The translations under genes and the position numbers were made by a program. Shown piece by piece: positions 1 to 64,000 of a stretch of 64,000 nucleotides of DNA (positions within the stretch are counted from its first letter, which is position 1; every line of letters starts with the position of its first letter). Origin of the DNA: Isoetes taiwanensis (taxonomy: Eukaryota > Streptophyta > Lycopodiopsida > Isoetales > Isoetaceae); NCBI GenBank assembly GCA_021234155.1, contig JAJEKV010000008.1:9636445-9700444 (forward strand). The letters are read 5' to 3'. The notes beneath the pieces are model-generated. The model was given only the letters and a program-made list of their open reading frames with translations, did not search any database and had not been told where the DNA came from.

Positions 1-979
1 TAACCATAGGGTGATGGCACCAGCAAACAACCAGTTACACAACTGTTCTTGATAATCCATCCCTTACTTTGTTCTGACATAACCTTGTGACCAGTGGTGT
101 TGTAAATGTGGTTGTAAATCAGCCATAATTGCTTAATTTGCTTATTAGGAACTAGAAACGGTTCAATTGTTGTCTAAAGCTAAAAATCGACCTTAAACAA
201 TAAGATTGAACCTTCAACTTTTGTAAAGTGCCTTAAAAGTAAGAAATGCAAGAGACAGTAGGTCAAAGATATCTATGAAATCGACTCCAATTCATGAGGA
301 ATGTATTCTACTTGTTAAGGTTCACATTCGAAACTTGGTTTCACCAAATGAGCAATTGCAAATTAAACAAATATTGTACCCGTTGATTTGTTGAAACCAG
401 TTTAGTGGAGTAATCAGTCATGTAGATACAAGACTGTGGCACCTTAAATACTGATTAAACTTCACTATGTGGCACCTTAAATACTGATTAAACTTCACTA
501 TGTGAGGCATGATAATTTACCAGTTTTAGCGTATATGCTGAGCATGGACTGTCTTTATTTGGCATGCCAAAGTAGATAGTGTCACGGACATTTCGTACTC
601 GTTCTGAGCCTACAAAGCCCACTATTTCATGTAAGCATCAAATAGCATAAGAAACAGTTTATTACAAGGCTAAGCAAGTAAAATTAAGACCGGATCAAGC
701 AAAAAATCACCCAAATAAACCAGCTAGTTGCAAGATAGGGCATCCCCTCCTCTACTAGATGGTCCTCAATGAAATGCAAAATGATAAACTATATTATTGA
801 GTCTAAGCTTGTAATAGCCTGACACATATTTTAAAAGTATCTGCTCCGAATAAACCTGAGAGTTACTATCTCAAAGTCCATAGTATACCAATCATCAACA
901 AATTTCATGTCCCAGTTTCCACTAGACATTTCATGTCCCAGTTTCCACTAAACAAACAAAACAGATATTGACAGCTTAC
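1..979. other. AT-rich stretch without recognisable gene
   Basis: I see no coding exon with convincing splice sites here. Two short perfect or near-perfect direct duplications are visible: a 33-bp unit starting GTGGCACCTTAAATACTG repeated head to tail at about 437-502, and a roughly 24-bp unit (TTTCATGTCCCAGTTTCCAC) repeated at about 903-948. It could be 3' flank or intron of the minus-strand exons that follow. Confidence 0.5.
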
Positions 980-1040
980 CAGAAATTAGTTTTTCAGTTT
1001 CCATGCTTGCAAAGAGCAGCATTTTAGCCAAATGATTGCA
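980..1040 (-). other. Exon-like island, unrecognised
   Basis: Read on the minus strand, 61 nt lie between an acceptor (ATTAGCAG) and a donor (GTAAGC) and are open in one frame, starting CNHLAKMLLFASMETEKLIS. It lies downstream of the apparent stop of the exon at 1088-1215. It is therefore an alternative or skipped exon of that gene, or a chance ORF. No protein family is recognised. Confidence 0.3.
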
Positions 1041-1087
1041 CTGCTAATTGACTGCTTTGAAACTTTCTTTTATAGCTTTGGAGTCAA

Positions 1088-1215
1088 TTAAGAAGCTGGA
1101 TCATAGACTATCTTGGTAATGCCAATACTTTTAGGATCTTGATCTACGCTAATCTCACTTTCCTGTCAACACTTCTTATAATCACTAGGGGTACCCAATG
1201 CCAAATTGTCATTTG
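1088..1215 (-). pseudogene. Terminal exon with one in-frame TGA, unrecognised gene
   Basis: On the minus strand an acceptor (TGTTGTAG) is followed by 128 nt that continue the phase of the exon at 1359-1434 (1 nt + 2 nt). The reading runs A-N-D-N-L-A-L-G-T-P-S-D-Y-K-K-C, then TGA, then Q-E-S-E-I-S-V-D-Q-D-P and on to V-Y-D-P-A-S and a TAA stop at 1088-1090. The same frame looks coding on both sides of the TGA. Either the protein ends at the TGA and the rest is former coding sequence, or the TGA is a CGA-to-TGA change or a sequence error. An internal acceptor (TTGACAG) just after the TGA could also start a shorter exon at 1162. The family is not recognised. Confidence 0.4.
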
Positions 1216-1358
1216 CTACAACATGCCAATTTATGAAAAAAATGAATATTGCACTGTTGACATCCATGAATTACTAGAAACACATATCAATATCAGGTAT
1301 CTTGGCAAATGGCAATGCATGTGCCAGAGTAAGAACATGTATGTACGTTTGAAATTAC

Positions 1359-1434
1359 CTGCGAAATAGAACAAGGCTCCTAAATCTCCAGTTGGGTAGA
1401 AGCATGCACAATGAACTCCCAGGTTTGATGTGGC
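1359..1434 (-). other. Internal exon, unrecognised gene
   Basis: The minus strand has 76 nt between the acceptor TTTGATAG and the donor GTAAT. They are open in a frame containing G-V-H-C-A-C-F-Y-P-T-G-D-L-G-A-L-F-Y-F-A and end in phase 1. The phase matches the next exon at 1088-1215, which supports a real spliced gene. It does not match the preceding exon at 1556-1678, so an exon is missing or there is an indel in between. I do not recognise the protein. Confidence 0.45.
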
Positions 1435-1555
1435 CTATCAAAGTAGTTTAATGTTAATAGTATTTTTAGCAAGAATGTAACGATTCAAACTAAATATGAA
1501 AAATGTTTCCTATAACTATGTCCTATCAACAAAAGCAATTGGATACACAACTCAC

Positions 1556-1678
1556 CACATTTGTCATGATCTTTAGGAGACATAGTGGCACCTTCTTTGT
1601 TCAAACGAACTCTCGGAATCGCAGTTGAAAATGGTAATAGAGAATGAACACCATGCTTAGGTATCCAACAATCAAATT
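1556..1678 (-). other. Internal exon, unrecognised gene
   Basis: The minus strand has 123 nt between the acceptor AAACAG and the donor GTGAG. One frame is open throughout and includes FDCWIPKHGVHSLLPFSTAI followed by a segment with R-V-R-L-N-K-E-G-A-T-M-S-P-K-D-H-D-K-C. The composition is protein-like and differs from the AT-rich flanks. With the exons at 1359-1434 and 1088-1215 it forms the 3' part of a minus-strand gene whose upstream exons I could not link. Function unknown. Confidence 0.45.
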
Positions 1679-1765
1679 CTGTTTACGTACTTTTCGTCAT
1701 TTTTACTGGCATATTATGCATGTACAGTACTTACATCAATCAATACCACACTTAATAATACCACA

Positions 1766-1960
1766 CTTTAATGATTGAATTGAATTGAATTGAATGACTT
1801 TTATGTTTACGGAGACCAATTGGTATATGGGACCGAATACAAGAACGCAACAGGCATACTGCTGCTCGGGTTAAAAACTGAAGGATTTTTGACATGATGC
1901 ATTCCATGTAATATGAATACAAAACCAACCTTGGCTTCAAAAAAAAAAAAAAACTAGCAA
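1766..1960 (-). mobile_element. 5'-truncated LINE 3' end (relic)
   Basis: About 100 bp (1796-1890) match the 3' end of the minus-strand LINE at 26350-26450; the shared blocks include CGGAGACCAA and TATGGGACC. On the minus strand the relic ends in a run of ATTCA pentamers (plus-strand GAATT repeats at about 1776-1796). The LINE copy at 26.3 kb ends in ATTCT repeats. A poly-A/T run lies at 1939-1953. This is a short dead insertion. Confidence 0.6.
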
Positions 1961-2910
1961 AAAGGCGCAACAGGAGGTTTGGACAGTTTTAGGATTAGAT
2001 TCAGTTTTGCATTTGATTAAGTTAGATAATTAAAAAAAACATTTACTAGACAATTATTAGTTAAAGGAATATTCAAACTAGGCATCCGTATATTGAAGGC
2101 TGATTAAAACCATAAAAACCAATATTCTTAGCAATCAAATAAAATATGCATATTGTCTTTGTATTTTCTTTTCAATGGGTTATTTGGCATCCTTTATGTT
2201 GTTTCTAAATTATCCATGGCTTCTTGGATTGACCACGTATGAATGTATTTTGGTGGTTCTATTCCAAGGAGTTCAAGTATCTCATCGATTGGCTTGACAA
2301 TGTGGCTATAGTTAGTTTGATGTCATAAAACACCTTAGAAAGTTGTATAGGAAGGATTAGTATTGTTTTGGTAAGTATTGTTTTATAGCATGATATTATC
2401 ATTCTGGAATTTGTTTACCTCAGTAGTGTTCACTAGTTTGTTCAATTTTAAGGTTGTCACTTGCATTCATATTGTTGATGAAATGTAAACAGTTGAATTT
2501 TGACGATATGGGTGAAGTTTTGCATAAGGCACACCAAAATGCTTTGACAAGGGTTAAAAACAACTAGGCATTGAGTTGTCTGGTTTGCCTAGATACACTC
2601 TTACATTCTAGATCTAACATTACAACATAATTGATTAATTTTGCGCCCAAGCTATATGTCATGGTTGTGTTATGTGTCATTGTCATGTGTCACAAGTATT
2701 GCTATATATCATGGTTGTGCCATTTGTCATTGTCACGTGTCATTGTCAGTGTCAGTGTCATATACTACTAGTAAGTATAAGAGCTTTATACAATTGCGGA
2801 GCTTTATGCATTTTAAAGAGGCAATAAGAATTACAGAGGAGTTGGCAATCATAGGCTCTATGATCTTTTCACCCTGGGTCTATGAATTGCAAGCCCCTGA
2901 AGCCTTAACA
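1961..2910. other. Non-genic AT-rich DNA with a CATGTGTCA-type simple repeat
   Basis: No coding exon is seen. At about 2655-2762 a degenerate tandem array of CATGGTTGTG / TGTCATTGTCA words occurs, ending in TGTCAGTGTCAGTGTCA. The 105-codon ORF across it is repeat-derived and I do not call it a gene. Confidence 0.4.
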
Positions 2911-4031
2911 TTAAGGGAAAATTGTAAAAATGCCCTTATATTTCCTTGTAATTATTGAAATGCCCCTGTATTTTCATTATTTGTCAAAATACCCCTACAG
3001 CAAACCCGTTCCCCTGTAGCAAAGCTGTTCTATTGTCAAATTTGCCTGGTTCTTCACTGTTCTAATTATATAATCGATTTGGGTTGCTTAGGATCTGAAT
3101 TTTTGAGTTGCACCTTCTGTTCTTCATCAGCAAGCACTCGAGCTTTTTGAGGATTTAATGCTTCCTTTTAAAGTTTTTTTTTTCTGGCTTTCCTAATTAG
3201 TTTATCGGGATGCCGCCAAGAGACAATGCGCATTTGAAAAGAGAAGCGATACTTAGCAATGGCGAAGGAAAGAACAGCTCTGACGTCTATGGATTCTCTA
3301 AAAAGGAATTATCGGGAGGCCAAAAATCGAGGTGATAGAGAAGAAGAGGCTCGATGGGCTAACCATATTGGCCATGCTTGTAAGGATCGCGGTGAGTATG
3401 TAGAAGCTCTTAAATGGTTCAAATTAGATTACGACATCTCTCAGCAGGCGGAAGGGGGCTCGGCGGCGTTTCTCTCGCTCGATGATGCCCACATGCCGCT
3501 GCTTGGGCGAGATATATCTCAGTACCAAAATTATAAAATGGCCACGGATCCGGACTTTGAATTTGCGGGAGCTTTACGCTCCACAGCTCAAATTTTGTCT
3601 CAACCTCCTCCCTATCGGAGATCTTTTTTCGATTCTATCCTTGAAGTCGGATTATACTTGTCAGAGTTGAGAATCTCAATCTGCCGATATGAACTGCGTA
3701 TCCATGAAGAGTCTCCATGAAGAGTCTCCCTGCTGACACATCCAGTAGAATTTCTCCATAGCCGTAATTGGGTCTCCAAGAGTTTGGGTTATGAGTCTCC
3801 TCCTGCAATAGGGAGCTATACTACCATCTGTCACAGCTACACAATTTGCTATCCTAGCGAAGCTTATGATAGGTGTAAATTAGAGCACACGAAGAAGTAA
3901 TTAATTTGCGCAGAAGTAAGAAACGAGCGAGTATAAGAATAGGGGCATTTTAATAAATATCAAAAATATAGGGGCATTCTCACAAATATGCAAAAATATA
4001 AGGGCATTTTTACAATTTTCCCTAACATTTA
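2911..4031 (+). mobile_element. Mutator-like (Pack-MULE type) element carrying a TSK fragment
   Basis: Two long inverted repeats bound this 1.1-kb segment. The left arm (about 2914-3000) starts AGGGAAAATTGTAAAAATGC. The right arm (about 3935-4024), read on the minus strand, starts with the same bases and stays clearly similar for roughly 85 bp, with recurrent AATGCCCCTATATTTT words. Flanks read ...AACATTA on the left and AACATTT... on the right, a possible imperfect target duplication. Long AT-rich TIRs starting GGGAAAATTGTAAAA are typical of plant Mutator-like elements. No transposase lies inside; the cargo is the TSK-like sequence at 3259-3720. It is therefore a non-autonomous element with a captured gene fragment. 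Confidence 0.7.
3259..3720 (+). pseudogene. TSK: TONSOKU/BRU1-like N-terminal TPR fragment, frameshifted
   Basis: The 153-codon ORF starts at an ATG. Residues about 10-65 match the N-terminus of plant TONSOKU (TSK/BRU1/MGO3), a nuclear TPR-LRR protein acting in replication-coupled repair and chromatin maintenance: basic start, then [27 protein letters not shown]. The expected continuation (P-T-C-x-x-L-G-E-I-Y-L) appears at 3485-3520 in the +1 frame as [11 protein letters not shown], so a frameshift lies between about 3440 and 3482. The first frame then again matches TSK-like sequence around A-Q-I-L-S-Q-P-P-P. The full protein is over 1,000 residues, so only the first TPRs are present. It lies between MULE-type inverted repeats with no introns visible, which suggests a captured fragment rather than a working gene. 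Confidence 0.7.
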
Positions 4032-5610
4032 GCATAGACAAAATCGTTGGCTACTCTATTATTCTTCTACCAATTGGGGTAGACATAGCACCTGATTTCT
4101 CAAAAATCAGAGGTAATTGGGGTAGACATAGCACATGATTTCTCTTGGCTTCGCTGAGATGCAAGAGCAATAGGGCGAAGCAGAGTATAACAAAGCGCTT
4201 GGACGAACAAAGCATAATAAAGCGCTTGCCATAACAAACAGACTTGCTAATCCCAGCCTGGGGCAGGACGCGTTTGTTGGGCGACTCAGCCGAAAAGTGG
4301 CCGGGAAAGCCATTCCAAAACCTCACTAATTCCAAAAAAAAAAATTTACTAGTAATCATATATATAGGAAGGATAAGTCACAAGATCGAGCATGGAGAAC
4401 CATGTATGGTATCTCAGGATATAAGTTACAAGATCGAGCATGGAGAACCATGTACGAATCACTAACAAGTAGAATATGTTCTAATATGGTGGCATATCAA
4501 AATATGGGATGTCCTTGCATCCCATTTATAACCATGTGGAGAAGATTCTCTTAGACGAGAAGATTCTATTACACCACATAGAAGGTACACAGTTCCTTGA
4601 TTTTCTTAATCTGTTACCAAAGGTAAAAGACCTCTAGTTCCCTGGTGAAATACAAGAGTTCTACAACCTATAATTGAGTATAATAAGCAAATATGAAAAG
4701 CTGAAGTCTGAAATCATTATTTATACTTGGCATGTATGCTGTTCGTGAAAGTTAGATTAAACAGCTGCAGTAAGGCACCTAAAAAAAGGGATTGGAGAAT
4801 TGAACCCCACACCCCAAAAGACATTTTTTCCACTGTCTAGGAAGTAAATAAATTTCCCTTCAAAAAGTGGCTTGTTTAAAATAAAAATTTCAAGTTCTAG
4901 ATCGACCTATAGAAGCATTAAAGTCTCCAACAAGCCTCTCGTATGACTTCATGAAATGATTTGACACCCCAAACATGAAATGATTTGACACCCCAAAATT
5001 TAAATATCAAACTGTAATGCCCAGGTTATTATGAGAGATCAAACAGAATACTTGACGAAGAATTCCAGAAAGGAAGAAGGTTCTTATTTGCCACAGTCGG
5101 CAGTTAGAGACACAGAGAATATGCAATCTTATTTCTGGATAATCCTTGAGCTGGAAACACAGCCACTAAACCAATAGCACAGCCTAATATCATTCATGAT
5201 CTTAATTATTGAAACAAGCCTGACTTCCATAAGCAGCAAGCAACTTGCCTTCCTGAAGATGATCGTTAAGTGACTGAATCCTTTTTTTATTTGTTTATCA
5301 TAGAACTCCCAACTAATTCATAAGAATTGTTGCTTACCTGCCCAGAATTCATCAAACATATGATCTAAGGTGCATTTTTCTCGTGACACTCAGAACACCC
5401 CAAGAATTCAGCCCAACTCACTAAATCAGGCTTTATTGGTATTTTATTAAAAAGTCCTCAACTTCATCTATTTGCCATGCTCTGCTTAAAAGTGAAAGCA
5501 TGCATCTACAATGATCTGCTAGTGGTCTAAATAGATAATCTTGTCACATAGAATAAAAACAATGATAACCTTCCTCAATTAAACCCCTACAACAATGAAT
5601 TCTTACTTCT
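4032..5610. other. Non-genic stretch with short tandem duplications
   Basis: No convincing exon is seen. Direct duplications: GGGGTAGACATAGCAC twice (4076-4134), a 56-bp unit containing GATCGAGCATGGAGAACC twice (about 4374-4455), and a 24-bp unit CATGAAATGATTTGACACCC twice (about 4950-5000). Confidence 0.4.
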
Positions 5611-5611
5611 T

Positions 5612-5668
5612 ACTCTTTAAGTTTTCGTAAACTTTTAGCTATAGCAGGTCGCTCCATGCTCAAGTTCT
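5612..5668 (-). other. Exon-like island with stop, unrecognised
   Basis: On the minus strand a strong acceptor (CTTTTTGCAG) is followed by an open stretch, N-L-S-M-E-R-P-A-I-A-K-S-L-R-K-L-K-E, then TAA. It reads like the basic C-terminal exon of a protein. I cannot join it in phase to the exon at 6615-6688. Identity unknown. Confidence 0.3.
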
Positions 5669-6149
5669 GCAAAAAGGCAATATGCATTGTCATAACTCCC
5701 AACAAGACACGCTAAAGTTAAATGTAAAAAAACTTTAGACATCTCCCTCACAAAGCATTGATGTTCTCATTGCATTGTTGGACCGTATGGCTGAGAGGCC
5801 GTTTCTCTCGACCATTTCTGTACTATTGAGTAGCAGCTTATCCTCTCTGCCCACTAGAAACCAGCATCTCAGTCTCGTCTACATACTCGTAGTAAACAGT
5901 GTATGCAAGCATATCACCATATCTGGGACTGTATGTAGTTGTACTGTGCACTTATACTGGGCCCTCAACTTTTGTTGTTTTCACAATATATCATGGTTAT
6001 CTAAAAGCAGGAATTTTTATACGCTGCTAGTAGATGTGGCTTCTTTTCTTAATAGAATTTCAATTTAAGTCATGTATTGGTTTCAATGGCCAGTTTTACC
6101 AAGTAAGAACCATGGGCTAAACTATGTAATAACAGGAAAACACAAGAGG

Positions 6150-6235
6150 TTCGAACCAGCAATTGAACTAAAATTCTCTGGAAATTTTTTGAGCAGCTTC
6201 TGCTTGACAGGTTCGTACACACCCGATTAGTTAGT
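6150..6235 (-). other. Coding-like island, unrecognised
   Basis: The minus strand is open over about 25 codons, including YEPVKQKLLKKFPENFSS. Codon usage looks coding, but the splice sites are not clear. It lies between the exon-like islands at 5612-5668 and 6615-6688 on the same strand and may belong to the same gene. Confidence 0.25.
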
Positions 6236-6614
6236 GAAGTTCAATTGCCTCCAGGCATAGGATATAAGGCCCCTCTGAACCCCTGATAGAATAGCACTCC
6301 CCTGTGCCATCTATGATCCTTTACTTCCTACGAAGTTCTGAAGGGCATAAATAACTTCACTTAGGGTCCTCCTTCTCTGTGCCTCCTTCCCTTGCGTTCA
6401 TGCTTAAACATTCAAGCAAAATATGATGCATTCACAAGCCTGCTTGTCATAAGCACCAAAAATTCATGCAGATGTGATGTTCTTAGCAGTTCTAATAATT
6501 GTTTGCTTTGTTTCATAAGTTGTTGATTCTTCATGCAGTCTTGCCTTTGATACACAGTAAAATAGAGTTTTTTATGGAAATTTATAACCTGTAAATAAAC
6601 AAGAAAGCACTTAC

Positions 6615-6688
6615 GGTAGAACTCCAGCAAGGTTTCCATTTGAATCAGAATAAAGACCCTTAAGAGATAATCCTTCCACCCAGTTGAG
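6615..6688 (-). other. Internal exon, unrecognised gene
   Basis: The minus strand has 74 nt between the acceptor TTGCAGGCAG and a consensus donor GTAAGTG. They are open as L-N-W-V-E-G-L-S-L-K-G-L-Y-S-D-S-N-G-N-L-A-G-V-L-P and end in phase 2. Both splice sites are good, so this is among the better-supported exons in the left part of the window. I do not recognise the family. Confidence 0.4.
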
Positions 6689-7392
6689 CTGCCTGCAAAA
6701 ACCTACATATGCGTAACACGATATCGTCTGTAACCATAATAAGAAATCCTCAAACAAGTATCTTAAAAATAGAAGTTACAATAAGAAAGAACTAGATAGT
6801 TAGGCATTACCCACCAAACAAAATACGAAGAAAGTTTGCGGACAAGACTGCAGCAGGTTAGGCAGGGTGAGGGTGAGACTTTCTTGAAGTTGGAAGCGAC
6901 AAGATTTTCTTGAAAGGACACAAGCAACTAATTTTCAAAACATAATTCAGCTAAATCATGCTAAGCCTAAACCGAGAAAATAATTTCAAACAAACAAATT
7001 AAATAACGCCAAATGGATAGTTCACCGTTCCAAAGAGGAATTGTCAATTCTATTGCATCCATACTCCTTGGGAAGGCTTAGTCAACAGTTTAGAGGATCC
7101 CTATGCAGAGGTATCCTATTAAACTGAGCATATGCACAGCCCTAAGCATGACAACTATATTCCGATGCAATTGCCAAGAATTGGGAAGCTGCCAAACTAT
7201 AATACTCCACCTAGCCACTAGTTTAGAGGATGCCTATGTCTAGCCACTAGTTTAGAGGATGCCTATGCAGAGGTAGCCTATTATACTGAGTATACCCTAT
7301 AATCCAAGAGAAGATAGGAGGCTTACAAAGCAATATGCAGAGTCATAACCTCAAAAACGAACCAAGAATTGACCTTGTGCCAGCACATATAC

Positions 7393-7445
7393 GTTCTTTA
7401 CCAGTTTGCAACATTATGTGCTGATAATAATTGATTAAGATAACC
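7393..7445 (-). other. Exon-like island, unrecognised
   Basis: On the minus strand a pyrimidine-rich tract ending CTTTCCTAG is followed by G-Y-L-N-Q-L-L-S-A-H-N-V-A-N-W and a donor GTAAAG. Another coding-like minus-strand stretch (about 7660-7760, containing S-L-K-L-P-A-A-F-N-A-S-N-K-K-G-R-F) lies upstream without clear splice sites. Both may belong to the same decayed or unrecognised minus-strand gene. Confidence 0.3.
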
Positions 7446-8044
7446 CTAGGAAAGAAATGGCAGGCTGAAGGAGCGAGGAGTGTCCACATTAGAGATACAG
7501 AATGCTGCATTTTCATATAGAATTTTTGGTTCTGCAACACATCAGCAGCAAGGTATGTAGATCAAAATGTGGATTGACTACCATTATTGTCCTACATATA
7601 GCAAAGGGGGACGTTTTGGTCTTTCAAATTCGAATAATTAAAATAAAAGAGTCATAGCCATATGCTGATGCATTGAGTTCAAATCGCCCCTTCTTATTTG
7701 ATGCATTGAAGGCAGCCGGCAACTTAAGAGACATGCAGACTGGCATACCTTTGTGTTGATGAATTAAAAGCCATACACTGCATAATTGCCATATAAAGGC
7801 TAGCACCAGAGATATTATCACTCAGGCCCTGTTCATCAGATAAAACTTTTAATCATATCATGCAGAGGTTTTTACTAAAGAATGCATTGCACATGCCTTT
7901 GCAGCTAGAACGGACCCCACCACATCTAAACATCAACTTGCACAGATTACAGGGCACACTCTGGCAAATAGACATGTTGGTCCATACCAAAGTGAGAACC
8001 CGAAATGCAAATGGCATGGCATAGTAACTCACGTCTCAAATGCC

Positions 8045-8500
8045 AGGACGTCATTATTCTGTGTGGCGGGAACTTAATCTTGAATATTATCTTAATTAAG
8101 GCTGGGTAAAGCTACGAAAAATAGGAGCTATAAAAACCCTAATTTGCCTTTGTGGAGCATCTTCTGACCTAACCATAGACGACGATCCATACCTTTGTGG
8201 AGCATCTTCTGGTCTAACCTAGGCGACGGTCCAAAACGGCCATTGAATTTTGAAAACAGTCTACTCTAGGTCATGATCAAATGGCTTAAGCCACATCCAA
8301 CTCAAATTATCCTGTGATGCCGGGAACTATGATCTTGAATATGATCTTGAAATATAAATAGAGCTAACAAAACCCTGATTTATTTTTGTGGAGCATCATA
8401 AGGCGTGGATCCATACCTTTGTGGAGCATCTTCTGCTCTAACCTAGGCGAACGTCCAGAACGGCCATCGAATTTTGAAGGACCGCGTAAGCCATAACCAC
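8045..8500. repeat. Direct repeat of about 270 bp
   Basis: Blocks containing GCGGGAACTTAATCTTGAAT / GCCGGGAACTATGATCTTG, TTTGTGGAGCATCTTCTG and CTAACCTAGGCGA recur in order in 8062-8245 and 8319-8485. The GTGGAGCATCTTCTG word also repeats within each half. No coding potential is seen. It is probably a diverged tandem duplication of an old element. Confidence 0.55.
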
Positions 8501-8649
8501 TCAGATTTTTTGAAACGTGGATAGGCTAGCCTTCCGACGTTGGAAATGCTAGAACTTTTGGTGCTTGCCACCACACATTGCAATAACAAAGCAAAGAGAG
8601 GAAAATAGGCAACATCCTCATTTTCAGTTGTATATGCTCTTATATCTAT

Positions 8650-9281
8650 TCCGAAATTTTTACCACCTTAAAATTTCGCCATTATTCGGCAAGTTTTTAT
8701 ACCACGAAAAATCCTGCTGAATTGTGGCGGCGTTCTTGGGCGGCGCCGCCGTCCGGCTTTTACTCTGCTTCTTCATCTCCTACTCTACTTCTTCATCTCT
8801 GTTTCGTGACTTCCAATCCAACTTATTTTTAGGCTTCATGCTTCTGTCGCGATAGAAGCCATGGATGCAAACGCCATAGCCGTGGCCTATACAAGAGCCG
8901 ACCGGGCCGGAAGCCACAATCTTAGGGTTTCAAAGAAGATTTGCCCACGTGATTCGAGATTGAAGACGGAAATCGCATATTTGCCCATAGGATCCGAGAT
9001 TGAAGACGGAAATCAAGCAGCCTACCGACCATTTTTCTTTAGGTTACGGCCTAACTAGGTTGCGGTTTAAATAGTGGACCAGGGCATAGACGAACCGACC
9101 ATTCTTCCAATAGCCATAGACATAGACGGGGCTTCTTCTTACAGCTGCGACCATAGACGGATCTTGCTTCTTTTTTGTATCGAATCCCGGCTACATCGAG
9201 TAGACAGATCTTGCTTCTTTTTGTATCGTGAACCGGCTACATCGAGTTTTGTCCGCTAAATTTTAAGGTGGATAAAATTTT
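8650..9281. mobile_element. Small inverted-repeat element, about 0.63 kb
   Basis: The sequence at 8650-8680 (CGAAATTTTTACCACCTTAA...) is the inverse complement, with few mismatches, of 9253-9282 (AATTTTAAGGTGGATAAAA). The interior holds two tandem duplications: a roughly 41-bp unit around CGAGATTGAAGACGGAAATC at 8940-9014 and a roughly 48-bp unit around TCTTGCTTCTTTTTGTATCG at 9160-9247. No transposase is present. The 65-codon ORF inside is not recognised. It could be a MITE-like or MULE-like non-autonomous element. Confidence 0.45.
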
Positions 9282-9283
9282 CG

Positions 9284-9412
9284 TTGGAGAATTTCACTCA
9301 CCGCTGAAATTTCTCCAGGTTTGAGCGGACAGCGGCGCCACTCGCTGCCCGCCGTGGGGCCCGCCAGTCACCTCAAGGCCCTCGAGAAATTTCAAGGTGA
9401 GTGAAATTTCTC
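9284..9412. repeat. Inverted repeat (129 bp)
   Basis: GGAGAATTTCACTCACC near 9286 is matched by GGTGAGTGAAATTTCTCC at 9395-9412 in inverse orientation, enclosing a GC-rich centre. A second GAAATTTCTCC / GAGAAATTTC pair lies inside. This fits a small foldback element next to the preceding inverted-repeat element. Confidence 0.5.
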
Positions 9413-9789
9413 CTTCCATAAATAAAGATCTAGATAAGTGTGCAAGACCTGCTTTATGACCAATCAAATAGATCAAATACATAGGGCATTGTCACTTTTC
9501 TCCATATGCCCATACACATTGTGTCAAAGCAAGCTGCCATGGAGCCGGGCATCCTGACCGCCCTTGGTAAGCCATATTCACTGTTAGGGATGCACAAGAG
9601 CGAGCAGCCATTTTGCGACAGGGCAGGCAGCTACAGAGGACCGCCCTATATGTTGACCAAAATCTGACTCCTGCATAGCAAGAAGACTGCAGGCACGAGT
9701 TAGACAAGGCCAAGAGTGTCCGCAAACACGGAGGCAAGGCCAAGAGCGTCCGCAAACACGGAGGAGCTGCAGGACTAATCCGGGGCAAG

Positions 9790-11160
9790 ATGCAAATCTT
9801 TTGGCCACCAATGACTGCTGCAAGTGTTGCATACCCTCAGGGCTCTACTGCTGAAGCCCCAACCGCTGCAGCCCATGCCACTGCTGCACCCGCCACAAGC
9901 ACACACCCTGCCCCCATTGCCTCATCTGCCACTACCTGCACGTCGCATGCATCCTCCACCTCCGTCGCCTCCCCATCGGCTGCTGCCTGCATACCTCATG
10001 TTGCCTCTACCTCCACCGCCCCTCCTTGTGCAGAATTTGCAATGGACTGGCCCAATGGCCGTCCTTTAGCAAGCACACTTGCAGGTAGGAGAACCAAGGG
10101 GGTGGATCTAGTGTGGTGGACTATGTGTTGGTGCTGGAATAGGATATGCATATTGTCACGCACGTCTGAGTGGGAACGAATAGCAGAGAAAGTGGACTCG
10201 GACCACCTACCACCCTACTTGCAACTAGCTTGGCAGGTTGTCCTAACCTCCTATGCAACACCCTCTCACATGCCTCACCTGCGATTAGACTATGAACGCA
10301 CTGAGGCTCACGCCTAGATGCTTACAAATGACTTGGCAGGCATTTTGCAAACTCCTATGCTAAACGAACAGGCAGACATGCTGATTGACGTCCTTGGGGC
10401 TGCGGCAGCAAGGTGCTTTGGGAGACGCCGCCCCCGATGGATCATGGGAGCCACGACCTTCCCCCATAAGCGTTGGTTTGATGCAGAATGCAAGGAATAC
10501 AAATATTGACTCTGCCAAGTCACAGACGCGATGACCGCATTCGGTCAGACAGTACCACCTTTTCCTTAAGGCTAAGAAGGGCCTATACATCCTGGCCCAT
10601 CACCAGAAAATGTTCTTCCTCTTGAATTGTCATCCCAGCCAGGACCTTCTGGCAAAGGGTGCTTAGAAAGCCAATACAGCCTATAGGGAACATCACGTTC
10701 GAACAGTGGGGACAATATATATAGCATCTTTATAATCCTCAACGGAGCACATGCGACAGTACTTTCACATCACGACCCAGTGCTAGAAATCACATAGGCA
10801 GATGTAGATTATGGCCTACAGCGTCTAGCCAATGGAAAAGTGCCAGACCTAGATGGTATGTAGGCAGAGTTGCTCAAGTGGTGGGCAGGACCATCCATAG
10901 TACTAGTGCCGACTGCGGTGTTCAACAAGGTGCTACAAGATGGTTTCCTCCTACAGTGGATAGCTAGCCCAGTTGTCCCATATACAAGGCAGATGAGCCG
11001 CACTGCCTAGACAATTACCGAAAAATAGTCAGCTCGGTATTCGCAAAACTGCTTGTCGGCAAACTGACATCCTGGACAAAGGCAGCAGACATCCGGGCCC
11101 TCATATAGGCGGGGTTCAGATTACACTCTCAATCATTGATCACATCTTCACACCGCAACA
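9790..11160 (+). pseudogene. LINE fragment 1: endonuclease end and RT N-terminal part
   Basis: The sequence is broken into several frames. An Ala/Pro/Ser-rich low-complexity stretch (about 9820-10030) precedes a motif resembling the end of the AP-endonuclease domain (V-V-D-Y-V-L, about 10110). K-R-W-F-D-A-E-C-K follows (about 10469-10495), typical of the linker before plant LINE reverse transcriptases. At about 10840-11000 comes D-L-D-G-M-x-A-E-L-L-K-W-W...F-N-K-V-L-Q-D-G-F-L-L-Q-W, the RT fingers region. It stops near A-G-F-R (11108-11120). Stops and shifts interrupt it throughout. The next LINE fragment begins again at the W-F-D-A-E-C position, so this is a separate copy. Confidence 0.7.
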
Positions 11161-11700
11161 TTGACGTAGCATGTTCTCATGCTTTTCATGGTTTCCCTGT
11201 TTCACTTCTAGGGCGGGTGGTGTGCACCAACGTGAATAGACACAATTGTTCTATGCCTTTTCATGGGCAACTGTAATAATAAGTATTGTTGTAGGTCACA
11301 AGTGTAGGGTCCATTTAGATTTTATGGTGCGGTGTTTGACCTTTTTCAAAGCACTAGCATCCCAAAGTTTACCAAGGAAGCATGTATTGAGATATTGCCT
11401 CAACACCAAATTCTGCACAATATCATATTATACAGTTAGTTTGATTAGGCCATTATTATTTATTGCCCCTTATACTTTTAAGCTAGAAAAGTAGTTCAAT
11501 GTGTTATTTAGCTTATGAGAATGCCAAATCCATCGCCAAATCTTTTTTCTAGAAAGTTGAATGTTTCTGTTCCAAAGTGTTCCTGTTCTGAATTTCAAGG
11601 TGTCATTCCGATTCTGGTTCTGGCTCCGAATAGATTTGGATTTATGCCCAGATGCTAGTAGCCGGCATACAGGGAATTTTGTAGCTCCCCACATTACAGC
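11161..11700. other. Unannotated stretch between LINE fragments
   Basis: No exon, RNA gene or repeat boundary is recognised here. It separates two plus-strand LINE fragments and may be degenerate LINE sequence or an insertion. Confidence 0.4.
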
Positions 11701-13830
11701 AACAGACTAACCAGTTGCCATGGAGGGATGATTTGGCAGAAGCCCCCATGAAGGACCTCAAGAACTGCAACCTTCCCTCTAATCAGTGGTTTGATGCTGA
11801 ATGTAGGGAGCTCAAGTGATGGTTTTGACATGTCACTTAACCCGCATTGCACCTCTTGGCAATCAGAAAATATCGCCACTTCGTAAAATGAAAGAAAGCC
11901 AAACACATTGTGGAGCATCAGAGGAAAATGTTTTATCTCATGAACAGACATCCCACGACATTTTGGAGAAAGATATTGAGCAACCTCTGCAGCTTACAGG
12001 AAATATCAGTTCAGACCATGGTTAAAATGCTTACACCAACTCTATGGTCTTCTTGGAGTCCGAGTAGAGATACCTCCACAAGGAGCCTACCTTGGATATC
12101 ACATAGGCAGATGTCACTCAGGGCATGCATCGTCTTGCCAATGGCAGGAGCTAGAAGGTGCTATACTTGGATGGCATGCAAGCAGAGCTACTGAAATGGT
12201 TGCCCATCACGACTACACTATTCAATAGAGCATTACAAGAAGGATTTCCCCAATAGTAGACGACTAGCATGATAGTTCACATCTATAAGGCAGGAGACTT
12301 ACACAGCACATCCAACTACAAAACAATCATGGTCAGTTCATTCTTTGCAAAATTGATGGTCAGCATCCTTGAACAATAATGGCGATGCGGGCGGAGGAAA
12401 TAGAAGTGCAAGCACTCACACAGGCAGGATTTAGATCCCGACACTCCACCATTGACCACATATTCACACTTCCGACCTTGATTAGGACAACAAAAACTGC
12501 TGCCAGGATCTCTGCTACTGCTCCGTTGACTGTGCAAAGACTTTTGACATTGTACCTCGAGAAAAGGTGTGGGAAATAGTTGGGAGCCCCTAAGGACTTG
12601 TAAAATGCAGTATACAGACTCTATAAGACATGTCCAGTCCAAGTGATATGATAGGACAACCTGTCAGCAGTGAGGGATGCCCGCTCTCTTCAACATTGTT
12701 TAGCCTCCACATTGACCACTTGGAGGAGTGGCTTATTGATCATGGAGTTGACAGAGCTCAGCTTATGCACCAGATTATCAGGCAGCTCATATACATAGAT
12801 GATGTAGACCTTCTAGCCCACACCGCGGAAGCCATGTAACAACACCTACATGCCCTAGCTACTTTTTGTCGGGCCATTGGAATGAGGGTCAATTTGGCCA
12901 AGACTAAGGTCTTATTTGTCTCATCTTTGCGCCAACCAAGGCTTCCTTCCTTCACTTATCGGGGGCAAGATGTGGAGGTAGCATACACCTACAAGTACCT
13001 GGCCATAGTGTTCCCTCCATTCGGTTATGAGTGACCATAATTAGAAGGTACTCTTTGCCCCATCCGTCACACACTTGTTCGGGTTTTGGTGGAACTCGCA
13101 TTTTTTATGGGTTGAAGTCTAGGGTCCTGGCCATATCCTCGGCCACATAGAATGAGCTGGAGCATGTACAACAAGCCTTTCTAGCACGTGCATTTGGGGT
13201 GAAATCCACGCCCATATCGATCCTTTCGCAAGAGATGGCTTTCTTGCCTCTTCAACGGGCCGCACTTGATCGCCACATTATCTACTTCCACCGCTATGGG
13301 CAATGGACATCTCCCCACGTAGCTTATACCGCGGGGCTTGAAGGATATAGTGGTTCTCCGTGATAGAATGTACAAGAGCATAGATACATACAGATTGAAA
13401 CCAAGAGAACCACCATCACCTATGGCAATACCTCAATACTTGCTTTCTCAAAGAAGATTTGAGATGCTAGTGCCCTTAAACATGTTAAGATGGTACACTA
13501 CAAGCTCCGTGATCAATTCCACGCTTACATGGGTCCACATTGCTACCTCCATACACATTTACCATGAAAAAGCGCAAATTGCATCTCAAAAAGCGTGACA
13601 TCTTAGCATAGTATGGCTTTCATCTTCAATAACCTCAGAATCGGCAACATGCACATTATCTTGCTTCTCGTGGACGATTGCAGCCTCCCATCTATCCGCC
13701 TCAATCCGTAGCTTGTGGGACGCCAGGCGAATTGATGCAATAGCTACAAGCTTTTTCCTAGAAAAGGAAGCAAGCAAATAAGCTTGTGGTCCTGGTGCCA
13801 AAGTGGGACCAGCTTTTAACTTGGGCTAAA
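11701..13830 (+). pseudogene. LINE fragment 2: reverse transcriptase and C-terminal region
   Basis: It restarts at N-Q-W-F-D-A-E-C-R (about 11785) and continues through the RT: A-G-F-R-S-R-H-S-T-I-D-H-I-F (about 12427), then F-D-I-V-P-R-E-K (about 12543), G-C-P-L-S-S-T-L-F (about 12675), and the catalytic box Y-I-D-D at 12792-12803, where most LINEs have YADD. Downstream are K-T-K-V-L-F (about 12901) and Y-K-Y-L (about 12994), then a C-terminal region (S-T-V-P-Y-like, R-M-Y-K-S-I-D-T-Y). Frameshifts are frequent. Compared with the copy at 32 kb it lacks 15 bp (five codons, I-G-V-R-Q) just before G-C-P-L-S. From 12571 on, this sequence is the start of the segmental duplication. Confidence 0.8.
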
Positions 13831-15190
13831 AAGTAATCGCATCCCACATCTTATGAGAAAAAATACCACCAAGATATTGTTGCAAAAGCTCGATCAGAAC
13901 TAGCAAGCACTATGTCGTGGTTCCGCTGTAATGCACTCAAAAGCCTAAGAATGTTCGAAATTGCAACCTCTGTCAAATACCTCCAATTGAGAAGTATGTT
14001 TATGTCTATATCATATACGAAGCATGAAACCATAGCTAGTTGTTCTACTATTCTTCCGACACATCCCTATTATTCACACATGCATACTTTTAGCACAAGT
14101 TGTCGCCCCCAAAGGCAAAATCGGGCAGCTAAATGGAGAAAATGCCGGATCAAAAAGAGGTGTCCGATGAAATCCAATCGCTTTATTCAAATATAAACTA
14201 GATGCCGTTCATTCCTTTGGCAAGTGTGATTATGGCATCTCTATAGGTCCTCAGTAACATTTTGATCTTGGTAATTAACATACTAATTAAGTGCAGTACG
14301 AGCACGAGTAACTACGCCCATCTTTTTCATACAATAAATAGACGCTGGGAATGCATATAAAATCATTTCACTCTAGGCAATTGCAAGATGCATATGATAA
14401 GGACCTAACAAGAGCAGGGTATGCCTCTTTTCTATTCTGCATATATATTTCGAATTTGGGATGTTCTTTCTAATTCTCTTTTCTTAATGTAATGCATAGT
14501 TTGGGATCAGTGACGATTCAATGGAGCAGATTAAGATAGTAATGGTTGTATTCAAAGCAAAATCGAAACCAAAAAGAGACAAAGAAGTTGACATTAGGTA
14601 ACGCTTTTTGAACCAGACCTACTTTTCCGTGTTGTATTGACTAATAAAATTGCCCTTCCTTCTGCAGAAGGGGAAAGACACTTATCATCAATTGCATAAG
14701 TCTATCGCTTAGAAATAAAACCTCCAACGACACCTACCTAACACTATTAATACCACCTGTCTCCAAATACATCCTTAAAATTCAAGTCATCTTTTCAAAT
14801 TTCCATAAAAAATCAATTGATTAGATCTATAACTATTAGATTACAAGTCTATAAAGTATTGATACAAGCAAAAACAATTTTGAAGTTTGCCCATCCTCAT
14901 TTTGTACTTCCTTTGCCATGTGCATTTTACTTTGCTTATATATATTGACTTAAATACGTACTCTCTAGGTGTCTTTCACAAACTTGACAACCCTAGCATA
15001 GACATTTTTCCTATATTTGTAACAACATCAACTATTTCATCGTCCCTTCCAATACAAATACAATCGTACTTATGCTCAGCAAAGTTGGGCACCATCACCA
15101 GTAGTGATTAATGTGGTATATTTGGCTACATTTTTGAGTAGGGTAGAAGATGTAGAAGGGAATTTCCTTCTTGGGTTTATCTCTAGTTGA
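13831..15190. other. Non-genic AT-rich stretch, duplicated at 33.3-34.69 kb
   Basis: No coding exon is recognised. The only ORFs (for instance 14887-15111) lack any recognisable motif, although the second copy keeps them because the duplication is recent. It may be intron or 5' flank of the plus-strand exons that start at about 15194. Confidence 0.4.
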
Positions 15191-15193
15191 GCT

Positions 15194-15467
15194 TTTATTG
15201 ATGGCTCTATTTATGCCATGTCAGAACCTGTCATTAGGGCTAAGTGGGACTCGTACAACAGTGAGGGATTTGCAACAAGAGAATGTTACCTAGAGCTTTT
15301 GGCTCTTTTTTTAGAGGAAAATGTTGTTGCATTGCTGGATGGAACCTTGGTCTTGAGCTCAGTCTGATGGACATGCACTATGTGAAAACATGATTGGAGG
15401 CTTTGAGTCCCTGCGTGATGCTGCCCCACTTGATAATCTAAGGGCTTATATTGCGGGCCTAGGGTAA
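15194..15467 (+). pseudogene. Coding block 1 of an unrecognised gene (copy A)
   Basis: Open reading runs I-D-G-S-I-Y-A-M-S-E-P-V-I-R-A-K-W-D-S-Y and continues through E-C-Y-L-E-L-L-A-L-F-L-E-E-N-V-V-A-L-L-D-G to T-L-V-L-S-S. It then shifts by one base at about 15362 into D-G-H-A-L-C-E-N-M-I-G-G-F-E-S-L-R-D-A-A-P-L and A-Y-I-A-G-L-G before TAA (15465-15467). Both halves look like one alpha-helical protein. The shift sits in CTCAGTCTG, next to CAG and CTG, so it may be a sequencing artefact, but copy B has it too. I do not recognise the protein. Confidence 0.45.
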
Positions 15468-15518
15468 TCACAAAGCGTTTTCCGTCATGTATTACATTTG
15501 CAACTGAATTCACTCTAG

Positions 15519-15569
15519 TTGTGGTTTCAAGGAACATCCAAACCTATTTTGAGCATTATATGCCTAACT
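15519..15569 (+). other. Exon-like block 2 of the unrecognised gene (copy A)
   Basis: The acceptor CACTCTAG and the donor GTGAGT enclose 51 nt open in two frames. One reads V-S-R-N-I-Q-T-Y-F-E-H-Y-M-P-N-C. It lies between coding blocks 1 and 3 on the same strand, so an internal exon is likely. Confidence 0.35.
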
Positions 15570-15800
15570 GTGAGTATGCATACAATCAAGCTTTTTGGTG
15601 CATTTCCTTTTTAACTCTTAACAAGGCAATTCTGCAGCTTAATATACGAGCAATTCTGCATACATCCATGCAAATTATCCGCTTCTTGATGGATTACTTC
15701 CCATGGAAAAAATCACTTGGCAAGAAAGTGCTATCATTTTATATGATTTTTAGTTCTCAAAATTCTAGGCTAATTTTCTGTACCTTCCTTGATATGGATA

Positions 15801-15880
15801 TCAAGTATTTATCTTGGCCTTCCCAACCGTGATGCCACTGATGATAAAGTGATTGTTGAAAGTGCAGAAGCTATATTGAA
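15801..15880 (+). other. Exon-like block 3 of the unrecognised gene (copy A)
   Basis: The open stretch Y-L-G-L-P-N-R-D-A-T-D-D-K-V-I-V-E-S-A-E-A-I-L ends at a consensus donor GAA|GTAAGA (15881). The SINE-like repeat at 15945 lies directly downstream, inside the presumed intron. Identity unknown; copy B has the same block ending at 35375. Confidence 0.4.
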
Positions 15881-15944
15881 GTAAGAATGCTACTATTTTT
15901 TGTTAACCTAATTTTGGAAGTAATTGACTTCAGATTGCATTACA

Positions 15945-16262
15945 TATGGTGCACCCTGTACTACCACAGTCATCAGGTTTGTCGATCCTACGACCCAGAT
16001 CATATGTTGGAGCCTCTGGGCACCTCTCTTTCGCTTATAGTCATTTATGATTGCAGACGCCTATGATTTTGGAATATGAAATACGATTTCGCCTAAATTT
16101 TGAGGGAATATCGAACCTCTATACGACTTTGCCTAAGATTTTAGAATATGAAATATGGGAGTTCTAACCTCTATCAAAATAACTCAATGTCCTAATAAGA
16201 CTACTTTAACCAATATATCCAGTGAGCTAATGTGATTATTTTTTATCTTAAATCTATGTTTT
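15945..16262 (-). mobile_element. tRNA-derived SINE-like repeat, single diverged copy (A)
   Basis: It is closely related to the tandem units at 23.77-25.24 kb: GGTGCACCCTG, GTCGATCCTACGACCC, ATGAAATACGATTTCGCC, CCAATATATCCAGTGAGCTA. On the minus strand the tRNA-like head has an A-box-like TAGCTCACTGG; the B-box here is degraded (GGTTAGAAC). Copy B has the same insertion at 35440-35757, so it predates the duplication. Confidence 0.55.
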
Positions 16263-17160
16263 TTGGGTTGCCCCTAGGGGGGCAAACCCTCGTTTATGTG
16301 GGTATGTGGGCATATTCAAGTATATGCTGGCATATACCTAGCATATGCTGATGACTGCTAAAAACTGGCTGCTGCCTGTAAATGGTCGGTCATCTCCTCA
16401 GGTGCTGATTCGGTTGCTGAGCGCCAAGCTTGGTGTCGATGCTCGAGTGCTTTGGGTATGGCTTAGGTTCTAGTGCTTCAGGTATGGCATGATGCGCACA
16501 GAGGGAAGGTCATAGCAAGGGGGGTTCACCATATGTACACGTACGTGCCAACTGCGTGAACGTAAAGGGGTTTTTTAAGGGGTCACTCGACCGTATACGG
16601 TCGGGAGGTTATACGCCTCCACTATTGAATTTCCAGCTTTGGACGTAAGGGAGCAAAGGCGGGAACCAAGAACCCGTAGGTGGTCGATTTGGGTTTTGAG
16701 TGGTGGATTTGAGAACCCGTAGGTGGTCGATTTGGGTCTCGTAGAAGTTGTTCTTTAGATTCTGGGTGCTTCTTCAAGTATACGCCGAAATGAAGGAAGT
16801 TCGGGAAGCACAGAGGCAGTTCTGCTTCTAGGCTAGGGCTCCACAAAGTTTTTGGTCTCTCTTGCTGCTTCGGATAATGGATTCCATGAGTTTGGCCCTT
16901 TAGGTATAGTTCTAGTGCTTTATTATGAACCTAGCTTCATTTCCTTTGTCTTGCAGATTATATTGCATTTGCAGGTAGATTGATTATTGCTTCTCGATTT
17001 TGGTTGCAAGTTGGATTTATTGCATCTGATATATCTGGACATAGGCCAGAAATCGGCAAGCTCATTTGGAAGCACATCCTGCCGCAACATAGGCGAGAAT
17101 CCCTGCACTGCTACTAGGTAATCGAAATTTGCTTCAGAATCACTTATATTTCTTACCCAG

Positions 17161-17232
17161 GAAATAGCATGTCTTCAAGAAAAACTTACCCGTGAAACAG
17201 ACACAGGTGCAAGTGTCTTGGCCCAACAAAAG
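17161..17232 (+). other. Captured exon 1, coiled-coil
   Basis: The acceptor TTACCCAG and the donor GTATCA bound 24 codons, E-I-A-C-L-Q-E-K-L-T-R-E-T-D... ending L-A-Q-Q-K, in phase 0. Charged heptad-like sequence suggests coiled coil. It is the first of a co-linear exon series inside the 3.68-kb element. Confidence 0.5.
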
Positions 17233-17298
17233 GTATCATTGAAACTTTGCCACATGGGTTATCGAACTTAACATTGAAATGTTTCCAAGTATGAGCAG

Positions 17299-17388
17299 GT
17301 GGCAACTTCAGAAGCCGAAAGGAGAGAAAAATGTGGACTAGAGATGTACAATACCGCTGTCTTGGAGTGTCATACCTTCAGAGAGCAG
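17299..17388 (+). other. Captured exon 2, coiled-coil
   Basis: It has 30 codons between ATGAGCAG and GTGATA, in phase 0: V-A-T-S-E-A-E-R-R-E-K-C-G-L-E-M-Y-N... F-R-E-Q. It is rich in Glu/Arg and predicted helical. In the genome it is read through into the intron, which produces the longer ORF. Confidence 0.5.
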
Positions 17389-17460
17389 GTGATACATAGG
17401 ATTGAGATGTTTTTTCTTAAATATAGAAACTTACAAGCTGTAATGAAATCTTTCTCACAG

Positions 17461-17509
17461 ATTTTACACTTGAAAGAAGATTACTCAGAAAGACTTAAAG
17501 ATGTTGAAG
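17461..17509 (+). other. Captured exon 3, coiled-coil
   Basis: The acceptor TTCTCACAG and the donor GTTTGT bound 49 nt, I-L-H-L-K-E-D-Y-S-E-R-L-K-D-V-E, ending in phase 1. The next exon supplies the two missing bases, which supports genuine former splicing. Confidence 0.5.
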
Positions 17510-17666
17510 GTTTGTTGGTTATACATGACCACTATGTTCTTGTAGTTCATTCCCTCGTAATAAGCTTTTCTTTACATGGATAGATTTTGGTTAGATAATT
17601 ACTACTCATTTCCTTTTTCCACGCTTAATGCATTTCAATCGATGTTGAACCATGTTATGAGTACAG

Positions 17667-17758
17667 AGAAGGCAAAGGTTGAAAGTGCAAGATACATTTG
17701 TGAGATACGTAAGTTGGAAAATACAATTACAAGTACTTCTAATGCACATCTTGAGGAG
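17667..17758 (+). other. Captured exon 4, coiled-coil
   Basis: It has 92 nt after GAGTACAG and before GTAAAG, in phase with exon 3: K-A-K-V-E-S-A-R-Y-I-C-E-I-R-K-L-E-N-T-I... H-L-E-E. The helical charged pattern continues. Confidence 0.5.
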
Positions 17759-18409
17759 GTAAAGTGTATATTATCCTTTAATATTTTGTGCTACTTATGG
17801 ATTTATATATTAGGATAAAATGGAATGCTAATTGCGGGGCTAAAAATAAATTGTACAATTCCGGGGTAATCATGGAACGTAGCCCATACCTGCCCATATT
17901 ACTACCATTGGAAAGTATAATGAATTATATTGCGACTTTTGCTACCATGGGCTATTAGCATCTCCTTGTCGGTTTAAACTATATTATTTCCTTGTCGGTT
18001 TTAAACTATATTACCATTAATTCTTTCACAAGAAAAGAACTTCTCGCGATCGATATGTGATCATCATTTTTTACATGAGGTTTCTCTTGTATAGGTTATC
18101 AATGATACACATATGTCAAAAAGCCATGGTCTAATCTGCCTATAAGGTGTGTCAAGAAATAAGTAAGACATCCTTGTTACTCGTGATGGGTCTCGCCACC
18201 ATATAAGATTAGTGCCGTGGATTGTGTTAGAACAATCAGAATCGTTGAACTAATCTGATCCCCTCGCCCATAAAAAATATATACTAATGTTATTATTTGA
18301 GTGCATCCAAGGATCCGCACAAAGAATGTTATTGAGAAGAATTTGTCCGTCTTAATTTCACCAATTTCAATACGCTTGCTTACTTATCACCGCATAGTCT
18401 CAGTTCAGA

Positions 18410-18479
18410 TTGCAAAGGTTCAGAACTGCTTGCAGAAGAGAGAGATGCTTTAATACAGGAAAAGAGTAAAGCATTTGAC
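18410..18479 (+). other. Captured exon 5, coiled-coil
   Basis: The reading is K-G-S-E-L-L-A-E-E-R-D-A-L-I-Q-E-K-S-K-A-F-D before the donor GTAAGT. The acceptor is TCAG in a TCTCAGTTCAG context, and the phase implies a missing exon between 17759 and 18409. Confidence 0.45.
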
Positions 18480-18620
18480 GTAAGTATGCCATATCTCATA
18501 GAATGGCAAAAGTCTATTTATTGTGGTGCTTGAACAGATCATTTAGATTCTTTTATGTAAGCTTAGATGATATGCAAGTCCTTACTTGATAATTCATGGG
18601 ATATCATTTGCATTTTTCAG

Positions 18621-18701
18621 GAGATTGAAAAGCAAAGAATGCTTGCTTCTATGAGTGAAGAGAAGCTAGCTAATGTCGAAAGCATTCTTCAGCGGGAGAA
18701 G
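18621..18701 (+). other. Captured exon 6, coiled-coil
   Basis: It has 27 codons between CATTTTTCAG and GTAAGA, in phase 0 with exon 5: E-I-E-K-Q-R-M-L-A-S-M-S-E-E-K-L-A-N-V-E... R-E-K. Confidence 0.5.
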
Positions 18702-18768
18702 GTAAGAAGCATCAGCAAGCTACAATGCCATATGAAAGCCTTCATCACTAAACTGTTTGTGTAGCCAG

Positions 18769-18834
18769 GAAAATCATCAACACACATTAGATTCTCGGAT
18801 AAATATGATAAGGGCAAAAATGGACTCGCTTCAG
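18769..18834 (+). other. Captured exon 7, coiled-coil
   Basis: It has 22 codons after TAGCCAG and before GTACTG, in phase 0 with exon 6: E-N-H-Q-H-T-L-D-S-R-I-N-M-I-R-A-K-M-D-S-L-Q. Confidence 0.45.
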
Positions 18835-18872
18835 GTACTGTGTTGGTCTACATGTTGGTAACAGCACACCGA

Positions 18873-18906
18873 CTGTTAGAATCTACTAGGAAGCAACTTG
18901 AACAGG
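18873..18906 (+). other. Captured exon 8 (partial), coiled-coil
   Basis: R-L-L-E-S-T-R-K-Q-L-E-Q ends at the donor GTAATT. The acceptor (TAACAG) is out of phase by two bases, so the left border is uncertain. Confidence 0.35.
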
Positions 18907-18968
18907 TAATTGTTCTATGCCTTGTTCAGCAAGTCTTGCTCATAATATAGTTATGTGGGTTAATACAG

Positions 18969-19274
18969 GTGCAGGCTGAGCAGGAAAAGACAAGATTTAA
19001 TGCAGATTTGAAGGTACTGGGGATTGAAACTGCATTCATAGACTGGATCCGACAACAATTTTCTGCACTAAGGGCTTCTAACTCAGCTGAGGCGCTTGAT
19101 GGAATGCTTGGATGTGTTGGATGTGTTGGAATGGGTGCCTATGATGTTGTTCCTCCTGAAGATCAATGCATACTATTAGAGCTTATTAGACATGCTATTC
19201 GGCCTGGCATTATTTTTCTTGGACTGCAGATTGCTATGGAACTTATGCCAATGAAGTTCTTGTGGGGAAGATAG
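18969..19274 (+). other. Captured exon 9 and possible C-terminus
   Basis: After ATACAG the frame runs V-Q-A-E-Q-E-K-T-R-F-N-A-D-L-K. It could end at an internal GTACTG donor (19015) or read on through F-I-D-W-I-R-Q-Q-F-S-A-L-R-A-S to a stop at 19272. Together the exons describe a long coiled-coil protein with many small exons, which I cannot name. The gene was captured with introns, as expected for a DNA-transposon capture and not a retrocopy. Confidence 0.45.
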
Positions 19275-20231
19275 TCAAAGTTGCCCCTTTTGTATTGGTT
19301 CCTTTGAACCCTTTGTTTGCCTTCTTTTAATTCATTTGTAAGGAGACATGCATGTTCTTCGCCTTTTTTATATCCTAGTAGGATGGGAATTATAATATTT
19401 TGAAGAATGTATTATGATGACATAAAATCTTAGAAAAATGCATGTTGAGGATGTGATTATATTGCTTTTAGAGGTCTGCCATGTGAGTTATCAAAATATG
19501 CTTGTGATAACATGAATAATGTGTGGTTTCATCAGCTAATTTTTAAAGTATGAAATTAGAGTTGTTCTCTAGCATATACCATTTAAGGTTCAATCGAGAA
19601 ATTGTTTTCGAACATTGCTTTCACTCAAGGAAGTGACCATGAGTCCTCAATATAATGAAGTGAATACCATATTTCGATACTATATTTCAATACAATACTC
19701 ATATTTCCCTATTTCAATACCATAGTTCTCATACATCATTCTAATAGCATTCTTAATAGCATTTCATTCTAATAGCATTCTAATAGCATTTCATTCTAAT
19801 AGCTTTCTAAGCTAGTTCTCAAGTCCAATGGTGTGATGGGAAAAATATTTTGATTATTCACCTCCTATGTTGCATAGACCCCATGATCAATGTGCCATGT
19901 TTACCCTGGAAGGTGACCAACTCAACGTGACCAAGGTACATGGGGGTCCATGCAAGCATATGTGGCCTCTAAATGGAACCCTAGACCTATGTCCTCACAA
20001 AAGGTACAAAGTCGGAAAGGGGTTATATAATTTGGCACAATCAATCGTAAATCTACGGATAGGGGCTATATTGTATGTTAGTTCGAAAAACCGTATGGTA
20101 TGGGTTTTTCTACTCCAAAAAGCCGTATACAGGGGTTTTTCTATGACCCCTCGAACGCAGATGCCATCTGTCCATATATAGAGGTGCACCCCCCGGGGGT
20201 CATAGCTTCTGTGTCAGTCTGTGTTTTTCAG

Positions 20232-20443
20232 ATGGGTTTCCTTCTTCTTCCATTTGATAGTGCCGGAAGAGAGCTCGAAATGCAAGCTGCAAAGTTGCCT
20301 CAGGATTTTCCTTTCGTGGGTTCTTTTGCAACTCTAATTTCGGCAATTTGAGAGTGAACCTTTGAGTTGTACTGCCCCAGAGCAAATCGAGTTCTTCCAT
20401 ACTCCAGCTTTCGCCTCCATAACTAGCAACCATACGTTCTAAG
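20232..20443 (+). pseudogene. Exon block 4 of the unrecognised gene (copy A)
   Basis: After TTTTTCAG the frame reads M-G-F-L-L-L-P-F-D-S-A-G-R-E-L-E-M-Q-A-A, then a further 20 or so residues to F-A-T-L-I-S, after which a one-base difference from copy B (TTCGGCAATT against TTCGCAATT) introduces a stop. Copy B stays open to 36251 at this end but is shifted earlier, so neither copy is wholly intact. The 3.68-kb element sits just upstream of this exon. Function unknown. Confidence 0.45.
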
Positions 20444-20829
20444 CCAAGTCCTAACTGGCAGCCATGCTGTGGGCATGCTGTGGTTTATATGCAGATGCCC
20501 CAAGGTTATCCCTTACAGAGCAAAGCCATCGAGCTTCTCTGGAACAGGGCGAAAAGGAATCCCTGTAGAAGAAAAGAAAGAGGTCATACATGAAAATAAA
20601 ATGCAGTAGAAAGTAACCTACCGTGGGACTTTGCAAAAAAATGACTCTTCTTGCCTTATTTTTTGCCTTCGTTGCCTTTTCCTTTTGTTGTTTTTTGACA
20701 CTGCTGAAGATTGGTGCAGGTTCCGATGCATGCAGGTTATGTCTGCCCAACAATCTATATGACAAAATTGCATTTTGTAGCAGACCTTTCTTTGCATTTT
20801 GCCTTGATGGCTTAACTGGGTTTCTGTAG

Positions 20830-20910
20830 ACTATCGATTGCCTGCAGCAATTAGCAAAAACAGGGGAATCCAATCCACTTGTCGCACAGATCCTTTCTGC
20901 AGATGAAGAG
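20830..20910 (+). other. Exon of an unrecognised gene (copy A)
   Basis: It has 27 codons between TTTCTGTAG and GTAGTT, in phase 0: T-I-D-C-L-Q-Q-L-A-K-T-G-E-S-N-P-L-V-A-Q, then I-L-S-A-D-E-E. Copy B (about 36641-36725) carries indels at the CAG/CTG sites that break the frame. Confidence 0.5.
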
Positions 20911-21036
20911 GTAGTTTGAATTGAATTGGAACATCAGATGGACAAGTGGTGTTGAGCTTTGCATATATTTTGTCATGACCATATTATAAGCTAAACTGTC
21001 TCTTATGGACATGATTCTCTGTTTTTGTCTGTCCAG

Positions 21037-21152
21037 ATTATGGGGATAGTTGGGAGCCCTCGAGCCGCAGTATAAAGCGCATCAATTTTAACATCCGTGT
21101 TACCAACTACGCTAGAGGACATTCTTGCATTAGGACTTTGTACTGCTGAAGG
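21037..21152 (+). pseudogene. Exon with in-frame TAA, unrecognised gene (copy A)
   Basis: The acceptor TCTGTCCAG and the donor GTAAGT bound 116 nt, phase 0 in and phase 2 out. The reading is I-M-G-I-V-G-S-P-R-A-A-V, TAA (21073-21075), S-A-S-I-L-T-S-V-L-P-T-T-L-E-D-I-L-A-L-G and on to C-T-A-E. The far side of the stop is clearly coding. The stop follows directly on CCGCAG, so a sequence error is possible. Copy B has the same TAA. Confidence 0.45.
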
Positions 21153-21366
21153 GTAAGTAATGTTTCTCCATGAATTGTATGCTTGTCCGGAAAAAAAGCG
21201 ATCACGGTTAATACTACATGTGATGCATGCTCGCTATGGAATAGCGCAAAAAGATTGTACCCAAGAGTTGGGAATACATTGCAATCTCGTTGTATTTCAT
21301 TGATTATTATTCCAACCTGTCTTTTGCATTGATAGTCTACATTGGGTGCTGATTGTGGTCTCACAG

Positions 21367-21418
21367 GCTACGAGCATGTGACCAAATTATTGCATCTTTA
21401 GAAAATCCAGAAGGATAG
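21367..21418 (+). other. Last exon of an unrecognised gene (copy A)
   Basis: After TCTCACAG, phase 1 completes the codon of the preceding exon and the frame reads L-R-A-C-D-Q-I-I-A-S-L-E-N-P-E-G, then TAG. The three exons 20830, 21037 and 21367 join in perfect phase. That is the best evidence for a genuine plus-strand gene here, with its 3' end at 21418. Confidence 0.5.
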
Positions 21419-22985
21419 TAGTCCTATCTCAATTAGATTCAGCAAGTAGTTTTCAAGTTGTGGAAAGGGACGAGGAACCCAGATTTTATTTGGTTTAAAT
21501 TGGGCAGACTCCCAAGCTGTGATCTCACAATAAAATGGACCAAAAGGTTGTTTTTCTATCTTTGTGAAGTGGTTCATGCTTGGACAACAATGCATCCCAC
21601 TTTTGTTGTACCTGATGATGCGACTTGACTCCCTCTTCCTCCTTCCTCCCAAGGTCTTCGAAAACACTTGACATCTTGAGAGACATTGAAAAGCAAAAGC
21701 CTAAAGTGATTTGAACCAGTTGAAAATTGGTTCTTCACAATCTGTAAGATGGGTAACAGTGCTTCAACTATGAGACACTTCCTAAAACCTTATCTCTAAG
21801 CACATTCTTTTTCATAATCACTGAGAATCATTTCTAACAATCATTCCTACATGGACATCGGATCAGCAATGTCATGCTCTACATCTTTTTTGACTAAACA
21901 TGTCATGCTCAGCATAATCATAGATTAAACACACTATCCATTCGAGGTGTCTATGTATGTTCCAAAAGTTCATGACTATGTGCCACATTAGCTCCCTCTG
22001 CTCTTCATATTCTGAACAGTCATGCAGACTGGTTTGTGGTCTCCATGGAAGAAGAAACAGCTGAAATAGATGGCGGGAACAAGCAGACACTTGAACCCCC
22101 CAACCATGGCCGTACATCATGTGTAGTTACAGATACACATGGTCCAGATATAGAGAACGGATCCAGATACAAAGAACGCCCACATGAAAGCATCAGTTTT
22201 TAAGTGCATCTGGGGCCATTGTCACTGCTCTGGCAGGCAAAGAGAATTTGGAAAGAATAGACGAAGATAAAGTTTCACTTTCCATTGTGCCTTTTGAACC
22301 TAGTAGTAGTAGCGCCATATTTCAAGTGTAGTTTTGCTAACGTGCTACTAGGACTTTTGCACAGCATTAATAACATCACTATGAGGGCTCTCGCTATACC
22401 ATCATGCCTTGTGTATAACGCTATGGTCTTTAGAGGACCAGACACTGCATCTGTTGTGCCATTTTTAATGTCTTCGTCCTATTATGAATGCTTAGAAATT
22501 TTAATGTCCACTAACACTCAAGGGCATGAACCTCAATAGAAAGCAAGATCATCCAAATACTCAAGGGCATGAACCTCAATAGAGAAGGGGCCATATAGAC
22601 GTAAACAATGGAATAAAGCAAGGGCATAGACAATAAAGAAAAAAATTATAGAAATACATTGCGATTCTTTTAGTGTAGAAGTCTCTCTAGGGCAAAGTGG
22701 ATACGTGAAAGGTTAAGGTTTAGCATCTTTTTTAGGAAATTATTCTTAAAAAATAGGCCAATATCAATACTGAAGTCATGAAAAGGGCTATATCATGTTC
22801 TATGAGTTGGAATTGCATAGAACCAAGACCTAGTGTTCTAATATTGATTTGTTGCCAAAAGAACTTATGTTGCAATGTTGGAATATTTTAATGGTTGGGG
22901 CATTGATTTCAAAGAAATCCATTTAAAAAGGTGACTTTTTATTTATTTATCTAAACATGTATAAAGATTATAGACTCTCTCGTAG
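21419..22985. other. Non-genic stretch downstream of the last exon
   Basis: No exon is recognised. A short direct duplication, CTCAAGGGCATGAACCTCAA, occurs at about 22518 and 22560. The 84-codon ORF at 22285-22539 has no recognisable motif. Confidence 0.35.
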
Positions 22986-23130
22986 CATCTGCACAATAAG
23001 GATGTGATTTATAGAGACATGAAACCATCTATATTTTGGTCAAAACTGCACATCAGAGTTTTATTATTGAGCTTGTTGATTTTAAGGTATCTAGAGCATA
23101 CTTTTACACGAGTTTTAATATTGAAATGTT
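22986..23130 (+). pseudogene. Protein kinase fragment, subdomains VIb-VII (copy A)
   Basis: H-L-H-N-K-D-V-I-Y-R-D-M-K-P-S at 22986-23030 is the catalytic-loop motif (Y-R-D-x-K-P-S) of plant receptor-like kinases. After a one-base loss the next frame gives I-L-V-K-T... and I-I-E-L-V-D-F-K-V-S-R-A-Y, where DFG has become DFK. Only about 45 residues are present, against roughly 270 for a kinase domain. It is a dead fragment, duplicated at 38788. Confidence 0.6.
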
Positions 23131-23319
23131 GGGAGAACCTCTCACTATTCAAATAAAGTTATAATATCGAGATGAGATGCACAATGATATAACTTAACCA
23201 AAAAGAGCAAGTAGAACATCATTGAGAAGAGCCAAATGCAAAGCCAATTGAAAAGTGCACTGTCAATTAGAAAGCAATGCTAGAAAAATTAGCCAGTGAT
23301 CCTAGAGATCTAGAGATCT

Positions 23320-23620
23320 TGACAGATCTTGACAATGAGGAAAATCAATCCTAATCAAAACATGTCAAGATTTAAGTTGATTGAATAAAAGGCACATTTT
23401 TCCTATATATGCTTTCAAATAATAAGCATTATAGTGTAGATTTACCTAAGAGGTTGATTACAATCATGCATGGAATTTCTCCTCAGTATTCGAATCAGTT
23501 TTCATGTGGATTAAGCATGTGAGTATCAACCAAAGTTGTCGATTCCTTGCAAAAACTATACTATCTAATGCCTTAATTCGAAGTTGTCACTCTCGTCACG
23601 GGGCAACCCTCCGTCTGCTA
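23320..23620. other. Unannotated spacer
   Basis: AT-rich sequence between the end of the duplication and the SINE-like array; I see no feature in it. Confidence 0.4.
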
Positions 23621-25236
23621 AAGACCTTGTTTTTATAACAACCCACTCAATTGTTTTAGGACTATTGTTTTAGGACTATATGGTTTATGGTTTTAGAAAT
23701 TGTTTTTTTTTACATCCATATTAGATCCTCCTGGAACCCCTTATTATTTTGCTACATATTTCTCAAATGAGGTGCACCCGACTACCACGCCGCCGGGATT
23801 CGTCGATCCTATGACCCGGATCGTATGTTGGGATCTCTGGGCACCCCTCATTTCGCTTATATTCATTTATGATTGAGCCGGCGCACCCCGGATTACCACG
23901 GTTGTTCGGATTCACCGATCCTACGATCCGTTGTATGTTGGGGTCTCGGGCACCTCTCGTTTTTCGCTTATAGTCATTTATGATTGGAGGCGCCTATAAT
24001 TTTGGAATATGAAATACGATTTCGCCTAAAGTTTTGAGGGAATATCGAATCTTATAATTTTGGAATATGAAATATGATTTCGCCTAAGGTTTTTGAGGGA
24101 ATATCGAACCTGTATACGACTTTGCCTAAGATTTTCAAATATGAAATAGGGGGGCTCGAACCTCTATCAAAATAACTCAATGTCTTAATAAGACTATTTT
24201 AACCAATATATTCAGTGGGCTAATGTAATTATTTTCTAACTTGAATCTATGTTTTTTTTTTATAACAACCCATGGCTTTAGGAATTGTTTTATTCTATGT
24301 CCATATCAGATCCCCCTAGAACCCCCTATTATTTTGCTACATATTCTAAATGAGGTGCACCCTGGACTACCATAGTCGTCGGATTCGTCGATTCTACGAC
24401 CCAAATCGTATGTTGGGGCCTCTAGGCACCTCTCGTTTCGCTTATAGTCATTTGTGATTGGAGGCGCCTATGATTTTAAAATATGAAATACGATTTCGCC
24501 TAAGGTTTTGAGGCAATATCGAACTTCTATACGGCTTTGCCTAAAATTTTAGAATATGAAATACGGAGGCTCGAACCTCTATTAGAATAATTCAATGTCC
24601 TAATAAAACTACTTTAACCAATATATCCAGTGAGCCAATGTGATTTTTTTTTTATCTTCAATCTATGTTTTTTTTTATAACAGCCCATTCAATTGTTTTA
24701 GGGATATATGGTCTATGGTTTCAGGAATTGTTTTTTTTTTTCGTCCATATCAGACCCCCTTGGAACTCCCTATTATTTTGCTACATAGTTAAACAAGGTG
24801 CACCTTGGACTACCACAGTCGTCAGATTCGTCGATCCTACGACTCAGATCGTATGTTGGGGCCTCTGGGCACCTCTCTTTTTGCTTATAGTCATTTATGA
24901 TTAGAGGCGCCTATGATTTTGGAATATGAAATACGATTTCGTCTAAGCTTTTTAGGGAATATCGAACCTCTATACGACTTTGCCTAAGATTTTAGAATAT
25001 GAAATACGGGGGCTCGAACCTCTATCAAAATAACTCAATGTCCTAATAAGACTATTTTAACCAATATATTCAGTAAGCTAATGTGATTATTTTTTATCTT
25101 GAATCGATGTTTTTTTTTTTATAACAACCTACTCAATTGTTTTAGGGCTATATGGTCTATGGTTTTAGGAATTGTTTTTTTTTTTTACATCCATATCAGA
25201 CCCCCCTGGAACTCCCCCTGTTATTTTGCTACATAT
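23621..25236 (-). repeat. Tandem tRNA-derived SINE-like repeats, about 440-585 bp period
   Basis: Units begin near GAGGTGCACC at 23770, 24354 and 24796, with a partial extra head near 23880. Each contains CGTCGATCCTACGACC, GAATATGAAATACGATTTCG and an AT-rich tail with poly-T followed by CAATTGTTTTAGG and CCCCTGGAAC. On the minus strand each unit holds an A-box-like TAGCTCACTGG..TATATTGGTT (24215, 24635, 25075) and, about 70 nt on, a near-perfect B-box GGTTCGAGCCC (24155, 24570, 25015). That spacing is the one found inside tRNAs. This supports a tRNA-derived SINE or tRNA-pseudogene repeat arranged head to tail. Confidence 0.6.
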
Positions 25237-26340
25237 TCAACTATAATAGAAGGTAAACTCTAATCAGCGAAATGGCTTGCAGGTATCACCTTGCTATGAA
25301 ATTTGCAAAAATCAGACATGGGGTTTGGTTTGGTTTGGTTCCACATATGCCCCTCAAGTTTGCAATTATTCCAAAAATATCCCCAGAAACATGTTATTTG
25401 GCTTAAATCATGGGGATTCACCCTTGATTGGCGTATAATCCATGAGAGTCAACAGAAAGTGGTTTTTGGGACCATTTTCGTATGTATACTTAGTAGTCGG
25501 CGTGTTTTTAAGCACTGATCTAGTGCAAACTTTATACACAGAGGGGTCAAACTTCCTTTCAAAGATGTGTATATAAGAGGTGTTTTCTCTACCCTTCGAA
25601 TGCAAACGCCATACCCCCTTTATGTATAAGTGCACCTTCCGAGGCTTAAATAGGGATAAAATATTCATGATCGATCAAATATAAAAGTGTTCTTCATGAA
25701 ACTTACATATGCGAGTGAGATCTATCTAGCAACAGTAGAATCATCTAAAATGAGCTTGGAATTTTCAAGTTATAGTGTTCAAAAAAAAATCATAAAAAAC
25801 AACTCAAATGAGCAAGTAGACAGAGAAAACGAGAAAATGGAGCAAATAGACAGAGCAAATGAGTTTAGGGAGGGAGAAAATGGCCTCCATGGGGAACAGG
25901 CAAGGGATCCTCGAGTGGGGATATTTTTCTGGCATGGATCCACAAATCCGGAGTAAGACTATCTTGACCCGAGATTATCATCTTACTTTGGAGGTGAAAA
26001 TCTAACACTCCAAGGTCACCAACTACCCTAGGTTTAATGCATTTTGCCCAAGCAACCTTGGCCATGTTTTGAAAATCTAAGATTCCAAGTTCCAAGGTCA
26101 CTAGCTACCTTAGGATTAATGCATTTTGCCCAAACAACCTCGATCATATTTCTTCTTCATTGCCACCCCAGTGAAGTTCTTGACTGTGTGAACAACCTCA
26201 TATATCTTGCATTGAGGGGTCAGTAGAGTAGAGATGCCATACAACATGAGTATGACTAGCCGCAATGATTTTTTCGTAGCTTGGATAATGAATTATGTCC
26301 ATATTATGACATTGAATTAGGTTTTGTACTAGAATTGTAA
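25237..26340. other. Unannotated stretch with a relic of the 3.68-kb element's end
   Basis: At about 25560-25645 the words CCCTTCGAATGCAAACGCCA and TATAAGTGCACCTTCCGAGG resemble the right end of the element at 16517-20197 (CCCTCGAACGCAGATGCCAT, GAGGTGCACC). A short direct duplication, GTTCCAAGGTCA/CTCCAAGGTCAC with TTAATGCATTTTGCCCAA, occurs at about 26010-26135. The ORF at 25687-25956 is rich in Glu/Asn/Lys and unrecognised. Confidence 0.4.
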
Positions 26341-26344
26341 TAAT

Positions 26345-29300
26345 AGAATAGAATATGATTTTATCGTCCACGGAGACCAACTGGCCTATGGGACCCAAGT
26401 ACAAAGAGAGAGCAGCAGGCGTATTACTACCAGGATTAAAAAACCCCCGCCCCGAAGGTTTTTCGGGGGAAAAACCTTAGTAGCAATAAGGGTTATATAC
26501 ATAATCACAAGTACAGCTGAGGTTAATGTCGGACAGGGGGGCATAACTGAGTCCGCGTATCCATTACCTCCTCCCGAGGTAATGATCCCAACAAGCCTAC
26601 AGAGGCCGCTGCTCGTTAGCTCATGCAAGGCCCGATGGGGCACAACTAACCGAGCATACCGAGCCCCGGATATGCTGGTATCACGGACAGCCCGAGGGCG
26701 TGACTTTCATCCTCAATGGCGCCCGTTGACAAAGATCGACAGACTGTCCTCACGCGGCCTCCGAATCCATCTCCCCGCCTCAATGCGGAGGGTGGTGTGC
26801 ACTGTCGGCGAATAGAAGCAATCACCCCTGCTTTTTCATGGGTACATGGGTGCGCAGTAGTGGTGGGGCCCCTCGTGAGCATGGGATTAACCTCTGGCCG
26901 ATAATTTGCCACCTTGACATGTGACAGGGCCTCTGCATCCCAAAGCTTGGCCATGAAGCAAGCATCCAAATCTTGCTTCAAGGCGCTGTTCCTTCGGTGT
27001 ATGCATCGGTCCACATCCGTGTGCCCACGCACATTCCATAGCGAGAACCACCGGGCTTGCTTGTCTTTCCAGCCCAGGGCTTTGAGTCGCCATGGGCCCA
27101 TCGCCACTTGCCAAAGCAAGGTTGGGCAGCCGGGCTTCATCCATAGCCACCACCTTCCGAAGTAAATAATGTGACGTTCCAAATAGCCCCTCAGAATGGA
27201 AGGAAGCCTGCCTCCTGGAGCAAGATCGATATGGGACCGTGGACTTCACTCCCGTGCGGGCCAAGAAGGCCTTCAGACTGCTCTAGATCGTTCCAAGTGG
27301 TGAGGGATATCACCGGCCCCACACTTCTGCCCCATAGAGGAGGACCGGTTCAACCAAGGCCCTCAACAAGTGTGCCCGGGTGACCCCATGCATACTGACT
27401 CTGCCTTGTGATCGTTGTTTTGCATTGCATACTGGGGCTTTCCAGCTACTGCAGTGACCCGTAACCCGATGGATGCATCCATTGTGTGGTAGTAGAAAAC
27501 TCAATGCCCAAATACTTATAAGATCGAGCCACCTCCACTACCTGCCCCCTCGGTAAGTGAATGAGGGAAGGCGTGGGTGCCGGATGATGGGACCAACAAA
27601 GACCCTTGTCTTGGCCAAGTTAACTCTCATGTCAAGGAATTGGCGTAAAGTGTCCAAAGCATCCGGTGGCGTTGCATGTCCTCTGGGGGTATATGCGAGC
27701 AGTCAACATCATCGCATATATGAGTTGCGGGATTATGTGGTGCATCAACTGAGCACCTCCTCCCCGTGTGCTCAGCCAGCCATTCTTCTAGCCGGGTCAA
27801 TGTACAAGCCGAAGAGCGTCGGGGATAGAGGGCAGCCCCGGCGCACCCCAATGCTACTAACAACGGGCTCCCAAGCGGAGACTAACGGAGCAAGCCTCAT
27901 TATAGTCCGTATATAGCATTCTGCAAGTCGACGGGGTCCCTAGCTGTCTCAATCTGTCCCACAACTTATCCCGGCCTTTGTGTCAAAAGCCTTTTGCGAA
28001 ATCCACAAAGCAACAAAGATGCATTCTCGGGCGTTGATTCCGCTATCCTCTATGAGTGTTCGCAGAGTGAAGATATGGTCAATAGTAGAATGCCGGGGCG
28101 GAACCCTGCCTCTGCGTGAGAGCCCGCACTTCTCCATCCTTCGCCTAAAGTGTCGGGCATTTGCCAAGAATCCCGGCAAGCAACTTGGCAAAGACAGAAT
28201 CCCACCATAATGGTACGATAGTTGGTCAATGTGGGGGTCCCCTCGCTTTGTATATGGGCACAACTCTACCGGTAGTCCAAAGGCGGGGGGAAGCCTTCTT
28301 GCAATGCCCCTCGTTGAAGAGTCTTTGAGAACCGCACCATTGGGGGCCCGCCCACTTGAGAAGCTCTGCCGCATACCATCCAAATCTGCCGCCTTCCCGA
28401 TTAGCGGCGCTGCGTGCCCATTATGACATCCCCTTCAAGAATGACCGATTAGGCCTGCCTCATGAGGTACCGTGCCCGGCTTCCCATTGGGTCATACCGC
28501 CGCAAGTATCTCTCACCCATTGTTCCGGGTAATATTTCCCGTGGGTCGTGCAGGCTTACTCAAGACCTTTCTCCGTAAAGGTCCTAGGGTGGCGGTCTAG
28601 TAGACCAAACATCTCATTCTTTGAGTGCTCCGCAAGGTACCCGGCTTTCTTGGTCTTGAGGAAGGAGCGGTATTGACAGACGGGCGGCCTCAAGGGCTTA
28701 ATGGTGGGGTCCAAAGACTTGGCGGAGCCATCGTTTCAGCTCCCCGACATTCGCCATCGAACCCGGTGATTGCGGGGAAGGTGGTTGCAGCCCTGTGGAT
28801 CGTCGAGAGTGGCCTCTCCCAAAGCATCCGCCCCTACCCTCGAAGGAGCTGATTCAGCGACGGCGTCTGTTGAAGTGTGGGGAGCTGCAGCACTCGGCAG
28901 CTCATGCTCAAGCATCCTCGCATAGACCGGCCGCATGATCATAGTCCGGGCACGCAACCGTGGGTACATGGGGTGTTGGGGCAATGGGTGCTTTCGGTTG
29001 GCCCGCCAATCTATCTGCAAGAACGGGGCTGATGGTCGAGTCTACTTCCTCGTCCCGCCACCGTCCCCAACAATCGGCGCGGTGATCAAGTGTAGGCATT
29101 GCTCGTCACCTTTAGCACGTAATCCACCACACCGGGTGCCGCCCCCCGGTTCTCCCGTCCTACAAGTGAAGCGGCCGGAGGATTCGCCACCGTCGCCAGC
29201 CCATTGCAAATGACCAGGTCAAAGATATTTGCCCGAGAATGCGGCACCCGCCATACCGCGTCACCGGCCGCCATCCGACCCTTTGGCCAAACCATCTCTG

Positions 29301-29870
29301 CTCAAGGGTCCATTTGCAACACATCCTCGCCTAGAGGTGCGAATTTTGGGATCTGCTCACCTTTGCGGCGCATTGAAATCTCCAAGCAACATGACCTTGC
29401 CCAATTGTTCATCTTGTTGTATGTCATCATATAGATCGACATAGGGCTCCCCGCCCGTCCCACATCCGCGCGCGTGTGGTAAAAGTTGCTCTCAAAGATG
29501 GGGAAGTAGCAAGCCGCCACAAAGAGAGGGCTGCCATCGCTGTTCTGCACTCGTACCCACATGTATCTGTTGTGCCTGTCAATGCTTTGGTACGGGGAGA
29601 CCGATTGGGCCAAGGTCGCCCGGTAGTAACACGCAATTCCTCCGTGTCCTCGCTTTCCCGGTGCACTCATTGAAGACGAGTAGCGGGGTATCCCCGGCAA
29701 ATCGTAGCTCGTGACCAAAGATGTTCCCATGTTTCCATGAGGAAGATAAGGTCCATGTCCGTGGCGACGGAATTGAGACTGTCCCCTTTCTGCCATGGAA
29801 AGCCACGGCAATTCCAGGATACCACGTTGAGACACGATCCCTATATATTTCCAGCTTGTTTGGCGTGTTG
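26345..29870 (-). mobile_element. Near full-length LINE (ORF2), broken
   Basis: Reading on the minus strand: an AP-endonuclease-like domain (29835-29090), ending in V-V-D-Y-V-L-K; then RT with S-T-I-D-H-I-F-T-L-R-T-L-I-E-D (about 28115-28060), K-A-F-D-T (about 27990) and a degraded Y-A-D-D box seen as I-C-D-D-V-D (about 27715); then Y-G-A-E-V-W (about 27320); then S-T-V-P-Y and a C-terminal I-E-D-E-S-H-A-L region (27265-26640). The 3' end has a GC-rich hairpin (26442-26470) and ATTCT pentamers (26333-26352). GC content is much higher than in the flanks. Many frameshifts coincide with CHG sites, so the true degree of decay is unclear. It is the same family as the plus-strand LINEs, but a distinct copy. 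Confidence 0.8.
29302..29835 (-). pseudogene. LINE AP-endonuclease domain part
   Basis: The longest open stretch of the endonuclease (about 177 codons) includes M-S-A-P-G-K-R-G-H-G-G-I-A-C-Y-Y-R, W-V-R-V-Q-N-S-D-G and F-V-A-A-C-Y-F-P. These correspond to the conserved G-x-G-G-x-x-x-Y / W-v-x-v / A-x-x-Y-x-P blocks of plant LINE endonucleases, which nick target DNA. The next part, with S-R-A-N-I-F-D-L-V-I-C-N-G and V-V-D-Y-V-L, is in another frame at 29295-29086. Confidence 0.65.
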
Positions 29871-29897
29871 TTATCCAGAGATATGACCTTCCTTAAG

Positions 29898-30840
29898 GCG
29901 GCAGAATTTTGATCGGTCATATCTCTCACATCCGGTGTCAGATTTTCATGTGCTTGGGCTTGTTGGAAAGCTGGTTCAGAGATCTTTCCAACGGTGTATG
30001 GTACCTGCATGCTTGGCTTTGTTTCTGTGCTCAAATTGACACTTTTCCAGGCTGTGTGCTGGGGTTTATGTGGCAACCGGTAGACACTTCCACGGACTGT
30101 ATCTCTCACATCCGGTGTCAGATGTTCATGTGCTTGGGCTTGTTGGAAAGCTGGTTCAGAGAGATTTCCAACGGTGTATGATTACTTGTATGCTTGTCTT
30201 TGTTTCAGTGCTCAAATCTGCCCTTTTCCGGGCTGTGTGCTAGGGTTTTTGTGGCAGCCCTTCTTCTTCCTTCTTTGAGAAGTATAGCCCTCGCCTGATG
30301 CCGTTGTTGGCCTTGGCCACGCGGTGTTGAAAGGTGTGCATTGTACTCTTATTGAAGGTTACGAGAATATTTTACTAATTCATACCCTAATTCCTGATGG
30401 TGTTGTTGATGAAAGTTCGACACCAATATAGGGATTGGCGTATGTTTTAGTAAGTATTCGATTGGTCTCGTCTTGCGGCAGAATTTTGATCGGTCATATC
30501 TCTCACATCCGGTGTCAGATTTTCATGTGCTTGGGCTTGTTGGAAAGCTGGTTCAGAGATCTTTCCAACGGCATATAGTACTTGCATGCTTGGCTTTGTT
30601 TCTGTGCTCAAATTGGCACTTTTCCGGGCTGTGTGCTAGGGTTTTACGGGCAACCAAGAGACACTTTGACGGTTGTATCTCTCACATCCAAAGTCGATTT
30701 TCATGTGCTTGGGCTTGTTGGAAAGCTGGTTCAGAGAGCTTTCCAAAGGTTTATGATACCTGCATGCTTGTCTTTGTTTTATGCTCAAATCTGCACTTTT
30801 CCGGGCTGTGTGCTAGGGTTTTTGTGGCAGCCGGTACACA
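29898..30840 (+). repeat. Four ~185-bp monomers in two dimers
   Basis: Monomers start at about 29911, 30097, 30489 and 30674. Each contains TCTCACATCCGGTGTCAG, TTCATGTGCTTGGGCTTGTT, GGAAAGCTGGTTCAGAGA and GGGCTGTGTGCTAGGGTTTT. The dimers are 577 bp apart (GCGGCAGAATTTTGATCGG at 29898 and 30475). Such TTTCCAACGG-type monomers occur in untranslated or LTR regions of plant retroelements. Here they lie between a LINE and ORF1-like coding sequence, perhaps as a 5' UTR promoter array. ORFs reading across them repeat with the monomer and are not genes. Confidence 0.6.
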
Positions 30841-31079
30841 CCAGATATCCAGGAGTCTATTAGCCACTTTCCTTTTTTTGCCCCCTTTCAGCCCCTTTGC
30901 TCCCAACCCTAATTTGGGCAGTCAGAGCATACAAATTAATGTTGAGCTAGGCTCCAACATCTACCTCGACATTGCCATAGCCCAACCAATCGCCTCTTGG
31001 CCTTGCCTAGCCAAAGCCACACCGCCACAGCCGCCTAGCCCCCCGGGACCTGATAAGCCCCTGCCATAGCCTACCTAAA

Positions 31080-32056
31080 ACCCTGTTAGACCTGTCGTGG
31101 CCCAAGTCATACCCCAATTCATGGCCACGCATTACCAGTCCCATGTGTGGACCCCACACTTGGTTGGTGAGCTACCTCGCACCACACCAACCCATCCCGG
31201 AAGGCCCAAACACACCAACCACCGGTTGACCCCACGCAGCAAAGCCCTCCCTGGGAAGACCATGAAGCGGGGCCACCAAGGAAGAGGCCTCGGGCGCGAG
31301 GGAGAGACATCTTCCAAGAAGAGGGAGGCCCGAGCCAAGGCCCGGTCGACCCGGCCGGTGGGCCACACAGTGCAATCCGGGTCACCGAACCTTGAGCCGC
31401 ATCCAAAGCGAGGGTTGAGGCCAACAAAGGCATGCCTTGCGTGCCTCCCGGCGAGGTGGAGAACATAACATCTCTGGATGTTGCGCAGGCGCTTGGTGCG
31501 AGAAAAAGCGGCGAATCACGTAATTGGAGGATCGCTGCACGACGCGCGATGATAGCATCCACTTGCTACAATTTGACAGACAACAATACCAGCAGGAGCT
31601 TGCAGATATGAGGGGGCGTGTAGACACCGTGTTGGCAGCTATGGAAGCTGGGACGCAGGACAGGAACCGGGTAGAGCAGGAGACACTGTAACCCCCGCCT
31701 CGATCCAGCCGAGGTTGAGGAGGCTAAGGCCACGCACGAGGGGAGTACAAAGCCGCCTCCCCGCCGAGGTTGCGGAGGCCATCACCGTGGAGACAAGGGA
31801 GTCCAGCCGCTGGAAGCTAGCCAGCGTAACCGGAGCACTCTTCGGAGTAAGGATTTAGCACGAGATCGGGAGCTACAGGAGCTTCGGGCGGCCGTTGCCC
31901 AGCAAGGCAAGGGCCTCCAGGCCGAGGCACATGAGCAACTCTGCCATTGCACGCGGGAGATGGCAAGACATGACAACGTCCTGCAAGAGCTGAGCTCCAG
32001 ACTCCGGAGAACAAAAACCACAGCAAAGAACACACCAACCCCGCGAACCCCTAGTT
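31080..32056 (+). pseudogene. LINE ORF1 / gag-like fragment
   Basis: A basic, Pro/Arg-rich stretch opens it (31097-31468, with K-K-R-E-A-R-A-K-A-R). After it, in shifted frames, come L-L-Q-F-D-R-Q-Q-Y-Q-Q-E-L-A-D-M-R and E-A-G-T-Q-D-R-N-R-V-E-Q-E-T (about 31560-31690), then D-L-A-R-D-R-E-L-Q-E-L-R-A-A-V-A (about 31850) and further coiled coil up to 32050. A basic region plus coiled coil is typical of nucleic-acid-binding ORF1 or Gag proteins. It runs straight into the LINE RT of duplication copy B at 32057 without an endonuclease, so the junction is a breakpoint. Confidence 0.5.
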
Positions 32057-33330
32057 GGGAAATAGTTGGGAGCCCCTAAGGACTTGTAAAATGCAGTATA
32101 CAGACTCTATAAGACATGTCCAGTCCAAGTGATATGATAGGACAACCTGTCAGCAGTGGTATTGGTGTCCGCCAGGGATGCCCGCTCTCTTCAACATTGT
32201 TTAGCCTCCACATTGACCACTTGGAGGAGTGGCTTATTGATCATGGAGTTGACAGAGCTCAGCTTATGCACCAGATTATCAGGCAGCTCATATACATAGA
32301 TGATGTAGACCTTCTAGCCCACACCGCGGAAGCCATGTAACAACACCTACATGCCCTAGCTACTTTTTGTCGGGCCATTGGAATGAGGGTCAATTTGGCC
32401 AAGACTAAGGTCTTATTTGTCTCATCTTTGCGCCAACCAAGGCTTCCTTCCTTCACTTATCGGGGGCAAGATGTGGAGGTAGCATACACCTACAAGTACC
32501 TGGCCATAGTGTTCCCTCCATTCGGTTATGAGTGACCGCGAATTAGAAGGTACTCTTTGCCCCATCTGTCACACTTGTTCAGGGTTTTAGTGGAACTCGT
32601 ACCTTTTTTATGGGTTGAAGTCTAGGGTCCGGTCATATCCTCGGCCACATAGAATGAGCTGGAGCATGTACAACAAGCCTTTCTAGCACAGGCATTTGGG
32701 GTGAAATCCACAGTTCCATATCAGATCCTTTCGCAAGAGATGGCTTTCTTGCCTCTTCAACGGGCCGCACTTGACTGCCACATTATCTACTTCCACTGCT
32801 ATGGGCAATGGACATCTCCCCTACGTAGCTTATACTGTGGCTTGGAAGGATATAGTGGTTCTCCAGATAGAATGTACAAGAGCATAGATACATACATATT
32901 GAAACTGAAGAGAACCACCATCACCTATGGCAATACCTCAATACTTGCTTTCTCAGCAAGATTTGAGATGCTAGTGCCCTTAAACATGTTAAGATGGTAC
33001 ACTACAAGCTCCAGATCAATTCCACGCTTACATGGGTCCACATTGCTACCTCCATACACATTTACCATGAAAAAAGCGCAAATTGCATCTCAAAAGCAGG
33101 ACATCTTAGCATAGTATGGCTTTCATCTTCAATAACCTGTAACTGGCAACATGCACATTATCTTGCTTCTCGTGACGATTGCAGCCGCTCCCATCTATCT
33201 GTCTCAATCCGTAGCTTGTGGGACGCTGTGCGAATTGATGCAATAGCTACAAGCTTTTTCCTAGAAAAGGAAGCAAGCAAATAAGCTTGTGGTCCTGGTG
33301 CCAAAGTGGGACCAGTTTTAACTTGGGCTA
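32057..33330 (+). pseudogene. LINE RT and C-terminal fragment (copy B)
   Basis: It carries G-I-G-V-R-Q-G-C-P-L-S-S-T-L-F (about 32157-32200) and Y-I-D-D at about 32293-32304, then the K-T-K-V-L-F block. A 137-codon open stretch follows (32701-33114) with S-T-V-P-Y-Q-I-L-S-Q-E-M and R-M-Y-K-S-I-D-T-Y. It retains the five codons missing in copy A and has fewer shifts. The N-terminal RT part and the endonuclease are absent. Confidence 0.75.
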
Positions 33331-34688
33331 AAGTAACTGCATCCCACATCTTATGAGAAAAAATACCATCAAGATATTGTTGCAAAAGCTCAGGATCAGA
33401 ACTAGCAAGCACTATGCTGTGTTCCGGTTGCACAGACCAACAGTCTAAGAATGTTCGAAATTGCAACCTCTGTCAAATACCTCCAATTGAGAAGTATGTT
33501 TATGTCTATATCATATACGAAGCATGAAACCATAGCTAGTTGTTCTACTATTCTTCCGACACAGTCCTATTATTCACACATGCATACTTTTAGCACAAGT
33601 TGTCGTCCCCAAAGGCAAAATCGGCAGTTAAATGGAGAAAATGCTGGATCAAAAAGAGGTGTCCGATGAAATCCACTGCTTTATTCAAATATAAACTAGA
33701 TGCCGTTCATTCCTTTGGCAAGTGTGATTATGGCATCTCTATAGGTCCTCAGTAACATTTTGATCTTGGTAATTAACATACTAATTAAGTGCAGTACGAG
33801 CACGAGTAACTACGCCCATCTTTTTCATACAATAAATAGACGCTGGGAATGCATATAAAATCATTTCACTCTAGGCAATTGCAAGATGCATATGATAAGG
33901 ACCTAACAAGAGCAGGGTATGCCTCTTTTCTATTATGCATATATATTTCGAATTTGGGATGTTCTTTCTAATTCTCTTTTCTTAATGTAATGCATAGTTT
34001 GGGATCAGTGACGATTCAATGGAGCAGATTAAGATAGTAATGGTTGTATTCAAAGCAAAATCGAAACCAAAAGAGACAGCAAGTTGACATTAGGTACTGC
34101 CTTTGAACCAGACCTACTTTTCCGTGTTGTATTGACTAATAAAATTGCCCTTCCTTCTGCAGAAGGGGAAAGACACTTATCATCAATTGCATAAGTCTAT
34201 CGCTTAGAAATAAAACCTCCAACGACACCTACCTAACACTATTAATACCACCTGTCTCCAAATACATCCTTAAAATTCAAGTCATCTTTTCAAATTTCCA
34301 TAAAAAATCAATTGATTAGATCTATAACTATTAGATTACAAGTCTATAAAGTATTGATACAAGCAAAAACAATTTTGAAGTTTGCCCATCCTCATTTTGT
34401 ACTTCCTTTGCCATGTGCATTTTACTTTCCTTATATATATTGACTTAAATACGTACTCTCTAGGTGTCTTTCACAAACTTGACAACCCTAGCATAGACAT
34501 TTTTCCTATATTTGTAACAACATCAACTATTTCATCGTCCCTTCCAATACAAATACAATCGTACTTATGCTCAGCAAAGTTGGGCACCATCACCAGTAGT
34601 GATTAATGTGGTATATTTGGCTACATTTTTTAGTAGGGTAGAAGATGTAGAAGGGGATTTCCTTATTGGGTTTATCTCTAGTTGAGCT
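33331..34688. other. Non-genic stretch, copy B of 13.83-15.19 kb
   Basis: It is nearly identical to the copy A stretch. No exon is recognised in either copy. Confidence 0.4.
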
Positions 34689-34962
34689 TTTATTGATGGC
34701 TCTATTTATGCCATGTCAGAACCTGTCATTAGGGCTAAGTGGGACTCGTACAACAGTGAGGGATTTGCAACAAGAGAATGTTACCTAGAGCTTTTGGCTC
34801 TTTTTTTAGAGGAAAATGTTGTTGCATTGCTGGATGGAACCTTGGTCTTGAGCTCAGTCTGATGGACATGCACTATGTGAAAACATGATTGGAGGCTTTG
34901 AGTCCCTGCGTGATGCTGCCCCACTTGATAATCTAAGGGCTTATATTGCGGGCCTAGGGTAA
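34689..34962 (+). pseudogene. Coding block 1 of the unrecognised gene (copy B)
   Basis: It has the same reading as 15194-15467, with the same one-base shift between T-L-V-L-S-S and D-G-H-A-L-C-E. The identical shift in both copies means that it predates the duplication or that the same CAG/CTG context is misread twice. Confidence 0.45.
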
Positions 34963-35295
34963 TCACAAAGCGTTTTCCGTCATGTATTACATTTGCAACT
35001 GAATTCACTCTAGTTGTGGTTTCAAGGAACATCCAAACCTATTTTGAGCATTATATGCCTAACTGTGAGTATGCATACAATCAAGCTTTTTGGTGCATTT
35101 CCTTTTTAACTCTTAATAAGGCAATTCTGCAGCTTAATATACGAGCAATTCTGCATACATCCATGCAAATTATCCGCTTCTTGATGGATTACTTCCCATG
35201 GAAAAAATCACTTGGCAAGAAAGTGCTATCATTTTATATGATTTTTAGTTCTCAAAATTCTAGGCTAATTTTCTGTACCTTCCTTGATATGGATA

Positions 35296-35375
35296 TCAAG
35301 TATTTATCTTGGCCTTCCCAACCGTGATGCCACTGATGATAAAGTGATTGTTGAAAGTGCAGAAGCTATATTGAA
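35296..35375 (+). other. Exon-like block 3 of the unrecognised gene (copy B)
   Basis: Y-L-G-L-P-N-R-D-A-T-D-D-K ends at the donor GTAAGA, as in copy A. Block 2 is also preserved at about 35014-35064. Confidence 0.4.
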
Positions 35376-35439
35376 GTAAGAATGCTACTATTTTTTGTTA
35401 ACCTAATTTTGGAAGTAATTGACTTCAGATTGCATTACA

Positions 35440-35757
35440 TATGGTGCACCCTGTACTACTACAGTCATCAGGTTTGTCGATCCTACGACCCAGATCATAT
35501 GTTGGAGCCTCTGGGCACCTCTCTTTCGCTTATAGTCATTTATGATTGCAGACGCCTATGATTTTGGAATATGAAATACGATTTCGCCTAAATTTTGAGG
35601 GAATATCGAACCTCTATACGACTTTGCCTAAGATTTTAGAATATGAAATATGGGAGTTCTAACCTCTATCAAAATAACTCAATGTCCTAATAAGACTACT
35701 TTAACCAATATATCCAGTGAGCTAATGTGATTATTTTTTACCTTAAATCTATGTTTT
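35440..35757 (-). mobile_element. tRNA-derived SINE-like repeat (copy B)
   Basis: Duplicate of the insertion at 15945-16262, with the same degraded B-box and the TAGCTCACTGG A-box on the minus strand. Confidence 0.5.
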
Positions 35758-36004
35758 TTGGGTTGCCCCTAGGGGGGCAAACCCTCGTTTATGTGGGTAT
35801 GTGGGCATATTCAAGTATATGCTGGCATATACCTAGCATATCTTGATGATCGCTAAAAAAGCCGGCACGCTGCATCAGAATGGTCGGTCATCTCCTCAGT
35901 CTTGATTCGGTTCCGAAATGCCAAGCTTGGTGTCAATGCTCGAGTGCTTTGGGTATGGCTTAGGTTCTAGTGCTTCAGGTATGGCATGATGCGCACAGAG
36001 GGAA

Positions 36005-36013
36005 GGTCATAGC
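36005..36013. other. Empty target site of the 3.68-kb element
   Basis: GGTCATAGC occurs once here, within ...GGGAAGGTCATAGCTTCTG. In copy A the same nonamer is duplicated on either side of 16517-20197. This is the pre-insertion state of that element. Confidence 0.85.
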
Positions 36014-36038
36014 TTCTGTGTCTTTCTGTGTTTTTCAG

Positions 36039-36251
36039 ATGGGTTTCCTTCTTCTTCCATTTGATAGTGCTTGGAAGAGAGCTCGAAATGCAAGCTGCAA
36101 AGTTGCCTCGTGGATTTTCCTTTTCGTGGGTTCTTTTGCAACTCTAATTTCGCAATTTGAGAGTGAACCTTTGAGTTGTACCGCCCCAGAGCAAATCGAG
36201 TTCTTCCATACTCCAGCTTTCGCCTCCATAACTAGCAACCATACGTTCTAA
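36039..36251 (+). pseudogene. Exon block 4 of the unrecognised gene (copy B)
   Basis: After TTTTTCAG the frame is M-G-F-L-L-L-P-F-D-S, diverges from copy A through indels around GCTTGGAAGAG and CCTCGTGG, then is open through S-F-A-T-L-I-S-Q-F-E-S-E-P-L-S-C and P-A-F-A-S-I-T-S-N-H-T-F to TAA. Copy A keeps the first half better and copy B the second half. Confidence 0.45.
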
Positions 36252-38787
36252 GCCAAGTCCTAACCGGCAGCCATGTTGTGGGCATGCTGTGGTTTAGGAT
36301 ATGCAGATGCCCCAAGGTTATCCCTTACGAGGCGCGAGCCATCGAGCTTCTCCGAACAGGCGAAAAGGAATCCCCTCAGAGAAGAAAAAAGAAAGAGGTC
36401 ATACATGAAAATAAAATGCAGTAGAAAGTAACCTACCAGGGTCTTTGCAAAAAATGACTCTTCTTGCCTTATTTTTTGCCTTCGTTGCCTTTTTCCTTTT
36501 GTTGTTTTTGACACTTGCTGAAGATTGGTGCGGTTCCATGCATGCGGGTTATATGTCCGCCCAACAATCTATATGACAAAATTGCATTTTGTAGCGGACC
36601 TTTCTTTGCATTTTGCCTTGATGGCTTAACTGGGTTTCAGAGACTATCGATTGCTGCGCACAAATTAGCAAAAAAAGCAGGGAATCCAATCCACTTGTCG
36701 CACGATCCTTTCTGCGATGAAGAGGTAGTTTGAATTGAATTGGAACATCAGATGGACAAGTGGTGCTGAGCTTTGCATATATTTTGTCATGACCATATTG
36801 TAAGCTAAACTGTCTCTTATGGACATGATTCTCTGTTTTTGTCTGTCCAGATTATGGGGATATTTGGGAGCACAGGAGCCGCAGTATAAACGCATCAATT
36901 TTAACATCCGTGTTTACCAACTACGCTTAGAGGACATTCTTGCATTAGGACTTTGTATTCTTTGAAGGGTAAGTAATGTTTCTCCATGAATTGTATGCTT
37001 GTCTGGAAAACAGTATCACGGTTAATACTACATGTGATGCATGCTCTGCTATGGAATAGTGCAAAAGATTGTACCCAAGAGTTGGGAATACATTGCAATC
37101 TCGTTGTATTTCATTGATTATTATTCCAACCTGTCTTTTGCATTGATAGTCTACATTGGGTGCTGATTGTGGTCTCACAGGCTACGAGCATGTGACCAAA
37201 TTATTGCATCTTTAGAAAATCCAGAAGGATAGTAGTCCTATCTCAATTAGATTCAGCAAGTAGTTTTCAAGTTGTGGAAAGGGACGAGGAACTTCATTTT
37301 TTTTTGGTTTAAATTGGGCAGACTCCCAAGCTGTGATCTCACAATAAAATGGACCAAAAGGTTGTTTTTCTATCTTTGTGAAGTGGTTCATGCTTGGACA
37401 ACAATGCATCCCAGTTTTGTTGTACCTGATGATGCGACTTGACTCCCTCTTCCTCCTTCCTCCCAAGGTCTTCGAAAACACTTGACATCTTGAGAGACAT
37501 TGAAAAGCAAAAGCCTAAAGTGATTTGAACCAGTTGAAAATTGGTTCTTCACAATCTGTAAGATGGGTAACAGTGCTTCAACTATGAGACACTTCCTAAA
37601 ACCTTATCTCTAAGCACATTCTTTTTCATAATCACTGAGAATCATTTCTAACAATCATTCCTACATGGACATCGGATCAGCAATGTCATGCTCTACATCT
37701 TTTTTTACTGTCAGCATAATCATAGATTAAACACACTATCCATTCGAGGTGTCTATGTATGTTCTAAAAGTTCATGACTATGTGCCACATTAGCTCCCTC
37801 TGCTCTTCATATTCTGAACAGGCATGCAGACTGGTTTGTGGTCTCCATGGAAGAAGAAACAGCTGAAATAGATGGCGGGAACAAGCAGACACTTGAAACC
37901 CCCAGCCATGGCCGTACATCATGTGTAGTTACAGATACACATGGTCCAGATATAGAGAACGGATCCAGATACAAAGAACGCCCACATGAAAGCATCAGTT
38001 TTTAAGTGCATCTGGGGCCATTGTCACTGCTCTGGCAGGCAAAGAGAATTTGGAAAGAATAGACGAAGATAAAGTTTCACTTTCCATTGTGCCTTTTGAA
38101 CCTAGTAGTAGTAGTGCCATATTTCAAGTGTAGTTTTGCTAACGTGCTACTAGGACTTTTGCACAGCATTAATAACATCACTATGAGGGCTCTCGCTATA
38201 CCATCATGCCTTGTGTATAACGCTATGGTCTTGAGAGGACCAGACACTGCATCTGTTGTGCCATTTTTAATGTCTTCGTCCTATTATGAATGCTTAGAAA
38301 TTTTAATGTCCACTAACACTCAAGGGCATGAACCTCAATAGAAAGCAAGATCATCCAAGTACTCAAGGGCATGAACCTCAATAGAGAAGGGGCCATATAG
38401 ACGTAAACAATGGAATAAAGCAAGGGCATAGACAATAAAGAAAAAAATTATAGAAATACATTGCGATTCTTTTAGTGTAGAAGTCTCTCTAGGGCAAAGT
38501 GGATACGTGAAAGGTTAAGGTTTAGCATCTTTTTTAGGAAATTATTCTTAAAAAATAGGCCAATATCAATACTGAAGTCATGAAAAGGGCTATATCATGT
38601 TCTATGAGTTGGAATTGCATAGAACCAAGACCTAGTGTTCTAATATTGATTTGTTGCCAAAAGAACTTATGTTGCAATGTTGGAATATTTTAATGGTTGG
38701 GGCATTGATTTCAAAGAAATCCATTTAAAAAGGTGACTTTTTATTTATTTATCTAAACATGTATAAAGATTATAGACTCTCTCGTAG

Positions 38788-38932
38788 CATCTGCACAATA
38801 AGGATGTGATTTATAGAGACATGAAACCATCTATATTTTGGTCAAAACTGCACATCAGAGTTTTATTATTGAGCTTGTTGATTTTAAGGTATCTAGAGCT
38901 TACTTTTACACGAGTTTTAATATTGAAATGTT
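38788..38932 (+). pseudogene. Protein kinase fragment (copy B)
   Basis: Same H-L-H-N-K-D-V-I-Y-R-D-M-K-P-S motif, one-base shift and D-F-K remnant as at 22986-23130. Confidence 0.6.
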
Positions 38933-39120
38933 GGGAGAACCTCTCACTATTCAAATAAAGTTATAATACTGAGATGAGATGCACAATGATATAACTTAAC
39001 CAAAAAAGAGCAAGTAGAACATCATTGAGAAGAGCCAAATGCAGGCCACTGAAAAGTGCACTGTCAATTAGAAAGCAATGCTAGAAAAATTAGCCAGTGA
39101 TCCTAGAGATCTAGAGATCT

Positions 39121-41640
39121 CTCTGGCAAGTAAAGCATCATGGCTCTCCTCCCTGCTGGCTATGTTTTCGGGATGATGGATCCTTATATCTGCGTAGCTT
39201 GACCCTTGAGTTGAAGAAGTACCTGCCTTAGATGTACTCTTGTCGTTGAATAGCCTGGCTATTATCTTGAACTCTCTTTTTGTCGAAGGTGCTTCAGTTG
39301 CTATCCTTGTCGTTAAGGTGTCGAATGCTTCTACCTTGGGCGTTTGATGTCCCACATGTCGGAGATACGATCGGCTTCTTCTCTTCTAATTACTGGTAGG
39401 AGTACCTGACGAAGCCATCACCTAGTTGTTGAAGGCATATCTCCTCGTCGCGGTGCGTGTCATAGCGCATCACCCTATATTACCACAAGGTGGAATTATG
39501 GTCGTCGAGATGTTGCCTTCTTAGTTGGTTCGTTGATGTCGGGCCGTTCCTCCTTCTATTGTTGAGGCCACTCGTGTCATAAGTTCGTCAAGTGTTGCCG
39601 CTGCCACAAGAGGTAGTGTTGCGCCCTGACGATGTCTTGGTGCAGCGCTGATGATCTTGACATGACCAGTGTTGTCTCTTATTCTGACATTGGGTGGACA
39701 AGCGATCTTCTACTTGAGGGCACTTCCCGAAGTGTTTGAAGTCGAAGGCTTGCTTGGCCTCTGGTCGTTTCTCCCTCGTACTTGCTCTTCCATTTTGATC
39801 TTGGGCTATAGTTGTGCTTCCTTGCTTCCTCATTTGGTAGTCGAAGTGAAGGAGCTTCCTGATCTAAGCGCTAAATTCGTAAAACATGATTCTAAACTCA
39901 TGTTTCTCCACTATATATGTGAACACCCGAGATATACAATAGACATATACGCATTTACATTGGGATTCTAATTCATCCACTTTTCCAAAACAACTACGAA
40001 AATCTACTTAAATGTTTATACTCCTTTAGGGTTTTCCCCCCTCCTATCGCGTTTGATTCTTCGGCTTTGCTGCATCTTCTTCGTTCTGGTTGACTCCGGG
40101 ATTCCTTGAGATGCTGTCACTATTGTTGAGCTTCATGTCTGATCCGAGCTCGTCACGCCAAGTTGCGAAGAGTGTTCGTCGATGTGATCCCTTGAAAGAG
40201 ATGCTCCTCCTTGAAAGGAATGCGGTGACCGCTCAACGTCCTTACATGCGATGTGTCATTGCAAGATTGCCGATGTGCGGTGCCATTGATCGCTTGAGTA
40301 GGGTAACCTGGCTGTTGCAGTCGGGCATTCTTGAATGTCTTCAAAGCTCTGAGATCGTGGTCGGTAGGCAGGCATTGTCATTCCTCCGCAGGTTGAATTT
40401 CTAAGTGCGACTCCTGTTGCTTGTGCTTTGGTTCATTCCGAGGTGGCTCTCCTGTGCCTGGAAGTGTGGTCATCTCCATTGCCCCTACCATGGCTCCTTC
40501 TGGTCGCCTTTGCATGATTTGTACCTGCTGGCTAGGTCGTCTCCTCCGTCCCTTGGGTCCTACCCATTCGAGTCTCGCACTCCTTGGCTGACGTAGTAAA
40601 GTCGTCCTTCCTTTGGTTTGGTGTTTCTGGGTCCGAAATTCTTGTTCGAGCGAAATATTCTCTTCCTTGATCTTGCCCGTAATGCTGATATAGGCCTTCA
40701 AGTCGGAGATGTTCCCTGATATGCGTCTCCTCCCCCTCATGGTCTCCTACTTTTTGGAATCGATGAAAGTTCTCCTGCTGGTGCAAGGGAGCTGGAAGCT
40801 CGTCCTGGTCAGCCTTAGGTGCTTTGTGGTTGCCTAGCTTGGTTGCTCCTTTTGCTGACGTTGCATGACATTCGCTTGAGCTGCTGGGCTGCAAGGTCGT
40901 GGTTGTCTTCCCTCCGGTTTCTATACGCTCCTGTGTCGCCATGACTTCTCTCCTCGACGGAAGATTATGCCCTCTGGCCTTAGCTCGTGATGCTAATGTG
41001 GCATCAATGTCTAACGTCTTCCTGCACCTATATTTTGCTGCCTTGCGTTCTTCCATTTGAAACTCATGTGCGTCGAGTTGGTGAAGGCGTCGAGATCCTC
41101 TTTCTGATGTGACCTCGTGGACATGGTAGTCGGGTAGTTGACATCTAGAAAATTCTTGATGTCGTTGGTTACCAAATATTCTTTCCATTTGATGAAGATT
41201 GATGATAGGCCGGTGGTGTCCTGTTCTACTCGTTTGTCGGTTGAGGTGTTTGTCATTGTGCTTCCCTCTCTTGGGTCTGCCTTTTCGGTCTCCTCTCCTT
41301 ATCTGTCTGTACATCAGCTAGGACCTCGATGTCTTCAAGAAGTTGCGCCTCTAGCTCTTCTGCGGCTCTGGCCCTGTACTTCGAAAGCAACGCTCGCATA
41401 TCCTAGAGTCTAAGGGTCTACTTGAAGGGCTCTCCTACAACATTTTGGGCTCTATAAGCAAGCAAGATGGCTCGAGCAGCATTACTGGAGACATATCTAT
41501 AATCTCCAAGTCTATGGACATCAGGACGTGTGGTATGGCATGACATGAGGGTTGTTTTGCAAAACCTCCATGATGTTTGAGGCATACTCTAAGGTCCTAG
41601 CAAAGTTGATTTGGGGGAGTCCAATCTCTACACATGGAGT
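39121..41640 (-). pseudogene. Decayed, highly charged coding region (gag-like?)
   Basis: Base composition rises to near 50% GC and the minus strand shows long open stretches in changing frames. These are about 41460-41300 (K-Y-R-A-R-A-A-E-E-L-E-A-Q-L-L-E-D-I), about 41256-41010 (I-F-I-K-W-K-E-Y-L-V-T-N-D-I-K-N-F-L), 41314-40532 (260 codons, Arg/His/Gln-rich), about 40740-40378 (Y-I-S-I-T-G-K-I-K-E-E-N-I-S-L-E-Q-E) and 39355-39068 (R-E-F-K-I-I-A-R-L-F-N-D-K-S). Coiled-coil and basic content resemble a retroelement Gag, but I see no zinc knuckle, protease or RT. It has the same orientation as the LTR array next to it, so it may be the remains of a longer relative. Confidence 0.35.
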
Positions 41641-42385
41641 GACTTGGGCAGCTCTAGACTCTAGCTCCTTTCTAGGTATCCTGGCAATAGGGAGTGTCAA
41701 TGTGGCGGCTATATAAGTCAAACTCTATTAGAAGGACACAGAATTAGGTCAAGGTTTATGCTTTTGGCATGAGCAGAGGTGATGTACCAACAGTTGGACT
41801 TGGGTTGCTATGCTGAGATCTAGATGACTATAACAAAGGGGTGTTCTTGGGCACTTCTATCTAGGAGTAAGGCATCAGCTTTGAGCCGAGAGCAATACTT
41901 GTGAGGTACTAATGTGGGTATGCTTCTATTTACAAACAAACCACAGTTTGGAAAAACAATTCAAGGGTTTGAGCAATTTTGGTCATTTTGAGCTGGAGTT
42001 TGACATTTCTAGCCTAATTTGACTCATAAATGGATTCTAGGCTGTCTAACAGTTTTATTGCAACAAATTTCAGGCGATTTGGACTCTGTAGCTCAAGTTA
42101 TGGAGGTTCAAAGTTTGGAGGTCTCACACATTGCGCCCAGACCAATAATGAACTTTTCATTTTCGGTCCTGGCGTGACGTGTGAGACATTGGCTCTAAAT
42201 GGGTTAAACTTGTCCAATTTGGATGATATAAGGGTCTAATTCTGTTGGACTCATTTTAGGCAGAATTGACCCCTTATTTGGTCGATTTGGAGCTGTTTTG
42301 GGCACTTTTGGCGCATGGTCTCACACGTTGCGCCCGCACCAATAATGAACTTTTCATTTTCGGTCCTGGCGCGACGTGTGAGACA
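41641..42385 (-). mobile_element. Partial LTR at the left array edge (LTR0)
   Basis: Homology to the other LTRs starts at GACTTGGGCA (41641) and runs to GTGTGAGACA (42385). It therefore holds only U3 and the TATA region. The U5 end is missing, so the array edge is truncated rather than a normal insertion end. Confidence 0.8.
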
Positions 42386-42526
42386 TCCTCTCGAATTGGC
42401 CTAGGATGTCCGTTTTGACTAAAACAAAAGCTAAAACTTACTAACTCAACTTAATTAAGTAACTTCATACACTTATAATTTACTCTAAAACACTTTGTAT
42501 TAAACAAAATTTTATCATTTACGAAA

Positions 42527-42735
42527 TTAATAAGGCTCTCCTTTGATATGACTGGCTAAGTGCATATCTTTCTTCATTAGAGTTACTCCCTTGGCGTGTC
42601 TTTGTGCGTGTGCCGTTGAGTCTTCAAAATGTTGGACCAGCTTCGCTCTCACTGCTTCTTGAACCTTGGTCTCCTGCTCTCGTTTCGCCCTCTCCTCTTC
42701 TTGTATCTCTCGCTCTATCTCCTTTCAGACACTTC
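42527..42735 (-). pseudogene. Histone H3-like C-terminal ORF, internal 1
   Basis: The minus strand encodes Q-E-A-A-..., F-E-D-S-T-A and V-T-L-M-K-K-D-M-H-L-A-S-H-I-K-G-E-P-Y. Relative to internal 3 the frame is disturbed around the former CTG/CAG sites (GTGTCTTTGTGCGTG region and CTTCGCTCTCACTG). The primer site next to the LTR here reads TGGTATCAAAGC (43032-43043). Confidence 0.6.
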
Positions 42736-43044
42736 TTGGGTCTAATATACAAATCTAACTAATCCTTACCTTAAAACTCGATCTAGCATGTTACCTTTTT
42801 TTGAAATTCATCAAGTATTAATGTGTTTATGGCCTAATGTCTTAGAAAGATTTGGCTCAACTGTTTTTAGTCTTTTTATGTTCCAATTCGCTTAACTGTT
42901 ACTAGCTTAGCATATACTACAAAAATACGAAAAAAAAAAAAATTTTCCCACTTTTCGAGGTTTGAGGATCCTATCAAGTTAGTACTACTGGGAGCATGGC
43001 CAGTGCTTTGCTCTTGGTCTCCAAGAACATTGCTTTGATACCAC

Positions 43045-44865
43045 TGTGACGTCCCCTACTCATATAAGGTGCATTCACCGTATACAAACAGGAGTTCATC
43101 CCCCATACCAGCTCCATGCTAATATAGGGCCCTCCACGTATCACTGCAACCTTGAGGAGTTCCAGTGGGAAGAATGAAGGGGTCATTTACCCTGTCTCCC
43201 TCAGGGCCTACCTAGCTGCGGAAGCGTAAACATACATGTCGATGAGTACATACATCAACATCATATGACCATCACGAAGGATGGTTCACCACATATCTGC
43301 ATAGACAAAGATCAAAGACATCACATAGGGAATCCTACCCAAAGCTCGGACAATCGGATGGACCGACAAGCTTGGGTCTCCAGAGGTCATTGCGCATGTA
43401 ATTCATGGCAATGGATTTGGCTGGCATAAGAACATGGCTTAGGGTAGTCCACTCCATCCGCCCTCCCCGTGCACACTTTGCAAAGTAGGTTGAAAAGTGT
43501 TGGGACCTGATCAGAGCCTCACGGATACATAGCCAAAGGGGCTATTCCCGGGGTTGCATCTCCCCATTCGATGGGGCGCGATAGGGATCTCTCCCTCCGA
43601 GATCTACATGCCGACTTAAGGTGACTAGAGGGCCACCGTCCTTATTCGACTTGAACCCAATGGAGAGTGACGATCACTCCACGGCAAATTGTCGAGCCCA
43701 TGCCTTGCCCACACGCAGCTGGCAAGCCATCAGACCTAGTCCACAATGATCCCCTGGTGAGGCCTTACACACCGGAGGGATCGCTCAAGGGTCGAACACC
43801 TAACCTCCTTATAAGCCGGGCCGGCCCTTCACCCACAACCTGTGTGTGGTTCTTGTCTGCACGCAGCCGAATTTACAATGTGCTAAAGAGGCTAGCTAGG
43901 AGCATCAACTACCAGGCTTTAGGGTCTCTACCCCCCTTCCCAATACAATGAGTCCACAGAGATACATCATCATACATATCACAGAAGAACTAAAGAACAA
44001 GATCTAATCTATATCATAGAGTTAGGTTCTTTAGTTAGAGCTAGGAATCTAGAGATCTAGATGGTCTGCTATGGGCAATTTAATAGGCTAAACCCTCTTG
44101 ATTCGATGACCGGAAGACTTGGGCATCTCTAGACTCTAGCTCCTTTCTAGGTATCCTGGCAATAGGGAGTGTCAATGTGGCGGCTATATAAGTCAAACTC
44201 TATTAGAAGGACACAGAATTAGGTCAAGGTTTATGCTTTTGGCATGAGCAGAGGTGATGTACCAACAGTTGGACTTGGGTTGCTATGCTGAGATCTAGAT
44301 GACTATAATGAAGGGGTGTTCTTGGGCACTTCTATCTAGGAGTAAGGCATCAGCTTTGAGCCGAGAGCAATACTTATGAGGTACTAATGTGGGTATGCTT
44401 CTATTTATAAACAAACCACAGTTTGGAAAAACAATTCAAGGGTTTGAGCAATTTTGGTCATTTTGAGCTGAGGTTTGACATTTCTAGCCTAATTTGACAT
44501 CATAAATGGATTCTAGGCTGTCTAACAGTTTTATTGCAACAAATTTCAGGCGATTTGGAGCTCTGTAGCTCAAGTTATGGAGGTTCAAAGTTTGGAGGTC
44601 TCACACATTGCGCCCAGACCAATAATGAACTTTTCATTTTCGGTCCTGGCGCGACGTGTGAGACATTGGCTCTAAATGGGTTAAACTTGTCCAATTTGGG
44701 TGATATAAGGGTCTAATTCTGCTGGACTCATCGAGTTAGGCAGAATTGACCCCTTATTTGGTCGATTTGGAGCTGTTTTGGGCACTTTTGGGGCATGGTC
44801 TCACACGTTGCGCCCACACCAATAATGAACTTTTCATTTTCGGTCCTGGCGCGACGTGTGAGACA
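43045..44865 (-). mobile_element. LTR 1 (1,821 bp)
   Basis: On the minus strand it starts TGTCTCACACGTCGCGCC, has a TATA box (TTTATAAATAG, plus strand at about 44402), and ends GGGACGTCACA. It carries the TG...CA termini of LTR retroelements. A purine-rich GAGAGGA precedes it (polypurine-tract candidate) and the primer site follows its other end. Confidence 0.8.
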
Positions 44866-45006
44866 TCCTCTCGAATTGGCCTAGAATGTCCGTTTTGACT
44901 AAAACAAAAGCTAAAACTTACTAACTCAACTTAATTAAGTAACTTCATGCACTTATAATTTACTCTAAAACACTTTGTATTAAACAAAATTTTATCATTT
45001 ACGAAA

Positions 45007-45213
45007 TTAATAAGGCTCTCCTTTGATATGACTGGCTAAGTGCATATCTTTCTTCATTAGAGTTACTCCCTTGGCGTGTACTGTGCAGGCTGTTGAGTCT
45101 TCAAAATGTTGGACCAGCTTCTGCTCTGCTGCTTCTTGAACCTTGGTCTCCTGCTCTCGTTCTGCCCTCTCCTCTTCTTGTATCTCTCGCTCTATCTCTT
45201 TCCAGACACTTCT
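45007..45213 (-). pseudogene. Histone H3-like C-terminal ORF, internal 2
   Basis: The H3-like half, from Q-E-A-A-E to G-E-P-Y, is intact. The N-terminal part differs from internal 3 by a +2 change (CTCTTTCCAGACA against CTGCTCGTACA on the plus strand), which shifts the upstream frame. A perfect primer site TGGTATCAGAGC (minus strand) lies at 45509-45520. Confidence 0.65.
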
Positions 45214-47046
45214 TGGGTCTAATATACAAATCTAACTAATCCTTACCTTAAAACTCGATCTAGCATGTTACCTTTTTTTGAAATTCATCAAGTATTAAGG
45301 TGTTTATGGCCTAATGTCTTAGAAAGATTTGGCTCAACTGTTTTTAGTCTTTTTATGTTCCAATTAAACCCAATCAATACTAGCTTAGCATATACTACAA
45401 AAATGAGAAAAAAAAAAAAATTTCCCACTTTTCGAGGTTTGAGGATCCTATCAAGTTAGTACTACTGGGAGCATGGCCAGTGCTTTGCTCTTGGTCTCCA
45501 AGAACATTGCTCTGATACCACTGTGACGTCCCCTACTCATATACGGTGCACTCACCGTATACAAACAGGAGTTCATCCCCCATACCAGCTCCATGCTAAT
45601 ATAGGGCCCTCCACGTATCACTGCAACCTTGAGGAGTTCCAGTGGGAAGAATGAAGGGGTCATTTACCCTGTCTCCCTCAGGGCCTACCTAGCTGCGGAA
45701 GCGTAAACATACATGTCAGTAGTACATACATCAACATCATATGACCATCACGGCGATGGTTCACCACATATCTGCATAGACAAAGATCAAGACATCACAT
45801 AGGGAATCCTACCCAAAGCTCAGACACCGGGATGGACTGACAAGCTTGGGTCTCCAGAGGTCATTGCAGACAGAATTCATGGCAATGGATTTGGCTGGCA
45901 TAAGAACATGGCTTAGGGTAGTCCACTCCATCCGCCCCTCCTGTGCACACTTTGCAAAGTAGGTTGAAAAGTGTTGGGACCTGACTGTAGCCCGCCGGAT
46001 GCATAGCCAAATTGCATCTCCCCAGTTCCGATGGGGCAGGTAGGGATCTCTCCCTCCAGAGATCTACATGCTGACTCAAGGTGACTAGAGGGCCACTGCC
46101 CTTATTCGACTTGAACCCAATGGAGAGTGACGATCACTCCACGGGCAAATCGAGCCCATGCCTTGCCCACACGCAGCGGGCAAGCCATCGACCTAGTCCA
46201 CAATGATCCCCGGTAGGCCTTACACACCAGAGGGATCGCTCAAGAGTCGAACACCTAACCTCCTTATAAGCCAGTCTGGCCCTTCACCCACAACCAGGTG
46301 TGGTTCTTGTACACAGGCCAAATTTACAGTGTGCTAAAGAGGCTAGCTAGGAGCATCAACTACCAGGCTTTAGGGTCTCTACCCCCCTTCCCAATACAAT
46401 GAGTCCACAGAGATACATCATCATACATATCACAGAAGAACTAAAGAACAAGATCTAATCTATATCATAGAGTTAGGTTCTTTAGTTAGAGCTTGGTATC
46501 TAGAGATCTAGATGGTCGCTATGGGCAATTTAATAGGCTAAACCTACTGATTCGATGACCGAAGACTTGGGCATCTCTAGACTCTAGCTCCTTTCTAGGT
46601 ATCCTGGCAATAGGGAGTGTCAATGTGGCGGCTATATAAGTCAAACTCTATTAGAAGGACACAGAATTAGGTCAAGGTTTATGCTTTTGGCATGAGCAGA
46701 GGTGATGTACCAACAGTTGGACTTGGGTTGCTATGCTGAGATCTAGATGACTATAACGAAGGGGTGTTCTTGGGCACTTCTATCTAGGAGTAAGGCATCA
46801 GCTTTGAGCCGAGAGCAATACTTGTAAGGTACTAATGTGGGTATGCTTCTATTTATAAACAAACCACAGTTTGGAAAAACAATTCAAGGGTTTGAGCAAT
46901 TTTGGTCATTTTGAGCTGGGGTTTGACATTTCTAGCCTAATTTGACGTCATAAATGGATTCTAGGCCGTCCTAACAGTTTTATTGCAACAAATTTCAGGC
47001 GATTTGGAGCTCTGTAGCTCAAGTTATGGAGGTTCAAAGTTTGGAG

Positions 47047-47113
47047 GTCTCACACATTGCGCCCAGACCAATAATGAACTTTTCATTTTCGGTCCTGGCG
47101 CGACGTGTGAGAC
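47047..47113. repeat. 67-bp hairpin block in U3 (first of pair)
   Basis: GTCTCACACATTGCGCC and GGCGCGACGTGTGAGAC form a 17-bp near-perfect inverted repeat around a 33-base loop. The same block recurs 200 bp away at 47247-47313, where the arms match except at one position (GTT against GTC). Every complete LTR in the array has the pair. Confidence 0.75.
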
Positions 47114-47246
47114 ATTGGCTCTAAATGGGTTAAACTTGTCCAATTTGGATGATATAAGGGTTTAATTCTGCTGGACTCATCGAGTTAGGCAGAATTGACC
47201 CCTTATTTGGTCGATTTGGAGCTGTTTTGGGCACTTTTGGGGCATG

Positions 47247-47313
47247 GTCTCACACGTTGCGCCCAGACCAATAATGAACTTTTCATTTTCGGTCCTGGCG
47301 CGACGTGTGAGAC
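47247..47313. repeat. 67-bp hairpin block in U3 (second, at the LTR end)
   Basis: GTCTCACACGTTGCGCC ... GGCGCGACGTGTGAGAC. Its outer arm is the LTR terminus itself, so one end of the LTR is embedded in a hairpin. It could be a transcription-factor or silencing-related element. The function is not known. Confidence 0.7.
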
Positions 47314-47457
47314 ATCCTCCTCTCAATTGGCCTAGAATGTCCGTTTTGACTAAAACAAAAGCTAAAACTTACTAACTCAACTCAATTAAGTAACTTCATG
47401 CACTTATAATTTACTCTAAAACACTTTGTATTAAACAAAATTTTATCATTTACGAAA

Positions 47458-47658
47458 TTAATAAGGCTCTCCTTTGATATGACTGGCTAAGTGCATATCT
47501 TTCTTCATTAGAGTTACTCCCTTGGCGTGTACTGTGCAGGCTGTTGAGTCTTCAAAATGTTGGACCAGCTTCTGCTCTGCTGCTTCTTGAACCTTGGTCT
47601 CCTGCTCTCGTTCTGCCCTCTCCTCTTCTTGTATCTCTCGCTCTATCTGCTCGTACAC
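47458..47658 (-). CDS. Histone H3-like ORF in LTR element, best copy (internal 3)
   Basis: This is the cleanest copy: 66 codons on the minus strand ending TAA. Its first part is a Glu/Arg/Gln-rich helix (I-E-R-E-I-Q-E-E-E-R-A-E-R-E-Q-E-T-K). The last 44 residues align without gaps to the end of the histone H3 fold (alpha2-loop2-alpha3) with roughly half identical: QEAAE, LV, FED, C, HAK, VT, M, KD, LA, I and GE are all in register. The V-T-L-M-K-K-D loop resembles CENH3 variants more than canonical V-T-I-M-P-K-D. There is no ATG; the frame opens after TAG within a possible acceptor TATATTAG, as a 3' exon would. The H3 tail, alphaN and alpha1 are absent. It is a captured H3-type exon; expression is unknown. 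Confidence 0.7.
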   Translation of the reverse strand: MYEQIEREIQEEERAEREQETKVQEAAEQKLVQHFEDSTACTVHAKGVTLMKKDMHLASHIKGEPY

Positions 47659-47952
47659 TTCTTGGGTCTAATATACAAATCTAACTAATCCTTACCTTAA
47701 AACTCGATCTAGCATGTTATCTTTTTTTGAAATTCATCAAGTATTAAGGTGTTTATGGCCTAATGTCTTAGAAAGATTTGGCTCAACTGTTTTTAGTCTT
47801 TTTATGTTCCAATTCGCTTAACTGTTACTAGCTTAGCATATACTACAAAAATAAGAAAAAAAAAATTCCCACTTTTCGAGGTTTGAGGATCCTATCAAGT
47901 TAGTACTACTGGGAGCATGGCCAGTGCTTTGCTCTTGGTCTCCAAGAACATT

Positions 47953-47964
47953 GCTCTGATACCA
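47953..47964 (-). promoter_or_regulatory. Primer-binding site, tRNA-iMet type
   Basis: TGGTATCAGAGC on the minus strand is complementary to the 3' end of plant initiator tRNA-Met and lies one base from the LTR end. Perfect copies also occur at 45509-45520, 55301-55312, 57736-57747 and 60182-60193. Other units differ only at CTG/CAG positions. Confidence 0.85.
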
Positions 47965-47965
47965 C

Positions 47966-49752
47966 TGTGACGTCCCCTACTCATATACGGTGCACTCACC
48001 GTATACAAACAGAGTTCATCCCCATACCAGCTCCATGCTAATATAGGGCCCTCCACGTATCACTTGCAACCTTGAGGAGTTCCAAAGGGGAAGAATGAAG
48101 GGGTCATTTACCCCTGCCTCCCTCGGGCCTACCTAGTCATGGAAGCGTAAACATACATGTCGAGAGTACATACATCAACATCATATGACCATCACGGCGG
48201 ATGGTTCACCACATATCTGCATAGACAAAGATCAGCACATCACATAGGGAATCCTACCCAAAGCTCGCATTAACGGGATGGACCGACAAGCTTGGGTCTC
48301 CGTGAGGTCATTGCGCATGTAATTCATGGCAATGGATTTGGCCGGCATAAGAACATGGCTTAGGGTAGTCCACTCCATCCGCCCCCCCCGTGCACACTTT
48401 GCAAAGTAGGTTGAAAAGTGTTGGGACCTCGACCAGAGTTCACGGATGCATAGCCAAATTGCATCTCCCCAGCCCGATGGGGCGGTAGGGATCTCTCCCT
48501 CCGTGAGATCTACATGCCGACTCAAGGTGACTAGAGGGCCACCGCCCTTATTCGACTTGAACCCAATGGAGAGTGACGATCACTCCACCTGTGTCGAGCC
48601 CATGCCTTGCCCACACGCGGGCAAGCCATCGCACCTAGTCCACAATGATCCCCGGTAGGCCTTACACACGAGGGGGATCGCTCAAGAGTCGAAACACGAA
48701 CCTCCTTATAAGCCGGTCCCGCCCTTCACCCACAACCGTGTGTGGTTCTTGTACACAGGCCAAATTTACAAGGTGCTAAAGAGGCTAGCTAGGAGCATCA
48801 ACTACCGTGCTTTAGGGTCTCTACCCCCTTCCCAATACAATGAGTCCACGAGATACATCATCATACATATCACGTAAGAACTAAAGAACAAGATCTAATC
48901 TATATCATAGAGTTAGGTTCTTTAGTTAGAGCTTGGTATCTAGAGATCTAGATGGCTGCTATGGGCAATTTAATAGGCTAAACCCTCTTGATTCGATGAC
49001 CGGAAGACTTGGGCATCTCTAGACTCTAGCTCCTTTCTAGGTATCCCGGCAATAGGGAGTGTCAATGTATGCTATATAAGTCAAACTCTATTAGAAGGAC
49101 ACAGAATTAGGTCAAGGTTTATGCTTTTGGCATGAGCAGAGGTGATGTACCAACAGTTGGACTTGGGTTGCTATGCTGAGATCTAGATGACTATAACGAA
49201 GGGGTGTTCTTGGGCACTTCTATCTAGGAGTAAGGCATCAGCTTTGAGCCGAGAGCAATACTTGTAAGGTACTAATGTGGGTATGCTTCTATTTATAAAC
49301 AAACCACAGTTTGGAAAAACAATTCAAGGGTTTGAGCAATTTTGGTCATTTTGAGCTGGGGTTTGACATTTCTAGCCTAATTTGACGTCATAAATGGATT
49401 CTAGGCCGCCTAACAGTTTTATTGCAACAAATTTCAGGCGATTTGGAGCTCTGAGCTCAAGTTATGGAGGTTCAAAGTTTGGAGGTTCACACATTGCGCC
49501 CGCACCAATAATGAACTTTTCATTTTCGGTCCTGGCGCGACGTGTGAGACATTGGCTCTAAATGGGTTAAACTTGTCCAATTTGGATGATATAAGGGTTT
49601 AATTCTGCTGGACTCATCGAGTTAGGCAGAATTGACCCCTTATTTGGTCGATTTGGAGCTGTTTTGGGCACTTTTTAGCATGGTCTCACACGCTGCGCCC
49701 ACACCAATAATGAACTTTTCATTTTCGGTCCCGGGCGCTGACGTGTGAGACA
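47966..49752 (-). mobile_element. LTR 3 (1,787 bp)
   Basis: It has the same borders as LTR 2, with many small differences at CAG/CTG/CCG sites (for example TAGTCATGG for TAGCTGCGG). The TATA box is kept (plus, about 49289). Confidence 0.8.
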
Positions 49753-49894
49753 TCCTCCTCGAATTGGCCTAGAATGTCCGTTTTGACTAAAACAAAAGCT
49801 AAAACTTACTAACTCAACTCAATTAAGTAACTTCATGCACTTATAATTTACTCTAAAACACTTTGTATTAAACAAAATTTTATCATTTACGAAA

Positions 49895-50100
49895 TTAATA
49901 AGGCTCTCCTTTGATATGACTGGCTAAGTGCATATCTTTCTTCATTAGAGTTACTCCCTTGGCGTGTAATTGTGTGCCGTTGAGTCTTCAAAATGTTGGA
50001 CCAGCTTCGCTTTCTGCCGCTTCTTGAACCTTGGTCTCCCCCCGCTCTCGTTCGCCCTCTCCTCTTCTTGTATCTCTCGCTCTATCTGCTCATTACACTT
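49895..50100 (-). pseudogene. Histone H3-like ORF, internal 4 (frameshifted)
   Basis: The segment coding C-terminal V-T-L-M-K-K-D...G-E-P-Y is intact. The central part is shifted where other copies have CTGTGCAGGCTG and CTGCTCTGCTG. The adjacent primer site is degraded (CGATACCACCATG). Confidence 0.55.
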
Positions 50101-50411
50101 CTTGGGTCTAATATACAAATCTAACTAATCCTTACCTTAAAACTCGATCTAGCATGTTATCTTTTTTGAAATTCATCAAGTATTAAGGTGTTTATGGCCT
50201 AATGTCTTAGAAAGATTTGGCTCAACTGTTTTTAGTCTTTTTATGTTCCAATTAAACTTAATCAAGCATTACTAGCTTAGCATATACTACAAAAATGAGA
50301 AAAAAAAAAATTCCCACTTTTCGAGGTTTGAGGATCCTATCAAGTTAGTACTATTTGGGAGCATGGCGGTGCTTTGCTCTTGGTCTCCAAGAACATTGCT
50401 CGATACCACCA

Positions 50412-52219
50412 TGTGGCGTCCCCTACTCATATACGGTGCACTCACCGTATACAAACAGAGTTCATCCCCATACCAGCTCCATGCTAATATAGGGCCCTCC
50501 ACGATCACTTTGCAACCTTGAGGAGTTCCAAAGGGGAAGAATGAAGGGGTCATTTACCCCGCTCCCTCGGGGCCTACCTAGTCTAGCGAAGCGTAAACAT
50601 ACATGTCGATGGTACATACATCAACATCATATGACCATCACGAAGGATGGTTCACCACATATCTGCATAGACAAAGATCAAAGACACATCACATAGGGAA
50701 TCCTACCCAAAGCTCGGACACCGGGATGGACCACAAGCTTGGGTCTCCAGAGGTCATTGCGCATGCCGAAATTCATGGCAATGGATTTGGGCGGCATAAG
50801 AACATGGCTTAGGGTAGTCCACTCCATCCGCCCCTCCCCCCCATTGCACACTTTGCAAAGTAGGTTGAAAAGTGTTGGGACCTCGATCAGAGCCACCGGA
50901 TGCATAGCCAAATTGCATCTCCCCAGTTCCGATGGGGCAGGTAGGGATCTCTCCCTCCAGAGATCTACATGCTGACTCAAGGTGACTAGAGGGCCACTGC
51001 CCTTATTCGACTTGAACCCAATGGAGAGTGACGCATCACTCCACTCCCGCAGTCGAGCCCATGCCTTGCCCACACGCAGCGGGCAAGCCATCGCACCTAG
51101 TCCACAATGATCCCCGGTAGGCCTTACACACGAGAGGGGATCGTTCAAGAGTCGAACACGAACCTCCTTATAAGCCGGGCCTCGGCCCTTCACCCACAAA
51201 CTGTGTGTGGTTCTTGTACACAGCCAAATTTACAAATTGTGCTAAAGAGGCTAGCTAGGAGCATCAACTACCAGGCTTTAGGGTCTCTACCCCCCTTCCC
51301 AATACAATGAGTCCACAGAGATACATCATCATACATATCACAGAAGAACTAAAGAACAAGATCTAATCTATATCATAGAGTTAGGTTCTTTAGTTAGAGC
51401 TTGGTATCTAGAGATCTAGATGGCTGCTATGGGCAATTTAATAGGCTAAACCCTACTGATTCGATGACCGGAAGACTTGGGCATCTCTAGACTCTAGCTC
51501 CTTTCTAGGTATCCCGGCAATAGGGAGTGTCAATGTGGCTATATAAGTCAAACTCTATTAGAAGGACACAATTTAGGTCAAGGTTTATGCTTTTGGCATG
51601 AGCAGAGGTGATGTACCAACAGTTGGACTTGGGTTGCTATGCTGAGATCTAGATGACTATAACGAAGGGGTGTTCTTGGGCACTTCTATCTAGGAGTAAG
51701 GCATCAGCTTTGAGCCGAGAGCAATACTTGTAAGGTACTAATGTGGGTATGCTTCTATTTATAAACAAACCACAGTTTGGAAAAACAATTCAAGGGTTTG
51801 AGCAATTTTGGTCATTTTGAGCTGGGGTTTGACATTTCTAGCCTAATTTGACGTCATAAATGGATTCTAGGCCGTCTAACAGTTTTATTGCAACAAATTT
51901 CAGGCGATTTGGAGCTCTGTAGCTCAAGTTATGGAGGTTCAAAGTTTGGAGGTCTCACACATTGCGCCCAGACCAATAATGAACTTTTCATTTTCGGTCC
52001 TGGCGCGACGTGTGAGACATTGGCTCTAAATGGGTTAAACTTGTCCAATTTGGATGATATAAGGGTTTAATTCTGCTGGACTCATCGAGTTAGGCAGAAT
52101 TGACCCCTTATTTGGTCGATTTGGAGCTGTTTTGGGCACTTTTGGGGCATGGTCTCACACGTTGCGCCCACACCAATAATGAACTTTTCATTTTCGGTCC
52201 TGGCGCGACGTGTGAGACA
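50412..52219 (-). mobile_element. LTR 4 (about 1.81 kb)
   Basis: The 3' border reads TGTGGCGTCCCC instead of TGTGACGTCCCC on the plus strand. The TATA box and hairpin pair are present. Confidence 0.8.
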
Positions 52220-52360
52220 TCCTCTCGAATTGGCCTAGAATGTCCGTTTTGACTAAAACAAAAGCTAAAACTTACTAACTCAACTTAATTAAGTAACTTC
52301 ATGCACTTATAATTTACTCTAAAACACTTTGTATTAAACAAAATTTTATCATTTACGAAA

Positions 52361-52560
52361 TTAATAAGGCTCTCCTTTGATATGACTGGCTAAGTGCATA
52401 TCTTTCTTCATTAGAGTTACTCCCTTGGCATGTACTGTGCAGGCTGTTGAGTCTTCAAAATGTTGGACCAGCTTACGCTCTGCTTTGCTTCTTGAACCTT
52501 GGTCTCCCCGCTCTCGTTCGCCCTCTCCTCTTCTTGTATCTCTCGCTCTATCTCTTTCAT
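52361..52560 (-). pseudogene. Histone H3-like ORF, internal 5
   Basis: The H3-like part from L-V-Q-H-F-E-D to G-E-P-Y is open in frame. The upstream Glu-rich part is in another frame because of indels at CTG/CAG positions. Confidence 0.6.
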
Positions 52561-52870
52561 TACACTTCTTGGGTCTAATATACAAATCTAACTAATCCTT
52601 ACCTTAAAACTCGATCTAGCATGTTACCTTTTTTTTGAAATTCATCAAGTATTAAGGTGTTTATGGCCTAATGTCTTAGAAAGATTTGGCTCAACTGTTT
52701 TTAGTCTTTTTATGTTCCAATTCGCTTAACTGTTACTAGCTTAGCATATACTACAAAAATGAGAAAAAAAAAATTCCCACTTTTCGAGGTTTGAGGATCC
52801 TATCAAGTTAGTACTCTTCGGGAGCATGGCCGTGCTTTGCTCTTGGTCTCCAAGAACATTGCTCGATACC

Positions 52871-54660
52871 ACCGCGTCCCCCTACTCATATACGGTGCAC
52901 TCACCGTATACAAACAGAGTTCATCCCCATACCAGCTCCATGCTAATATAGGGCCCTCCACGTATCACTTTGCAACCTTGAGGAGTTCGGTGGGAAGAAT
53001 GAAGGGGTCATTTACCCTGTCTCCCTCAGGGCCTACCTAGCTGCGGAAGCGTAAACATACATGTCAGTAGTACATACATCAACATCATATGACCATCACG
53101 AAGGATGGTTCACCACATATCTGCATAGACAAAGATCAGCACATCACATAGGGAATCCTACCCAAAGCTCAGACACCGGGATGGACTGACAAGCTTGGGT
53201 CTCCAGAGGTCATTGCAGACAGAATTCATGGCAATGGATTTGGCTGGCATAAGAACATGGCTTAGGGTAGTCCACTCCATCCGCCCCTCCTGTGCACACT
53301 TTGCAAAGTAGGTTGAAAAGTGTTGGGACCTGACTGTAGCCCGCCGGATGCATAGCCAAATTGCATCTCCCCAGTTCCGATGGGGCAGGTAGGGATCTCT
53401 CCCTCCAGAGATCTACATGCTGACTCAAGGTGACTAGAGGGCCACTGCCCTTATTCGACTTGAACCCAATGGAGAGTGACGCATCACTCCACGGGTGTCG
53501 AGCCCATGCCTTGCCCACACGCAGTGGCAAGCCATCAGACCTAGTCCACAATGATCCCTGGTAGGCCTTACACACGAGAGGGATCGTTCAAGAGTCAGAA
53601 CACGAACCTCCTTATAAGCCAGTCTGGCCCTTCACCCACAACCAGGTGTGGTTCTTGTACACAGGCCGAATTTACAGTGTGCTAAAGAGGCTAGCTAGGA
53701 GCATCAACTACCAGGCTTTAGGGTCTCTACCCCCCTTCCCAATACAATGAGTCCACAGAGATACATCATCATACATATCACAGAAGAACTAAAGAACAAG
53801 ATCTAATCTATATCATAGAGTTAGGTTCTTTAGTTAGAGCTTGGTATCTAGAGATCTAGATGGCTGCTATGGGCAATTTAATAGGCTAAACCCTCTTGAT
53901 TCGATGGTTGGAAGACTTGGGCATCTCTAGACTCTAGCTCCTTTCTAGGTATCCCGGCAATAGGGAGTGTCAATGTGGCTATATAAGTCAAACTCTATTA
54001 GAAGGACACAGAATTAGGTCAAGGTTTATGCTTTTGGCATGAGCAGAGGTGATGTACCAACAGTTGGACTTGGGTTGCTATGCTGAGATCTAGATGACTA
54101 TAACGAAGGGGTGTTCTTGGGCACTTCTATCTAGGAGTAAGGCATCAGCTTTGAGCCGAGAGCAATACTTGTAAGGTACTAATGTGGGTATGCTTCTATT
54201 TATAAACAAACCACAGTTTGGAAAAACAATTCAAGGGTTTGAGCAATTTTGGTCATTTTGAGCTGGGGTTTGACATTTCTAGCCTAATTTGACGTCATAA
54301 ATGGATTCTAGGCTGTCTAACAGTTTTATTGCAACAAATTTCAGGCGATTTGGAGCTCTGTAGCTCAAGTTATGGAGGTTCAAAGTTTGGAGGTCTCACA
54401 CATTGCGCCCAGACCAATAATGAACTTTTCATTTTCGGTCCTAGCGCGACGTGTGAGACATTGGCTCTAAATGGGTTAAACTTGTCCAATTTGGGTGATA
54501 TAAGGGTCTAATTCTGCTGGACTCATCGAGTTAGGCAGAATTGACCCCTTATTTGGTCGATTTGGAGCTGTTTTGGGCACTTTTGGGGCATGGTCTCACA
54601 CGTTGCGCCCACACCAATAATGAACTTTTCATTTTCGGTCCTGGCGCGACGTGTGAGACA
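52871..54660 (-). mobile_element. LTR 5 (about 1.79 kb)
   Basis: The TGTGACG border is lost (ACCGCGTCCCCC on the plus strand); otherwise canonical. It carries a CTAGCGCGACG variant in the first hairpin (about 54440), shared with LTR 6. Confidence 0.75.
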
Positions 54661-54801
54661 TCCTCTCGAATTGGCCTAGAATGTCCGTTTTGACTAAAAC
54701 AAAAGCTAAAACTTACTAACTCAACTTAATTAAGTAACTTCATGCACTTATAATTTACTCTAAAACACTTTGTATTAAACAAAATTTTATCATTTACGAA
54801 A

Positions 54802-55000
54802 TTAATAAGGCTCTCCTTTGATATGACTGGCTAAGTGCATATCTTTCTTTAATTAGAGTTACTCCCTTGGCGTGTACTGTGCAGGCTGTTGAGTCTTCAA
54901 AATGTTGGACCAGCTTCTGCTCTGCTGCTTCTTGAACCTTGGTCTCCTGCTCTCGTTCTGCCCTCTCCTCTTCTTGTATCTCTCGCTCTATCTGCTCGTA
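54802..55000 (-). pseudogene. Histone H3-like ORF, internal 6 (C-terminal frameshift)
   Basis: It is in frame from the Glu-rich region through H-A-K-G-V-T-L, then shifted by a one-base TTTAATT-for-TTCATT change at about 54850 that is not at a CHG site and is shared with internal 7. This looks like a real lesion. Confidence 0.6.
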
Positions 55001-55313
55001 CACTTCTTGGGTCTAATATACAAATCTAACTAATCCTTACCTTAAAACTCGATCTAGCATGTTACCTTTTTTTGAAATTCATCAAGTATTAAGGTGTTTA
55101 TGGCCTAATGTCTTAGAAAGATTTGGCTCAACTGTTTTTAGTCTTTTTATGTTCCAATTCGCTTAACTGTTACTAGCTTAGCATATACTACAAAAATGAG
55201 AAAAAAAAAATTTCCCACTTTTCGAGGTTTGAGGATCCTATCAAGTTAGTACTACTGGGAGCATATGGCCAGTGCTTTGCTCTTGGTCTCCAAGAACATT
55301 GCTCTGATACCAC

Positions 55314-57088
55314 TGTGACGTCCCCTACTCATATACGGTGCACTCACCGTATACAAACAGGAGTTCATCCCCCATACCAGCTCCATGCTAATATAGGGCC
55401 CTCCACGTATCACTGCAACCTTGAGGAGTTCCAGTGGGAAGAATGAAGGGGTCATTTACCCTGTCTCCCTCAGGGCCTACCTAGCTGCGGAAGCGTAAAC
55501 ATACATGTCGATGGTACACATACATCAACATCATATGACCATCCGCGAAGGATGGTTCACCACATATCTGCATAGACAAAGATCAAGACATCACATAGGG
55601 AATCCTACCCAAAGCTCGGACAGGATGGGTGACAAGCTTGGGTCTCCAGAGGTCATTGCAGACAGAATTCATGGCAATGGATTTGGCTGGCATAAGAACA
55701 TGGCTTAGGGTAGTCCACTCCATCCGCCCCTCCTGTGCACACTTTGCAGAGTAGGTTGAAAAGTGTTGGGACTGGATCAGCCAGCCCGGATGCATAGCCA
55801 AATTGCATCTCCCGCCCGGATGGGGCGGTAGGGATCTCTCCCTCCGAGAGATCTACATGCTTGACTCAAGGTGACTAGAGGGCCACCCCTTATTCGACTT
55901 GAACCCAATGGAGAGTGACGCATCACTCCACGGGTGTCGAGCCCATGCCTTGCCCACACGCAGTGGCAAGCCATCAGACCTAGTCCACAATGATCCCTGG
56001 TAGGCCTTACACACGAGAGGGATCGTTCAAGAGTCAGAACACGAACCTCCTTATAAGCCAGTCTGGCCCTTCACCCACAACCAGGTGTGGTTCTTGTACA
56101 CAGGCCGAATTTACAGTGTGCTAAAGAGGCTAGCTAGGAGCATCAACTACCAGGCTTTAGGGTCTCTACCCCCCTTCCCAATACAATGAGTCCACAGAGA
56201 TACATCATCATACATATCACAGAAGAACTAAAGAACAAGATCTAATCTATATCATAGAGTTAGGTTCTTTAGTTAGAGCTTGGTATCTAGAGATCTAGAT
56301 GGCTGCTATGGGCAATTTAATAGGCTAAACCTACTGATTCGATGACTGGAAGACTTGGGCATCTCTAGACTCTAGCTCCTTTCTAGGTATCCTGGCAATA
56401 GGGAGTGTCAATGTGGCGGCTATATAAGTCAAACTCTATTAGAAGGACACAGAATTAGGTCAAGGTTTATGCTTTTGGCATGAGCAGAGGTGTGGACTTG
56501 GGTTGCTATGCTGAGATCTAGATGACTATAACGAAGGGGTGTTCTTGGGCACTTCTATCTAGGAGTAAGGCATCAGCTTTGAGCCGAGAGCAATACTTGT
56601 GAGGTACTAATGTGGGTATGCTTCTATTTATAAACAAACCACAGTTTGGAAAAACAATTCAAGGGTTTGAGCAATTTTGGTCATTTTGAGCTGGGGTTTG
56701 ACATTTCTAGCCTAATTTGACGTCATAAATGGATTTTAGGCTGTCTAACAGTTTTATTGCAACAAATTTCAGGCGATTTGGAGCTCTGTAGCTCAAGTTA
56801 TGGAGGTTCAAAGTTTGGAGGTCTCACACATTGCGCCCAGACCAATAATGAACTTTTCATTTTCGGTCCTAGCGCGACGTGTGAGACATTGGCTCTAAAT
56901 GGGTTAAACTTGTCCAATTTGGGTGATATAAGGGTCTAATTCTGCTGGACTCATCGAGTTAGGCAGAATTGACCCCTTATTTGGTCGATTTGGAGCTGTT
57001 TTGGGCACTTTTGGGGCATGGTCTCACACGTTGCGCCCACACCAATAATGAACTTTTCATTTTCGGTCCTGGCGCGACGTGTGAGACA
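55314..57088 (-). mobile_element. LTR 6 (1,775 bp), 13-bp deletion
   Basis: Canonical borders and a perfect primer site at 55301-55312. It lacks the 13 bp ATGTACCAACAGT at about 56491, a deletion shared only with LTR 8. Confidence 0.8.
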
Positions 57089-57229
57089 TCCTCTCGAATT
57101 GGCCTAGAATGTCCGTTTTGACTAAAACAAAAGCTAAAACTTACTAACTCAACTTAATTAAGTAACTTCATACACTTATAATTTACTCTAAAACACTTTG
57201 TATTAAACAAAATTTTATCATTTACGAAA

Positions 57230-57437
57230 TTAATAAGGCTCTCCTTTGATATGACTGGCTAAGTGCATATCTTTCTTTAATTAGAGTTACTCCTTGGCGT
57301 GTAATGTCTTGTGCGGTTTGAGTCTTCAAAATGTTGGACCAGCTTCGCTCTGCTTTGCTTCTTGAACCTTGGTCTCCTGCTCTCGTTCGCGCCCTCTCCT
57401 CTTCTTGTATCTCTCGCTCTATCTCTTTCGCAGACAC
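57230..57437 (-). pseudogene. Histone H3-like ORF, internal 7 (frameshifted)
   Basis: It shares the TTTAATT lesion with internal 6 and has further changes around the CTG/CAG positions, so the QEAAE to FED stretch is broken. Confidence 0.55.
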
Positions 57438-57748
57438 TTCTTGGGTCTAATATACAAATCTAACTAATCCTTACCTTAAAACTCGATCTAGCATGTTACC
57501 TTTTTTTGAAATTCATCAAGTATTAAGGTGTTTATGGCCTAATGTCTTAGAAAGATTTGGCTCAACTGTTTTTAGTCTTTTTATGTTCCAATTCGCTTAA
57601 CTGTTACTAGCTTAGCATATACTACAAAAATGAGAAAAAAAAAAAAATTTCCCACTTTTCGAGGTTTGAGGATCCTATCAAGTTAGTACTACTGGGAGCA
57701 TGGCCAGTGCTTTGCTCTTGGTCTCCAAGAACATTGCTCTGATACCAC

Positions 57749-59540
57749 TGTGACGTCCCCTACTCATATACGGTGCACTCACCGTATACAAACAGGAGTT
57801 CATCCCCCATACCAGCTCCATGCTAATATAGGGCCCTCCACGTATCACTGCAACCTTGAGGAGTTCCAGTGGGAAGAATGAAGGGGTCATTTACCCTGTC
57901 TCCCTCAGGGCCTACCTAGCTGCGGAAGCGTAAACATACATGTCAGTAGTACATACATCAACATCATATGACCATCACGAAGGATGGTTCACCACATATC
58001 TGCATAGACAAAGATCAGCACATCACATAGGGAATCCTACCCAAAGCTCAGACACCGGGATGGACTGACAAGCTTGGGTCTCCAGAGGTCATTGCGCAAG
58101 AATTCATGGCAATGGATTTGGCTGGCATAAGAACATGGCTTAGGGTAGTCCACTCCATCCGCCCCTCCTGTGCACACTTTGCAAAGTAGGTTGAAAAGTG
58201 TTGGGACCTGACTGTAGCCCGCCGGATGCATAGCCAAATTGCATCTCCCCAGTTCCGATGGGGCAGGTAGGGATCTCTCCCTCCAGAGATCTACATGCTG
58301 ACTCAAGGTGACTAGAGGGCCACTGCCCTTATTCGACTTGAACCCAATGGAGAGTGACGCATCACTCCACGGGTGTCGAGCCCATGCCTTGCCCACACGC
58401 AGTGGCAAGCCATCAGACCTAGTCCACAATGATCCCTGGTAGGCCTTACACACGAGAGGGATCGTTCAAGAGTCAGAACACGAACCTCCTTATAAGCCAG
58501 TCTGGCCCTTCACCCACAACCAGGTGTGGTTCTTGTACACAGGCCGAATTTACAGTGTGCTAAAGAGGCTAGCTAGGAGCATCAACTACCAGGCTTTAGG
58601 GTCTCTACCCCCCTTCCCAATACAATGAGTCCACAGAGATACATCATCATACATATCACAGAAGAACTAAAGAACAAGATCTAATCTATATCATAGAGTT
58701 AGGTTCTTTAGTTAGAGCTTGGTATCTAGAGATCTAGATGGCTGCTATGGGCAATTTAATAGGCTAAACCTACTGATTCGATGACTGGAAGACTTGGGCA
58801 TCTCTAGACTCTAGCTCCTTTCTAGGTATCCTGGCAATAGGGAGTGTCAATGTGGCGGCTATATAAGTCAAACTCTATTAGAAGGACACAGAATTAGGTC
58901 AAGGTTTATGCTTTTGGCATGAGCAGAGGTGATGTACCAACAGTTGGACTTGGGTTGCTATGCTGAGATCTAGATGACTATAACGAAGGGGTGTTCTTGG
59001 GCACTTCTATCTAGGAGTAAGGCATCAGCTTTGAGCCGAGAGCAATACTTGTAAGGTACTAATGTGGGTATGCTTCTATTTATAAACAAACCACAGTTTG
59101 GAAAAACAATTCAAGGGTTTGAGCAATTTTGGTCATTTTGAGCTGGGGTTTGACATTTCTAGCCTAATTTGACGTCATAAATGGATTCTAGGCTGTCTAA
59201 CAGTTTTATTGCAACAAATTTCAGGCGATTTGGAGCTCTGTAGCTCAAGTTATGGAGGTTCAAAGTTTGGAGGTCTCACACATTGCGCCCAGACCAATAA
59301 TGAACTTTTCATTTTCGGTCCTGGCGCGACGTGTGAGACATTGGCTCTAAATGGGTTAAACTTGTCCAATTTGGATGATATAAGGGTTTAATTCTGCTGG
59401 ACTCATCGAGTTAGGCAGAATTGACCCCTTATTTGGTCGATTTGGAGCTGTTTTGGGCACTTTTGGGGCATGGTCTCACACGTTGCGCCCACACCAATAA
59501 TGAACTTTTCATTTTCGGTCCTGGCGCGACGTGTGAGACA
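57749..59540 (-). mobile_element. LTR 7 (1,792 bp)
   Basis: Canonical copy with perfect borders, primer site (57736-57747), TATA box and hairpin pair; almost identical to LTRs 2 and 5 outside CHG sites. Confidence 0.85.
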
Positions 59541-59681
59541 TCCTCTCGAATTGGCCTAGAATGTCCGTTTTGACTAAAACAAAAGCTAAAACTTACTAAC
59601 TCAACTTAATTAAGTAACTTCATGCACTTATAATTTACTCTAAAACACTTTGTATTAAACAAAATTTTATCATTTACGAAA

Positions 59682-59884
59682 TTAATAAGGCTCTCCTTTG
59701 ATATGGTGGCTAAGTGCATATCTTTCTTCATTAGAGTTACTCCTTGGCGTGTCTTGTGGCAAGGTGCTGTTGAGTCTTCAAAATGTTGGACCAGCTTCTG
59801 CTCTGCTGCTTCTTGAACCTTGGTCTCCTGCTCTCGTTCTGCCCTCTCCTCTTCTTGTATCTCTCGCTCTATCTGCTCGTACAC
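59682..59884 (-). pseudogene. Histone H3-like ORF, internal 8
   Basis: It is open through the Glu-rich part, QEAAEQKLVQHFEDST and V-T-L-M-K-K-D-M-H-L-A. It is then shifted by a loss at the ACTGG site (GATATGGTGGC for GATATGACTGGC) near 59704. It is one of the better copies. Confidence 0.65.
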
Positions 59885-60194
59885 TTCTTGGGTCTAATAT
59901 ACAAATCTAACTAATCCTTACCTTAAAACTCGATCTAGCATGTTACCTTTTTTTGAAATTCATCAAGTATTAAGGTGTTTATGGCCTAATGTCTTAGAAA
60001 GATTTGGCTCAACTGTTTTTAGTCTTTTTATGTTCCAATTCGCTTAACTGTTACTAGCTTAGCATATACTACAAAAATGAGAAAAAAAAAATTTCCCACT
60101 TTTCGAGGTTTGAGGATCCTATCAAGTTAGTACTACTGGGAGCATATGGCCAGTGCTTTGCTCTTGGTCTCCAAGAACATTGCTCTGATACCAC

Positions 60195-61970
60195 TGTGAC
60201 GTCCCCTACTCATATACGGTGCACTCACCGTATACAAACAGGAGTTCATCCCCCATACCAGCTCCATGCTAATATAGGGCCCTCCACGTATCACTGCAAC
60301 CTTGAGGAGTTCCAGTGGGAAGAATGAAGGGGTCATTTACCCTGTCTCCCTCAGGGCCTACCTAGCTGCGGAAGCGTAAACATACATGTCAGTAGTACAT
60401 ACATCAACATCATATGACCATCACGAAGGATGGTTCACCACATATCTGCATAGACAAAGATCAGCACATCACATAGGGAATCCTACCCAAAGCTCAGACA
60501 CCGGGATGGACTGACAAGCTTGGGTCTCCAGAGGTCATTGCAGACAGAATTCATGGCAATGGATTTGGCTGGCATAAGAACATGGCTTAGGGTAGTCCAC
60601 TCCATCCGCCCCTCCTGTGCACACTTTGCAAAGTAGGTTGAAAAGTGTTGGGACCTGACTGTAGCCCGCCGGATGCATAGCCAAATTGCATCTCCCCAGT
60701 TCCGATGGGGCAGGTAGGGATCTCTCCCTCCAGAGATCTACATGCTGACTCAAGGTGACTAGAGGGCCACTGCCCTTATTCGACTTGAACCCAATGGAGA
60801 GTGACGCATCACTCCACGGGTGTCGAGCCCATGCCTTGCCCACACGCAGTGGCAAGCCATCAGACCTAGTCCACAATGATCCCTGGTAGGCCTTACACAC
60901 GAGAGGGATCGTTCAAGAGTCAGAACACGAACCTCCTTATAAGCCAGTCTGGCCCTTCACCCACAACCAGGTGTGGTTCTTGTACACAGGCCGAATTTAC
61001 AGTGTGCTAAAGAGGCTAGCTAGGAGCATCAACTACCAGGCTTTAGGGTCTCTACCCCCCTTCCCAATACAATGAGTCCACAGAGATACATCATCATACA
61101 TATCACAGAAGAACTAAAGAACAAGATCTAATCTATATCATAGAGTTAGGTTCTTTAGTTAGAGCTTGGTATCTAGAGATCTAGATGGCTGCTATGGGCA
61201 ATTTAATAGGCTAAACCTACTGATTCGATGACTGGAAGACTTGGGCATCTCTAGACTCTAGCTCCTTTCTAGGTATCCTGGCAATAGGGAGTGTCAATGT
61301 GGCGGCTATATAAGTCAAACTCTATTAGAAGGACACAGAATTAGGTCAAGGTTTATGCTTTTGGCATGAGCAGAGGTGTGGACTTGGGTTGCTATGCTGA
61401 GATCTAGATGACTATAATGAAGGGGTGTTCTTGGGCACTTCTATCTAGGAGTAAGGCATCAGCTTTGAGCCGAGAGCAATACTTGTGAGGTACTAATGTG
61501 GGTATGCTTCTATTTATAAACAAACCACAGTTTGGAAAAACAATTCAAGGGTTTGAGCAATTTTGGTCATTTTGAGCTGGGGTTTGACATTTCTAGCCTA
61601 ATTTGAGTCATAAATGGATTCTAGGCTGTCTAACAGTTTTATTGCAACAAATTTCAGGCGATTTGGAGCTCTGTAGCTCCAGTTATGGAGGTTCAAAGTT
61701 TGGAGGTCTCACACATTGCGCCCAGACCAATAATGAACTTTTCATTTTCTGGTCCCGCGCGACGCGAGACATTGGCTCTAAATGGGTTAAACTTGTCCAA
61801 TTTGGGTGATATAAGGTCTAATTCTGCTGGACTCATCGAGTTAGGCAGAATTGACCCCTTATTTGGTCGATTTGGAGCTGTTTTGGGCACTTTTGGGGCA
61901 TGGTCTCACACGTTGCGCCCACACCAATAATGAACTTTTCATTTTCGGTCCTGGCGCGACGTGTGAGACA
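60195..61970 (-). mobile_element. LTR 8 (1,776 bp), 13-bp deletion
   Basis: Canonical borders and a perfect primer site at 60182-60193. It shares the 13-bp deletion of LTR 6 (about 61377). The first hairpin is damaged here (TTTTCTGGTCCCGCGCGACGCG). Confidence 0.8.
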
Positions 61971-62111
61971 TCCTCTCGAATTGGCCTAGAATGTCCGTTT
62001 TGACTAAAACAAAAGCTAAAACTTACTAACTCAACTTAATTAAGTAACTTCATACACTTATAACTTACTCTACAACACTTTGTATTAAACAAAATTTTAT
62101 CATTTACGAAA

Positions 62112-62280
62112 TTAATAAGGCTCTTTCTTCATTAGAGTTACTCCCTTGGCGTGTACTGTGCAGGCTGTTGAGTCTTCAAAATGTTGGACCAGCTTCTGCT
62201 CTGCTGCTTCTTGAACCTTGGTCTCCCCGCTCTCGCTCGCCCTCTCCTCTTCTTGTATCTCTCGCTCTATCTCGCCAGAC
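62112..62280 (-). pseudogene. Histone H3-like ORF, internal 9 (30-bp deletion)
   Basis: An in-frame 30-bp deletion just before the stop removes ten codons around M-H-L-A-S-H-I-K-G-E. The rest, from Q-E-A-A-E to V-T-L-M-K, is kept. Confidence 0.6.
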
Positions 62281-62591
62281 ACTTCTTGGGTCTAATATAC
62301 AAATCTAACTAATCCTTACCTTAAAACTCGATCTAGCATGTTACCTTTTTTGAAATTCATCAAGTATTAAGGTGTTTATGGCCTAATGTCTTAGAAAAGA
62401 TTTGGCTCAACTGCTTTTAGTCTTTTTTATGTTCCAATTAAACTTTAATTACTAGCTTAGCATATACTACAAAAATGAGAAAAAAAAAAATTTCCCACTT
62501 TTCGAGGTTTGAGGATCCTATCAAGTTAGTACTACTTGGGAGCATGGCCGCTGCTTTGCTCTTGGTCTCCAAGAACATTGCTCGATACCAT

Positions 62592-63432
62592 TGTGACGCC
62601 CCCTACTCATATACTGGTGCACTCACCGTGATACAAACAGGAGTTCATCCCCATACCAGCTCCATGCTAATATAGGGCCCTCCACGTATCACTTTGCAAC
62701 CTTGAGGAGTTCCAAAGGGAAGAATGAAGGGGTCATTTACCCCCTGCCTCCCTCGGGGCCTACCTAGTGCGGAAGCGTAAACATACATGTCGAAGAGTAC
62801 ATACATCAACATCATATGACCATCACGGGATGGTTCACCACATATATCTGCATAGACAAAGATCAAGACATCACATAGGGAATCCTACCCAAAGCTCGCA
62901 TTAACCGATGGACCGACAAGCTTGGGTCTCCGTGAGGTCATTGCGCATTTAATTCATGGCAATGGATTTGGGCTGCATAAGAACATGGCTTAGGGTAGTC
63001 CACTCCATCCGCCCCCTCCCAGTACACTTTGCAAAGTAGGTTGAAAAGTGTTGGGACCTGACCAGCCACGGGATGCATAGCCAAAGGGGCTATTCTTGGG
63101 TTGCATCTCCCGATTCCGATGGGGCAGGTAGGGATCTCTCCCTCCAGAGATCTACATGCTGACTCAAGGTGACTAGAGGGCCACTGCCCTTATTCGACTT
63201 GAACCCAATGGAGAGTGACGCATCACTCCACGGGTGTCGAGCCCATGCCTTGCCCACACGCAGTGGCAAGCCATCAGACCTAGTCCACAATGATCCCCGG
63301 TAGGCCTTACACACCAGAGGGATCGTTCAAGATTCAGAACACGAACCTCCTTATAAGCCAGTCTGGCCCTTCACCCACAACCAGGTGTGGTTCTTGTACA
63401 CAGGCCGAATTTACAGTGTGCTAAAGAGGCTA
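62592..63432 (-). mobile_element. Truncated LTR 9 at the right array edge
   Basis: It is the U5-proximal part of the LTR, ending at AGAGGCTA (63432), where all other copies continue GCTAGGAGCATC. It is interrupted by a different LTR starting TGTGACGTTCC. Confidence 0.8.
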
Positions 63433-64000
63433 TGTGACGTTCCATGTAGTTATACGGTCTCCGTCACGTATTTATACGGGACACGTACAAATACAAGCAC
63501 GTCACCACGCTACCATGGGGGTAGGGGAACTTAATTGCAACCTAGGGGGTTACCTTAAAAAGGATTAAATTAGCTATGCTAATTTAACACATTAATAATA
63601 ATAACCTATAACCTAGGAAATTAGGCTAATTACCATTTGGGAGCAGGCCCACCGCCCCAATCGATTGGGCAAAGATGGGGATTGCCAAGTTTGGATGCCA
63701 ACTTGACCCCTATCCCTGGGATTGACTCCTGAAGATCGACCAAGGAAGGCCAGGAGCTGAGCGCCATCATACACCTGCAGAGAATCACCATAACGATTAA
63801 GTCCCTCGTGAGGCAACAAATTCTCTCAACTCCCGGGAGATGGAGGCCCCATGGAAATGAGTCCAGCCGTTAATCTGTAGGTGGCTATGTGAATTCTAGA
63901 TAACGCTTGGTTGTGTCCGTTTCTCTGTTCTCTTTGTGATTCAATCATAGAAACTAACCCTTGATTGTACAAGCCTCTTTATATTCGATTCTGGTTTCTA
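63433..64000 (-). mobile_element. End of a second LTR retrotransposon family, inserted into LTR 9
   Basis: The plus strand begins TGTGACGTTCCATG, so the minus strand ends ...GAACGTCACA. That is a related terminus with otherwise different sequence. On the minus strand a TATA-like AATATAAAGAGGC lies at about 63978. If this is an LTR, the rest of the element and its second target-duplication copy (expected GGCTA) lie beyond the window. Confidence 0.6.

Follow-up and report, generated by a model that had tools for sequence, protein, structure and literature searches.

The 64,000-nucleotide window of Isoetes taiwanensis DNA analysed here carries a tandem array of a truncated histone H3 gene. We interpret this array as part of a non-autonomous LTR retrotransposon family, whose Ty3/gypsy relatives possess a complete H3 in their ORF1 and would bring it to chromatin, whereas the window copies would be relics; we give this joint reading a probability of about 0.6. 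The homology, the anatomy, the dispersal and the conservation of the ORF1 H3 fold are observed, and from them we infer the role in chromatin. The complete and conserved H3 domain of ORF1 lies outside the window, hence it was missed by an earlier reading made from the window sequence alone (the sequence-only reading).

The frame in question is a 69-codon stop-to-stop frame on the minus strand (47458..47667, stop included; TQEVYEQIEREIQ...HIKGEPY), which is preceded by TATATTAG and consists of a Glu-rich segment followed by part of helix α2, loop L2 and helix α3 of H3. Its H3-homologous portion, defined by homology and alignment, spans 44 codons with the stop codon included (47458..47592, minus strand). 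The 66-codon ORF within it (47461-47658) matched Pfam PF00125 with an E-value of 6.4e-8 and 33.3 bits against a cut-off of 26.4, bearing out the histone assignment of the sequence-only reading. Moreover, PDB H3 chains matched the 66-residue translation with E=5e-10 and its 43-residue C-terminal part alone with E=5.6e-9, so the Glu-rich part is dispensable for the match. The stop of the window ORF falls at the position of the H3 stop, with 43 residues from Q93 on both sides. In addition, the dispersed short form aligns to host H3 without gaps, with 18 differences over 43 residues and the stop at the identical place; at position 116 it has an arginine, compared to a glycine in the window copy. 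By sequence comparison, the ORF and the C-terminal third of histone H3 are homologous. A tblastn search of the window found no further H3 piece beyond the C-terminal one, and Rfam returned nothing at gathering score for the window. No relatives of the short form emerged from a search of protein sequences, and none from viral contigs.

The window ORF has no complete histone fold and comprises only part of α2, L2 and α3; the window copies are devoid of an ATG, the H3 tail and α1. In the window frame a TAG stands immediately 5' of ACC CAA GAA GTG, and no in-frame ATG precedes the H3 part. The window-type short form (S1) has TTTGTATATTAG immediately 5' of the same codons, and a stop occupies this site in all 16 window-type loci of the 3.2-kb set, to which the window copy itself (L014) belongs. 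L010, L048 and L049 also have a stop immediately before the short-form H3 frame, whereas the second window copy (L024) is frame-shifted where the other window-type loci have the stop. As an option for the window frame, we considered an upstream exon that would be joined at TTAG|ACC by splicing. AlphaFold, given an alignment with 15 CENH3-type rows, predicted the window ORF as one straight helix covering residues 2-61 (pTM 0.49). A short form without α1 and L1 cannot form the handshake of H3 with H4, and, if expressed, it could act only via a tail or a four-helix bundle. The proposed interference with H3 or CENH3 dimers is thus unsupported for the window copy, which has no start codon, no α1 and a one-helix model.

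The tandem array (41641..63432, minus strand) is composed of full ~2.44-kb units and truncated ends, and contains nine short-form copies. The ungapped H3 homology and the nine minus-strand copies described by the sequence-only reading stand; however, only two of the nine copies gave a tblastn match uninterrupted through all 66 codons. The second of these (45010..45207) is 95% identical, and the seven others, all on the minus strand, are interrupted or partial (42530-42688, 49898-50035, 52364-52483, 54805-54943, 57233-57388, 59685-59824 and 62121-62240). At the right end of the array, the start of an LTR of the ORF1 type, which belongs to the elements with full H3, begins with TGTGACGTTCC on the plus strand (63433..63621) and resembles the LTR of locus L013 over 26 bp at 92% and 85 bp at 81%. 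The array extends past the window end (contig position 9700444) to 9717718. Four more copies of its non-frame DNA lie at contig positions 9710207-9717718, so the array resumes beyond the inserted ORF1-type LTR.

Within the unit that contains the frame, the primer-binding site TGGTATCAGAGC (47953..47964, minus strand), which we take to be of the initiator tRNA-Met type, follows right after an LTR end ...GACGTCACAG, and this junction recurs in dispersed copies. The stretch leading into the copy (47965..49007, minus strand) corresponds to the terminal ~1.04 kb of a 5' LTR rather than to a whole LTR, as seen from mapping to the dispersed locus L034: array unit positions 1402-2444 map to L034 sense 3376-4434, within an LTR that starts at 2819. 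On the other side, the first ~1.4 kb of the internal region (46564..47964, minus strand) holds the primer site, the H3-derived frame and 70-bp foldback repeats, and ends at an array joint near 46564. Beyond the array edge, two blocks (39118..41640, minus strand) contain more of this family's internal sequence, 93-95% identical to L034. The mapping identifies the 2.44-kb unit as a 5' LTR end joined to the primer site and an internal stretch of 1.4 kb, and we propose that it was multiplied by recombination or duplication.

The sequence-only reading had instead taken the array as tandem LTR-internal units of a small element with the H3 ORF as its only coding content. The primer site does adjoin a CA end and the unit does repeat head to tail, but dispersed copies have the supposed LTR in two pieces, the terminal 1.04 kb preceding the primer site and the initial 0.75 kb following the frame, with conserved element sequence outside both, and the real LTR starts at TGTGACGTTCC. 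Some dispersed copies are without parts of the split LTR-like stretch; where both edges are present, it is bordered by sequence common to dispersed copies and the left flank of the window. A tandem of LTR plus internal units with shared LTRs is refuted by the dispersed copies examined, and this anatomy deserves hardly any credence. The array unit is a piece of a longer element, which removes the claim of a sole coding content. Similarly, the ORF had been placed between a tRNA-Met primer site and a purine-rich tract, of which the primer site holds; the tract is no LTR-adjoining polypurine tract, and dispersed copies continue through it.

A foldback of ~70 bp (TCTCACAC...GTGTGAGA) occurs in the window at 47046-47115 and 47246-47315, with counterparts in other units, amounting to two copies per array unit, and once more in L034 near 4640-4710; it is perhaps a small hairpin element.

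The interruptions of the array frames have to be seen against the quality of the assembly. The genome searched comprises 1,658,258,908 bases in 1110 contigs; passages of the genome paper (PMC8566536) give an assembly of 1658.30 Mb in 204 scaffolds and 909 unplaced contigs, made from Nanopore reads and polished with racon and pilon. Among the eight full array units, 430 variable columns fall into 93 runs, 37 of which contain 342 of the columns, and the differences are enriched at CAG/CTG (4.5-fold) and CCG/CGG (3.0-fold), and also at CG. Differences between near-identical copies are clustered, with scrambled bases and indels, and the copies of two other duplications inside the window also differ in clusters (9 and 12 runs of at least 4 columns). 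These clusters look like nanopore consensus errors at methylated cytosines, and the array frame interruptions are probably in part assembly error. Frame breaks in this assembly are therefore to be read with caution. As a sign of decay they are unusable, given the clustering of the differences and their position at CAG/CTG and CCG/CGG trinucleotides.

The short form is present at other places in the genome. A search with the 69-residue frame gave 7402 first-look candidates; among the 150 that were scored, 129 have no stop inside the match and five belong to the window array. Using 136 bp of DNA outside the frame as query, we obtained 1083 candidates and scored 40, of which 13 lie on the contig of the window (9678832 to 9717718) and 27 elsewhere, nine of the latter being also among the 150 protein-scored places. 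Sixteen dispersed loci (L034-L049), all picked from the protein-scored list, were inspected at 10 kb each. In five of six loci examined the LTR begins with TGTGACGTTCC and has differing 5' flanks; the exact TGTGACGTTCC motif was not found at the LTR start of L047. The LTR ends with ...GACGTCACA(G) ahead of TGGTATCAGAGC, and this junction is present in 11 of the 16 loci at up to two mismatches. L047, the only locus followed as far as the 3' LTR, forms with L051 an LTR pair of 96.3% identity over 1.62 kb. No match to the reverse transcriptase (RT) of L050, which belongs to the ORF1 elements described below, was found in L047 or L051, and only L037 of the 16 loci has an RT match, on the opposite strand. 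By its LTR pair and primer site, with no pol of its own, the window family is classified as a non-autonomous LTR element. The sequence-only reading is supported in that an LTR retrotransposon family with a tRNA-Met primer site does carry H3-derived sequence, which has been locally amplified.

Some dispersed copies possess more of H3 than the window copies. In L026, L030 and L031, an H3 N-terminus MARTK[Q/L]TAR stands upstream of the short-form C-terminal frame, with 551-553 bases from ATG to stop. In L046 and L047, M[T/M]RTKQTARLPRQG is in one frame with the Glu-rich part and the H3 C-terminus, giving about 80 residues with an ATG (each observed as a single copy); the tail M[T/M]RTKQTAR has leucine instead of lysine at position 9. 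The unbroken frames of L046 and L047, together with the upstream tails of the other three loci, would agree with an expressed mini-H3 that acts as a histone mimic or poison, as a decoy for H3-tail readers or as an intruder into the H3-H3' four-helix bundle. However, the tail and the C-terminal part are split by stops or frame shifts in L026, L030 and L031, the window type has no ATG, and the AlphaFold model is a single helix (pTM 0.49). Nor does the substitution pattern help: the dN/dS among window-type copies is low (0.14-0.17; 0.17 at n=17), but all of these loci except one were ranked by protein similarity, and simulated neutral copies ranked alike gave 0.15-0.42 in 12 runs. The low value is explained by ascertainment and ruled out as proof of selection, and we consider an expressed mini-H3 unlikely. 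The S1 copy in L010, met by chance, has an unbroken frame with 8 synonymous and 10 non-synonymous differences from the window copy, a sign of selection that is mild at best. With no upstream ATG, seven of nine copies interrupted (in part by assembly error) and the low dN/dS accounted for by ascertainment, we consider the window copies most likely to be passively carried relics.

A genome search with PF00125 gave 8705 candidates, 150 of which were scored. Fifteen of these are canonical by score (at least 164 bits), among which eight sequences (L001-L008) read as canonical H3 folds. Among the 135 non-canonical matches, which we do not claim to be elements throughout, 36 belong to uninterrupted frames of at least 400 codons, and 5 are themselves broken by a stop. 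Four loci from among the thousands of candidates, all HMM-ranked, were inspected (L009, L010, L011 and L013; L012 covers the L009 place a second time). All four have an ORF1 with H3, then a second ORF, then Gag/protease frames. ORF1 has 450-459 codons from the first plausible Met in L009-L011 and is frame-shifted in L013. It consists of an N-terminal part of ~330 residues with a Glu/Lys- or Glu/Gln-rich stretch, a degenerate H3 tail and a complete H3 fold, which in the three folds scanned matched PF00125 with E-values of 2.6e-38, 2.1e-40 and 1.2e-43. In L013, ORF1 lies between the primer site (2894) and gag; at up to two mismatches, L009 and L010 gave no primer site match and L011 gave one, away from any LTR end.

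The ORF downstream of ORF1 (YLDGEHWDPxVPFDLL...; L010:4716-5507, L011:5358-6362 and L013:5110-6477) has no Pfam match; the L013 version is 84% identical to that of L011 over 248 residues and about 35% to that of L010. In L011, RVP_2 was found above its cut-off (E=8.6e-14), and Retrotrans_gag, Ty3_capsid and zf-CCHC below theirs; a protease is also present in L009, and Gag-like frames in L010 and L013. L050, which adjoins L013, encodes RVT_1 (E=2.3e-35), RNase H and Integrase_H2C2 (E=6.2e-21), with rve below its cut-off (9.4e-6). By these profile matches the ORF1-H3 elements are assigned to Ty3/gypsy, with Gag, protease, RT, RNase H and integrase in gypsy order, the order of the last three being seen in one locus (L013 to L050) and in two frames. 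L013 and L050 share a repeat of 97.6% identity over 2.04 kb that includes the LTR and runs ~434 bp past the LTR start. The ~434 bp stand ahead of both the 5' and the 3' LTR (L013:852-1285 and L050 2889-3317), and GACCG occurs beside the LTRs in three places; the two loci may be a rearranged or a tandem element.

The N-terminal part of ORF1 alone, used as query, gave 4599 candidates and 121 places. In at least 43 of the 121, a scored H3 match (one of the 135) follows directly downstream; this is a minimum, as scoring covered few H3 candidates. Forty-five of the places are interrupted by one or more stops. The other 76 are free of stops, and 36 of these lie in a frame of at least 440 codons.

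Comparison of ORF1 between two lineages (L009 and L011) revealed that 83 of 97 residues of the H3 fold are identical, with pS.854 and pN.116. By contrast, the N-terminal part of ORF1 keeps 112 of 334 residues (pS.833, pN.447), and Gag is 61% identical. Within one lineage (L011 and L013), dN/dS of the H3 fold is.075. Compared to the host H3 gene L001, ORF1 H3 has a pS of 0.87-1.05, so the similarity does not stem from recent recapture. Furthermore, copy ranking alone cannot yield this conservation, because ranking acts on copies and not on lineages. These substitution patterns indicate that the element-borne ORF1 H3 is under long purifying selection, with synonymous sites near saturation. The short form and ORF1 H3 might otherwise both be passive passengers, pieces of captured host genes without function for the element; gene capture is common in plant LTR elements, as described in parts of PMC7264820 and PMC13317346, and the window copies are mostly broken. 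Against this stand the residues kept between lineages despite near-saturated synonymous sites, the weaker conservation of the ORF1 N-terminus and Gag, and the synonymous distance from host H3 that excludes a recent recapture. For ORF1 the passenger explanation is unlikely, and for both forms together it is quite improbable.

ORF1 H3 differs from host H3 at 12-15 of 96 fold residues. At 23 fold positions that we take to contact DNA, H4 or H3', each of L009, L011 and L013 is unchanged at 22, and the sole changes are K/R exchanges (R42K in L009; K64R in L011 and L013). L009 has Y41, H87 and L90 in its H3 fold, and L011 and L013 have F87; Y41, H87 and L90 presumably mark plant H3.3 versus H3.1. 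In a phylogenetic tree, the four ORF1 folds form one group (87/86) within H3, and CENH3 is set apart (100/100), with a bootstrap that has not settled. Unlike host H3, the folds of L009, L011 and L013 have AILALQ and DANLC in common, and the altered tails of L009-L011 are homologous (HPGTAGK, HPSTGGK), with lysine 9 replaced and the K27 part missing. The single group, the shared motifs and the homologous tails argue for one capture of H3 by the ORF1 elements. Host and element H3 both read QEFKTDLRF, where human, yeast and Arabidopsis H3 presumably read QDFKTDLRF.

The origin of the short form is less clear. Its L2 loop, VTLMKKD, was rightly called CENH3-like by the sequence-only reading: the leucine is found in 114 of 120 and the lysine in 64 of 120 CENH3-type sequences, the 120 best matches to an Arabidopsis query and all from flowering plants where named. 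The short form scored 52.5 bits with the CENH3 HMM versus 41.7 with a narrow five-sequence H3 HMM, and its best identity is 26 of 38 residues to P0085, compared to 22 to plant H3. On these grounds a separate capture from host CENH3, rather than descent from H3 or an ORF1-type ancestor, is a serious possibility that we nevertheless hold to be less than even. The C-terminus, I-K-G-E plus two residues and then the stop, has the length of H3, and H3 is also matched by I38, by E41 and by the spacing to the stop; moreover, the CENH3 set derives from a single Arabidopsis query and the H3 HMM is narrow. The window ORF thus combines a CENH3-like loop 2 with an H3-like C-terminus, and L1 is absent. As for the elements themselves, both H3-carrying families have the same LTR ends, the primer site (in L013) and an H3-derived frame in first position, and share one LTR block of ~150 bp at 82.7%, which favours common descent of the elements. 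For their H3 parts, the residues compared give a divided picture, with the loop of the short form pointing to CENH3 and its end to H3.

The H3 fold of ORF1 is intact, keeps its contacts and has changed less than the ORF1 N-terminus and Gag have, a pattern for which pairing with H4 and entry into nucleosomes would be the simplest explanation. The ORF1 protein would pair with host H4 via its fold and enter or contact nucleosomes, whereby the element may supply chromatin with an H3 of its own that lacks lysine 9 and the K27 region. ORF1 could then tether the integration complex to chromatin, or form nucleosomes unable to receive silencing methylation, leaving element chromatin poor in H3K9/K27 methylation. 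The lysine-9 argument is weakened in that H3 lies at the C-terminus of a fusion and its tail is not free. We tentatively suggest, as a scenario with less than an even chance, that a lycophyte Ty3/gypsy lineage took up host H3 and that its ORF1 puts an H3 lacking K9 and K27, together with a targeting domain, into nucleosomes, thereby escaping silencing or choosing integration sites; purifying selection would have kept it until synonymous saturation, and mini-H3 forms would have spread with non-autonomous relatives.

Compared to histone H3/H3.3, ORF1 H3 keeps the fold and 22 of the 23 presumed contacts, but it is fused behind ~330 residues, with lysine 9 replaced and the K27 region missing. The window family resembles LARD and TRIM elements in being non-autonomous with LTRs and a primer site, with no RT found in L047, but it differs from them in that its first ORF position is taken by H3-derived coding sequence. 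Additional domains in LTR elements and extra ORFs in plant gypsy elements are known, and the nearest case in the parts of the literature covered is a Ty3/gypsy element of Phalaenopsis with an AlkB m6A-demethylase ORF (PMC9289625). There, too, a host-related gene is fixed as an additional ORF; however, that ORF holds an RNA-demethylase domain, whereas the ORF1 elements hold a core histone. The same study screened 121 angiosperm genomes and found 15 non-canonical domains, and its section on these unusual domains names no histone. Chromoviruses likewise address chromatin with a retrotransposon protein, according to passages of PMC9289625 and PMC12786077. Their chromodomain reads H3 marks, whereas ORF1 carries H3 itself, upstream of gag. 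Head-to-tail arrays of plant LTR elements are described as tandem LTR retrotransposon structures (PMC11899658) and Cassandra arrays (PMC7215508); the former are reported to share LTRs between internal regions, whereas the window unit has its boundaries within the LTR and within the internal region.

In open-licence PMC papers, as far as their accessible passages go, no report of an LTR element carrying a core histone was found, and those on captured genes or additional ORFs describe no histone-bearing element. The word 'histone' is absent from the main texts of a gene-capture review (PMC13317346), of two papers on additional ORFs and of the genome paper (PMC8566536); PMC10952607, which alone combines Isoetes, LTR retrotransposon and histone H3, has bryophyte chromatin as its subject according to its abstract. 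The novelty is judged from the literature only, and the ORF1 comparisons were made within the Isoetes taiwanensis genome. If true, a selectively kept histone in a mobile element would reverse the usual picture, in which elements only read or dodge host chromatin, as the element would supply a building block of chromatin. The ways in which transposons counter H3K9 methylation could then be tested directly, in a plant lineage for which functional genomics is scarce.

Two further features of the window lie outside the array. Two long duplications (12570-16516 versus 32056-36013, and 20198-23319 versus 36005-39120) are collinear at 96.6%, with differing sequence between them, and represent either a segmental duplication or unpurged haplotypes. 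On the plus strand, the frame at 3238-3720 gave a sub-threshold match to TPR_12 (E=5.7e-4) and resembles plant TONSOKU.
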